From Watersipora subatra (taxonomy: Eukaryota > Bryozoa > Gymnolaemata > Cheilostomatida > Watersiporidae), in the NCBI RefSeq assembly GCF_963576615.1, contig NC_088710.1, forward strand, positions 4,258,001 through 4,322,000: DNA of 64,000 nucleotides. The letters are read 5' to 3'. The first letter of the stretch is position 1. Each line of letters opens with the position of its first letter. This document shows, piece by piece, positions 1 through 64,000 of this stretch. The notes below the pieces were generated by a model. That model worked only from the letters and a program-made list of their open reading frames with translations. It did not search any database and was not told where the DNA came from. The translations under genes were made by a program, and so were the position numbers.

Positions 1-502
1 CTAGTAGGCGCTCTACCTGCTTCTTGTTGCCATTGTTCCGCTTGTGAACTGATTAGGAATGAGAGCTTCGAGCGTGATTATTACTCACTATATTTACACA
101 TGCATATCACGTGTGCATCAGCGCTTAGACTAGCTTCAGTTGCCAGCCTGATTGGTTAATCATCGTTCACGCCTCAGTAGTTACGGTGATGTAAAAGGGA
201 AGAAGCTGATGTCACTAGCTAGACTTGCCACTACAGGTTCCCATAAAAAACTAAAGCTATACGCCCCTAAGGCTGAGAAGCTAAATGAGGTTTTAGATAT
301 TTGCTATTTGAAATATACTCAAATCGTATCTCCAACTTGCCTATTATATTATCTATTATATTCCTACTTTCCTACAAAACCACAACAACTTATACCAGAC
401 TCCAACACATTGCCAATTTACGTTATATACTAGTTATGCAAAAAGAGCTTTTTCTTTCAATTCACGTAATTTACATGTGCTTTACTACTTCTGTTTTTGT
501 TT
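1..502. other. 5' flank of a further gene copy left of the window
   Basis: Position 1 equals 53569, which is 9 bp upstream of gene B's ATG. By that match, the start codon of another minus-strand copy would lie just left of the window and 1-502 is its upstream region. No clear TATA box or other promoter element could be recognised. Confidence 0.5.
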
Positions 503-522
503 TATATATATATATATATATA
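503..522. repeat. (TA)n microsatellite, ~10 units
   Basis: A short TA run at the left edge of the inserted palindrome/LINE block. The equivalent run at 54070-54126 has about 28 units, 36 bp longer, which is the largest length difference between the two near-identical segments apart from one deletion. Confidence 0.9.
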
Positions 523-676
523 AATTGGAAAGTCAAATAGTTTACTTATCTTTCAGCTACTGTCAGTTTCCTGCTGGCGCATTCTTCAGGCTGTAAGCTT
601 ACAGCCTGAAGAATGCGCCAGCAGGAAACTGTCAGTAGCTGAAAGATAAGTAAACTATTTGACTTTCCAATTTATA
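519..676. repeat. Perfect 158-bp palindrome
   Basis: Base-by-base pairing shows two 79-bp arms with no spacer, centred on AAGCTT at 595-600. It begins in a TA run and lies immediately 5' of the LINE fragment. It is absent from the equivalent place upstream of gene A (near 19567) and present at 54123-54280. Confidence 0.93.
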
Positions 677-770
677 CTGCTCCATCCTATGTTGAGCACT
701 CTGATTTTAGTTTCAAGTAGGATACATTTGAATATATATATATATATGAGTATGAGTATGGCCTTAATAA

Positions 771-1199
771 ACCACAACACCGGTGGGAAGCTCCTGGTAA
801 GGTCAATGAAAATGACCGCGCTAAGATCCTCAGGGACTTCTACATCCAAACTGACAAGCATGTCCTAGCAAACCAACCAGATATAGTGGTGGTAGACAAG
901 GAGAACAAGAGGGCTACTATAATAGATATAGCAGTACCCAATGACTACAATATAGCCAGCAAAGAGAAAGAAAAGTAGAGAAATATCTCCCTCTTGGAGA
1001 AGAAATTGAAAAATGCTGGAATGTAAGAACAACTGTAATCCCAGTAGTCATTGGGGCACTGGGCGCAATAACACCGGCGCATAAAATGTGGCTTGCCCAA
1101 ATACCAACAGCAATCAACTCAGGTGAGTTGCAGAAAAGTGCGCTATTGGGAACAGCTAAGATCTTGAGGCGAGTGCTCAAACTCCCAGGTCTCTGGTAG
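771..1199 (+). pseudogene. Non-LTR retrotransposon (LINE) 3' end, C-terminal fragment with frameshift
   Basis: Plus-strand frames give WEAPGKVNENDRAKILRDF, then QTDKHVLANQPDIVVVDK with RATIIDIAVPNDY, then after a frame change near 975 WNVRTTVIPVVIGALG and LLGTAKILRRVLKLPGLW followed by TAG at 1197. This arrangement is the conserved C-terminal region of a widespread animal LINE group; PD...(12-14)...IID resembles a PD-(D/E)XK endonuclease core. Only the end survives, and a one-base indel breaks it. It is 5'-truncated and dead. Confidence 0.75.
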
Positions 1200-1241
1200 G
1201 AGACCCGAGTTAGAGCAGAATTTACCACCCATACGGGGTAT

Positions 1242-1261
1242 CCGGGGTGAGGAAACAATTT

Positions 1262-1292
<31 letters not shown>

Positions 1293-1805
1293 ATATTATA
1301 GTGTAATTTGCTCTAAATGGCATTGACAAGTGTAAATAATATAAATATCTATTCATCTATGTTTATATATTCTCATTCATATAATGGTGATTCAATTTAT
1401 TATTATATGCCTAAATACCTTGTAGCTATTATGATTTATAAGTCTTCCCTTATTTATAAAGACTGCAGGGTGAAAGGAGCTATATTGTCACATGACCCAC
1501 TCAAAGTTGAGTCAAGTTCCAGGGCACTACAGCTGAATTACGAAACAAAACTTTATGAAACAGTTTCAGAACGTTTAGTGAATCGTGAAAAAAAGAAGTG
1601 GTAGATACCACTTTTCTAGTTGGTAGGACAGATGTGTTGATAATTGCTGGTTCATTCTTGTGATGAAATGTGGTACTTTTATCCAAATCCTGGAGACTGC
1701 CTTTTCGGCATCCATGGGGTGTAATTGAACAGAGAATAAAAACCGGACAAGCAGGTGATTCTGATGATTTACTGACATACAGCTTCTTAGCAAAGGGAGT
1801 CTTAA
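1242..1805. other. Spacer between genes, no gene seen
   Basis: A second TA run (1262-1285) closes the LINE block, then sequence homologous to 19572-20090 upstream of gene A. It is missing from the equivalent place near 54842. No coding signal is supported. Confidence 0.5.
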
Positions 1806-2680
1806 AGGTTGACTTGCAACTAAATTCCCATTACAGTTATCTGGTATCAAAAGATTCACCATGTCTTACTCTGTTGTGTTGTAGGTGCAAAATATGTGGG
1901 AATGTGATTACAAGCTCTTAAAAGCTCAAAAATGAACAGTAAATCGAGCCACAAGAGACCGCCGTAGTTTGGATTCTCTTTCCAAAAGGGCTCAAGTGTG
2001 ACGTAGTTGTGGTAGATGGTTTCTGTTTACACTTTCATGCAACCTTATTCGTAGAAATATTTTCACAAATATACTTCACGCATTCAATAAAACCACTCTA
2101 TTGTTCTTACTCGTCTGTTTTATCGTCATTGTAATGCTGTCACCTTTAGCACTGATATCTCATAACTTACCATACAAATTCGTTTAATTTTTTAACCTTA
2201 CCTCAAAAGAGTACATATCATTGTCTGATAATCATGACGAGCCTGTTGGTCACCTGTGATAATCGAAAAGTGCTGCAAAATTTATTTGCGAAGTATTGAG
2301 TCACACGGTCAGATTACGACTTGACAATTAGATAATGGCGAAACAAAACTGTAAAGTAGCGAGCATCTATATTTGATACGGGGTCTTCGGTAAAACCCGA
2401 AGTGTTTGTCATTAACTAGTGCTACGATAAGTTTTATATTGAGCTTTTTATTGGCTTTTCAATTCACGTGAGAACATCATGTGACAAGACAATAACCAAA
2501 TTTCATGACTACGTCAGAGAAATAAAGAGATTCCAATCTACGACGGCTTTTCGTTTTTGAGCTTTTAAGAGCTTGTAATCACATTATCACATATTTGACA
2601 CCCACAACACAACAGAGTAAGACATGGTGAATCTTTTGATACCAAATAACTGTAATGTGAATTTTGTTGCAAGTCAACCT
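1806..2680. mobile_element. TTAA-site MITE, family 1, copy 1
   Basis: Flanked by TTAA at 1802-1805 and 2681-2684. Ends are AGGTTGACTTGCAA and its complement, and the terminal inverted repeats extend over roughly 130-150 bp. There is no transposase. The TTAA target is characteristic of piggyBac-type transposition. It shares an ancestral position with 23908-24759. Confidence 0.82.
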
Positions 2681-2684
2681 TTAA

Positions 2685-3426
2685 AGAAAGCAGGTTGAAC
2701 ATTCCAAACTTATTTATAATGCAAGTTATGATACTACGAAAGAGGTTAAATACACAAATTCAACTTTAAATAAGAATCCTTAGAGCCAGATGTGAAGGAC
2801 CTACAAACAAAATTGGAAAAATATTCAGAACTGGATTAAGACCGGTTGTGTCATGGCTGGTCTGTAGATGGAAGAGATGCTGACATATATTTATAGAAAC
2901 TCTTGTAGCGAGACTCATAAAAAACTGAGTTTTACTGTGAATTCATACTGTAAGCAGTTGCTTTCTTGATAGTTTTGTATATATTTTACCAACTAAAAAT
3001 ACATATGATGAACAGAGGCCAGCTTTCTTCTTAAGAGTTGTGTTGCCATGTTACATGAGCAAGCAATTCCATTATTTTAATTAAAGCTTTTTAGCGATGT
3101 ATGAATTGCATCTTATTCATTCTTGAAAATGTAAGTTGGTAATCTGGACTCAAGGTAATAATATCAATTTGTATAATAGTCATCAAAAATATAAAGAACC
3201 TATATAAAATAATTATATTATAAAAGATAAAGCTGTTACAGTATTCATAAAAACTCTGGAACCAATGTCGGGTATATAAACCACAATAGTGAAGATTTGG
3301 ATGACAACAGAAAATTGGTACTTGAAATGATTGTTGCTTGTATGACGAATCATCATGTTTGTTATAGTGGCACTAGCAATACTTGTCAGCTATGGCAATT
3401 TGTTGATAATTGCTGTTGCCAACTTG
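2685..3426. other. 3' flank of gene A
   Basis: Sequence downstream of the gene A stop, conserved at 24764-25484 and 54906-55651. It probably contains the 3' UTR. No canonical AATAAA was found close to the stop on the minus strand. Confidence 0.45.
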
Positions 3427-3487
3427 TCAAGCTAGAGGCATCTTTGCAGGCAACTCTTGATTTTGTGGAGCACCAGCTGGAGGGTAC
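3427..3487 (-). CDS. Gene A exon 10 (C-terminus and stop)
   Basis: A 61-nt terminal exon after acceptor tgttatgatacag. Its first G completes the split Val codon, then YPPAGAPQNQELPAKMPLA and TGA. Gene B has the same length and stop, with H and T replacing P and M. YPPAG repeats a motif from exon 9, which supports membership of the same protein. Confidence 0.7.
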
Positions 3488-6400
3488 CTGTATCATAACA
3501 AATGAGGGTTTTATTTTTTAGTTTATGCTAACACAATACAAATAGAAAAATAAATCTAGATGTAGATTATATCTACATTCACAGTGTCATAAAATAAAGC
3601 AAATCAAAGGCAGATCATATAGACCTTAAAATCTGAAAATATATTTTCAAATATGGAAGGTTGTCTTCTCAATCAAAATAAATCTAACAACAGGAGTTAA
3701 TCACAGTTTTTAGTAAACATCTTATGAGTTCAAACGCCCCTATTTGTATTCTGATGGAGACATCGAGCTTCAATGCACAAACAATATAGGGGAATTCGTT
3801 TTACATAACATATATTAAAAAGTATTGCAGCGCTGGTTTTTCAAAGCAAAAATTTCAAAAGCTGTACTTGAAGCCTTGGTTAAGAGCAGACAACTCATTT
3901 GTTACACTAACCATAATTAAAGTTAGCACACATCTAATCATCAGCTTGCTGCATCATGTCTTTACTGTGATTATTGATCACTCAGAATTTGACTTAGTAC
4001 AACACTGGACAGCTATGAAGCACATTCTGCAATGTTCCAAAATGTACACTGTATAGCTACAGACCATACACACGCGTGCACGCACACACGCACACACAAG
4101 TTACAGTACATGCACTGTACAGCTGCAGAGCAAATGCTGTAATGTTACAGTACATACAATGTACAGCTACAGAACACACACTGTGGAGCTACAGAACACA
4201 CACACACCATGAAGCTACAGAACAGTCATGCCGTGCAGCTACAGCAAATACAGGAAGGCATCAATACAGTTACAACTAATGTTTTCTCTTGAAGGCCTAT
4301 TAACGGTTTCCACAATTAGTACTCTGCTTAACTTTGAAACACATACTCACACGATATTGTTCTGAGGAGGGTATTGGTTGACACCTGCAGGTGGATAGCT
4401 TTGTGGGTCAACAGGCGAATAGGCGGGTGGTGGAGCGCTAGCATGGTTTCCTACATACAAATTTGATAACTCATAGCCATGAAACTCTAGACTAATATAA
4501 GGATAATAAACTTCTGCATTTAAAAACCAATTTTGGTTGCAGTCTCATCACAGATCTACACATCTATATCAATAAACAACAGCAAAAGTTTTCAGAATGC
4601 TATCCATCAACTGGAACAGCAATGACAGGGAAGGAGTACAATCATACTTTGACTTACAAGCTTAATGCGTTCCAAGACTGAGCTTGTATGTCAACTTACT
4701 CGCATGTTGGTGCAATTTATTTATATATAAAACAATTAAATATATATTGATTGGTTTCCATACTCTAAAAAAATGCAAATAAAACACTCAAAACAAGATA
4801 TTGTAACAGAAAGAACATGTTGGTTATTGTCCTAACGTACCACATGCTTTCAAAAAGCAACAAATAAAAAGTAATGCAAGGAAATGTGATTAATTAAAAT
4901 GTAAAATTAAATACGTACAATAGCAGTTAACGCTAGCATTTGCCAAGAAGGGAGATATAAGTTATCCTTCATTACAACAGTTGACTTTGATTTTATCAAA
5001 GTGTTAAAAGACAAACTTAGAAGCAAACCTAAAAGCAAACTTTATTTTTAACTTAACGTAATTAAAATTTCTTCGGCGTTCATAGTTTGAAGTTTCTCGC
5101 TGGTTAGCTAATTTTTCCTCTGTTTCGCTTTCACAAATAGCCGACCGTTGTAAGATAAACCTATCTAAGGACGTTTACCTTTGTTGCCTTTTCAACATGT
5201 TGTGATTAGGACGAACACATGTGTCGTCACAAAGGGTTCATGCACGACCACTAGCCAACTTGTCCGAATGTCTATTTCATAGTTTTGATAGATAGCAACG
5301 GCCTTTTCACACAGCATTGTTTCAGTTGCGCTGTCACCAACCAATTGTTTATCCAATGCCATCAGCGGTCGTGCAGATCGCTGCACCGTTTAGAAACTAT
5401 GGTTAGTCCTTTTGCGAACTAAATGCCCTGAATATAATCCTTCTGTTTGATAATTGTGGATGTATTTCTGTCATATTGCTGAGCTAGCTCAATCACCATA
5501 CACATTTGGCATATTTTTTAATAATTTTCTGTTTAATATCAATTATTATCATTTGCTTTTTCTTTGTATTATCATTCATTTTACTAGCCAACTTTCGGTC
5601 TACGCACAGTACGTTTAATTCACATAATTCTGCTCTGAAAATCGCGCACAAAAGACACGGTAGAAAAGTATAACCTGAGCAGTTGAAAAATACAGAGTGA
5701 TGCTGTTCTCATAAAACACCTCTGGCATACTTGGCAACTGACTCAAGTGCTCGTATCTCAAACGTGGCTCGTATGTTAGTGCTAAAACTTGCTTGAAAGC
5801 TGGCTCGTATCTCAAGTTTCTCGTACGTTGGAGCACTCGTAAGTTGAAGTATTACTGTAGTGACTATCAACTAAAACAGCAATGAAAAGGAGGATGTACT
5901 GATCATCAAATAGAACAGCAATGACAAAGAGGGAGTACTGATTATTAACTGGAACAGCGATGACAGGGAGAAAGTACTGATCATCAAATGGAGCAGCGAT
6001 GACAGGTAGGAAGTACTGACCATCAAATGGAACAGCAGGATAAAGAGGAGGCTGAGCAGATGTCACAGGTGGACCCTGTATCCCTGGCTGACCAAATGTT
6101 GCTGGTGGCTGTGGCATTTGGGAAGGCTGGTTGCTTTGAGGATAACCAAATTGTGGCTGCGGAGGACCAGCTTGGTACGCGACTGTTGTCTGAACTCCTG
6201 GCCTTACTTCCGGAACATTCTGCATTAAAAGTTGAGAAACCGTAACAGCCGAAACCCATTTTAAAAGCTATGTTATTGTAAATTATAGTACCCTTTATAG
6301 ATAACTTGATATAGAATATAGTTGTATGATAAATAAATGCAATGATTTAAAAAAGTGCTCCAATAACACTTAATGTACTGTATCTTAAACGTTGACTTGC

Positions 6401-9400
6401 AACAAAATTCACATTACTGTTATTTAGTATCAAAAGATTCCCCATGTCTTACTCTGTTGTGTTGTAGGTGCCAAATATGTGATAATGGGATTACAAGCTC
6501 TTAAAACTTCAAAAACGAAAAGCCGCTGTAGATTGGAATCTCTTTATTTCGATGACGTAGCCATGAAATTTGGTTATCGTCTTGTCATGTGATGTTCTCA
6601 CGTGAATTGAAACGCCAATAAAAAGCTCAATATAAAATTTATCGTAGCATTAGTTTATGACGAACACTTCGGGTTTTACCGAAAACCCCGTATTAAATAT
6701 AGATGCTCGCTACTTTACAGTTTTCTTTCGGTTTGAACTAATCGTCAATTCATAATCTGATCATGTGACCCAATACTTCGCAAATAATTTCTGCAGCACT
6801 TTTCGATTATCACAAGTGACCAACAGGCTCGTCATGATTATCAGATAATGATATGTACTCCTTCAAGCTAAGGCTAAAAAATTAAACGAATTTTTATGGT
6901 GTTATAAGATATCACTGCTAAAAGTGACAGCATTACAATGACGATAACATAGACGCGTAAGAACAATAGACATAGTTTTATTGAATGCGTGAAGTATATT
7001 TGTGAAAATATTTCGACGAATAAGGTTGCTTGAAAGTGTAAACAGAAACCATCTTTCACAACTACATCACATTTGAGCCGTCTTGGAAAGAGAATCCAAA
7101 CTACGGCGGTTTCGTGTGGCTGTGATTTTCTGTTCGTTTTTGAGCTTTTATGAGCGTGTAATCACTTTTCCACATATTTTGCACCTACAGCAGAACAGAG
7201 TAAGACATGGTGAATCTTTTCATATCAAATAACTGTAATGTGAATTTTGTTGCAAGTCAACCTTTAAGGTTTCTTTATTTTAAGGTTCTAAGTTTTAAAT
7301 TAAACCAACTTGATTAAGTAAATTTACAAAAAAAACTTTGAAATATCAGTTTTTTCCTAAAATATCCAATCTCAGCAAGTTCTCACCCTCACTCGATTTA
7401 AAAAGCAGTCATAGATAATGAACAACATTGTATTCTATAAGAGAGGTTGTTAACATTGTGTGGTTGTGAATAGAGATCTGCCATTAGGAGTTACATTTCT
7501 AATAACTTCTGACAGAAAGAGATTTAATTGAACTATTATGAAGTATTATTATTCTAGCAGTAACGTTCGTCGTGAGAGATCATCATGCATACCATGCGCA
7601 CAATTAATTTGTGTTGCAGCAAGATGGTCGATTAAGGCAGATGGTAGCGTACTTGACTAGGAAGCTGAATATCCGGGTTTCGTTCCTGTGCAGGGGAATA
7701 TTTTTTCCTGATGCTTTCAGTGGGGCTTCGGAGACTTGGACGACACGGCTCTTATTATAGTAAACATTATAGTAACTAGTACACTGGCAGTTCCGGGTGC
7801 TGTGAGAGAATGTCATCTGTAATAACTATGCACACAATTATTCCGCAATGCTGCAAGGTGGTCTAGTGGTGCAGTTGGTAGTGAACCTAGCTGCAAAGCC
7901 AGACATCCAAGTTAAGTTCCTGTGCATTGCATTTGTTAACCTCTGAGGGTAGCTTCGAGGGACGGACACCGCTCTTATTATAGTCAAGATTAGAACATAA
8001 TCCGTCTGCATAGCTGACAGTGTACATGTAGCTTAGATATAACTTTCCATTTGTAGTCGTTTTACGGTGACTATTATATTTACTGTTAGAGGAGTCTACT
8101 AGTTCATCTTTTGCTTCACAAATACTGGTTTATAGCGATAACTTTATAGATGTTCAATAGACCACTAAAACCATACAAAGCGATATACGTAAAAGGTTTA
8201 TGCGTAAAACTATCTTACTGCAGTAAGTATGCCTCCAAATAGAGCTGTGCCAGCATTCTGGGCAACATATGAGATGGGATCCTGATGGTAGTGACTTCCT
8301 GCTGGGTGTGTGACTATGGCATTTGGCGTTACTACGGTGGCTCCAGGTCCCATAGCAGAAGCAAGAGGAGGAGGCCCTTGGTATGGCCCTGCCTGAAAAT
8401 GTGCAGGACAACAAACTTGTATATACTCATGCTGGGCATAATATTTTCCAAAATGTGTACATAGGGTAACTACAAAGGTTATGTAATGACAGCAGATCAA
8501 AAGCTTGACCATTTTATTGTTTGCTCCACCGAGGCTAGCTGATTTGGGACCACAGGCTTTACCAATTACTAGTTCTGTATTTAGTTAGATGTACTTGTAC
8601 TTCTTCTACTGAACAGATGAAATTTGGTCTGTATTATACTTAACATGTTGCCGCACATGTATTTAAAAATTCGGATTTTGTTTGAAGTTGTTTTTCTTCA
8701 ACTAGATAAAACCAAACCAAGAGTTCGCAATTGAGTTAGCGATTGTAAAAGCTTGACCTCAATAGGAGGGCTCAACTGGAATCAGAGAGTGACTCAAATG
8801 AATTAATGCCTACTAAGAAGTTACTAGTTGAAATATGCCAACTAGTAAATAAGACAAAGGTCAGTATATATGAGCAATAGTGGAATCACTCGCAAGCACC
8901 CTAACTTGTCTTAGCTCGTCATAAACAAATATGGCTATGGTTGCTGGAGCAAATGCCTGTGGTGTTTTACCACAAATGAAAAGTTGTACAGAATGCATAG
9001 GTATGATATCAAAGCAACTAATAGAACGATATGAATGTCTGGACTTCGGTTCTAACAGACCATCCAAACTGTGAAACTAGATTTCAAGAGGGTTGTAATG
9101 ATTCACCAGGTATTCATGATCAGACTCGATCATAATGTTCTTAGATAAGAACCAAAAGATTTCACAGTACAGATGAACATGCTCCCATAGAGGTATATTG
9201 CATAGAAGTACGAGTAGCATAAAGATGACAAGTTGATACATATAAGAGAATGCAAGAGTACAGTCATACTTCTACATATGAGCTAATACGTTCCGGGACC
9301 TACTGTGTCAATTCTTTCATCCCAATTTAGTTTTTTCTATATAAAATGACTAAATATAAATTAATCCATTCCCATACTCTGAAAAACTACCTAAAACAGG

Positions 9401-12400
9401 ATATTACAGCAAAATGAGCTTTTAATTGTTGTAATTCACTACCTACAGTTACTAAGTAACAAACACCGCAAAACCGTTAATTAAACACCACCTTTATTTG
9501 AACGCCATCTCCATTTGGCCACCCCTACATGTAAAAGGTTGAAAAATAAAGCACCACCCTTTAATTGAACGCCACCTCCATTTGACCATCACTTTGACAT
9601 TTTTTGATCTTTACAAACCCATAATAATAAGTGATCAGTAGAAAGTGTTCCAAAAAGCATACTAATGATGACTCAGCTGTATCAATAACAATTAATTCTT
9701 CCATTGTTTCTGTTCGTATCGAAGTTCGTTTTTCACACCAAAGGTTTCCATTTTTGATTGCTTTTTGTTATAACTTTGAAAGCAATACCATAGAGATAAT
9801 TAATAACTGTATCAGGCTAATAGTAGTTCCTTGTTTATGTGCAGGCTTCATACTTCGACGTATGTGAAAAATGGTTTACATAAACGATGGTATATGAACG
9901 ACTAGTTTTAGACTAAAAATTATGCTTAGCGATGTGGCTAAAAATTCAGCATTTGCACGAAATGCAACCCAAATTTCTAATGAGCTTTATGAAAAATAAA
10001 TTGCTAACCTCCATTTGAACGCCAACTCTATTTGACAGCCACTTTAGGGGCAGAGCAGAAAAATGGAGTGCCATGGGGTTCAAATAGAGGTTTTACGGTA
10101 CTTATCTAGTGGTTATGATCTACAATGAAATTTAACATGGACTGTATAAAGTTCTTACCTTTAACAAATTGTAAAGCGTGGCACAGGCTACAATGTCATT
10201 GTAGGTTACTTGCAAGCAATAGATATCAACTGGTAGAGATATAACTCGGCTTCTCGACGCATATTTATTTAGAGATCTACGACAAGTTGATGGTAAGTTA
10301 GCAGATTTATTGCATTTAAAAAGGTTAATGTCGCTCTGCTCGAAGGAGAGTGCAAAATATAGGCAACATTCGCTTCGCTCGTAAAGGGCTTAAATTTATC
10401 TTCCCAAAATTCTAATGATTTTGAACGCCAACTCTATTTGACAGCCACTTTAGGGGCAGAGCAGAAAAATGGAGTGCCATGGAGTTCAAATAGAGGTTTT
10501 ATGGTACCCATTTAGTGGTTATGATCTACAATGAAATTTAATATGGACTGTATAAAGTTCTTACCTTTAAGACAGATGCTAGCGGCGGTGTGAGAAAGAC
10601 TTGACAGCAACATGTTCGATACGCTAGAGTTTGGTGCTACATGACATAAACTTTACATTTAACCTAAAAACTTGACATACTATTAATAAAAGTGTGTATA
10701 ATACGCAGACTTAAAAGTAGGTTTTAATCTTACATTGCAGTAAACTTAATTCCGATTTCAATTTTTTCCTTTTTCCTACCGGCTCGGCTCTTTTCGCCTC
10801 GCTTTCACCTTCACTTTTAGCTGGAATTTTTAAAACCTTTTCAAACTGATCGACAAGAAAGACTGAGCGATGCCCTTCCCGTAAATCGTCTCTCGCATGG
10901 TCAGCCGCATCGAGAATCGTCTCATAGGCTCGTATCTAAAATTTGTTTCACATTTCCAAAAAACATTTGCTCAGAATTTTCCTCGTATCTCAAATTTCTC
11001 ATATGCTGAGGTATGACTGTATTATACATGTATATAAAAGAGTAGAACAGTACCTCGTCTAGAATACCAAATACCCGAGTCTGGTCTGCTCGTCCAAATG
11101 ATTTCACCAGCAGCTCTCGAGACTGAGGATTTTGTCTATCGGCAATATGTCTGGATATAAAGATATACATGCATTTTTAACAGATCTGAGGCAAAACCTT
11201 CAATCTAAGCGAGATACGATGGTTCTCTGCACTAACATGTCTTCAAAAATATATTTAGTTTATGAAGTTGTCACAATTGTATTGATTTAACGTTCATAAA
11301 ACATATTTTATATTAGACAGAGTTTCTGGAATAAATCTGTTTTATGGGTTGAAGAGCTTGTAACTCTCCTCCATGGTTACGTAATCTGAACACATTTGGG
11401 TCGTTGTTTCTGAAAACAGCCACAACTAAGACAAGGTAGGCCTATGCTTGGGAAATTTTACAACGATAGGCAAGCGCGTAAGAATTTGTGTCTTTATGGT
11501 TTTTCTGTGCGTGTTCAACATATATGTACAGATTTATGATTATCACCTCCTTAAAAAAGTTATGCACCGTTTACGAGTTGCAATAACTTGGAGTTGTCTA
11601 CCCATTATTGTTTACAGTATTGAGTACTTTTATATGGCACTTCCTTCAAGGCTGACTAGCAAACTAACACTGGTTTAATCAATTGAAATCTTTATCCCAA
11701 GACATGGCATTACATGTGCAACACGTGAAAATATTTGTCAACGAGTTTTGTTCTAGATATTTCTTTCTTTTGAGCGATTCTGTACTTAAAAGAAGCATTA
11801 CTACTTACACAGCTAACAGTTTGACCAAGTCTTTCTTTTGTTGTGTGTAGATTCCCATTTTGATGATTGGTTCAGCATCTTTTGCAATCATGGGTAGAAT
11901 TCTCTAGCAAAACAAATACACATGCACAACACAGAATTACGAGGTCAGTAAAAATATGAACTGGTTTACTCTGTGTGAATAGTACTAATGACTAGTTGTT
12001 AATAGCTGCAACCTAGTACTATGGTATATCTGAGTTACAAGCTGCACGACTTACGTCCACTAGTACTTATGCCTACATTCAGCAGGTTCAGAGTCTTACT
12101 CGCTAAGCACCAAGTCATCACCACGAGAAGGTCAGTATTGTTTATATTATTATTTATTCTACGCCCTTATCATGGCCTCAGAAAAGAAAGACAGTTTAGT
12201 CAGCAATCAAATTGGAGCAAAAAGATGCTGCCGCTAGAGACAAAGCCTAACATGATAAAACATGTTTCATCAGACCTATTGCCTGATCTTTTTCTTGGTC
12301 ATACAAAGAAGAAAGTGTAGGTTATGTGCAACCAACCAGTGGATTTCAATTTTTACACATATTTTCTATTTTTTAATATTTTGTATCTTTGTGTTAATTT

Positions 12401-15400
12401 TAATTTTCGGGCTCAAAAAGAATCCTGTGTAATATTTTTTCTTTTTTTCTTTCATACCATCAAGTTATTATTATTAATTTATTATTTAATATAACAATCA
12501 AAGTATAGTGGATACTTTTTCTATACTGGGAATGTTTTACAATGAGGTCACAAATGAAACATTTGAATTGGATTTTCTTTCTGCATCATATGTCCTCATT
12601 ATACACCTCGAACAGATACAGTCTGAGCTATGACCATGTTGACTGATGACCTGTCAGTCAGAACCGATCTAGGTCATAATTTGGATAGGTAGTGAGCACA
12701 GTCGTTAGTTACTAGCAACTGGTACTATTATTCGTCAGACGGTGGTATTGACTAATAGTAGTTATTAGTAGTATTAGTCAAAAGGTGATATAGTGGCTAT
12801 TAGTTCAGAGTTTTACTAGTTGCTTAGTTACTCAAAAGAACTGAAATACAGGGGAACCACGGTTCTCAATCGCTTCGGTTCTCAACCAATTTGGTTTTTG
12901 ACAAAAAAATATGTGAATTGGTCGTCTTGGATCTCAAACATAAACTCGGTTCTCGACCAAACCGGAGCATGCGCATTGGAAGTAAACGTTCGGAAAAGCT
13001 CAGGAAACAACATGGAAACATTTTTCAACAAAGGGATAAGCAAGTTACGCTTCATAAATCCTTTACAAAAAAGAAGGAACCATCTGGGATGACGTCCCTC
13101 TACCAAAGAGATTTGCTAGGGAGATAACTCCTCCAGTTGAGTTACCCTAAATTGTTTTCGAGGAAGATTCTCCTTCAAATATGTGAAGTAAACATGCCAT
13201 TGCTGTTTATATTTTCTTTTTCATACGATTTTTGATGTAACTGATCTGTTCCATTCTTTGCTGTTTCATTATCAGTTTCTGTAATTTTTGATATTGTATT
13301 TTAACCTAGAATGTTTTCAATGTTTTAAGAGAAAGCATACGAAATGTTTACATTTTGTTTTCTGTTTTCATCATCATAGTTACAAAATATTTTATTAAAA
13401 ATAAGCATGATCTATATCTCCCGGTTTTTATTTATAGTATGTAGTATACTGTACAGTTTATGGTGTAAATGTTTAAAAAATACTTTATCGAAGTTGTTTT
13501 CTCGGCTTGGAATGGATTAAAATTTACATAAATTAATTCTACTGGGAATAATTGTTTCGGATCTTGAACAACTTGGTTTTCAGACAACCTTCTGGAACGG
13601 ATTATGTTAGAGAACCGAGGTTTCACTGTATTTGTTATAATGGGACACTATCAGATCAGCTGCACTACTGGTACAGTCAAACCTTCACTAACATTTATAA
13701 TCACCCTTTCACAAGTAAAATTTGAAAAAAGTTTTGCGTTGAAAAAAGTAATTTTAACATATGATATACACAAATTCTCAAACATTTCACTTGTCAACTA
13801 AAAGTAAAAATATAGCAACACTAATAATAAAATACAAAATTAATAAAATATAGAAGTGAAATTAATTTAAGCTACCGTAATTTAAAGTAGAGATAGTTAT
13901 GCTGAGATGTACAGTATAACACCAAATATACAGCCTCCACTTTGAGTACATGTACAGTATAACACAAAATATACAGATTGCAGAGCCTCCACTCTGAGTA
14001 CATGTACAGTATAACACCAAATATACAGATTGCAGAGCCTCCACTCTGAGTACATGTACAGTATAACACCAAATATACAGATTGCAGAGCCTCCACTTTG
14101 AGTACATGTACAGTATAACACCAAATATACAGATTGCAGAGCCTCCACTCTGAGTACATGTACAGTATAACACCAAATATACAGATTGCCAAGCCTCCAC
14201 TCTGAGTACATGTACAGTATAACACCAAATATACAGATTGCAGAGCCTCCACTCTGAGTACATGTACAGTATAACATCAAATATACAGATTGCCGAGCCT
14301 CCTGTGTGAGTACATGTACAGTATAACACCAAATATACAGATTGCAGAGCCTCCACTCTGAGTACATGTACAGTATAACATCAAATATACAGATTGCCGA
14401 GCCTCCTGTGTGAGTACATGTACAGTATAACACCAAATATACAGATTGCCGAGCCTCCACTCGTGTTCAGGGGTCTCTAAGGTAACATCATTGTCTTAAC
14501 ACTTTAGATTTTGCATGAAATTTAGACTTGTACATTTAGATTTTTCCTATTTTTGTATAATACATTATTTTTACACCATATGTAACTTTTTCAAGTATTT
14601 ATCATAGTTTTTAGACTCTGGAACAAATGAAACCAAAGAAAATATATGTTTATAAAAATATTTGCTCCAACATGCAAACATTTCGATATAGGAAGGAAAC
14701 ACAGGAATGGAGTAACTTCAGATGTCGAGGTTTGACTGTAACTAGACTGATGTACCTCGGTATAATGCGTTGATAGTTTCCAGCACAAACTTCAACTTAC
14801 GGGAATTCATGACAAAGTTTTTAGTTTATTCTCTAGGCCAACAAAGTTAGAAGGACTAATAAATTAACTCTGTAGCTCCTCGTAATCTCACATCTAATGC
14901 TGTCTATTATTCAAAGGATGACCTTGACACAAGGTTTTAAAGCTTCGCAGGCATCTGAAATTACAGCAGCAAAAAGTTGAGGCATTTTATTTAGATATTT
15001 TGCGAAAAAAAGTAGGTCAAACAAATTTTTAACAAAGCCTGTAGTTGATGACCTAACATGGAATAGTTGGCAGTTATCAGTTAACCTGACTTATGATATT
15101 CCATAGAATATGCTCACCCTGGCAGCGCTCAAGTCAGAGATGACTTTCACCCTATCACTTCCTCCCATGAATTGTCCCTGTAGTCTATAGAGCTGTAAAT
15201 ATACACATATCCTTATCTACACGTTTATTGATTACTATTTCTTGGATTATAAGAAACATAGCCAACTAACAAAATGCTTGGTCACATGACCACACAAACT
15301 CATTCAGTTGTCTAGCTAATATCTGATGAGGAAATTCTGGCACAGAACAATGTTTTGGTTTTTGGCAAATGTGTTTCTAGATATGTACGCTTTAGTTTCA

Positions 15401-18400
15401 TTTCTTTAGGCATTACTTTAGTTTTGGCAAATGTGTTTCTAGATATGTACGCTTTAGTTTCATTTCTTTAGGCATTACTTTAGTCCCTGCAACGCCTATG
15501 CCATGTTTATGTTAGGCCTATGTTTATGCTGCCTTATGCCATGTTTATGTTAGGCCTAGCTTATGCTGCGCTTATGCCGTGTTTATGTTAGGCCTAGCTT
15601 ATGCTGCGCTTATGCCATGTTTATGTTAGGCCTATGCTTATGCTGCGCTTATGCCATGTTTATGTTAGGCATAGGCTTATGCTGCCTTATGCCATGTTTA
15701 TGTTAGGTCTATGCTTGTGCTGTGATTATGCCATTTTTATGTTAGGTTTACGCTGTGCTTATGCCATAGTTATGTTAGGCGTATGCTTATGCTGTACTTA
15801 TGCCATGTTTATGTTAGGTCTATGCTTATGCTGAGCTTATGCCATGTTTATGTTAGGCGTATGCTTATGCTCTGCTTATGCCATGTTTATGTTAGGCCTA
15901 TGCTATGTTACACTACGCTTACATTATGCGTTTGCCGCTTATGCTATGCTACAGCTCCGTTTATGCAAACCTTATGCTGAGCTGATGTTATGACACTAGT
16001 TACAGATACTTCTGTCTATTATCTTCTCAATGATCTGATATCTTCAACATAAACACACATTACAAGTTCACTAGTCAGCTGTACCAAGTTTACTAATTTC
16101 AACCAAGACATGCATAGAATAGAATATACATGTAGAATATTCTAAAACATAGAATATGTGGGGCCACTAGGGAGATGCTAATAAACTCCATTCCTACTGC
16201 CCTCATTCGTGCAATTTAAAAAAAGTTTACATCATTGTTATAGATTTATTTGAATAGCCTGAATTATATAATGAGTTCTTCACATCGGTACCGGTTTTCC
16301 TGCATGTCAACCAAAGAATAAATATGAATAGTTGTTTTAATTATAGAGCTCCACGTCATAGAAAACCAGTAATTCATTGGCCTAAGAGTTTAAAACAGTC
16401 ATTCTTAACCTCATGCCAGGTAGTTAGTCCTGCGCGAGTCATATGTAAACGGATCGAACCCTTCAAGGTTGGAAATGTGCATACACGTATACCTATATAT
16501 ATTTCTCAAAGTTTGTCATCTGTTTTCTGTTGCTCTTCGGTATGTCCACCTATAGCTATTCAAATCTTGGAACTAAAATTTCACATTCTGCTTGACTTGA
16601 ACTCACAATGATATTTGACAACTTATTTGTAACAAACCGCAGTATTACAATCCAGGTCTTTAACCACGAGCCCACATAAGCTTTCGCACTTTTTTGCTCT
16701 TACTACATAATGTATACATCCTTTGCCGTTTTTACACCCAAATGATATATTATTTCAAACTTTATTAACTCTATGTAACGTGATGCTTTTTCGCATTTTC
16801 GTGAACTTTTATTTCTGGTTTTTCGTAAGATTCAATTACGTAATCGCGGTGAAGGTCAATACTTTTCATGCGGATAACTGTATTATCTCGAGTAGGAATG
16901 GCCTCTATATTCTCTCATTGTTCGGTCAAAGAAAAACAGTCTGATATCCCATTTTTACATTTGTACCAGAATCGAGAGGTACCAGTATAGTCGTATTCAA
17001 ATTTTCGTTTTATTTCTTTGAAATTTATTTGACCTGCACAAAGCATTTTTCTCACGATATTAAGTTTGAAAGTTACAGATGTTTGAAAAAGTTTGAAAAC
17101 CTCCACAGTTGTTTTTATTTCCTCTCTTGATTTATTTCAATTACACAAAACAATTTTCTCATGATATGTAGTTTGAAAGTTAAAATGGCAAACATTGTTA
17201 TATGTTATATACAAATAAATTTTCTGTGGTAAGACTTGTTTATTACCCAGGCAACGCCGGGTAGTACAGCTAGTATAAGTATAAGTATATAAATGCAAAT
17301 ATATATACATGTGTATGTGTATAAAAGTACACAATGCAATTATACTACATCACTGTAAAATGCTTACTACTGTTATTGCACTGCTAATGCAACTACAGCG
17401 ACATGTGGGCTAAAATCTACTGCCATTGCAATGCATTTCACATCTGGGCAGTGAGTACTTATCAATGCGAAATTATGATTTTTTCATAATGATCCCAACC
17501 CTAACTAAACACCATTGTGATGCATTCTATCTCTTAAGCCTGATTCTCATATCGATTGCGAGACTCGACGGTAATCTTGCACAGCAAAACGCTTGCGACG
17601 ATAGGCTCGGTGGCTTCTGTTCACATAAAGCTGCATAAAATATGTTCGCTCGCTCTGCCGTGCTCTGCCGTTTCGATAATGCTGACTTTCACCTGTACAG
17701 TGCATTTTGGGAAGGTTTTGCCTGCGGCTATTCGCGAAATTTGAACAGCACTAAACTCTTGCGTTGACCGCCGGCAGCTACTGGCAGTACTCGGCAGTAC
17801 CCGGCGCGTAGGTTCACATTTCACCGCTGATAACCTGCAGTGCTGTCGCCGGTGCTTTGCGGCGTATATGGGAACCAGGCTTTACATAAGTCTCTAGCGA
17901 GACATTTGATAATGCGGAGAGAAAAAGCCTTACTTCCTCGTGACCTAAATTTATGCATGTCTGTTTGAGAGTGACATACGCAACTGTATTACATCAAATG
18001 TTTCAATGAATCTAAAATCTGACAACTGGTCTGTCATAATCAACCACAGGTCTCTGATTTCAACACATTACTAATAGCTTTTACAACTTTTCAATAGAGG
18101 ATACAAAAATGCAAAAATGCAATCGTTTTCATAGAAATTATGAATCTCTTATTGTTGTTATGTGAAACTTTCTTGAGCATGACAACTAGTAGATCTGTGG
18201 AAGCCTGCACATAGAGCTAACCATTATGACATTTAAGTGAGCCACAAAAATGATGTAGAGCTATTTCTATAGAATAGTGCTATAACAGGTTGATACATTT
18301 TAGCTTGGATTGAGAAACAATTTCTGTTTTGCAATTTCTTTCTAAAGATAAATTTCCACTCTTTCTATCATGGTTGAACCTGGTTCCCGTATGGGATGCA

Positions 18401-19072
18401 AGACCCCGGCGTTTGTTTGCTTTTTTGACCCCATTTGTTTGCTTCCAAAAACCATAGACATCTACATATATGCTAGGAGTTTAGGTAGTGCTTACTGTGG
18501 TCTTTCAGTGTATACATGTAAAGGTTACCTGCTGAGCTGTGAAAGGGCCAGTAGATTTATTGATGACATCATGCTTGGAGCCAGTGAAGACACTCTAAAA
18601 GAAAAGGTGCAGATAAGTTTTCTGAGACATGTGCTAAGGAGAATACAAGGGGCTAAGGAAAATAGGGGCGGGGCTAACAATGTTCTAAGGAGATAGAGGT
18701 GGGGCTAAGGAGAATAGGCGCTGGACGAAGGAGAATAAGGGCGGGCTAACAATGTTCTAAGGAGAATAGAGGCGGGGCTAAGGAGAATAGGGACGGGGAT
18801 AACAAACCCAACAAAGGAGAGACACCAATACTACTACCATGCACCATACAAGTAGTACCATATACTCATATCTCTAAATATAACAAGGTTACTACAATAT
18901 GCATTACAGTAGTATTATATACTCATATCTCTAAATATGACAAGGTTACTACCAAATACAATGCAGTAGTACCATATACTGATATCTCTACATATGAATA
19001 TGGCAATATATTTCAATTATTTCTCACACTTTTCACTTTGGCAGCGAGTTGTTCAAAAGCCTGATACTCCAT
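3427..19072 (-). CDS. Gene A: DUF4476-like, proline-rich protein, 10 coding exons, 327 aa
   Basis: Seen: the joined exons 19072-19028, 18594-18529, 15192-15118, 11903-11809, 11150-11054, 10636-10565, 8392-8219, 6219-6021, 4450-4351 and 3487-3427 give one open frame of 984 nt with ATG, stop, AG acceptors and GT donors in matching phases. All exon lengths recur in gene B. Residues 1-126 contain two related halves with patterns FTAQQLYRL / IYTQQKKDLVKLL followed by QFMGGSDRVKVI / SFGRADQTRVFGIL. Residues ~140-327 are rich in P, Q, G and Y, with a PPAY motif near 282-285. No signal peptide or membrane segment is visible. Known: the F-x-x-Q ... F-x-x-(S/D)DR pattern is typical of DUF4476, a family of unknown function; PPxY motifs bind WW domains. 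Inference: a cytoplasmic adaptor-like protein. Function is unknown. Exon 6 is the least certain exon. Confidence 0.75.
4010..4250. repeat. ACAGCTACAG-type short repeats in intron 9 region
   Basis: Repeated TACAGCTACAGAAC-like and CACACA motifs downstream of exon 9. The same array with different unit number lies at 26060-26310 and again at 56235-56475. Confidence 0.7.
4351..4450 (-). CDS. Gene A exon 9 (PPxY exon, residues 275-308)
   Basis: A 100-nt exon with acceptor tttgtatgtag. It encodes NHASAPPPAYSPVDPQSYPP and then AGVNQYPPQNNI, and includes a PPAY WW-binding motif. The donor is a consensus GTGAGT. If the donor is not used, translation stops two codons later (GTG TGA), giving a shorter C-terminus. 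Confidence 0.72.
4600..6020 (-). repeat. 39-bp minisatellite at the exon 8 donor, gene A
   Basis: Units resembling TTTGATGGTCAGTACTTCC continue from exon 8 into intron 8 (about four units at 5860-6020, one more at 4600-4636) and are split by a transposon. Units are 13 codons. Only the first keeps the GT donor in gene A; later ones read ATCAGT. Confidence 0.85.
4639..5857. mobile_element. TA-site DNA transposon remnant inside the minisatellite
   Basis: Ends are inverted copies (CAATCATACTTTGACTTAC / GTAAGTTGAAGTATTACTG) flanked by TA at 4637-4638 and 5858-5859. The TA matches the AGTACTG of the minisatellite unit. TA targets fit Tc1/mariner/pogo elements. The right arm matches the elements at 10742-11026 and 63420-63690. 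No intact transposase. Confidence 0.75.
6021..6219 (-). CDS. Gene A exon 8 (proline-rich, residues 209-275)
   Basis: A 199-nt exon ending in phase 1 after acceptor cttttaatgcag. It begins NVPEVRPGVQTTVAYQAG, continues with many P and Q residues, and ends LYPAVPFDG. The donor is GATG|GTCAGT. That donor is the first unit of a 39-bp minisatellite running into intron 8. The leftover G joins GA of exon 9 to make a Gly codon, which fixes the boundary. Confidence 0.72.
6389..7263. mobile_element. TTAA-site MITE, family 1, copy 2 (intron 7 of gene A)
   Basis: TTAA at 6385-6388 and 7264-7267 flank ACGTTGACTTGCAA ... TTGCAAGTCAACCT. Gene B has the empty site, a single TTAA at 33034-33037 in otherwise matching sequence. 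Contains a TCACGTGA-like palindrome, as do the other family members. Confidence 0.87.
7612..7762 (+). mobile_element. tRNA-like SINE unit 1
   Basis: Starts near GCAAGATGGTCGATTAAGGC and has GGTTTCGTTCC about 60 bp on, spaced like RNA polymerase III A and B boxes. It ends in the CTTATTATAGT tail shared with the next unit. Family unnamed. Confidence 0.45.
7850..7985 (+). mobile_element. tRNA-like SINE unit 2
   Basis: TGGTCTAGTGGTGCAGTTGG resembles a tRNA A box, GTTAAGTTCC a decayed B box, and the tail CTTATTATAGT matches unit 1. Also present in genes B and C. Confidence 0.5.
8219..8392 (-). CDS. Gene A exon 7 (residues 151-208)
   Basis: A 174-nt phase 0/0 exon with acceptor cacattttcag and donor GTAAGA. 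It starts AGPYQGPPPLASAMGPG and ends QNAGTALFGGILTA. It is the first exon of the Pro/Gly-rich tail. Lengths are identical in genes B and C. Confidence 0.76.
8400..9270. other. Intron 6 of gene A, unclassified
   Basis: Conserved in genes B (34180-35060) and C (60620-61550). No gene or recognisable repeat identified; the small open frames are not conserved. Confidence 0.4.
9276..9465. mobile_element. Left end of TA-site transposon family
   Basis: CAGTCATACTTCTACATATG and following sequence match the left end at 61558 and, more weakly, 4639. The element is interrupted by the CCTCTA-type MITE that follows. Confidence 0.6.
9466..10097. mobile_element. MITE with CCGTAAAACCTCTA ends (gene A)
   Basis: Left end has AACGCCACCTCCATTTGACC-like repeats; the right end is GTTCAAATAGAGGTTTTACGG near 10078-10098. 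A second right arm with the same ATGGAGTGCCATGG sequence follows at 10432-10505, so this locus has a partial tandem duplication. No coding capacity. Confidence 0.65.
10565..10636 (-). CDS. Gene A exon 6 (residues 127-150), tentative
   Basis: A 72-nt block with a good GTAAGA donor and a weak acceptor (tgtcatgtag) reads HQTLAYRTCCCQVFLTPP and then LASVLK. It is the only frame that keeps phase 0 on both sides, and the same 72-nt block exists in genes B and C. The triple cysteine is odd. A second frame is also open, and transposon termini lie on both sides, so exon 5 could instead splice straight to exon 7 in the same phase. Confidence 0.45.
10742..11026 (-). mobile_element. Right end of TA-site transposon with coding remnant (intron 5 of gene A)
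   Basis: Ends in CTCATATGCTGAGGTATGAC, the inverted terminal sequence of the family. A minus-strand frame reads ILDAADHARDDLREGHRSVF then EKVLKIPAKSEGESEAK. The same remnant is at 40200-40500 (with a stop after SVFLV) and 63420-63690. I take it as transposon-derived because a homologous stretch lies in the element at 4639-5857. Confidence 0.55.
11054..11150 (-). CDS. Gene A exon 5 (residues 94-126)
   Basis: A 97-nt exon following acceptor tatatccag. It encodes HIADRQNPQSRELLVK then SFGRADQTRVFGILDE and ends in phase 0 at donor GTACTG, which is GTACAG in genes B and C. It closes the DUF4476-like region. Confidence 0.78.
11151..11808. other. Intron 4 of gene A, no feature recognised
   Basis: Contains the site equivalent to the gene B MITE insertion (TTAA mutated to TCAA at 11199-11202). 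Nothing else recognised. Confidence 0.5.
11809..11903 (-). CDS. Gene A exon 4 (residues 63-94)
   Basis: A 95-nt exon, phase 0 at its start and phase 2 at its end, with a consensus GTAAGT donor. It encodes ILPMIAKDAEPIIKMG and then YTQQKKDLVKLLA, which starts the second half-repeat. The split Val codon is completed by the first base of exon 5, which confirms the pairing. Confidence 0.78.
11904..12848. other. Intron 3 of gene A, 5' part, unclassified
   Basis: Homologous to 42276-43213 in gene B. AT-rich; no gene or repeat identified. Confidence 0.45.
12849..13635. mobile_element. MITE with GAACCNCGGTTCTC ends (gene A)
   Basis: Left end TACAGGGGAACCACGGTTCTC-like, right end GAGAACCGAGGTTTCACTGTA; internal repeats of GGTTCTCGACC type. 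About 0.79 kb without an intact transposase. The gene B copy (43214-45155) carries a further insertion. Confidence 0.7.
13905..14462. repeat. 52-bp tandem repeat, ~10.7 units
   Basis: Unit includes ACAGTATAACACCAAATATA and GCCTCCACTCTGAGTACATG. Gene B keeps a single unit near 46196-46240, so the array expanded in gene A only. Open minus-strand frames of up to 187 codons here are repeat artefacts. Confidence 0.93.
14463..15117. other. Intron 3 of gene A, 3' part
   Basis: Unique-looking intron sequence homologous to 46240-46330 and 48288-48839 in gene B. No further feature seen. Confidence 0.45.
15118..15192 (-). CDS. Gene A exon 3 (residues 38-62)
   Basis: A 75-nt phase 0/0 exon with acceptor atttacag and donor GTGAGC. 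It encodes LYRLQGQF then GGSDRVKVISDLSAAR, the F-x-x-x-SDR block of the first DUF4476 half. One residue (M/T) differs from gene B. Confidence 0.78.
15353..15484. repeat. Tandem duplication of ~63 bp
   Basis: GGCAAATGTGTTTCTAGATA through GGCATTACTTTAG occurs twice in direct succession, identical. Gene B has one copy near 49105. Confidence 0.88.
15493..15910. repeat. 39-bp tandem repeat (ATGCCATGTTTATGTTAGGC), ~10 units
   Basis: Units of about 36-39 bp with variants, in intron 2 of gene A. Gene B has only two to three units at 49180-49270. Confidence 0.88.
16492..17273 (+). mobile_element. Non-autonomous Helitron-like element (gene A intron 2)
   Basis: The right end has hairpin ACCCAGGCAACGCCGGGT (17245-17262), eight bases on CTAG (CTRR), then T, the expected Helitron 3' structure. 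The left end is placed at the TATATATATTTCTCAAAG sequence by comparison with gene B. No Rep/helicase. Confidence 0.6.
17539..17881. mobile_element. GC-richer MITE with GCCTGGTTCCCATAT ends
   Basis: Imperfect inverted ends GCCTGATTCTCATAT and ATATGGGAACCAGGC enclose about 0.34 kb that is richer in G+C than its surroundings. Related copies lie at 50779-51131 and 51624-51974, with a truncated one at 18372-18412. Confidence 0.62.
18372..18412. mobile_element. Truncated GCCTGGTTCCC MITE
   Basis: AACCTGGTTCCCGTATGGGA begins the element, which stops after about 40 bp and joins intron sequence. The gene B counterpart at 51624 is full length, so gene A lost most of it. Confidence 0.55.
18529..18594 (-). 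CDS. Gene A exon 2 (residues 16-37)
   Basis: A 66-nt phase 0/0 exon lies between a pyrimidine-rich acceptor (cttttcttttag) and a GTAACC donor. It contains KHDVINKSTGPFTAQQ, identical in gene B. The first five codons differ strongly between copies. The FTAQQ motif is the FTxxQ signature expected in DUF4476. Confidence 0.72.
18640..18805. repeat. G-rich short repeats (CTAAGGAGAATAGG)
   Basis: Five or so irregular copies of CTAAGGAGAATAGGGGCGGG in intron 1 of gene A. Gene B has two. Confidence 0.75.
18830..18985. repeat. Intron 1 tandem repeat, ~3 units (gene A)
   Basis: Units with ATACTCATATCTCTAAATAT and ACAAGGTTACTAC, the same family as the larger array at 52565-53478 in gene B. Confidence 0.85.
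19028..19072 (-). CDS. Gene A exon 1 (start codon, residues 1-15)
   Basis: The ATG at 19072-19070 opens a 45-nt phase-0 exon, MEYQAFEQLAAKVKS, ending at a GTGAGA donor. It recurs with the same length at 53516-53560 in gene B. The F-x-x-L helix matches the start of DUF4476. The next in-frame ATG upstream is not conserved between copies, which supports this start. Confidence 0.72.
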
Positions 19073-20150
19073 ATCGGAAACCAGTAGACCTGCTTCTTGT
19101 TGTCAGTGTTCAGCTTGAAAACTGATTAGGAATGAGAGCTTTTGAGTGGGATCATTACTCACTATATTTACACATCCATATCATGCGTGCATCAGCCCTT
19201 TGACTAGCCTCAGCGGCCAGTCTTATTGGTTAATCATGGTTTACGCCTCGGTGGTTATGGTGATGTATAGAGGCTGATGTCACTAGCTAGACTTGCCACT
19301 AATGGTTCCCATAAAAAAACAAAAGCTATACAGAGCGTTAATACGCCCCTAAGGCTGAGAAGCTTAATGAGGTTTTAGACATTTGCTCAAATCGGGTCTT
19401 CAATCTGCCTGACCATCCATTACATTCTTACTTCTCTATAAAACCCCTACCCTTTATACCAGACACCAACACCTTGTCAATTTACATTATAGAACAGAGT
19501 TATGCAAAAGGAGCTTTTTCTCACATTCACGTAATTTACTGCGTTACTACTTCTGTTTTTGTTTTATGGTGTAATTTGCTCTAAAAGCAGTGATTGGTGT
19601 AAATAACATAAATATCTATTCATCTATGTTTATATATTCTCATTCATTTAATGGTGATTCAATTTATTATCATATGCCTAAATACCTTGTAGCTATTATG
19701 ATTTATAAGTCGTTGCTTATTCATAGACATTACAGGGTGAAAAAAGCTATATTGTCACATGGCCCACTCGAGGTTTAGTCAAGTTCCAGGGCACTGTATG
19801 GCCCATGAACTGCGAAACAAAACTTTATGAAACACTTTCAGAACAGTTAGTGAATCTTGGAAAAAGAAGTGGTGAATACCACTTTTTTAGTTTATAATAC
19901 AGATGTGGTGAGGCTAAGAGGTCAACTGCGGGTTCAATCTTGTGATGAAATGTGGTATTTTTATTCAAATCCTTGAGACCGCCATTTTGGCATCCATAGG
20001 GTGCAATTGAACGGAGAATAAGAACCGGACAGGCAGATGATACTATGAGTTACTGAAAGGCAGCTTCTTAGCAAAGGGAGTCTTGAAGATGACAGACTCT
20101 TTTTTGTGATAGCAAAGACTGAAACCATCACTTTAGGTTATGGTGAAAAA
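19073..20150. other. 5' flank of gene A
   Basis: Homologous to 1-1800 and 53561-54842 but without the palindrome and LINE block: GTTTTAT joins GGTGTAATTTGC directly near 19567. It represents the empty site. Promoter elements could not be identified. Confidence 0.55.
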
Positions 20151-20154
20151 GACC

Positions 20155-23100
20155 TGAAGTTGTGTCAACCAGCAGTGCCAATAAAACTCTATGAAGTTGT
20201 GTCAACCAGCACTGCCAATAACTACTGTATGAAGTCATGTCAACCAGCAGTGCTAATAACTACTCTATGAAGTCATGTCAACCAGCAATGCCAATAGCTA
20301 CTCTATGAAGTCATGTCAACCAGCAATGCTAATAACTACTCTATGAAGTCATGTCAACCAGCAGTGCTAATAACTACTCTATGATGTCATGTTAACCAGC
20401 AGTGCTAATAACTACTCTATGAAGTCGTGTTGACCAGCAGTGCCAATAACTACTCTATGAAGTAGTGTCAACCAGAACTGCCAATAACTACTCTATGAAG
20501 TCATATCAACCAGCACTGCCAATAACTACTCTATAAAGTCATGTCGACCAGCAGTACCAATAGCTACTCTATGATGTTGTGTCAAACAGCAGTACCAATA
20601 ACTACTCTATGAAGTCGTGTTGACCAGCAGTGCCAATAACTACTCTATAAAGTCGTGTTGACCAGCACTGCCAATAACTACTCTATAAAGTCATGTCGAC
20701 CAGCAATGCCAATAACTACTCTATGAAGTCGTGTTGACCAGCAGTGCCAATAACTACTCTATAAAGTCGTGTTGACCAGCACTGCCAATAACTACTCTAT
20801 AAAGTCGTGTTAACCAGCACTGCCAATAACTACTCTATAAAGTCATGTCGACCAGCAATGCCAATAACTACTCTATGAAGTCGTGTTGACCAGCAGTGCC
20901 AATAACTACTCTATAAAGTCGTGTTGACCAGCACTGCCAATAACTACTCTATAAAGTCATGTCGACCAGCAATGCCAATAACTACTCTATGAAGTCGTGT
21001 TGACCAGCAGTGCCAATAACTACTTAATGAAAGCGTGTTAACCAGCACTGCCAATAACTACTCTATAAAGTCATGTCGACCAGCAGTACCAATAGCTACT
21101 CTATGATGTTGTGTCAAACAGCAGTACCAATAACTACTCTATGAAGTCGTGTTGACCAGCAGTGCCAATAACTACTCTATAAAGTCGTGTTGACCAGCAC
21201 TGCCAATAACTACTCTATAAAGTCATGTCGACCAGCAATGCCAATAACTACTCTATGAAGTCATGTTGACCAGCAGTGCTAATAACTACTATATGAAGTC
21301 ATGTTAACCAGCAGTACCAATAACTACTCTATGAAGTCGTGTTGACCAGCAGTGCCAATAACTACTCTATGAAGTCATGTCAACCAGCAGTGCCAATAAC
21401 TACTCTATGAAGTCATGTTGACCAGCAGTGCCAATAACTACTCTATGAAGTCATGTTAACCAGCAGTGCTAATAACTCCTTTATGAAGTCGTGTTGACCA
21501 GCAGTGCCAATAACTACTCTATAAAGTCATGTCGACCAGCAGTGCCAATAACTACTCTATAAAGTCATGTCGACCAACAGTGCCAATAACTACTCTATGA
21601 AGTCGTGTCGACCAGTAATGCAAATAACTACTCTATGAAGTCATGTCGACCAACAGTGTCAATAACTACTCTATGAAGTCATGTTAACCAGCAGTGCTAA
21701 TAACTACTTTATGAAGTCGTGTTGACCAGCAGTGCCAATAACTACTCTATGAAGTCATATCAACCAGCAGTGCTAATAACTACTCTATGAAGTTGTGTTG
21801 ACCAGTAGTGCTAATAACTATTTTATGAAGTCATGTCAACCAGCAGTGCCAATAACTACTCTATAAAGTCATGTCGACCAACAGTGCCAATAACTACTCT
21901 ATGAAGTCATGTCAACCAGCAGTGCTAATAACTATTCTATGAAGTCATGTTGACCAGCAGTACCAATAACTACTCTATGAAGTCATGTTGACCAGCAGTA
22001 CCAATAACTACTCTATGAAGTCATGTTGACCAGCAGTGCCAATAACTACTCTATGAAGTCATGTCAACCAGCAGTGTTAATAACTGCTCTATGAAGTCGT
22101 ATCAACCAGCAGTACCAATAACTACTCTATGAAGTCATGTTGACCAGCAGTGCCAATAACTACTCTATGAAGTCATGTCAACCAGCAGTGCTAATAACTA
22201 TTCTATGAAGTCATGTTGACCAGCAGTACCAATAACTACTCTATGAAGTCATGTTGACCAGCAGTGCCAATAACTACTCTATGAAGTCATGTCAACCAGC
22301 AGTGCTAATAACTATTCTATGAAGTCATGTTGACCAGCAGTACCAATAACTACTCTATGAAGTCATGTTGACCAGCAGTACCAATAACTACTCTATGAAG
22401 TCATGTTGACCAGCAGTGCCAATAACTACTCTATGAAGTCATGTCAACCAGCAGTGTTAATAACTGCTCTATGAAGTCGTATCAACCAGCAGTGCTAATA
22501 ACTATTCTATGAAGTCAGGTTGACCAGCAGTACCATTAACTACTCTATGAAGTCATATCAACCAGCAGTGCTAATAACTACTCTATGAAGTTGTGTTGAC
22601 CAGCAGTGCTAATAACTATTCTATGAAGTCATGCCAACCAGCAGTGCTAATAACTATTCTATGAAGTCAGGTTGACCAGCAGTACCATTAACTACTCTAT
22701 GAAGTCATGTTGACCAGCAGTAGCAATAACTACTCTATGAAGTCATGTTGACCAGCAGTGCCAATAACTACTCTATGAAGTCATGTCAACCAGCAGTGCT
22801 AATAACTATTCTATGAAGTCATGTTGACCAGCAGTACCAATAACTACTCTATGAAGTCATGTTGACCAGCAGTACCAATAACTACTCTATGAAGTCATGT
22901 TGACCAGCAGTGCCAATAACTACTCTATGAAGTCATGTCAACCAGCAGTGTTAATAACTGCTCTATGAAGTCGTATCAACCAGCAGTGCTAATAACTACT
23001 CTATGAAGTCATGTTAACCAGCAGTGCTAATAACTACTCTATGAAGTCATATCAACCAGCAGTGCTAATAACTACTCTACATGTATGAAGTAGTGTTGAC

Positions 23101-23335
23101 CAGCAGTGCTAATAACTACTCTATAAAGTCATGTCGACCAGCAGTGCTAATAACTGCTCTATGAAGTCATGTCAACCAGCAGTGCCAATAACTGCTCTAT
23201 GAAGTCATGTCAACCAGCAGTGCCAATAACTACTCTATGAAGTCATGTCAACCAGCAGTGCCAATGACTACTCTATGAAGTCATGTTGACCAGCAGTGCC
23301 AATAACTACTCTATGAAGTTGTATCAACCAGCAGT
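20155..23335. repeat. 38-bp satellite, ~84 units
   Basis: Unit of the form CTCTATGAAGTCATGTTGAC plus CAGCAGTGCCAATAACTA. Variation is structured: multi-unit blocks recur (for instance near 21,900-22,470 and 22,790-23,000), showing higher-order duplication. It lies between genes A and B and is absent from the spacers at 1-3426 and 53,561-55,651. Confidence 0.96.
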
Positions 23336-23907
23336 ATTCACCCGCTGCTACAAACTCTGGTCTGAAGGCTAAGGTCAAGGTAACAAAACATTGCATGGAC
23401 AGGGGCATGATGCAGCATAAGAACAACTGCTTTATTATATAACTGTATTTAAAATTACAACCTTCCTCTTTTTTATTTGTTATGTGAAAAGAATTGATAA
23501 TCACCTCCCAAAGCACTTTACATAATTGTCAGTTGTGAACTTATGACTAACTGAACTTCAGGTCATCAGCGTATGGCCATTGAGAACAGATTGTCTCTAT
23601 ACATCTTAGTTCTTAGGATCTCTATCAAGGATCAGATACTTAGATGTGAGAATATGCAATGGTTAATACCAGACAGGGCCAACTATTATTAATTAAGAGC
23701 TAAGAACATCTGAAACATTGACGAACTATTCTTGCATCAAGTTGTCAGATTTCTACTTTGAAGCCTGTAAACAAAACTCTTCAATAAGTATAAGGTAGAT
23801 ATAAGTATAATAAAATATTGCTTTAATAGCCATAACTGTTACACAACGCCAGCACTCTAAATTGCTTCCTTATGACATATTTAGTATTTCATTTATAAAG
23901 ATGTTAA

Positions 23908-24759
23908 AGGTTGACTTGCAACAAAATTCACATTACAGTTATTTGGTATCAAAAGATTCACCCTGTCTCACTCTGTTGTGTTGTAGGTGCCAAATATGTG
24001 GAAATGTGATTACAAGCTCAAAAACGAAAAGCCGCCGTAGATTGGAATCTGTTTATTTCTCTGACGTAGTCATTACAGTTTGGTATTGTCTTATCACGTG
24101 ATGTTCTCACGTGAATTAAAAAGCCAATAAAAAGCTCAATATAAAGCTTCGGAAAGTTTATGACAAACACTTTGGGTTTTACCGAAGACCCTGTATCAAA
24201 TATAGATGTTCGCTACTTTACAGTTTTGTTTCGGCTTGATCTAATCGTCAAGTCGTAATCTGATCATGTGACCCAGTACTTCGCAAATAATTTTTGCAGC
24301 CCTTTTCGATTATCACAGGTGACCAACAGGCTGGTTATGATTATCAGACAATGATATGTACTCCTTCGAGGTAAGGTTAAAAAATTAAATGAACTTTAAC
24401 AGTAAGTTATAAGATATTACTGCTAAAAGTGACAGCATTACAATGACGGTAAAACAGACGCATAAAAACAATAGACATGGTTTTATTGCAGTGTATTTGT
24501 GAAAATATTTTGACGAATAAGGTTGCATGAAAGTGTAAACAGAAACCATCTACCACAACTACGTCACATTTGAGCCGTTTTGGAAAGAGAATCCAAACTA
24601 CGGCGGTCTTTGTGGGTGCGATTAGCTGTTCGTTTTTTAGCTTTTAAGAGCTTGTAATCACATTCCCACATATTTTGCACCTACAACACAACAGAGTAAG
24701 ACATGGTGAATCTTTTGATATTAAATAACTGTATTGTGAATTTTGTTGCAAGTCAACCT
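23908..24759. mobile_element. TTAA-site MITE, family 1, copy 3
   Basis: TTAA at 23904-23907 and 24760-24763; ends AGGTTGACTTGCAA and complement. Same downstream position as 1806-2680, so the insertion predates the duplication of genes A and B. Confidence 0.82.
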
Positions 24760-24763
24760 TTAA

Positions 24764-25484
24764 AGAAACCAGGTTAAACATTCCAAGCTTATTTATAATG
24801 CAAGTAATGATACTAAGAAAGGGGTTAAATACACAAATTCAATTTCAAATAAGTATCCTTAGAAACAGATGTGAAGGACCTATAAAAAATTTGAAATATA
24901 TTCAGAACTGGATTAAGACTAGACAAGACTCGACTAGATGCTGACATATATTTATAGAAACTCTCGTAACAACTCAGAAAAGACTTAGTTTTACTGTGTA
25001 TTCATACTATAGGTAGTTTCTTTCATGATGGTTTTGTATATATTTTACCAACTAAAAATGCATATGATGAAGAGGACAGCTTTCTTCTTAAGAGTTGTGT
25101 TGCCATGTTACATGAGCAAGCAAGTCCATTATTTTAATTAGAACATTCTAGTGATGTATGAATTGCATCTTATTCATTCTTGAAAATGTAAGTTGGTAAT
25201 CTGGACTCAAGGTAATAATATCAATTTGTATAATAGCTATCGAAAATATAAAGAATTTTATATAAAATAATTATATTATAAAAGATAAAGTTGATACAGT
25301 ATTCATAAAAACTCTGGAACCAATGTCGGGTATATAAACCACAATAGTGAAGATTTGGAAGACAACAGAAAATTGGTACTTAAAATGATTGTTGCTTGTA
25401 TGACGAATCGTTATGTTTGTTATAGTGGCAGTAGCAATACTTGTCAGCTATGGCAATTTGTTGATAATTGCAGTTGCCAACTTG
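24764..25484. other. 3' flank of gene B
   Basis: Homologous to 2685-3426; likely 3' UTR and spacer. No separate gene seen. Confidence 0.45.
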
Positions 25485-25545
25485 TCAGGCTAAAGGCGTC
25501 TTTGCATGCAACTCTTGATTTTGTGGAGCACCAGCTGGAGGGTAC
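25485..25545 (-). CDS. Gene B exon 10 (C-terminus and stop)
   Basis: 61 nt, acceptor tatgatacag. It encodes YPPAGAPQNQELHAKTPLA and a TGA stop in the same place as gene A. Confidence 0.7.
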
Positions 25546-28500
25546 CTGTATCATAAAAAATTGGAGTTGTATTTTTCAGTTTATGCTAACACAATACAAA
25601 TAGACAAATAAATCTAGGTGTAGATTATATCTACATTCACAGTGTCATAAAATAAAGCGAATCAAAGGCAGATCAAATAAACCCTAAAATCTTAAAACGT
25701 CTTATCAAATATAGAAGGTTGTATTTTCAACAAAAATAATTCTAACCCCAGGAGTTAATCATAGCTTTTAGTAAACATCTTACGAGTTCAAACGCCTCTA
25801 TTTGTATTCTGATGGTGACATCGAGCTTCAATACACAAACAATATAGGGTGAATATGTTTTACATAACATATATTAAAAAGTATTGCAGCGCTGGTTTCT
25901 CAAAGCAAAAATTTCAAAAGCTGTACTTGAAGCCTTGGTTAAGAGCAGACAACTCCTTTGTAACACTAATCATAATTAAAGTTAACACATATATCTAATC
26001 ATCAGCTTGCTGCATCATGTCTTTACTGTGATTAATGATCACTCAGAGTTTGACTTAGTACAAACACTGTACAGCTATGAAGCATATTCTGCAATGTTCT
26101 AAAGTGTGCACTGTACAGCTACAGACCATACACACGCGCGCGCATGCACGCTCGCACGCACACACAAGTTACAGTACATGCACTGTACAGCTGCAGAACA
26201 AATGCTGTAATGTTACAGAACATACAACGTACAGCTACAGAACACATGATGTACAGCTACAGAACATACACTGTGAAGCTACAGAACAGTCATGCCGTGC
26301 AGCTACAGCAAATACAGGAAGGCATCAATACAGTTACAACTGATGTTTTCTCTTGAAGGTCTGTTAACCGGTCTCCACAATTACTACTCTGCTTAACATC
26401 AAAATCTATACTCACACGATATTATTCTGAGGAGGGTATTGGTTGGCACCTGCAGGTGGATAGCTTTGTGGGTCAACAAGCGAATATGCGGGTGGTGGTG
26501 CGCTAGCATGGTTTCCTACATACAAATTTGATAATTCAGGTAAATCATAACCCTGCGACACTGCACTAAGATAAGGATAATAAACTTCTGCTTTTCAAAA
26601 CTTTCAAGCTTTCAAAAGTTTTCAATCTTGGTTGCAGTCTCATCACAGATCTACATACCTATATCAATAAACAACAGCAAAAGTTATTAGAAGTCTGACA
26701 TTCAACTGGAACAGCAATGACTGGGAGGGAGTACTGGCTATCAAATGGAACAGCAATGACGATTAGGAAGTACTGACCATAGAGTTATCTCCCCCTAGAG
26801 TGATAACTGTGCATTCAACAACACGAGCGTTTCCGGTGCCAACAAGGAGCGTTTAGGCCACGCCCCTTTTTTGTGCTAGTCAATCGTAGTGATCGACAGA
26901 ACAATAACGTCAGCCATGAGAATGATCATGAATTTCCAGTTAAGAGAGTAATTATTGCTCATATTAAAGAAATGATGATTATAGTTTATTACTCTAATAT
27001 ATGCTTATTATTTAAAGCAATTCAATACCTACATGCATTGAAAAGGCACTGAATAGATGGTGTTAAGTAAGTGAGTTAATGCAATCAGTTACTCCAATGA
27101 TATAAAGCCCCCAAACATGAGGGGCTGTATATCATTGGTTATTCATAGATAAGATAGATAGTCATACTGGGGTTGTATTACATTGGTGTGATGGGAAGCT
27201 AATCGACTGCCATCAACTGAAAGTATTGACATTGTATGGTGATAGAGTGATTCATTATCACCTCAGTTCACAAACAGCCCTTGGATGTAATCTTAGATTT
27301 CAATACATATCAATCAAATACACTATGTTTCCATGATGCGCAGTGCTTCGGAGTTGCGCTATCTCCGAATCATGGAAACGGCGTCTTCGCACTGAAATCA
27401 CTGCGCACTGATCAGTGCGAAGCCAGTGCAAATTCGAAGCAAAGAAACAGCGACTGCGCAGTGGCTGCGCATAGCTCTCATGCCGTGGATACAGATTCTT
27501 CGAAGGCCATAAACTAGTACAAAGGTTGTCCCGCTAATCTTGTTTTTTTTATTCTTCCGATCTTCTTTCACTTAAGTTTAATTATGGTCTGCATTCACGA
27601 GGATGATGAGGTGATTAGTTTCCTGGACTTTGTTATCGATGCCAACACATTTCGAAAAATAGGTGGCAAGTCCTAAATTAACGTATAAATAATATTACTT
27701 AAAAATACTTATTAAAAATATATTACTTTGTAAAAAGTGTGTTAAGGTTTGTAAAACCTTGTGAATGTGTATTGTAAATAAAAGTATAATGACGACAGAA
27801 TCATAAAAAGACCGTTTATGACGTTCGGTATCCGTGATCGATTCTATTTCTCCATCAGGCGATTCGATTTATACAATTTCTCTTCTCTGGCTAATTTGCT
27901 GAAATTCTGAAAACCACTGCGCAGCATAGAAACGTACAATCCCCTCGACTTCGGAGGGGGGCTGCTTCGCAGTACTGCGCACCATGGAAACATAGTGATA
28001 CATAGACTAGCTTGAAGCAAAGATGTCCACTAGTTAGTGGACATCTTTGCTTGATGTAAGCAAGCAAAAAGTTTGAAAGTTAGAGTGGCAAATGTTGTTA
28101 TATGTTAGATAAAAATAAATTATACTTAATTATACTAAATTATAATTATTTAAAAATAAAATAGACTTTTTATTACTTTATTTATTAAATAAAGTAATAA
28201 AAATTAGCTATGATTACAATAATTTTTTATTGTAATCATAGCTAAACAGATTATAATTAGCATTACTTGCTAATTATTTTACATTTAAACACATTTAGTT
28301 TTATTTTTTTTCCTAATTTATTTCAACAAAACACTTCTTTCATGATATGAAATTTAAAAGTTGTAGTTGTTTGAAAAAGCTTGCAAACCTTTAGAGTTGT
28401 TTTCTTTTTCCTCTTAATTCATTTAAATTGCTTAAAAATATTTTCTTATGATATGAAGTTTAAAAGTTAGAATAGTAAATGTTATATAAAATTAAATTTT

Positions 28501-31500
28501 CTGTCCAAATACTTTTTTATTACTCGGGCAACACCGGGTAGTACAGCTCATAGTTGATGGCAGTTGATTAGCTTCCCATCACACCAATGTAATACAACCC
28601 CAGTATGACTATGTATGTTATCTATGAGTAACTGCTTGCATTACCTTCACTTTCACTCACTATCTATTCAGTGCCTTGGCAAGTCATGCAGGTATCAGGG
28701 ATTATAATTCATTTCCATATTATTTCCATTTCCATTTCCATATTATTTCCATTTCCATAATTCATTTCCATATTAATTCCATTTCCATATTATTTCCATT
28801 TCCATATTATTTCCATTTCCATATTATTTCCATTTCCACAATTCATTTCCATATTAATTCCATTTCCATAATTCATTTCCATATTATTTCCATTTCCATA
28901 TTATTTCCATTTCCATAATTCATTTTCATATTAATTCCATTTCCCTACTTCATTTCCATAGTATTTCCATTTCCATATTATTTCCATTTCCATAATTCAT
29001 TTCCATATTAATTCCATTTCCCTACTTCATTTCCATAGTATTTCCATTTCCATATTATTTCCATTTCCATAATTCATTTCCATATTAATTCCATTTCCAT
29101 AATTCATTTCCATATTATTTCCATTTCCATAGCATTTCCATAATTCATTTCCATATTATTTCCATTTTCATACCATTTCCATACTTGTAAAATAAAATTT
29201 CCATATCCATTTCCCTAAAATTATGGAAATATTTATGTTTATGGAAATGAAAAAGTAAACATTTCCATAATATGTTTAACAATCTCTGGTAGGTATTGAA
29301 TTGCTTTAAATAATAAGCATATATTAGAGTAATAAACTATAATCATCATTTCTTTAATATGAGCATTAATTACTATCTCAAATGGAATTCATGATCCTTG
29401 TTTAACCCTTCTCATGGCTGATGTTATTGATCTAGTCAATCACTACGACTGACTAGCACAAAAAAGAGGCGTGGCCTAAACGCTCCTTGTTGGCACCGGA
29501 AACGCTCGTATAGTTATCACTCTAGGGGGAGATAACTCTATGGTACTGACCATCAACTGTAACAGCAATGACTGGGAGAGAGTAGTGACCAACAGCTAGA
29601 ACAGCAATGAGAGAGAGAGAGGAAGTACTGACCATCAACTGGAACAGCATTGACAGGGAGGGAGTACTGACCCTCAAATGGAACAGCAATGACAGAGAGG
29701 AAGTGCTGACCATCAAATAGAACAGCAGCGACAGGGAGGAAGTATGGTGAAGTTTATAAACAATCTATTCCAGCATAAATGACGCTTGGATCGCCCATTG
29801 TTAAAGATGTGGTTGCGTCAAGAAATTCGATTTAATGAAATTAAGACCCACAAAAGGCTAAAACATCAGCTCCAATTTGATGTCATTTTTGTCTTTGTAG
29901 ACCAACCCTGTCCAGAGATATATGCGTTTGAATGGAGCCCTCTTTTAAAAAGCTCACGTTCCAGCGGGTGCTTCTTTCGTGACGTCACAAGCAATACATC
30001 TGAAAAGAAACCACGAGCGATAAATATGAGGTCGCTTCCTTAGCCAATCATCAGCGCGAAATTTTTATATAGGCCGTAATAAATGTTATCACTCGTAAAA
30101 CGTGTTGTCTGTGATCTCAAATTTAGGGATTTTACTCTATTATTAAATCGCATGGACATCAATATTTACTAAATTAATTAACAACGTTACTTTAATGAAT
30201 TACTCGATCGACACGTTTTATTGGCGGACAACATAATTGTAAAAATTGCTGTAAAGTTACTGCGAAGGTGACTCCGAGTTTTCTTGGCATCAGGTAGTTA
30301 AAGTTCTACGGAAGAAGATCGGCGAATGGAGGTAAATTTATCTTTTACTTTGAGTCTCCTTTGGAGTTTCCTGTTGAGTTTACATTCAGATTATATTTCC
30401 CTGTTTGAGGCTAAAATGTAATTTCCTGTGCGTGCGAGATACATATGTACAGTGAGTTGTTGACGGCTTCTTTTTAATCTTTAGCATCTAGCAATACAAT
30501 GGCTTAGATTGATGAATATACTAAAGGTAATATTTTAGTACTCATTAATACATGTACTAATTAATAAAATTATAACTTTTTGCTATCACTAATCATCGTT
30601 TTATATTTTTTTATCGGTTCACCTAGCTACATTTGCTTCAAATTTTTTGTGGCAGTTTTTTCTAGTAAATTAGATTTATGATTTGACTTTAGATGTTCAC
30701 TTTTCACTTGTAGAAAGTGAAGAAAATCGATTGATCAATACAAATCTTTAACTTCCAGAACCAAAGCTTCGAATCATTGGCTTGGCGTATTGTGCCTTTG
30801 TTAAACATTTATTCGTTTTTAAAATTACACTCACATTCTATCTAAACCCCAATTTGAAAGCTTTCAGTAAGCTTTGAAAGCTTTTAGAATGACATATCTA
30901 TGAATGACATATATTTATTGCATTTGTTTTACTGATTTCAGGATGTTTATGTCGTCCCACCAGCCGAAGCAGCTTTGTCAGTGTAGAAACTGCCATAAAG
31001 GGGAAAGAGAGACTTGAATGTGTGCTGCATATACCATGATGTTTTGTTTGAGTTTGTTGCAGTAGATGAATTTGTCTTATTGTATCAGCTAAAACTACGT
31101 GAGCGACCACGACTTGATGAATATTTTCAATAAAAGCTTTATGCCGAGATGAAAATCTTTTTGCTTGTAAAAATTATATAATAAAATTATATTGTTGAAG
31201 ATAATGCAAAACATGATTTGCAGAATATTGTAGTAAATTGGATACGGTATATGGATGTCCGCAGAACTGGAGAATGTGAGTTCAAATCCAGTTTGCAGCA
31301 GACTTCTCATCCTTAAAACTCTATCCTTATGTATATTCTTTTCAAAGACGCAGCTTGCTTATTTTACTTACGGTAGTAAGAAACTAGTTTTCAGTGTGGG
31401 CAATGATATACAGCCCCGCCCCAAGGATAGGCGACGGACATGATGTGGGCGGGGCTTTTGGGAGGCTGTATATCGTTAGTGTGGGTAGCGGCGGAACTGT

Positions 31501-34500
31501 GCTGATACAAAGACCTTATTCTACATAGTTTGCTTGACAGAATTACCGTAGACCGGTAGAGTTGGTAGTCGGTACTCAAATGTTTACACAGCATTTGGAG
31601 AAAGTGACTAAGACAAATTTTCAATTTTCGTTATTTGAGGCCTTTGAAACATTCATAATAATAATGTATCTGTAGTGGGGTTTAAAATTTTATTCCAACC
31701 AACATTAGCAAATACAAAATAAAATATATGCCAATAGAGCCGCGTAGGACTAGACTTTTATCGCAAATAGCCGATGTGAATATGAGATATATTGACAGAT
31801 AAATCACGCGTGACATCATTTTGGGCAAGTCTGGGCATGGTTTTTTGGCCTGAGCGTTTTTACCGCGATCAGATCCTTTCGATTTTAATCTTCAAATATC
31901 TTGGCAATGAGATTGCCTAACACAACAAACAACATATCAATTGATAGAGAAAAAAATGCTTTCTTTTAAGATCAACTCAAATTTGACGCAACCACATCTT
32001 TAAACTGAAAACAGTTATGTTTTTAACTTATTACTGATGGGAAGGGGTCTCAATATGATTTTCTGATTTAATTACTTTTCATTCCTCGGGTGTTGTAAAA
32101 TAGAAAAGCGACAGAAAGGATAATACAATTGAAATAATGAAAAGCGGTGTTGATTTTTGTATCAAGTAAAACTAAAATGCAATATCATAAATTAAATGTT
32201 TGATCATGTTCACTGATTGATCCACATATTATTATCATATATTATGTTATATTATTATATTATTATATACATTATCCCACATACTATTATCATATATTAT
32301 GTTACCATATTATTGATTATCAGTTGTAACAGTGATGTCAGACTTTTGGCTCTACAGCCCATGGGATTGGGTCGTTTGTTGTTAAAGGATGACAAATGAC
32401 ATTGACTTGATTAAGCTGCGGTAATCTGAAATTGGCTGCGAAATTGACAACGCCCTGTGAATGGCTGCTGAAATAGATTGTTTATAAACTTCACCAGAAA
32501 GTACTGACCATCAAATGGAGCAGCAATGACAGGGAGGAAGTACTGACCATCAAATGGAACAGCAATGACAGGGAGGAAGTACTGACCATCAAATGGAACA
32601 GCAATGACAGGGAGGAAGTACTGACCATCAAATGGAACAGCAATGACAGGCAGGAAGTATTGACCATCAAATGGAACAGCAGGATAAAGAGAAGGTTGAG
32701 CAGATGTCACAGGTGGACCTTGTATCCCTGGCTGACCAAATCTTGCTGGTGGCTGTGGCATCTGGAAAGGCTGGTTGCTTTGAGGATAACCAAACTGTGG
32801 TTGTGGTGGACCGGCTTGATACGCAACTGTTGTCTGAACTCCTGGCCTTACTTCTGGAACATTCTGCATTAAAAGTTGAAAAACCGTAACAGCAAAAACC
32901 CATTTTTAAACGCTATGTTATTGCTAATGATAGCACCCTTTACGGATTACTTGAAATACGTAGAATAGTGTTGCATAATAAGTAAATGCAAGGATTCAAT
33001 AAAGTGCATCGATAACACCAAATGAACTTTATCTTAAGGTCTCTTTATTTTAAGATTTTAGATTTTTAACTTGATTAATAAATTTTACAAAAAATCTTTG
33101 AAATATCATTTTTTCCTAAAATATCCAATCTCAGCAAGTTCTCACCCTCACTCGATTTAAAAAGCAGTCATAAATAATGAAAAACATTGTATTCTATAAG
33201 AGAGGTTGTAAACATTGTGTGGTTGTGAATAGAGATCTGCCATAAGGAGTTACATTTCTAATAACTTCTGACAGAAAGAGATTTAATTGAACTATTATAA
33301 AGTATTATTATTCTAGCAGTAACGTTCGTTGTGAGAGATCATCATGCATACCATGCGCACAATTAATTTGTGTTGCAGCAAGATGGTCGATTAAGGCAGA
33401 TGGTAGCGTACTTGACTAGGAAGCTGAATATCCGGGTTTCGTTCCTGTGCAGGGGAATATTTTTTCCTGATGCTTTTAGTGTGGCTTCGGAGACTTAGAC
33501 GACACGGCTCTTATTATAGTAAATACTATAGCAACTAGTATGCTGGCAAGTTCGTATGCTGTGAGAGATCATCATGTGTAATAATTATGTGCACAATTAT
33601 TCTTTGATGCTACAAGATGGTTTAGTGGCGCAGTTGGTAGTGAGCCTAGCTGCAAAGCCAGACATCCGAGTTAAGTTCCTCTTTGCTTTGACCTTTTAGT
33701 TTTAACCTTTAACCTTTAATTCTTTTAACCTCTTAGGGTAGTTTCAGCGACGGACACCACTCTTATTATAGTCAAGATTAGGACATAATCCGTCTGCATT
33801 GCGGACAGTGTACATGTAGGTTAAATATAACCTACTTATAGTCGTTTTACTGTGACTATTATATTTGCTATTACAGGAGTCTACTAGTTCATCTTTTGCT
33901 TCACAAATACTGGTTTATAGCGATCACATTATAGATGTTCAATAGACAACTGGAACCACACAAAGCGATATACGTAAAAGGTTTATGCATAAAACCATCT
34001 TACTGCAGTAATTATGCCTCCAAATAGAGCTGTGCCAGCATTCTGGGCAACATATGAGATGGGATCCTGATGGTAGTGACTTCCTGCTGGGTGTGTGACC
34101 ATGACATTTGGCGTTACTACGGTGGCTCCAGGTCCCATAGCAGAAGTAATAGGAGGGGGCCCTTGGAATGGCCCCGCCTGAAAATGTAGATGACAACAAA
34201 CTTGTATATACTCATGCTGGGCATAATATTTTACAAAATGTGTACATAGGGTAACTACAAAGGTTATGTTAACGACGGCAGACCAAAAGTTTCACCATTT
34301 TATTGGTTGCTTTTCCGAGGCTAGCTGATTTGGGACCACAGGCTTCACCAATTACTAGTTCTGTATTTAGTTAAATGTATATGTACTTCTTTTACTGAAC
34401 AGGTGAAATTTGGTGTGTATTATACTTAACATGTTGCTGCACATGTATTTAAAAAATTAAGATTTTGTTTGGAGTTGTTTTTTCTCAACTAGATAAAACC

Positions 34501-37500
34501 AAACCAATAGATTGCAATTGAAATTGTGATTGTAAAGCGTGACCTCACTAGAGTGATTACAAAATGATAAAAGCATTAGGGTGATAATGACAGACCTATT
34601 GCAACAGCAAAACTGAAATACATGTACAATGATAAGAGAAGTTATCAGAGAGTGATTCATATGAATTAATGTCTAGTAGGAAGTTGCTAGCTAAAAGATG
34701 CCAACTAGTGAATTAGACAAAGGTCAGTATATATGGACAATATGGAATCACTCTCAAGCACCCTAACTTGTCTTAGCTTGTCATAAACAAATATGGCTAT
34801 GGTTGCTGGAGAAAATGCCTGTGGTGTTTTACCACAAATGAAAAGTCATACAGAATGCATAGGTATGATATCAAAGCAACTCATTAAACAATATGAATTT
34901 CTGGACTTCGGTTCTACAGACCATCCAAACTGTGGAACTAGATTTTAAGAGGGTTGTAATGATTCACCAGGTATTCATGATTAGACTCCATCGTAATGTT
35001 CTTAGAAAAGAATCAAAAGATTTCACAGTACAGATGAACATGCTCTCATAGAGGTATATTTCATAGCGGTACGAGTAGTACTGAATATAAATTAATCCGT
35101 TCCCATAATCTGAAAAACCTACCTAAATCAGGACACTACAATGGAAAATGAGCTTTTAATTGTTGTAATTGACTACCTACGCCAACTAAGTAATAAACAC
35201 CGTAAAACCTCTAATTGAACACCACCTTTATTTGAATGCCATCTCTATTTGGCCACCATTCTATGTAAAGGGTTGAAAAATAAAGCACCACCCTTTAATT
35301 GAACGCCACCTCCATTTGACCACCACTTTGACATTTTTTGGTCTTCACAAACCTATAATAATAAGTGATCAGTAGAAAAGTGTACAGAAAATCAGACTAA
35401 TGATGACTCGGTGGTATCAATAACAATTAATTGTTTCGTTGTTTCTGTTCGTATCGAAGTCTGCTTTCCACTCTAAAGGTTTTCGTTTTTTTGTTGTTAT
35501 AACTTTGAAAGCAACACCATAGAATTATTAATAACTGTATCAGGCTAATAGTAGTTCCTTGTTCCTTGTAGCCCTCCCACATAAATCACAGTGTGATTAG
35601 GCTAACGTTACTTCAATTTCAGGGCTAAAATTTGCAGTTTTCCAAAGCGTGGTCTTGGTATTGGTTTTGTTAAAATGTCAGCTAGCATTACTTCACTTGG
35701 ACAGTACTTTGTAGCAACACTGCCTGCCTCTATTGCCACACCGCTTCCTTTGTAGCCCCAAATAGAGCTATGTATTCCGATTCAGCAGTAGAGAGTGCAA
35801 TTGTACTCTGTCGTTTGCTGAACCAGGTGATAAGATTGCCTGCGTACAGAAAAGCAACTCCGGTAGTTGAATGTCGACCATTACAGTCATCAGCCCAACT
35901 AGCATATGAATATCCTACAAGGGTGTCATTGTTTTTACTGTAGTAAAGTCCATGATCAGAAGTTCCCTTTAGGTAGCGTAATACATGTTTCGCTGCAGTA
36001 AGATGAGTGACTGTAGGACATGAGTTGAATTTTGACAGAACTCCCGCTGAATATGTAATATCTGGGCGAGTAGCTACTGCTAGATATAAAAGGCTACCGA
36101 CTAGAGATTGATAGAGCTTTGAGTCCACTGATTTACTTCTATCTGACTTCACGAGTTTTACATCAGTAGCTGCTGGGGTAGACGCTAGGTTGCAGTTCTG
36201 CATGCCAAATCTGTGAAGGATCTGTTCTATGAATGCTGGTTGACTAACTTTCAAGCAATGGTTGTCTTTTTCCTGCTTCATAGACATGCCAAGAATAAAG
36301 TGCAGTTCACCCTGGTCTTTCATTTCAAACCTGTTGGCTAGTTTCTCTTTTGCCTTGTAGTACAGCAGATTCAGTGCTAGCCATTATGATCAGGTCATCG
36401 ACATACGTACACAGCAATGATTGTTTTGGTCTGATCACTGTTTTGTACATGTATGCACGGATCAGAGGTTGACTGCTTGAAACCTTGCAGTTTCAAGAAC
36501 TGATCAAGAACAGAGTTCCACCACCTAGGCACTTGCTTGAGACCATATATTGACTTTTTTAACGACACACCAGGTTTTCGGTTCCGGGTTTAGTAAAGTC
36601 TTCAGGCTACATCATATAAAGCTCTTCATTTATGTGACCATTGAGAAATGCAGTCACTACATCCATTTGATGCATATGCATATTGTTACTGACACCGTAA
36701 GCCAGCAAGGCTCTAAGGCAGAGGTCAGGAACCTTTTTGACTGAGAGAGCCAAAAAGCCACATATTTCAAAATTTAGTTCTAGGAGAGCCATATGTATAA
36801 TTTGAATCTCGAAAACATAATATGGAAAAAGAAGATCAACAAATTTAGTATGTTTGAGCAATTTTAGAGTATAAGAAAATTGGATTTATTTCGAACAACA
36901 ATGTTCACATAATCGATAAGTTCACATATCAAATTTTTTAGCCATCTTTTGATTTGAAGGGTTTACCTTGTGATCTAAAAGTGACTTGCGCGGTCTCTGT
37001 GCAGCCAGCGCAGAGCCGAGTAAAGAAAGCCCTAGAAACTCTTTGCTGCGTGGGCCCCATCAAAAAGTTGCAAATGAAAATATATTTCTATTAACTGGAT
37101 GATATTTTTTATTTTGGTTATTGTTACTGCAATTTCAGCGTTATTTGTATTATTATGATAATTAAATTAACAGCAAAATTATGGATTATTTTTTCTACTG
37201 GTTTGTCAAAGAGCCAGATGCAATCATTGAAAGAGCCACATATGGCTCGAGAGCCATAGGTACCCTACCCCTGCTCTAAGGGATGGGTACTTGATTACTG
37301 GAGCGTATGTTTCGTCATAGTCTATTCTAGCATGCTGTGAAAACCCTCGAGCTACATAAGGTCCTTTAAATCGATCTACATTTTCTTCATGGTCAAATTT
37401 CGCCTTGAATACCCACTTACAACCAATGGCACGACGCTTGGGAGGTAAACTGACAAGCTCTTAAGTATCATTTGCAACTAGAGACTGATACACTCTTTTA

Positions 37501-40500
37501 GCAGTAGCTAACCATTCTTTTGACTGCAGACTACTAGCGGCTTCAGACAACGTTTGTGGTTCAATAATGCTGTGAGCCATGCATGCTCTGTAGTTAGTTT
37601 CAATACTCGAGTTGCTGTACTCATCGATGCCAATTCTGACTGGCGGCTGATGTGAGCGGCTAGAGCGACAAAGCTCACCATTATCGTCGCTATTACAAAG
37701 ATCGAGTAAAGTTAGGTTGTCAGAGCCGATTGGCGTAGATACCTCTACAGATATTTTCGGAGTTGTCTTCTCAACTGAACCTGTTATTATTAAGCCTACT
37801 TTTGTTCCGTCAAAGACTTTTGTCTCATCTTGTCACGACATTGTGTGATTTTGAGTCATATAGCCTTTTGATCTAGATGAATAGCCAACAAAAACCATGT
37901 TTTCAGCTTTCACATCAAACTTCTGTCTAAGCTGATCTGGAATATGACTGTAAACTACGCACCCAAATACTCGCAGACGACAAATGTTTGGCTTTCGTCC
38001 AAACCAACATTCATGTGGAGTTATTGAAGTGGATTTGTTAGGTAAATGATTTCTAGTATATACAGGTGTAGCTACAGCTTCGGCCCAAAAAGACTTGGGC
38101 AGTTTTGACTGAAAAATTATAGCTCTAGCCGACTCGCATACAGTACGATTATATCGTTCAGCCACCCCGTTCTGCTCTGGCGAATATCTTACAGTAAGTT
38201 GATGATGTTTACCTTTTGACACTAAATATTGTTCAAATTCATTTGATGTGTACTCACCACCACGATCACTATGTAGTGTGAAAATTTTCAGCCCTGTTTG
38301 ATCTGTAACATACGCCTCAAACTCCCTAAACTTATCAAAAACTTCAGCCTTCTCTTTTATAAAATAGACAAAAGAGTATCTAGTCTAATCATCAATGAAC
38401 GAAACAAAATACACACTACCCGAAAATACACGACTTGATTTGCATAGGCCCACATACATCTGTATGCACTAACTCAAGAGGTTTAGTAGTTTTAACAGCA
38501 GTTTGACCATGAAATGGCTTTCTAGTCATTTTAATTTTCTTTTTAGTCATTAAAATATGCCTAAATTTAAATTTCCATGTAGTATAATTGTTTCCTGTCA
38601 GTTTGTCTAGCGATTGCTTTTCTTCAGATAACTCTGCCATTCTCAGTTTAAACGTATGTCAATCAGCCTGTAATGTCTGGGCCCATAACCTGTTAGGATT
38701 ATGGTGTTTAGAAATTATTGAATAGCACACTCAGAGAGTACACACTAGCTGTTTTAAAACAAGGATATATATAGGTCTAGACTAGACTATAACGAGTATA
38801 ACGTCATCCATAGATATGTAGAAAGAATGTTTATCATAACAAGGTGTCATCATAGAAACATTAGTGACTCAGTGAAATATAAACGACACGACTAGTACAT
38901 TGTATATGAACGACTAGTATATGAACGACTAGTATATGAACGACTAGCATATGAACGACTAGCATATGAACGACTAGCATATGAACGACTAGTATATGAA
39001 CGACTAGTATATGAACGACTAGCATATGAACGACTAGTATATGAACGACTAGCATATGAACGACTAGCATATAAACGACTAGCATATGAACGACTAGCAT
39101 ATGAACGACTAGCATATGAACGACTAGCATATGAACGACTAGCATATGAACGACTAGCATATGAACGACTAGCATATGAACGACTAGCATATGAACGACT
39201 AGCATATGAACGACTAGCATATGAACGACTAGCATATGAACGACTAGCATATGAACGACTAGCATATGAACGACTAGCATATGAACGACTAGCATATGAA
39301 CGACTAGCATATGAACGACTAGCATATGAACGACTAGCATATGAACGACTAGCATATGAACGACTAGCATATGAACGACTAGCATATGAACGACTAGCAT
39401 ATGAACGACTAGCATATGAACGACTAGCATATGAACGACTAGCATATGAACGACTAGCATATGAACGGCTAGCATATGAACGACTAGCATATGAACGACT
39501 AGCATATGAACGACTAGTTTTAGACTAAAAATTCCTCTTAGCGATGCAGCTAAAAACTTATCATTTGCACAAAATGCAATGCGTCAAGGTTTTCTTCTTC
39601 TGCTCAAAAAATTGTATGCAGGCTAATATCGACTAGTTCAACATTGCAGGAGAAGATTATTAGGTCAAAAAACGTTGTGGAAGTTATTAAACAGCCAAAA
39701 GATCAAAAACAACGATCAGAATGCGACTTTCTAAGCAAAATATACAAATATTTTTGTTTAAAAAATGTTTCAATTTTTCATGCTTAAGGATGCGGCTAAA
39801 AATTTATCATTTGTACGAATGATAAATTCTTAGCACGCTTGTTCTGATAGATTCTAATGAGCTTTATGAAAAATAAATTGCTAACCTCTATTTGAACGCC
39901 AACCCTATTTGACCGCCACTTTAGGGGCAGAGCAGAAAAATGGAGTGCCATGGGGTTCAAATAGAAGTTTTACGGTACTCATCTAATGGTTATGATCTAC
40001 AATAAAATTTAACATGAACTGTATAAAGTTCTTACCTTCAAGACAGTAGCTAGCGGCGGTGTGAGAAAGACTTGACAGCAACACGTTCGATACGCTAGAG
40101 TTTTGTGCTACATGACATAAACTTTACATTTAACCTAAAAACTTGACATACTATTAATAAAAGTGTGTACAATACGCAGACTTAAAAATAGGTTTTAATC
40201 TTACATTACAGTAAACTTAATTCCGATTTCAACTTTTTCCTTTTTCCTGCCGGGTTGGCTCTTTTTGCCTCGCCTTCACCTTAACTGTTAGCTAAGATTT
40301 TTAAAACCGTTTCAAACTACGAACTTTCAAACAAGAAAGACTGAGCGATACTGTTCTCGTAAGTTGTCTCTCGCACGGTCGGCCGCATCGAGAACTGTCT
40401 CGGCTCGTATCTAAAATTTGTTTTACATTTCCAAAAAACATTTGCTCAGAATTTTCCTTGTATCTCAAATTTCTCATATGTTGAGGTATGACTGTATTAT

Positions 40501-43500
40501 ACATGTATATAAAAGAGTAGAACTGTACCTGGTCTAGAATACCAAATACCCGAGTTTGGTCTGCTCTTCCGAATGATTTCACCAGCAGCTCTCGAGACTG
40601 AGGGTTTTGTCTATCGGCAATATGTCTGGATATAAAGATATACATGCATTTTTAACAGATCTGAAGCAAAACCTTTAAAGGTTGACTTGCAATAAAATTC
40701 ACATTACAGTTATTTGGTATCAAAAGATTCACCATGTCTTACTGTGTTGTAGGTGCCGAATATGTGAAAATTTGATTACAAGCTCAAAAACGAAAAGCCG
40801 CCGTAGATTGGAATCTCTTTATTTCGATGACGTCACCATGAAATTTGATTGTTGTCTTGTCACGTGATGTTCTCACGTGAATTGAAAGGCTAATAAAAAG
40901 CTCAATATAAAACTTATCGTAGCATTAGTTTATGACAAACACTTCGGGTTTTACCTAAGACCCCGTATCAAATATAGATGCTCGCTACTTTACAGTTTTG
41001 TTTCGGTTTGGTCTAATCGGCAAGTCGTAATCTGATCATGTGACCCAATACTTCGCAAATAATTTCTGCAGCACTTCTCGATTATCACAAGTGACCAACA
41101 GGCTCGTCATGATTATCAGACAATGATATGTACTTTTTCAAGCTAAGGCTAAAAAATTAAACAAATTTTTACGGTAAGTTATAGGATATCACTGCGAAAA
41201 GTGACAGCATTACGATGAGGATAAAACAGACGCGTAAGAAATAGACATGGTTTTATTGAATGCGTGAAATATATTTGTGAAAATATTTCGACGAATGAGG
41301 TTGCATGAAAGTGTAAACAGAAACCACCTCTCACAACTACATCACATTTGAGCCGTTTTGGAAAGAGAATCCACACAACGGCGGTCTCGTGTGGCTGCGA
41401 TTTTCTGTTCGTTTTTGAGCTTTTAAGAGCTTGTAATGACCTTTCCACATATTTTGCACCTACCACACAACAAAGTAAGACGTGGTGAATCTTTTCATAT
41501 CAAATAACTGTAATGTGAATTTTGTTGCAAGTCAACCTTTAATCTAAGCGAGATACAATGGTTCTTCACACTAACATGTCTTCAAAAATATCTTTGTTTA
41601 TGAAGTTGTCGTTATTGTATTAATATAACATTTATAAAACATATTTTATATTAGACAGAGTTTCTGGAATAAATCTGTTTTATGGGTTGAAGAGCTTGTA
41701 ACTCTCCTCCATGGTTACGTAATCAGAACACATTCCCTTTGCTGATTCAGAGAACTTTCTGGACACATTTGGCGTTGTTACTTCTTAAAACAGCAACCAC
41801 AACCAAGGCAAGGAGTGCTTAGGAAATGAAACAATGGTAGGCAAGCGCGCAAGAATTTGTGTCTTTATATTTTTCGTGTGCATGTTCAACATACATGTAC
41901 AGATTTACGGGTATCACCTCCTTAAAAAAGTTATGCACCGTTTTCGAATCGCAATAACTTGGAGTTGTCTACCCATTATTGTTTACAGTATTGAGTACTT
42001 TTGTATGGCACTTCCTTCAAGGCTGATTAGCAAACTGAAACTGGTTTAATCAATTGAAATCTTCATCTCAAGACATCGCATTACATGTGCAACACGTGAA
42101 AATATTTGTCAACGAGTTTTGTTCTAGATAATTCTTTCTTTTTGAGTGATTTTGTACTTAAAAGAAGCACTACTACTTACACAGCTAACAGTTTGACCAA
42201 GTCTCTCTTTTGTCCTGTGTAGATTCCCATTTTGATGATTGGTTCAGCATCTTTTGCTACCATAGGTAGAATTCTCTAGCAAAACAAATACACATGCACA
42301 ACACAGAATTACGAGGTCAGTGAGAGTATGAATTGGCTTACTCTGTATGACTATTACTAACGACAGCTGTTAATAACTGCAACCTAGTACTATAGCAACT
42401 ATCTGAGTTACAAGTTGCACGACTAAGTTCACTCGTACTTATACCTACATTCAGCAGGTTCAGAGTGTTACTCACTAAGCACCTAGTCATTACCACTGGA
42501 AGGTCAGTATTGTTTATATTATTATTTATGCTACGCCCTTATCATGGCCTCAGAGAGTAAAGACAATTTAGTCAGCAATCGCATTGAAGCAAAGAAATGC
42601 TGTCGCTAGAAACAAAGCCTAACATGATGAAACGTGTCTCGTCAGACCTATTGCTTGATCTTTTTTTATTTATACAAAAGAAGAAAGTGTAGGTTACGTG
42701 CAACCTAAAAGTGGATTTTAATTTTTTACACACATATTTTTTATTTTTAATATTCTGTACCTTTGTGGTAATTTTTATTTTCGGGTTTAATAAGAATCCT
42801 GTGTAATATATCTTCTTTTTTTCTTCTACACCATTAAGTTATTATTATTAATTTATTATTCAGTAAAACAATCAAAGAATAGCATTTGGATGTTTTTTCT
42901 ATACTGAGAACATTTTACGATGAGGTCACAAATGAAACATTTGAATTGGATTTCCTCTTTGCATCGTATGTCCTTATTATACACCTCAAACAGGTATGGT
43001 CTGAGCTACGACTATGTTGACCTCCGGTTGGTCAGAACCAATCTAGGTCATAACTTGGATAGCGAGCGCAGTTGTTAGTTTCTAGCAACTGGTACTATTA
43101 TTAGCCAGAAGGTGGTAAAGCTAGTAGTAGTTATTAGTAGCATTAGTCAAAAGGTGATAGTGGTTATTGCTTCCAAGTTTTACTGGGGTGTCTGGTTACT
43201 CAAGAGAACTGAAGTATAGTGGAATCTCGGTTCTCGAATGCTTCAGTTCTCGACCAATTCAGTTTTCAACCAAAAAATTGAGAATTGTTCGTCTCAAATC
43301 TGAAACATAAATTCGGTTCTTGACCAAACCGGAGCATGCGCATTAGAAGTCAACGTTCGGAACAGCTCCGGAAACAGCATGGGAACATTTGTTGTCAAAG
43401 GGAGAAGCAAGTTACGTTTCATAAATCCTTTACAAAAAAATGGAACCATCTGGGACGACATCCTTCTACCAAAGAAATTTGCTAGGGAGACAACTCCTCC

Positions 43501-46500
43501 AGTCGAGCTACCCTAAATTGTATTTGGAAGAGAATTCTTCTTCAAATATGTGAAGAAACCGTGCCATTGCTGTTTATATTTTTTTTTCTCACGATTTTTC
43601 ATGTAACTGATCTGTTGCATTATTTGCTGTTTCATTATTAATTTCTGCAATTTTTGGTATTTTATCATAACCTAAAATGTTTTCGATGTTTTAAGAGAAG
43701 AGCATACGAAATGTTTACTTTTTGTTTTCTGTTTTCATCATCAAAGAAAGAAAATGATTTATTAAAAATACACAAGGTTTATATCTACCCATTTTTATTT
43801 ATGGTATGTAGTATACTGTACAGTTTATCCCACTACCAAACACGAGCGAAGCGATTGTTTGGGAGATTTATGATAAATGCATATGTGCACACAACTCACG
43901 AAAATTATTCATCAACGGCCGTCGCAAATCCTTGTACCGAAATCTCATCAACAGATTTAACCATTTTTCAATAGAGTCGTTTAAGTATAATGACAATACA
44001 AAACACATATAAACCTATTTAAATATGTTACCAAGTCTTTATTATTTGTAGAAAATTTCCTAAATCTTACCCATCTGATCGGATTATACATAAATAGACA
44101 GATTAATTCGGCCTGAAATTGTTTTTAAAACTTGGCAAGCCTTATTTTTATCAAAATTAAGATCAGCGAATGAAACGCCGAGCGACAGAGAATGGAACCA
44201 TTAAGTCGTGTGCATTTCACAAAAAAAAAACGTGCACATTTGACCGGTCTATAGCATGGTCTAATTGCCGAAGGTTTCTGTAATTAGCGTAGAAGTACTG
44301 AAAAGTTTGTTTCTTTATTGCCGATTTTAAAGTACTTGACATTTTGGACACTTATAAGTACTTTGGTATTTCAGCTGATGTCCAAAGCAGTGAAAGTAAA
44401 GGAAATGACGATGATATTTTTTTAAGGACTTTTATGAGATTACTACAATATTTAATTACAAGAATAATTATTCGATTTTATAAGATTTAATTATAAGAAT
44501 AAGCATTCGAATTTACAAGATTGAAGTATTTAGTGACCGATGTTGGGTAATATGTTACTGTTATTATTTCTTCTAAATAGTTTTGTTAAATAGATTTTTT
44601 TTAAATCTATATAAATATCACAACTTCTTGATATTGTTAGCTATGATGTTTTGAAATGTAAACAAAATTGTGCATTGGTTTTCTATTATTACTGTATTAC
44701 TATATTAATAATATTGGTTATTCTAATAATATCAGTGCATTTTACTTCTAATATTGCATTTCTCCTATTGCGGGGGAAAGATATAAACATATAATCTTTT
44801 CCTTCCATTATTGCTGTTTGTTGTATATAATAACACCCAGTACATTACAGCTACCATTGCAGTTATCCTATTGCACTGCAGTGCCATTTGACTGCTAATA
44901 TTGCATTTCTCAACCATCAGTACCCTTTCTTTTTTCCAATATCACTTTGGTCGTGGGCTGTATGGCAGGGGAATTTCTAGCGGTGTAAAATGTTTAAAAA
45001 ATACTTTACTAAAGTTGTTTTCTCGGCTTGGACAGATTAAAATTTACACATATTAATTCTAATGGGAATAATTGTTTCAGATCTAGAACAACTCGGCTTT
45101 TGAACAACCACCTGGAACGGATTATGTTTAAGAACCGAGGCTCCACTGTATTTGTTATAATGGGACACTATCAGATCAGCTGCAATACTGGTAGAGTCAA
45201 ACCTCCACTAGCATTTATAATCACCTTTACACACGTAAAATTTGGAAAAAGTTTTGCATGGTACAAAGTAATTTTAACATATGATATACAAAACTTCTCA
45301 AACATTGCACTGGTTAACTAACAGTAAAAAAGATAGCAACACTAATAATAGAATGCAAAAATAATGAAATATATAGCCTAAGGGAAATTAATTTAAGCTA
45401 CTGTAATTTCAAGTAGAGATAGTATTGTAAAGGTCTGGCCCCGGTAGCTGAGCCAGCTTTACTTTCCTAACAAGGCGGTGCAGTCTGAACACTGGGCCTT
45501 CCCCTCGTCGGCCTGCCTGGCACACCTAGTGGTCTGGTCAGGCCGCGGCTGGTTGCCCTCAGTTCAGGCTCACTTGGAATGCTAACACGGCCTGCTCTCT
45601 GAGACCCTATCTTGGCTAGTCTAGGTCCCGGCTAGCTTACTGGAGGGCCTGATCTCCAATGCTATCGCATTTCTGATCAGGTCCGGTCGTAACGCAGCCA
45701 ACCCCTAGCCTTCCTTAGGTGTCTCCCAAAGCAGTTCGTACTTGAAGCCAGATCAGTTCCGGCAGAAGGATCCTTACTAAGCCAACCAGGCAGGCATCAA
45801 ACGTAGTCAGTTCGTAAGAATAAATGTAGTCTATTTAATATATATATAAGCACATGTGCAATACAGTGTTAACCGCATCGAATTCACAAGAAAAATCCCA
45901 ATGAGTTGGCCTGTGCCTTCTCCTTATATACGGTTTTACTCCGCCCACTTACATAATAATTATGTAACACCAAATGTGTTGTGGCAGGCCTGTGAGGCAG
46001 GCCTAGATAATAATATATAAGAGTATGCTGGCAGGCCTGTGAAGCAGGCCCAGAAACACAGTATTACATAACAGGGTCTGAAGAAGTACACACAAGAGTA
46101 TTACATAACTAGATAAAGGAAGCACACCTAAAGCCATCACAAGGAATATCGTTGTCTAAAACCAAGAATATGGCTAGTGTTTGTCCAGTCCTCCACACTA
46201 TAACACCAAATATACAGAATGCCGAGCCTCCTCTGGTGTTCAGGGGTCTCCAAGGTAACATCATTGTCTTAACACTTTAGATTTTGCATGAAATTTAGAC
46301 TTCTACATTTAGTTTTTTCATATTTTCATATAATACACTAGAAATTCCCTGTCATACAGCCCACGACCAAAGTGATATTGGAAAAAAGAAAGGGTACTGC
46401 TGGTTGAGAAATGCAATATTAGCAGTCAAATGGCACTGCAGTGCAATAGGATAACTGCAATGGTAGCTGTAATGTACTGGGTGTAAGTGTTATTATATAC

Positions 46501-49500
46501 AACAAACAGCAATAATGAAAGGAAAAGATTATATGTTTATATCTCTCCCCCAGCAATAAGAGAAATGCAATATTGGCCAATATTAGAAGTAAAATGCACT
46601 GATATTATTAGAATAACCAATATTATTAGTATAGTAATTAGAGATGCCCCGATTCTAACTTCACCAGCCGATTCAGATACCGATCCGATATACCGATTCT
46701 TATTGAAAAATAATCCGATTCAGATACCGATTCAGATCTTTTGTGTTGCATAGATAATTTTTAATTTTATTACACAAATATAATGCAAAGAAAATATAAA
46801 TATTGATGCATTTATTTGTTTGTATTTATGGAAAAAGATATACATGTATATTAAATTCACATACTGACATACCGTGCATCTAGTAACAAAACAGTCCATG
46901 TTTCTTGTAATCTGCTATTAATAATGGTAGTTACTGTTAGTGGTACATCTTTCTCTGTGATAATGAAGTCTGTCTTCTACTGCTGAACGAACTGATGCAC
47001 CGGTACAAGTTTAGAGCAAATAAACGTTTATCTAAATTACCGTTAGTGGTTCAATTATCTCAGTGTGACGTCCTTATCTTCCATCACTAGCGATGTAGCC
47101 AGTCGTACTGAAGAAGGATTCACTTGCAACAGATGGTGGAGGACAGGCTAAATACCGATAAGCCACTCAGGTTATTTTATGCGATGCAAACGATACATCA
47201 TATCATCAGGATCAAGAGAGATACGTAAATAACTTTATGCATGGACTGCTCAAATTACTTTCGTAATGCTAGTACATAGAAATGTTACACCGCAAGCACG
47301 CATTCTTGTTTCCATCATTGGTCTCTTGTTCGTGATTGGCTGCAATAAATCATATCGCTGTAATTGGGAAATACCGCACTTGTTGATTACGTCCTGTCTA
47401 AAGCCAAAAGATTCCTCAGCTGTGTTGACGTTTATCAGGCTATAGACATGAAATAGATTGTGTGACAGGCTTGGAATTCATTAGGTGAAAGTAAGGAACT
47501 TGCAGCTGATGATTTTTGATTAGTGCAGCAGGCTAAAATACGGTTTTCTGCTAAATAGTTGAACTGCAAAAAGTATCTGAAGTTTCCGATTTTTTAAGAA
47601 AAGATCGGCTGATACCGATTCAGATACTTAACACCCATATCGGCACCGATACCGATTCCGATATTGAAATCGGGGCAACTCTAATAGTAATAGTATAAAA
47701 CCAATGCACAATTTTGTTTACATTTCAAAACGTCATTATATAAACGTCTGTATATCATTGGAATACCAAAGTACTCGATTGTTTCTAAAAAGTCAGATAC
47801 TTTGAAATCGGCAAAGATGAAACGATTTCAGTACTCCTACGTTAGTGACAGAAACCGTCGACAATGCCATAGACTGGTGAAATGTGCACGTTATTTTTTC
47901 GCGAAATGCGCACGACTTAATGGTTCTATTCTCTGTCGCCCGCCGTTTCAATTTCCGGTCTTAACTTTTATTAAACCAAGCTTTTCAAGTGTTTTGTGAC
48001 GCTTTTCATCCTAATAAATCTGTCTATTTGTGTATAATCCGATCAGATGGGTAAGTTTTTAGAGAATTTTGATAATTTACAAAAACTTGGTAGCATATTT
48101 AAATAGGCCTAAATGTACTTTGTATCGTTATTATACTTTAACTAATCTACAAAACGATGGTTAAATTTGTTGATGAAATTTTAATACAAGGGTTCGTCTC
48201 ATTGTTGATGAATAATTTTCGTAAGTTGTGTGCACACGCATTTATTATAAAAACTCCCAAACTTCGCATCCGCTCATTTGGTTGTGGGATTATTTTTACA
48301 CCATATGTAACTTATTTAAGTGTTTATTATAGTTTTTAGACTCTGGAACAAATGAAACAAAAGAAAATATACGTTTATAAGAATATTTACTCCAACATGC
48401 AAACATTTCGATATAGGAAGCAAACACCGGAATGGAGTAACTTCAAACGTCGAGGTTTGACTATAACGAGACTGATGTACCTCGGTATGATGATTTGCTA
48501 GTTTCCAGCAAACTTCAACTTACGAGAAATCATGACAAAGTTTTTAGTTTATTCTCTAGGCCAGCAAAGTTAGAAGGACTAATACATTAACTCTGTAGCT
48601 CCTCGTAATCTCACATCTAATGCTGTCTATTATTCAAAGGATGACCTTGACACAAGATTTTAAAGCTTCGCATGCATCTTTAATTACAGCAGCAAAAAGT
48701 TGAGGCATTTTATTTAGTTGTTTTGCAAAAAAAGTAGGTCAAACAAATTTTTAACAAAGCCGGTAGTTGATGACCTAACATGGAACAGTTGGCAGTTATC
48801 AGTTAACCTGACTTATGATATTCCATAGAACATGCTCACCCTGGCAGCGCTCAAGTCAGAGATGACTTTCACCCTATCACTTCCTCCTGTGAACTGCCCT
48901 TGTAGTCTATAGAGCTGTAAATATACACATATCCTCATCTACACGTACTTATCCTTAGCTACATGTGTATTGATTACTATTTCTTTGATTATAAGAAACA
49001 TGGCCAGCTAACAAAATGCTTGGTCACATGCCCCACAAACTCATTCAGTTGTCTAGCTAATATCTGATGAGGAAATTCTGGCACAGAACAATATTTTGGT
49101 TTGTTTGGCAAACATGTTTCTAGATATGTATGCTTTAATTCCATTTCTTTAGGCGCTACTTTAGTCCCTGCAACGCCTATGCCATGTTTATGTTAGGCGT
49201 ATGCTTATGCTCTGCTTATGCCATGTTTATGTTAGGCGTATGCTATGCTTTTGCCGCGCTTATTACGCTTATGCCATGCTTCAGTAATGTTTATGCAAAC
49301 CTTATGCTGAGCTAATATGACACTAGTCACAGACACTTCGGTCTATTATCTTCTCAATGATATGATATCATCAAAATAAACACACATCACAAGTGTACTC
49401 GTCAGCCGCGCCAAGTTCCATGGCCTAAAAGTTTAAAACAGTCATTTTTAACCTCATGGCAGGTAGTGAGCCCTGTGCGAGTCATATGTACACGGATCGA

Positions 49501-52500
49501 ACTCTTCAAGGTTGGAAATGTACATATATCTATATATATATATATTTTTCAAAGTTTGTCGTCTGCTTTCTGTAGCTCTTCGGTATGTCCACCTATAGCT
49601 ATTCAAATCTTGGAATTAAAATTTCACATTCTACTGGACTTAAACTCACAATGATATTTGACAACCAATTTGTAACAACTGCAGTATTACAATCCAGATC
49701 TTTAACCACGAGCCCACGTAAGTTTTTGCAATTCTTCTCTTTTACTACATAACGTTTACATCCTTTATCGTTTTTACACCCAAATGACGTATTATTTCAA
49801 ACTCTATGTAACGCGATGCTTTTTCGCGTTTTCGTGAACTTTTATTTCTGGTTTTTCGTAAGGTTCAATTGCTAAATTGCGGTGAAGGTCAATACTTTTC
49901 ACGCAGACAACTGTATTATCTTGAGTAGGAATGGCTTCTATATTCTCTCATTGTTTGGTCAGACAAAGACAGTCTGATACCCCATTTTTTCATTTGTGCT
50001 AGCGTCCAGAGGTACCAGTATAGTTGTATTCAAAGTTTTGATGGATAGCTTATATGCTGTAACAGTAATCTTTTTTATACACACACACTTCTATGCACGA
50101 ATTGTTATTATTAATTCAACATATATTCAGAATTTTTATTTTGTTTTCTCAGTTCATATTAACTGTATCATTACCAAATCATCTTTTAGTGTAATCATTG
50201 CAAAACAGACTTAATTTAGCAATTACTTGCCAATTATTTCAAATTTATATTTAAACACTTTCATAGCTGTTTTATTTTTTAAAAATTTATTTAACCTGCA
50301 CAAAACATTTTTTTCATGATATGAAGTTTGAAAGGTAGAGTTGTTTGACCATGTTTAAAAACCTTCACAGTTGTTTTTATTTTCTCTCTTAATTTATTTC
50401 AATTACGCAAACATTTTTCTCGGGATATGCAGTTTGAAAATTAGAATGGCAAATGTTGTTATATGTTAAATACAAATAAATTTTCTGTGCAAAGACCTTT
50501 TTATTACCCAGGCAACGCCGGGTAGTACAGCTAGTATAAGTATATAAATGCAAATGTATATATTTGTATAAAAGAACACAATGCGATTATACTACATGGC
50601 TGTAAAATGCTTACTAACGTTATTGCACTGCTAATGCAACTACACTGATATCCAGGCTAAAATTTGCTGCCATTGCAACGCATTTTACATCTGGGCAGTG
50701 AGTAATTATCAATGCGCAGTTATGATTTTTTCGTCATGGTTGCAACCCTAATACCATTGTGATGCATTCCATCTCTTAAGACTGGTTCCCATATCGATTG
50801 CGAGACCCCGCTGGTAATTTTGCGCAGCAAAACGCTTGCGAGGCTAGGCTCGGCGACTTATGTTCACATAAAGCTGCACCGCTAATAACCGCATAACAAG
50901 TTTTCGCTCGCCATGCCATTTCGATAATGCTGACCTTCACCTGTACAGTGCATTTCGGGAAGGATTTGCATGCGGCTTTTCGCGAAATTTGAACAGCACT
51001 AAACTTTTGAGTTGCCGCCGGCAACTACCGGCAGTACTCGGCAGTATCCGGCGCGTAGGTTCATATTTCACCGCTGATAGCCTGCGGTGCTGTCGCCGGT
51101 GCTTTGCGGCGTATATGGGAACCAGGCTTTACATAACTATCTAGTGAGACATTTGATAATGCGGGGAGACAAAGCCTTACTTCCTCGTGACCTAAATATA
51201 TGCATATCTGTTTGAGGGTGACATACGCAAAGTTCTGTATTACATCAAATGTTTCAATGAATCTAAAATCTGACAACTTGTTTGTCATAATCAACCATAG
51301 GTCACTGATTTCAACACATTACTAATAGCTTTTACAACTTTTCAATAGAAAATGCAAAAGTGCAATCGTTTTCATAGAAATTATGCATCTATTATTGTTG
51401 TTACATTGAACTTTCTAGAGTATGATAACTAGTAGATCTGTGGAAGCCTGTACATAGAGCTAACCATTATGACATTTAAATGAGCCCCAAAAATGACGTA
51501 GAGCTATTTTTATAGAATAGTGCTATAACAGGTTGATACATTTTAGCTTGGGTTGAGAAACATTTTCTGTTTTGCAATTTCTTTCTAAAGATAAATTTCC
51601 ACTCTTTCTATCATGGTTGAACCTGGTTCCCGTATGGAATGCAAGACCCGGCGGCAATCTCGCGTAGTAAAACACTTGCGGCACTAGGCTTGGCAGCTAA
51701 TGTTCACATAAAGCTGCGTCCCTGATGATCGCCATAAAAATGGCTGCTAGTCATGCCGTCTCGAAAGTGCTGACCTTCACCTGTAAAGTGCATTTTGGGG
51801 AGGTTTTGCCTGCAGCTCTTCGCAAAAGTTTAACAGCCCTGCTGAACTCTTGCGTCGACCGTCGGCAACTACCGGCGGTACCTACTCGGCGCGTAGGTTC
51901 ACATTTTACTGCTGACAACACCGCCCTGCGGTGTTGTCGCCGGTGCTTGCGGCTTAAATGAGAACCATGTTTTAATGGTAAATGGACATCAGTAAAACTG
52001 CCATTTAAGCTAAAGAGTATAGACATACCTCAGTTTTCTTCACACGTGATAAGCTTTTAGCAGTTCAATTGGTCTAATGGCCAAATGAGTCAATAGCAAG
52101 CCAGCAAATTTTTTCTCTCACAAGGTATGCCTAGTCGTAGATAAAGGAAATAAAATGTCGTATTTTTATCAAAATCCTTGAAGCAGCCCTTTGAAATCTA
52201 TGGAATGCAATTGAACAGAGAGCAAGAACCTGACAAGCAGGTGATACTACGATTTACTGACAGGCAGCTTCTTAACAAAGAAAGTCTTAAATATGACCAT
52301 TTGTTTGCTTCCAAAAACCATAGACATCTACATATATGCTAGGGAGTTTAGGTAGGGCTTGCTGTGGTCTTTCAGTGTATAAATGTAAAGGCTACCTGCT
52401 GTGCTGTAAAAGGACCAGTAGATTTATTGATGACATCATGCTTGGAGACAGTCATGACTTTCTAAAAGAAAAGATGCAGATAAGTTTTCTGAGACATATT

Positions 52501-53560
52501 CTAAGGAGAATAGAGTAGGGGTAAGGAGAATAGTGGCGTGGGCTAACAAACCCAACAAAAGAGAGACACCAATACTACCATATACAATACTGTAGTACCA
52601 TATACTCATATCTCTAAATATGACAAGGTTACTACCATATACAGTACAGTAGTACCATATACTCATATCTCTACATACGTATAACAAGGTTACTACAATA
52701 TACAATACAGTAGTACCATATACTCATATCTCTAAATATAACAAAGTTACTACAATATACAATACAGTAGTATCATATACTCACATCTCTAAATATAACA
52801 AGGTTACTACCATATACAGTACAGTAGTACAATATACTCATATCTCTAAATATAACAAGGCTACCACCATATACAATCTACATGTAGTAGTACAATATCC
52901 TCATATCTCTAAATATAACAAGGCTACCACCATATACAATCTACATGTAGTAGTACAATATCCTCATATCTCTAAATATAACAAGGCTACCACCATATAC
53001 AATCTACATGTAGTAGTACAATATCCTCATATCTCTAAATATAACAAGGCTACCACCATATACAATCTACATGTAGTAGTACAATATCCTCATATCTCTA
53101 AATATAACAAGGCTACCACCATATACAATCTACATGTAGTAGTACAATATCCTCATATCTCTAAATATAACAAGGCTACCACCATATACAATCTACATGT
53201 AGTAGTACAATATCCTCATATCTCTAAATATAACAAGGCTACCACCATATACAATCTACATGTAGTAGTACAATATCCTCATATCTCTAAATATAACAAG
53301 GCTACCACCATATACAATCTACATGTAGTAGTACAATATCCTCATATCTCTAAATATAACAAGGCTACCACCATATACAATCTACATGTAGTAGTACAAT
53401 ATACTCATATCTCTAAATATAACAAGGCTACCACCATATACAATCTACATGTAGTAGTACAATATCCTCATATCTGTAAATATGAATATGGCAAGTTGTT
53501 TTAATTATTTCTCACACTTTTCATTAAGGCAGTAAGTTGTTCAAAAGCCTGATACTCCAT
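25485..53560 (-). CDS. Gene B: DUF4476-like, proline-rich protein, 10 coding exons, 327 aa
   Basis: A second complete copy. Exons are 53560-53516, 52461-52396, 48914-48840, 42275-42181, 40625-40529, 40107-40036, 34177-34004, 32863-32665, 26515-26416 and 25545-25485. All ten have the same lengths and phases as gene A, with no internal stop. Differences from A concentrate at residues 10-20 and in the proline-rich tail; the DUF4476-like core is nearly unchanged. The gene is about 12 kb longer than A because introns 2, 3, 6 and 8 hold extra mobile elements. Using later donors in the exon 8 minisatellite would add 13, 26, 39 or 52 residues. Role unknown; intactness suggests it is functional, but expression cannot be judged from sequence. 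Confidence 0.73.
26060..26310. repeat. ACAGCTACAG-type short repeats (gene B intron 9)
   Basis: Counterpart of 4010-4250, with a different number of TACAGCTACAGAACA units and a purine-pyrimidine CGCGCGCATGCACG stretch. Confidence 0.7.
26416..26515 (-). CDS. Gene B exon 9
   Basis: 100 nt, acceptor tttgtatgtag, donor GTGAGT. It keeps the PPAY motif; L replaces P after AYS. Confidence 0.72.
27321..27997. mobile_element. Nested MITE with CACTATGTTTCCAT ends
   Basis: CACTATGTTTCCATGATGCG at the left and CGCACCATGGAAACATAGTG at the right are inverted. About 0.68 kb inside the foldback element. Superfamily not determined. Confidence 0.75.
28012..28245. repeat. Cluster of three perfect hairpins
   Basis: AAGCAAAGATGTCCACTA / TAGTGGACATCTTTGCTT near 28013-28054; TTATTACTTTATTTA / TAAATAAAGTAATAA near 28168-28200; AGCTATGATTACAATAA / TTGTAATCATAGCT near 28205-28245. 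All lie within 240 bp. Confidence 0.85.
28360..28550 (+). mobile_element. Decayed Helitron-like 3' end
   Basis: ACTCGGGCAACACCGGGT hairpin followed by GTACAGCTCA resembles the ends at 17273 and 50534 but has lost the CTAG. The preceding AT-rich sequence is also similar. Confidence 0.45.
28698..29215. repeat. TTCCAT-based simple repeat array
   Basis: Alternating TTTCCAT, ATTATTTCCAT and AATTCATTTCCAT units over half a kilobase in the foldback element. The plus-strand open frame here is purely repeat. Confidence 0.93.
29801..32003. mobile_element. TTAA-site transposon, family 2 (nested, non-autonomous)
   Basis: TTAA at both edges (29801-29804 and 32000-32003), then AGATGTGGTTGCGTCAA and its exact complement. 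The 2.2-kb interior has only short open frames. The TTAA target suggests piggyBac-type mobilisation. Confidence 0.75.
31400..31482. repeat. GC-rich inverted repeat inside the nested element
   Basis: GATATACAGCCCCGCCC and GGGCGGGGCTTTTGGGAGGC with CTGTATATCG form an imperfect hairpin, much richer in G+C than its surroundings. Confidence 0.65.
32665..32863 (-). CDS. Gene B exon 8 (minimal form)
   Basis: 199 nt to the first GATG|GTCAAT donor, phase 1. The next minisatellite units carry a better GTCAGT donor at exon ends 32626, 32587, 32548 and 32509, all in frame, so longer forms ending with extra VPFDGQYFLPVIA repeats are possible. Confidence 0.68.
33375..33525 (+). mobile_element. tRNA-like SINE unit 1 (gene B intron 7)
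   Basis: Counterpart of 7612-7762 with the same A-box and B-box-like segments and CTTATTATAGT tail. Confidence 0.45.
33610..33777 (+). mobile_element. tRNA-like SINE unit 2 (gene B intron 7)
   Basis: Counterpart of 7850-7985. It has an extra run of short TTTAACCTTT repeats before the tail. Confidence 0.45.
34004..34177 (-). CDS. Gene B exon 7
   Basis: 174 nt, phase 0/0, donor GTAAGA. It begins AGPFQGPPPITSAMGPG. It has more substitutions than the DUF4476-like core but no length change. Confidence 0.75.
35730..36323 (-). pseudogene. Copia RNase H and connecting domain fragment
   Basis: A 197-codon open frame starting KDQGELHFILGMSMKQEKDN with KLYQSLVGSLLYLAVATRPD and STTGVAFLYAGN ... STAESEYIALFGATKEAVW, the usual Copia RT connection and RNase H. 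It ends before a complete C-terminus. Confidence 0.9.
36340..37500 (-). pseudogene. Copia reverse transcriptase, split by a hAT MITE
   Basis: The upstream half has CKWVFKAKFDHEENVDRFKG before 37281. The downstream half has MHQMDVVTAFLNGHINEELY (36607-36700) and YVDD at 36394-36405, the RT active site. Stops and frame changes separate the pieces. Confidence 0.83.
36719..37273. mobile_element. hAT MITE nested in the Copia polymerase
   Basis: Perfect 8-bp target duplication CTCTAAGG at 36711-36718 and 37274-37281. Ends CAGAGGTCAGGAACC and GGTACCCTACCCCTG are inverted. 555 bp with no transposase. The 8-bp duplication and CAG ends identify hAT. Confidence 0.92.
37833..38400 (-). pseudogene. Copia integrase core fragment
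   Basis: LHSDRGGEYTSNEFE (second catalytic D, just upstream of 38222) and RYSPEQNGVAERYNRTVCES (catalytic E) are clear, followed by a LPKSFWAEAV block and the CVVYSHIPDQLRQKFD end. A stop interrupts the FVSFIDD region near 38385, so the core is broken. Confidence 0.85.
38416..38640 (-). pseudogene. Copia Gag start fused to integrase N-terminus
   Basis: LDKLTGNNYTTWKFKFRHIL is a Copia Gag N-terminus. About 35 codons later the frame reads KTTKPLELVHTDVCGPMQ, the integrase region with the first catalytic D. The missing middle of Gag, zinc knuckle and protease shows a large internal deletion. Confidence 0.8.
38905..39515. repeat. 15-bp minisatellite, ~41 units
   Basis: Unit CGACTAGCATATGAA, almost perfect, with GTATATGAA variants at the left. 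Genes A (near 9882) and C (near 62190) have a single copy at the same point. On the minus strand it reads as MLVVH repeats, an artefact. Confidence 0.96.
40036..40107 (-). CDS. Gene B exon 6, tentative
   Basis: 72 nt, the same length and phase as gene A's tentative exon, donor GTAAGA. It reads HKTLAYRTCCCQVFLTPP then LATVLK. The acceptor is weak. Confidence 0.45.
40200..40500 (-). mobile_element. Right end of TA-site transposon (intron 5 of gene B)
   Basis: Counterpart of 10742-11026. The coding remnant here stops after SVFLV because of a local rearrangement around 40315-40335. Confidence 0.55.
40529..40625 (-). CDS. Gene B exon 5
   Basis: 97 nt, acceptor tatatccag, donor GTACAG. Only the final residue differs from gene A (Q for E). 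Confidence 0.77.
40679..41538. mobile_element. TTAA-site MITE, family 1, copy 4 (intron 4 of gene B)
   Basis: TTAA at 40675-40678 and 41539-41542, ends AGGTTGACTTGCAA and complement. Genes A (11199-11202) and C (63873-63876) have the empty site in matching sequence, with TTAA intact in C. Confidence 0.9.
41543..43213. other. Gene B intron 4 start, exon 4 and intron 3 part, otherwise unclassified
   Basis: Apart from exon 4 (42181-42275) this is intron homologous to 11203-12848. No other feature identified. Confidence 0.45.
42181..42275 (-). CDS. Gene B exon 4
   Basis: 95 nt, ending in phase 2 at GTAAGT. It encodes ILPMVAKDAEPIIKMG and YTGQKRDLVKLLA; three residues differ from gene A. Confidence 0.77.
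43214..45155. mobile_element. MITE with GAACCNCGGTTCTC ends, carrying an insertion (gene B)
   Basis: Left end TATAGTGGAATCTCGGTTCTC, right end GAACCGAGGCTCCACTGTA near 45135-45151. The interior is interrupted at 43828-44981. The uninterrupted counterpart is 12849-13635. Confidence 0.68.
43828..44981 (+). mobile_element. Unclassified element X, copy 1
   Basis: Starts CCCACTACCAAACACGAGCG and ends GCTGTATGGCAGGGGAATTT plus CTAG, inserted in the MITE at a point that is intact in gene A (near 13459). Interior very AT-rich. An inverted copy lies at 46329-48287. Confidence 0.65.
45430..46196 (-). mobile_element. LTR-like insertion (possible solo LTR)
   Basis: On the minus strand it starts TGTGGAGGACTGGACAAACA and ends GGCCAGACCTTTACA, so it has TG...CA borders, GC-richer sequence and a TATATAAGGAG motif. 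No coding region and no clear target duplication. It replaces the 52-bp array position of gene A. Confidence 0.5.
46329..48287 (-). mobile_element. Unclassified element X, copy 2 (inverted, with nested hAT-like element)
   Basis: Starts CTAGAAATTCCCTGTCATAC and ends TTTGGTTGTGGGA, the reverse of 43828-44981. The arms are homologous over hundreds of bases. The interior is extended by the nested element at 46639-47683. Confidence 0.65.
46639..47683. mobile_element. hAT-like element with AGAGATGCCCCGATT ends
   Basis: Left AGAGATGCCCCGATT and right AATCGGGGCAACTCT are inverted; subterminal CCGATTCAGATACCGAT repeats occur at both ends. This end type is common in animal hAT elements. Target duplication not resolved and no transposase seen. 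Confidence 0.65.
48288..48839. other. Gene B intron 3, exon-3-proximal part
   Basis: Homologous to 14563-15117. No feature recognised. Confidence 0.45.
48840..48914 (-). CDS. Gene B exon 3
   Basis: 75 nt, phase 0/0, acceptor atttacag, donor GTGAGC. It differs from gene A by one residue, T for M after LYRLQGQF. Confidence 0.77.
49529..50534 (+). mobile_element. Non-autonomous Helitron-like element (gene B intron 2)
   Basis: TC then TATATATATATATTTTTCAA at the left, and hairpin ACCCAGGCAACGCCGGGT then CTAG at 50531-50534 at the right. Same position as 16492-17273, so the insertion is ancestral. Confidence 0.6.
50779..51131. mobile_element. GC-richer MITE with GGTTCCCATAT ends (gene B, copy 1)
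   Basis: CTGGTTCCCATATCGATTGC to GCGTATATGGGAACCAGGC; counterpart of 17539-17881. Confidence 0.62.
51624..51974. mobile_element. GC-richer MITE with GGTTCCC ends (gene B, copy 2)
   Basis: AACCTGGTTCCCGTATGG to AAATGAGAACCATGTTTT, the same family 0.5 kb from copy 1. Gene A keeps only the first ~40 bp. Confidence 0.58.
52090..52295. repeat. Copy of gene-upstream sequence inside intron 2 of gene B
   Basis: The stretch from GAACAGAGAGCAAGAACC through CAGGCAGCTTCTTAACAAAG resembles 19940-20090 and 1675-1805, which lie upstream of the gene. Gene A intron 2 lacks it. Confidence 0.6.
52396..52461 (-). CDS. Gene B exon 2
   Basis: 66 nt, phase 0/0, acceptor cttttcttttag, donor GTAGCC. It starts KVMTV and then has the conserved SKHDVINKSTGPFTAQQ. 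Confidence 0.72.
52565..53478. repeat. Intron 1 tandem repeat, ~14 units of ~63 bp (gene B)
   Basis: The right-hand ten units are almost identical, with CTCTAAATATAACAAGGCTA and CAATCTACATGTAGTAGTAC; the left-hand units are shorter and more diverged. It ends about 40 bp from exon 1. Confidence 0.94.
53516..53560 (-). CDS. Gene B exon 1 (start codon)
   Basis: ATG at 53560-53558; 45 nt, phase 0, donor GTGAGA. It encodes MEYQAFEQLTALMKS. Sequence just upstream (53569 onward) is the same as position 1 of the window. Confidence 0.72.
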
Positions 53561-54065
53561 ATCTGAAACTAGTAGGCGCTCTACCTGCTTCTTGTTGCCA
53601 TTGTTCCGCTTGTGAACTGATTAGGAATGAGAGCTTCGAGCGTGATTATTACTCACTATATTTACACATGCATATCACGTGTGCATCAGCGCTTAGACTA
53701 GCTTCAGTTGCCAGCCTGATTGGTTAATCATCGTTCACGCCTCAGTAGTTACGGTGATGTAAAAGGGAAGAAGCTGATGTCACTAGCTAGACTTGCCACT
53801 ACAGGTTCCCATAAAAAACTAAAGCTATACGCCCCTAAGGCTGAGAAGCTAAATGAGGTTTTAGATATTTGCTATTTGAAATATACTCAAATCGTATCTC
53901 CAACTTGCCTATTATATTATCTATTATATTCCTACTTTCCTACAAAACCACAACAACTTATACCAGACTCCAACACATTGCCAATTTACGTTATATACTA
54001 GTTATGCAAAAAGAGCTTTTTCTTTCAATTCACGTAATTTACATGTGCTTTACTACTTCTGTTTT

Positions 54066-54122
<57 letters not shown>

Positions 54123-54129
<7 letters not shown>

Positions 54130-54280
54130 TGGAAAGTCAAATAGTTTACTTATCTTTCAGCTACTGTCAGTTTCCTGCTGGCGCATTCTTCAGGCTGTAA
54201 GCTTACAGCCTGAAGAATGCGCCAGCAGGAAACTGTCAGTAGCTGAAAGATAAGTAAACTATTTGACTTTCCAATTTATA
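54123..54280. repeat. Perfect 158-bp palindrome, second copy
   Basis: Same sequence and context as 519-676. Confidence 0.92.
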
Positions 54281-54374
54281 CTGCTCCATCCTATGTTGAG
54301 CACTCTGATTTTAGTTTCAAGTAGGATACATTTGAATATATATATATATATGAGTATGAGTATGGCCTTAATAA

Positions 54375-54803
54375 ACCACAACACCGGTGGGAAGCTCCTG
54401 GTAAGGTCAATGAAAATGACCGCGCTAAGATCCTCAGGGACTTCTACATCCAAACTGACAAGCATGTCCTAGCAAACCAACCAGATATAGTGGTGGTAGA
54501 CAAGGAGAACAAGAGGGCTACTATAATAGATATAGCAGTACCCAATGACTACAATATAGCCAGCAAAGAGAAAGAAAAGTAGAGAAATATCTCCCTCTTG
54601 GAGAAGAAATTGAAAAATGCTGGAATGTAAGAACAACTGTAATCCCAGTAGTCATTGGGGCACTGGGCGCAATAACACCGGCGCATAAAATGTGGCTTGC
54701 CCAAATACCAACAGCAATCAACTCAGGTGAGTTGCAGAAAAGTGCGCTATTGGGAACAGCTAAGATCTTGAGGCGAGTGCTCAAACTCCCAGGTCTCTGG
54801 TAG
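54375..54803 (+). pseudogene. LINE 3' end fragment, second copy
   Basis: Same truncated, frameshifted C-terminal fragment as 771-1199, including the same one-base break, so it is a duplicate of that insertion rather than a separate retrotransposition. Confidence 0.75.
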
Positions 54804-54842
54804 GAGACCCGAGTTAGAGCAGAATTTACCACCCATACGGGG

Positions 54843-54905
54843 TAAGACATGGTGAATCTTTTGATACCAAATAACTGTAATGTGAATTTTGTTGCAAGTC
54901 AACCT
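54843..54905. mobile_element. TTAA-site MITE, family 1, truncated right end
   Basis: Only the last ~63 bp remain, joined directly to the LINE tail at GGGGTAAGACATGG. The intact element is at 1806-2680. Confidence 0.85.
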
Positions 54906-55651
54906 TTAAAGAAAGCAGGTTGAACATTCCAAACTTATTTATAATGCAAGTTATGATACTACGAAAGAGGTTAAATACACAAATTCAACTTTAAATAAGA
55001 ATCCTTAGAGCCAGATGTGAAGGACCTACAAACAAAATTGGAAAAATATTCAGAACTGGATTAAGACCGGTTGTGTCATGGCTGGTCTGTAGATGGAAGA
55101 GATGCTGACATATATTTATAGAAACTCTTGTAGCGAGACTCATAAAAAACTGAGTTTTACTGTGAATTCATACTGTAAGCAGTTGCTTTCTTGATAGTTT
55201 TGTATATATTTTACCAACTAAAAATACATATGATGAATAGAGGCCAGCTTTCTTCTTAAGAGTTGTGTTGCCATGTTACATGAGCAAGCAATTCCATTAT
55301 TTTAATTAAAGCTTTTTAGCGATGTATGAATTGCATCTTATTCATTCTTGAAAATGTAAGTTGGTAATCTGGACTCAAGGTAATAATATCAATTTGTATA
55401 ATAGTCATCAAAAATATAAAGAACCTATATAAAATAATTATATTATAAAAGATAAAGCTGTTACAGTATTCATAAAAACTCTGGAACCAATGTCGGGTAT
55501 ATAAACCACAATAGTGAAGATTTGGATGACAACAGAAAATTGGTACTTGAAATGATTGTTGCTTGTATGACGAATCATCATGTTTGTTATAGTGGCACTA
55601 GCAATACTTGTCAGCTATGGCAATTTGTTGATAATTGCTGTTGCCAACTTG
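54906..55651. other. 3' flank of gene C
   Basis: Near-identical to 2681-3426. No separate gene. Confidence 0.5.
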
Positions 55652-55712
55652 TCAAGCTAGAGGCATCTTTGCAGGCAACTCTTGATTTTGTGGAGCACCA
55701 GCTGGAGGGTAC
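55652..55712 (-). CDS. Gene C exon 10 (C-terminus and stop)
   Basis: 61 nt, identical in translation to gene A exon 10, with acceptor tgttatgatacag and a TGA stop. Confidence 0.68.
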
Positions 55713-58700
55713 CTGTATCATAACAAATGAGGGTTTTATTTTTTAGTTTATGCTAACACAATACAAATAGAAAAATAAATCTAGATGTAGATTATATCTA
55801 CATTCACAGTGTCATAAAATAAAGCAAATCAAAGGCAGATCATATAGACCTTAAAATCTGAAAATATATTTTCAAATATGGAAGGTTGTCTTCTCAATCA
55901 AAATAAATCTAACAACAGGAGTTAATCACAGTTTTTAGTAAACATCTTATGAGTTCAAACGCCCCTATTTGTATTCTGATGGAGACATCGAGCTTCAATG
56001 CACAAACAATATAGGGGAATTCGTTTTACATAACATATATTAAAAAGTATTGCAGCGCTGGTTTTTCAAAGCAAAAATTTCAAAAGCTGTACTTGAAGCC
56101 TTGGTTAAGAGCAGACAACTCATTTGTTACACTAACCATAATTAAAGTTAGCACACATCTAATCATCAGCTTGCTGCATCATGTCTTTACTGTGATTATT
56201 GATCACTCAGAATTTGACTTAGTACAACACTGGACAGCTATGAAGCACATTCTGCAATGTTCCAAAATGTACACTGTATAGCTACAGACCATACACACGC
56301 GTGCACGCACACACGCACACACAAGTTACAGTACATGCACTGTACAGCTGCAGAGCAAATGCTGTAATGTTACAGTACATACAATGTACAGCTACAGAAC
56401 ACACACTGTGGAGCTACAGAACACACACACACCATGAAGCTACAGAACAGTCATGCCGTGCAGCTACAGCAAATACAGGAAGGCATCAATACAGTTACAA
56501 CTAATGTTTTCTCTTGAAGGCCTATTAACGGTTTCCACAATTAGTACTCTGCTTAACTTTGAAACACATACTCACACGATATTGTTCTGAGGAGGGTATT
56601 GGTTGACACCTGCAGGTGGATAGCTTTGTGGGTCAACAGGCGAATAGGCGGGTGGTGGAGCGCTAGCATGGTTTCCTACATACAAATTTGATAACTCATA
56701 GCCATGAAACTCTAGACTAATATAAGGATAATAAACTTCTGCTTTTAAAAACCAATTTTGGTTGCAGTCTCATCACAGATCTACACATCTATATCAATAA
56801 ACAACAGCAAAAGTTTTCAGAATGCTATCCATCAACTGGAACAGCAATGACAGGGAAGGAGTACAATCATACTTTGACTTACAAGCTTAATGCGTTCCAA
56901 GACTGAGCTTGTATGTCAACTTACTCGCATGTTGGTGCAATTTATTTATATATAAAACAATTAAATATATATTGATTGGTTTCCATACTCTAAAAAAATG
57001 CAAATAAAACACTCAAAACAAGATATTGTAACAGAAAGAACATGTTGGTTATTGTCCTAACGTACCACATGCTTTCAAAAAGCAACAAATAAAAAGTAAT
57101 GCAAGGAAATGTGATTAATTAAAATGTAAAATTAAATACGTACAATAGCAGTTAACGCTAGCATTTGCCAAGAAGGGAGATATAAGTTATCCTTCATTAC
57201 AACAGTTGACTTTGATTTTATCAAAGTGTTAAAAGACAAACTTAGAAGCAAACCTAAAAGCAAACTTTCATTTTTAACTTAACGTAATTAAAATTTCTTC
57301 GGCGTTCATAGTTTGAAGTTTCTCGCTGGTTAGCTAATTTTTCCTCTGTTTCGCTTTCACAAATAGCCGACCGTTGTAAGATAAACCTATCTAAGGACGT
57401 TTGCCTTTGTTGCCTTTTCAACATGTTGTGATTAGGACGAACACATGTGTCGTCACAAAGGGTTCATGCACGACCACTAGCCAACTTGTCCGAATGTCTA
57501 TTTCATAGTTTTGATAGATAGCAACGGCCTTTTCACACAGCATTGTTTCAGTTGCGCTGTCACCAACCAATTGTTTATCCAATGCCATCAGCGGTCGTGC
57601 AGATCGCTGCACCGTTTAGAAACTATGGTTAGACCTTTTGCGAACTAAATGCCCTGAATATAATCCTTCTGTTTGATAATTGTGGATGTATTTCTGTCAT
57701 ATTGCTGAGCTAGCTCAATCACCATACACATTTGGCATATTTTTTAATAATTTTCTGTTTAATATCAATTATTATCATTTGCTTTTTCTTTGTATTATCA
57801 TTCATTTTACTAGCCAACTTTCGGTCTACGCACAGTACGTTTAATTCACATAATTCTGCTCTGAAAATCGCGCACAAAAGACACGGTAGAAAAGTATAAC
57901 CTGAGCAGTTGAAAAATACAGAGTGATGCTGTTCTCATAAAACACCTCTGGCATACTTGGCAACTGACTCAAGTGCTCGTATCTCAAACGTGGCTCGTAT
58001 GTTAGTGCTAAAACTTGCTTGAAAGCTGGCTCGTATCTCAAGTTTCTCGTACGTTGGAGCACTCGTAAGTTGAAGTATTACTGTAGTGACTATCAACTAA
58101 AACAGCAATGAAAAGGAGGAAGTACTGATCATCAAATAGAACAGCATTGACAAAGAGGGAGTACTGATTATTAACTGGAACAGCGATGACAGGGAGAAAG
58201 TACTGATCATCAAATGGAGCAGCGATGACAGGTAGGAAGTACTGACCATCAAATGGAACAGCAGGATAAAGAGGAGGCTGAGCAGATGTCACAGGTGGAC
58301 CCTGTATCCCTGGCTGACCAAATGTTGCTGGTGGCTGTGGCATTTGGGAAGGCTGGTTGCTTTGAGGATAACCAAATTGTGGCTGCGGAGGACCAGCTTG
58401 GTACGCGACTGTTGTCTGAACTCCTGGCCTTACTTCCGGAACATTCTGCATTAAAAGTTGAGAAACCGTAACAGCCGAAACCCATTTTAAAAGCTATGTT
58501 ATTGTAAATTATAGTACCCTTTATAGATAACTTGATATAGAATATAGTTGTATGATAAATAAATGCAATGATTTAAAAAAGTGCTCCAATAACACTTAAT
58601 GTACTGTATCTTAAACGTTGACTTGCAACAAAATTCACATTACTGTTATTTAGTATCAAAAGATTCCCCATGTCTTACTCTGTTGTGTTGTAGGTGCCAA

Positions 58701-61700
58701 ATATGTGATAATGTGATTACAAGCTCTTAAAACTTCAAAAACGAAAAGCCGCTGTAGATTGGAATCTCTTTATTTCGATGACGTAGCCATGAAATTTGGT
58801 TATCGTCTTGTCATGTGATGTTCTCACGTGAATTGAAACGCCAATAAAAAGCTCAATATAAAATTTATCGTAGCATTAGTTTATGACAAACACTTCGGGT
58901 TTTACCGAAAACCCCGTATTAAATATAGATGCTCGCTACTTTACAGTTTTCTTTCGGTTTGAACTAATCGTCAATTCATAATCTGATCATGTGACCCAAT
59001 ACTTCGCAAATAATTTCTGCAGCACTTTTCGATTATCACAAGTGACCAACAGGCTCGTCATGATTATCAGATAATGATATGTACTCCTTCAAGCTAAGGC
59101 TAAAAAATTAAACGAATTTTTATGGTGTTATAAGATATCACTGCTAAAAGTGACAGCATTACAATGACGATAACATAGACGCGTAAGAACAATAGACATA
59201 GTTTTATTGAATGCGTGAAGTATATTTGTGAAAATATTTCGACGAATAAGGTTGCTTGAAAGTGTAAACAGAAACCATCTTTCACAACTACATCACATTT
59301 GAGCCGTCTTGGAAAGAGAATCCAAACTACGGCGGTTTCGTGTGGCTGTGATTTTCTGTTCGTTTTTGAGCTTTTATGAGCGTGTAATCACTTTTCCACA
59401 TATTTTGCACCTACAGCAGAACAGAGTAAGACATGGTGAATCTTTTCATATCAAATAACTGTAATGTGAATTTTGTTGCAAGTCAACCTTTAAGGTTTCT
59501 TTATTTTAAGGTTCTAAGTTTTAAATTAAACTAACTTGATTAAGTAAATTTACAAAAAAACTTTGAAATATCAGTTTTTTCCTAAAATATCCAATCTCAG
59601 CAAGTTCTAACACTCATTCGATTTAAAAAGCAGTCATAGATAATGAAAAACATTGTATTCTATAAGAGAGGTTGTAAACATTGTGTGGTTGTGAATAGAG
59701 ATCTGCCATAAGGAGTTACATTTCTAATAACTTTTGACAGAAAGAGATTTAATTGAACTATTATAAAGTATTATTACTCTAGCAGTAACGTTCGTCGTGA
59801 GAGATCATCATGCATACCATGCGCACAATTAATTTGTGTTGCAGCAAGATGGTCGATTAAGGCAGATGGTAGCGTGCTTGACTAGGAAGCTGAATATCTG
59901 GGTTTCGTTCTTGTACGGGGAATATTTTTTCCAGATGCTTTTACTGTGGCTTCGGAGACTTGGACGACACGGCTCTTATTATAGTAAACATTATAGTAAC
60001 TAGTACACTGGCAGCCTCATGTGCTGTGAGAGAATGTCATCTGTAATAACTATGCACACAATTATTCCGCAATGCTTCAAGGTGGTCTAGTGGTGCAGTT
60101 GGTAGTGAACCTAGCTGCAAAGCCAGACATCCAAGTTAAGTTCCTGTGCATTGCATTTGTTAACCTCTGAGGGTAGCTTCGAGGGACGGACACCGCCCTT
60201 ATTATAGTCAAGATTAGAACATAATCTGTCTGCATAGCTGACAGTGTACATGTAGCTTAGATATAACTTTCTATTTGTAGTCGTTTTACTGTGACTATTA
60301 TATTTACTGTTAGAGGAGTCTACTAGTTCATCTTTTGCTTCACAAATACTGGTTTATAGCGATCACTTTATAGATGTTCAATAGACCACTGGAACCATAC
60401 AAAGCGATATACGTAAAAGGTTTATGCGTAAAACCATCTTACTGCAGTAAGTATGCCTCCAAATAGAGCTGTGCCAGCATTCTGGGCAACATATGAGATG
60501 GGATCCTGATGGTAATGGCTTCCTGCTGGGTGTGTGAATATGACATTTGACGTTACTACGGTGGCTCCAGGTCCCATGGCAGTAGCAAAAGGAGGAGGCC
60601 CTTGGTATGGCCCCGCCTAAAAATGTGGATGACAACAAACTTGTATATATTCAAGCTGGGCATAATACTTTACAAATGTGTACATAGGGTAACTACAAAG
60701 GTTATGTAATGACAGCAGATCAAAAGCTTGACCATTTTCTTGGTTGCTCCTCCGAGGCTAGCTGATTTGGGACCGCAGGCTTCACCAATTACTAGTTCTG
60801 GATTTAGTTAATTGTATATGTACTTCTTCTACTGAACAGGCGAAATATGGTCTATATTCAGCTTAACATGTTACCGCACATGTATTTAAAAATTAAGATT
60901 TTGTTTGGAGTTGTTTTTCCTCAACTAGATAAAACCAAACCAAGAGATTGCAATTGAGTTAGTGATTGTAAAAGCGTGACCTCAATAGAGTGATTACAAA
61001 ACGATAAAAGCATTAGGGTGATAAAGACAGACCTGTTGCACCAGCGAGACTGGAATACAATAATAAGAGTAGTTATCAGAGAGTGATTCAAATGAATTAA
61101 TGCCTAGTAAGAAGTTACGAGTTGAAAGATGCCAACTAGTAAATAAGACAAAGGTCAGTATATATGAGCATTAATGGATTCACTCTCAAGCACCCTAACT
61201 TGTCTTAGCTTGTCATAAACAAATATGGCTATGGTCGCTGGAGCAAATGCCCGTGGTGTTTTACCACAAAAGAAAAGTCATACAGAATGCATAGGTATGA
61301 TATCAAGGAAACACTCATTGAACGATATGAGTGTCTGGACTTAAGTTCTAACAAGCCACCCAAACTGTAAAACTAGATTTCAAGAGTGTTGTAATGAATC
61401 ACCAGGTATTCATGATCAGAATCCATCATACTGTTCTTAGAAAAGAATCAAAATACTTCACAGTGCAGATGAACATGCTCCCATAGAGGTATATTGCATA
61501 GGGGTACGAGTAGCATAAAGATGACAAGTTAATAGATTTAAGAGAATGCAAGAGTACAGTCATACCTCGACATACGAGCTAATTCGTTCCGGGACCTACT
61601 GTGTCAATTCTTTCATCCCAATTCAGTTTTTTTTTATATAAAATACCTAAATATAAATTAATCCGTTCCCATATTCTGAAAAACTATCTAAAACAGGATA

Positions 61701-63823
61701 TTACAATGCAAAATGAGCTTTTACTTGTTGTTATTCACTACCTACGCTTACTAAGTAACAAACACCGCAGAACCTCTAATTGAACACCACCTTTATTTGA
61801 ACGCCATCTCCATTTGGCCACCCCTATATGTAAAGGGTTGAAAAATAAAGCGCCACCCTTTAATTGAACACCACCTCCATTTGACCACCACTTTGACATG
61901 TTTTGATCTTTACAAACCCATGATAATAAGTGATCAGTAGAAAGGTGTACAGAAAGTCATGCTAATGATGACTCGGTGGTATCAATAACAATGAATTATT
62001 TCGTTGTTTCTGTTCATATCGAAGTCCGCATTCCACTCTAAAGGTTTTCGTTTTTTCTTGTTATAACTTTGAAAGCAACACCATAGAAATAATTAATAAC
62101 TGTATCAGGCTAATAGTAGTTCCTTGTTTACATGCGGTCTTCATACTTCGACGTATGTGAAAAATGGTTTACATAAACGATGGTATATGAACGACTGGTT
62201 TTAGACTAAAAGTTATGCTTAGCGATGTGGCTAAAAATTTAGCATTTGCACGAAATGCAACCCAAATTTCTAATGAGCTTTATGAAATGGACCGCGTAAA
62301 AGTTTTGCTCTGCTCAAAAAATTGTATGCACGCTAATATTGACTAGTTCAACAATGCAGAAAAAGAGTTGAGGTCAAAAAATATTGTGGAAGGTAATAAA
62401 CAGCCAAAAGATGTTCGTTCCATCGAAAGCAACAATCAGAATGCAACCGGCTGAGCAAAATATGCAAACATTTTTGTTTCAAACATGTTCATTTTTGTTT
62501 CTGCATGTATTATAAGTATGGTTCGCTTATGTCACTAGTTCTTAATTATATATATTTGTAGCATTTGATAGATTATCATTGTATAACTTATAAGTTTGCA
62601 GATTTATAGCATATTATTTGAGAGCATCCTTGCGATTATCTTAATACGGCTCACAATGGATCGACGCTCATAACTCCTCTTCTATCGCATATAAAAAGCC
62701 AGTTTTGGCTGCAAACTGTAGCAAACATATCAATGAGTGCCTTTTTGTTAAATATTGATATAAAATAAAAATGCCTTCAAATTTAGAATGAAAAAAAAAT
62801 AATTGAAAGCACCAACAAATTGCAAAGCAGGGCACAGGCTACAATGTCATTGTAGGTTAATTGCAAGCAATAGATATCAGCTGGTAGAGATATAACTCGG
62901 CTTCCCAGCGCATTTTTATTTAGAGATCTACGACAAGTTGGAGGTAAGTTAGCAGATTTATTGCATCTAAAAGGTTAATGTCGCTCTGCTCGAAAGATAG
63001 TGCACAATATAGGCGACATTCGCTTCACGCGTAAAGGGCTTAAATTTATCTCCTCAAAATTCTAACGAGCTTTTTGACAAATACAACGCTAGCCTCTATT
63101 TGAATGCCAACCCTATTTGACCGCCACTTTAGGGGCAAAGCAGAAAAATGGCGTGCCATGGGGTTCAAATAGAGGTTTTACGGTATTTATCTAGTGGTTA
63201 TGATCTACAATAAAATGTAACATGGACTGTATAAAGTTGTTACCTTCAAGACAGACACCAGCGGCGGTGTGAGAAAGACTTGACAGCAACACGTTCGATA
63301 CGCTAGAGTTTTGTGCTACATGACATAAACTTTACATTTAACCTAAAAACTTGACATACTATTAATAAAAGTAAAAGTGTGTACAATACGCAGACTTGAA
63401 AATAAGTTTTAATCTTACATTACACTAAACTTAATTCCGATTTCAACTTTTTTCTTTTTCCTGCCGGGTTGGCTCTTCTTGCTTCGCTTTCACCTTCACT
63501 TTTAGCTGGCATACTTAAAACCTTTTCAAGCTGATCGGCAAGAAAGACTGAGTGATGCTGTTCTCGTAAATTGTCGCTCGCACGGTCGGCCGCATCAAGA
63601 ACCGCCTCATCAACTCGTAAAATTTGTTTCACATTTCAAGACAACAATTTGCTCAAAATTTTCCTCGTATCTCAAATTTCTCATATGTTGAGGTAAAATT
63701 GTACATATAAGAGAGTAGAACTGTACCTGGTCTAGAATACCAAATACCCAAGTCTGGTCTGCTCCTCCAAATGATCTCACTAGCAGCTGTCGAGACTGAG
63801 GATTTTGCCTATCGGCAATATGT
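55652..63823 (-). CDS. Gene C (3' part): DUF4476-like, proline-rich protein, exons 5-10
   Basis: The third copy. Visible exons are 63823-63727, 63315-63244, 60616-60443, 58445-58247, 56675-56576 and 55712-55652, with lengths equal to genes A and B. Exons 1-4 lie right of the window. Exons 8-10 are essentially those of gene A, while exons 5-7 are clearly diverged; exon 5 has several non-conservative changes, including R to G and R to W at positions shared by A and B. The boundary between the two regimes falls near 59,530. The copy is open as far as seen, but the exon 5 changes could mean relaxed constraint. Confidence 0.68.
56576..56675 (-). CDS. Gene C exon 9
   Basis: 100 nt, identical in translation to gene A exon 9, donor GTGAGT, with the PPAY motif. 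Confidence 0.7.
56864..58083. mobile_element. TA-site transposon remnant in minisatellite (gene C)
   Basis: Same insertion as 4639-5857, with TA on both sides. Confidence 0.75.
58084..58246 (-). repeat. 39-bp minisatellite at the exon 8 donor, gene C
   Basis: About four units, as in gene A; only the exon-proximal one has a GT donor. Confidence 0.83.
58247..58445 (-). CDS. Gene C exon 8
   Basis: 199 nt, identical in translation to gene A exon 8, ending at the GATG|GTCAGT donor in phase 1. Confidence 0.7.
58615..59489. mobile_element. TTAA-site MITE, family 1, copy 5 (intron 7 of gene C)
   Basis: TTAA at 58611-58614 and 59490-59493. Same insertion as 6389-7263; the empty site is in gene B. 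Confidence 0.87.
59840..60220 (+). mobile_element. tRNA-like SINE units 1 and 2 (gene C intron 7)
   Basis: Counterparts of 7612-7762 and 7850-7985 at about 59840-59990 and 60075-60220. These are visibly diverged from gene A, unlike the sequence left of 59,530. Confidence 0.45.
60443..60616 (-). CDS. Gene C exon 7
   Basis: 174 nt, acceptor acatttttag, donor GTAAGA. It begins AGPYQGPPPFATAMGPG. Several substitutions relative to gene A, no frame damage. Confidence 0.72.
61558..61770. mobile_element. Left end of TA-site transposon (gene C intron 6)
   Basis: CAGTCATACCTCGACATACG then AGCTAATTCGTTCCGGGACC, the best-preserved left end of the family in this window. Confidence 0.65.
61775..63185. 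mobile_element. MITE with CCTCTA ends and internal extra sequence (gene C)
   Basis: Left arm with AGAACCTCTAATTGAACACC, right arm ending GGGGTTCAAATAGAGGTTTT. The interior is longer than in gene A, with unclassified sequence at 62290-62820. Confidence 0.55.
63244..63315 (-). CDS. Gene C exon 6, tentative
   Basis: The same 72-nt block as in A and B, reading HKTLAYRTCCCQVFLTPP then LVSVLK. The donor is the weaker GTAACA, another reason for caution. Confidence 0.4.
63420..63690 (-). mobile_element. Right end of TA-site transposon with open coding remnant (gene C intron 5)
   Basis: The minus-strand frame reads VDEAVLDAADRASDNLREQH then VFLADQLEKVLSMPAKSEGE and ends KKLKSELSLV. Best-preserved version of the remnant at 10742-11026. 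Confidence 0.55.
63727..63823 (-). CDS. Gene C exon 5
   Basis: 97 nt, acceptor tatatccag, donor GTACAG. It encodes HIADRQNPQSRQLLVRSFGG then ADQTWVFGILDQ. Two arginines of the second half-repeat are lost (G and W). Confidence 0.72.
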
Positions 63824-64000
63824 CTGGATATAAAGATATACGTGCATTTTTAACAGATCTGAGGCAAAACCTTTAATCTAAGCAAGATACAATGGTTCTC
63901 CATACTAACATGTCTTTAAAAATATATTTAGTTTATGAAGTTGTCACTATTGTATTGATTTAACGTTCATAAAACATCTTTCATATTAGACCGAGTTTCT

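Follow-up and report, generated by a model that had tools for sequence, protein, structure and literature searches.

In gene B of Watersipora subatra, the 5' splice site that ends exon 8 lies within a 39-bp tandem repeat and recurs in the same phase in five successive units. The five GATG/GT donors (the slash marks the exon end) that had been predicted from the letters were located on the minus strand exactly to the base, with exon ends at 32665, 32626, 32587, 32548 and 32509, and GATGGT was found exactly five times in the minus strand from 32863 to 32496. Coordinates are those of the window, the 64,000-nucleotide stretch analysed (4258001-4322000 within a 784-Mb assembly), unless marked as genome coordinates. 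The donor letters were also as predicted, being GTCAAT at 32665 and GTCAGT at 32626, 32587, 32548 and 32509. All five exon ends were in phase 1, lying 199, 238, 277, 316 and 355 nt from the start of exon 8 at 32863, as is automatic for a 39-bp unit since 39 is divisible by 3. The frame into exon 9 (26515-26412) was intact for each of the five donor choices, with an identical C-terminus every time; the two leading bases of exon 9 complete the phase-1 codon, and the protein ends in NHASAPPPAYSLVDPQSYPPAGANQYPPQNNIV followed by the stop. A repeat unit acting as a micro-exon, through the AG inside GTCAGT, was rejected by inspection, as the 33-nt piece contains an in-frame TGA. The features of this region are as follows.

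32665..32863, minus strand: exon 8 as far as the unit 1 donor, preceded at 32863 by the acceptor TTTTAATGCAG; all five copies have AG/GT and an open frame
32659..32665, minus strand: donor 1, ATG/GTCAAT, exon end 32665, weak (-2.6 kcal/mol)
32620..32626, minus strand: donor 2, ATG/GTCAGT, exon end 32626 (-6.4 kcal/mol)
32581..32587, minus strand: donor 3, ATG/GTCAGT, exon end 32587 (-6.4 kcal/mol)
32542..32548, minus strand: donor 4, ATG/GTCAGT, exon end 32548 (-6.4 kcal/mol)
32503..32509, minus strand: donor 5, ATG/GTCAGT, exon end 32509, the final donor ahead of the first insertion (-6.4 kcal/mol)
26412..26515, minus strand: exon 9 with the stop and a PPPAY-containing C-terminus; acceptor TTTGTATGTAG; in all five copies

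Structure and identity of the gene

The exon called exon 8 in the original prediction was itself upheld, but the exon count behind that number was not, as six exons were supported, three of them upstream of the exon at 34177-34004. The four exons that precede exon 8 are listed below.

34004..34177, minus strand: preceding exon, phase 0-0, open in all five copies
40529..40625, minus strand: upstream exon, DUF4476-like region
42181..42275, minus strand: upstream exon, DUF4476-like region, phase fitting its neighbours
48840..48914, minus strand: upstream exon, DUF4476-like region

Exons upstream of 48914 were sought without any convincing candidate, and the most 5' exons were not found. The six exons (744 nt with the stop) are open in all five copies of the gene, where every one of the six acceptors has AG and every one of the five donors has GT; dN/dS over the 10 copy pairs ranged from 0.05 to 0.46 (0.05 for the E/B pair). 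The five copies therefore look functional.

The gene region can be called only DUF4476-like, at a sub-threshold level. Concatenations of 83-89 aa matched DUF4476 (PF14771) at 14.6 and 14.7 bits (E 0.041 and 0.038), below the curated cut-off of 22.5 bits, and the 247-aa concatenation gave no DUF4476 match. A search of the genome for the family, in six frames and exon by exon, gave none at E <= 0.1 among the 2 candidates scored, the control being positive in 2 of 14 genomes. A DUF4476-like region with a different C-terminus after it is also the arrangement in Lophotrochin, a spiralian DUF4476 protein (PMC7441323). Pfam matches of single open reading frames to DUF6453 (E 0.094) and DUF4024 (E 0.066) were both non-significant and were rejected. 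No family was found by Pfam in the read-through frames of both flanks or by the NCBIfam search, the PDB sequence search returned only two matches (E 0.54 and 0.62), and the window gave no Rfam or ARAGORN match.

Several other features were observed in and around the gene. Copia-like retroelement ORF pieces, named by inspection, lie at 35730-38660 on the minus strand, in the gene B intron between the 40529 and 34177 exons; judged from exon spacing, the element is probably common to E, and the gene A intron is about 3.7 kb shorter. A 15-bp array at 38904-39517 (ATATGAACGACTAGC; 40.9 copies, 98% match, 41.9 copies in the E block) is open in three listed frames, and a 38-bp array of 83.6 copies occupies 20155-23335, between genes A and B. 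The stretch 43297-43512 is open on both strands, and its part 43297-43437 showed a third-position excess on the minus strand when compared with gene A (5, 2 and 9 differences by codon position); it is possibly an exon or an old gene fragment.

Five tandem copies with unequal numbers of donors

A protein search of the genome gave ten matches at E <= 1, which were exons 8 and 9, five of each, in one cluster. The cluster is made up of five tandem copies in the order D, E, A, B and C, three of which fall within the window.

Exon 8 at 4213966 (genome), outside the window: copy D
Exon 8 at 4237270 (genome), outside the window: copy E
Exon 8 at 4264219 (genome), within the window: copy A
Exon 8 at 4290863 (genome), within the window: copy B
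Exon 8 at 4316445 (genome), within the window: copy C
5880..6035, minus strand: gene A, four degenerate units; GT only in unit 1 (exon end 6021), +1 G lost in units 2-4
58106..58261, minus strand: gene C, four units as in gene A; exon end 58247, +1 G lost in units 2-4

When the array alone was searched against the 784-Mb genome, at least 18 matches were found (9 candidates scored), all of them in this intron of the five genes. As the array occurs in this intron of all copies and nowhere else among those matches, it most likely predates their divergence and belongs to intron 8. Intron 8 of copy D is 984 bp long and holds an uninterrupted array of about 22 units (TRF 21.7 copies; 4212937-4213784, genome), which covers 831 of the 984 bases and stops 153 bp short of exon 9. 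The array is split by insertions in copies B and E, and copy A has array units at both ends of intron 8 with other sequence between them.

In-frame donors ahead of the read-through stop were counted as GTs starting ATGGTCA or with a duplex energy of -6.0 or below. By this count A and C have one each, D has three plus one variant (three GATG/GTCAGT and a GTG/GTCAGT in unit 5, four in total), E has four and B has five. Since the unit 1 donor alone is common to all five copies, the form without extra units is probably ancestral, and it would suffice in A and C.

The 5' half of D with E and A, and the 5' half of A with B and C, resemble two versions of a duplicated block of 51-54 kb (about 4214167-4318988, genome). 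Alignments gave 98.2% over 14.4 kb (the upstream part of copy D against that of copy A), 99.3% over 25.9 kb and 98.6% over 6.2 kb, with a further 95.8% over 5.5 kb that is mostly tandem repeat and flank; in the self-comparison of the window, the longer A/C piece aligned at 96.3%. The block could be a real duplication or two haplotypes assembled in tandem; on the latter reading, E and B would be two alleles one unit apart.

The array continues past two insertions

TRF reported the array at 32499-32681 with a period of 39, 4.7 copies and a 97% match. A 33-mer search allowing up to 3 mismatches found 9 matches in the window, against 0.00 expected from 100 shuffles, and the tandem array is not a chance occurrence. 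The array does not end at 32499, as its units resume at 29744-29543 and again at 26777-26690, beyond two insertions.

32499..32681, minus strand: proximal array, units 1-5, the first bases being the end of exon 8 (TRF, units read)
29745..32496, no strand assigned: first insertion, dividing the array; terminal inverted repeats of 31 bp TGGTGAAGTTTATAAACAATC; flanks TACTTTC/TACTTCC, a near-duplicate (6 of 7)
29543..29744, minus strand: middle array, units 6-10, one unit with a 4-bp insertion and unit 10 interrupted (TRF, units read)
26778..29542, no strand assigned: second insertion, a transposon; terminal inverted repeats of about 256 bp CATAGAGTTATCTCCC, 86.6%; exact 8-bp target duplication GTCAGTAC
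26690..26777, minus strand: distal array, the remainder of unit 10, unit 11 and a partial unit 12 (units read)

With both insertions removed, intron 8 of gene B consists of an 11.7-copy array at 39 bp and a tail of about 175 bp; units 2-4 of the array are identical. The first insertion contains a dispersed repeat from about 29800 inwards, with at least 38 matches elsewhere in the genome (40 scored of 2587 candidates), most of which begin about 50 bases in. Because the dispersed part excludes roughly the outer 50 bases, the insertion may consist of one element nested within another. An 8-bp target duplication together with terminal inverted repeats is the rule for hAT-like DNA transposons, and both were found in the second insertion, where GTCAGTAC is exact and the inverted repeats run to about 256 bp; the duplication indicates that this insertion landed inside a donor motif. 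In a Pfam scan of 24600-34601 that covered the three minus-strand frames and read through stops, no family was listed, hAT transposases included. One end of the second insertion had at least 38 matches elsewhere in the genome (40 scored of 1476 candidates), and for both insertions 2 of the 40 scored genome matches lie in copies E and B. For the second insertion (26778-29542), five matches to one repeat, on other contigs, scored the same as the query, suggesting that this high-copy transposon may have been active recently.

The first donor of genes B and E is weak

The later four donors had been predicted to be stronger than the first, and the energies of the duplex with the 5' end of U1 agreed, being -6.4 kcal/mol for GTCAGT and -2.6 kcal/mol for GTCAAT; strength here is that of the 11-nt duplex only, with the U1 letters and human-type weights taken as background. 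The value of -6.4 also applies to the other array donors and to the first donors of A and C. Four other donors of the gene gave -9.0, -7.0, -8.3 and -4.5 kcal/mol (for the 40529 exon, the letters of its identical copy at 63727 were used), so that donor 1 was the weakest tested in the gene; E has the same letters. Among the 314 minus-strand GTs in 26530-32900, 5.4% were as strong as donors 2-5 and 34% as strong as donor 1. The array donors carry C at +3 and T at -2, and even GTCAGT is mediocre. As the first donor is GTCAGT in A, C and D and lacks the +5 G in B and E, the weak GTCAAT was probably derived in the B/E lineage, where it favours the donors downstream.

Unit number changes, and most units evolve as intron

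Two alignments of copies E and B, of 21.6 kb and 4.3 kb, showed 99.3% identity. Around exon 8 the two copies differed at 6 of 847 aligned bases, and the alignment had 147 gap columns, comprising one 39-bp gap in the array, one 54-bp AT-rich gap and 54 columns at the end of the excised stretch. Two of the TRF arrays in the E and B blocks had changed length, the 39-bp array (3.7 copies in E, 4.7 in B) and the 15-bp array (41.9 and 40.9). Unit number has thus changed by exactly one, at least once, between E and B. The 39-bp tandem unit falls within the minisatellite class of about 10-100 bp, and its copy number differs between E and B as paralogues or possibly as tandem-assembled alleles.

Beyond the first units, changes were compared with the repeat consensus. 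The synonymous share of all possible unit changes is 24% (28 of 117). Units 2-4 of A showed 2 synonymous and 14 non-synonymous changes, those of C likewise 2 and 14 (not independent of A), units 6, 7 and 9 of B 2 and 12, and unit 11 of B 2 and 2. As most changes in the units after unit 1 of A and C, and in those of distal B, are non-synonymous, most of the array looks to evolve as intron, with the extra donors tolerated rather than selected. In copy D, 15 of 22 units retain the +1 G of the donor, the second lowest figure among the 39 positions when a weak partial repeat ahead of unit 1 is left uncounted, suggesting that distal donors are not maintained; units 2-3 of D, which would be exonic if used, differ by amino-acid changes. 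Neither the unit-change counts in A, B and C nor position conservation in D gave any sign of selection on extra donors or extra peptide units. Too few changes to weigh were seen in units 1-5 of B (3 synonymous, 1 non-synonymous) and in the first unit of either A or C (2 and 0 in both). The pattern in B units 1-5 was rejected as coding evidence, as it consists of four changes only, recent homogenisation explains it, and unit 1 overlaps exon 8.

Probable origin and use of the repeated donors

The account that we consider probable is that the array was amplified in the ancestor of the cluster and then decayed copy by copy, with B and E now splicing mainly at units 2-5 and 2-4, respectively, to give largely neutral isoforms. 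In the ancestor of the five genes, a segment made up of 15 bases from the end of exon 8 and 24 from the start of intron 8 would have been tandemly amplified, and the ancestral array would have stretched from the donor almost to exon 9, stopping about 150-175 bp short of it, as is seen in D and in B without its insertions. Each unit that kept its GT would bring a complete 5' splice site, and its use would be frame-neutral (39 = 13 codons) where no indel intervenes. Unequal decay would then have left one usable donor in A and in C, three or four in D, four in E and five in B, and the identical units 2-4 of B look as they would after homogenisation, which was presumably recent. The main pairing partners of U1 snRNP would most likely be one or more of units 2-5 in B and one or more of units 2-4 in E, and the predicted isoforms would have one to four additional units of 13 residues (GQYFLPVIAVPFD) immediately ahead of the PPxY tail (PPPAY). 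These would probably be tolerated as largely neutral splicing variation. The choice among equal tandem donors tends to depend on their position and on the balance of SR proteins and hnRNP A1, so a mixture rather than a single product would be expected.

A competing and less probable account is that the unit 1 donor alone is used in all copies, the rest of the array being inert intron and the ladder a by-product of the 39-bp unit. The unit 1 donor is the sole donor present in all five copies, the array decays in an intron-like manner in A, C, D and distal B, and exon 8 is open and 93-100% identical up to 32665. This account, however, requires B and E to rely on the weakest donor tested in B (-2.6 against -4.5 to -9.0 kcal/mol; same letters in E), with better, identical motifs within 160 bp of it (four in B, three in E), and the dN/dS of the E/B pair is 0.05. 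Use of a donor upstream of the array within exon 8, which would leave the array wholly intronic, appears improbable. The examples at 32719 (AAG/GTCCAC) and 32737 (TTG/GTCAGC) are in phase 1, and with energies of -4.1 and -3.9 they outscore donor 1 of B, but both are weaker than the -6.4 of the later donors, and the frame stays open to 32665 in all five copies, although a stretch of 18 codons is too short to be tested for selection. Least probable is adaptive regulation of both the number of units and the choice of donor, forming a length-tunable C-terminal spacer before the PPxY tail, as frame neutrality, the identical units 2-4 of B and the differing unit number of E and B would allow, for the decayed units keep neither donors nor peptide, A and C do without them, and the homogeneity is equally explained by recent unequal exchange.

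Beyond the favoured account of amplification and unequal decay, a broader proposal is put forward tentatively, namely that intron 8 acts as a mutable donor counter. Unit number and the unit bearing the best donor would set the count of 13-residue spacers before the PPxY tail, repeat turnover would rewrite the isoforms that neighbouring genes make, and in B and E, where donor 1 has become weaker, this loss of strength might already have shifted splicing into the repeat.

Relation to known systems and significance

In human IFI6 (6-16, G1P3), an array of 26 units of 12 nt starts near the end of exon 2, and arrays of the IFI6 type start at an exon end with the donor within the first unit. The repeat-unit donors of IFI6 were reportedly described by Turri, Cuin and Porter in 1995 (NAR 23:1854). 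Downstream units of this minisatellite are used as donors, giving three mRNA species (PMC4526556). The array described here likewise starts at the exon end with a donor in its first unit, as read from genome sequence alone. Several units with a donor-like GT in one phase, as in the IFI6 type, were found in B, E and D, and A and C have one each. Unlike in IFI6, the unit is 39 bp rather than 12, the gene is a different one, and it belongs to a tandem family with one to five usable donors per copy; the array also fills most of the intron and has been hit by insertions. The arrangement looks to join a known kind for which human IFI6 is the direct precedent, with the use of extra donors here being putative. 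A literature search of limited scope found no other cases of a minisatellite multiplying splice donors.

Three other systems show partial likenesses. Tandem alternative 5' splice sites (PMC2423196) share the closely spaced competing donors, which in the known system give highly similar isoforms, but the spacing here is set by a 39-bp repeat, up to five sites are present, and their number can be altered by unit gain or loss. In intron gain by tandem genomic duplication (PMC4974935), tandem duplication similarly underlies a change in gene structure, whereas here an existing intron was filled and no new intron was seen. TERT VNTR6-1 (PMC11830802) is likewise a minisatellite within an intron, its 38-bp unit is of much the same length, and it has been linked to splicing; the present array, unlike it, includes the exon boundary itself.

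The cluster thus presents, apparently independently of the human case, a minisatellite that multiplies an exon boundary and whose unit number has changed between near-identical copies. It offers a natural dose series within one genome, with 1, 1, 3-4, 4 and 5 competing, near-identical donors in otherwise similar genes, which makes the choice of the spliceosome among equal tandem 5' splice sites directly testable.
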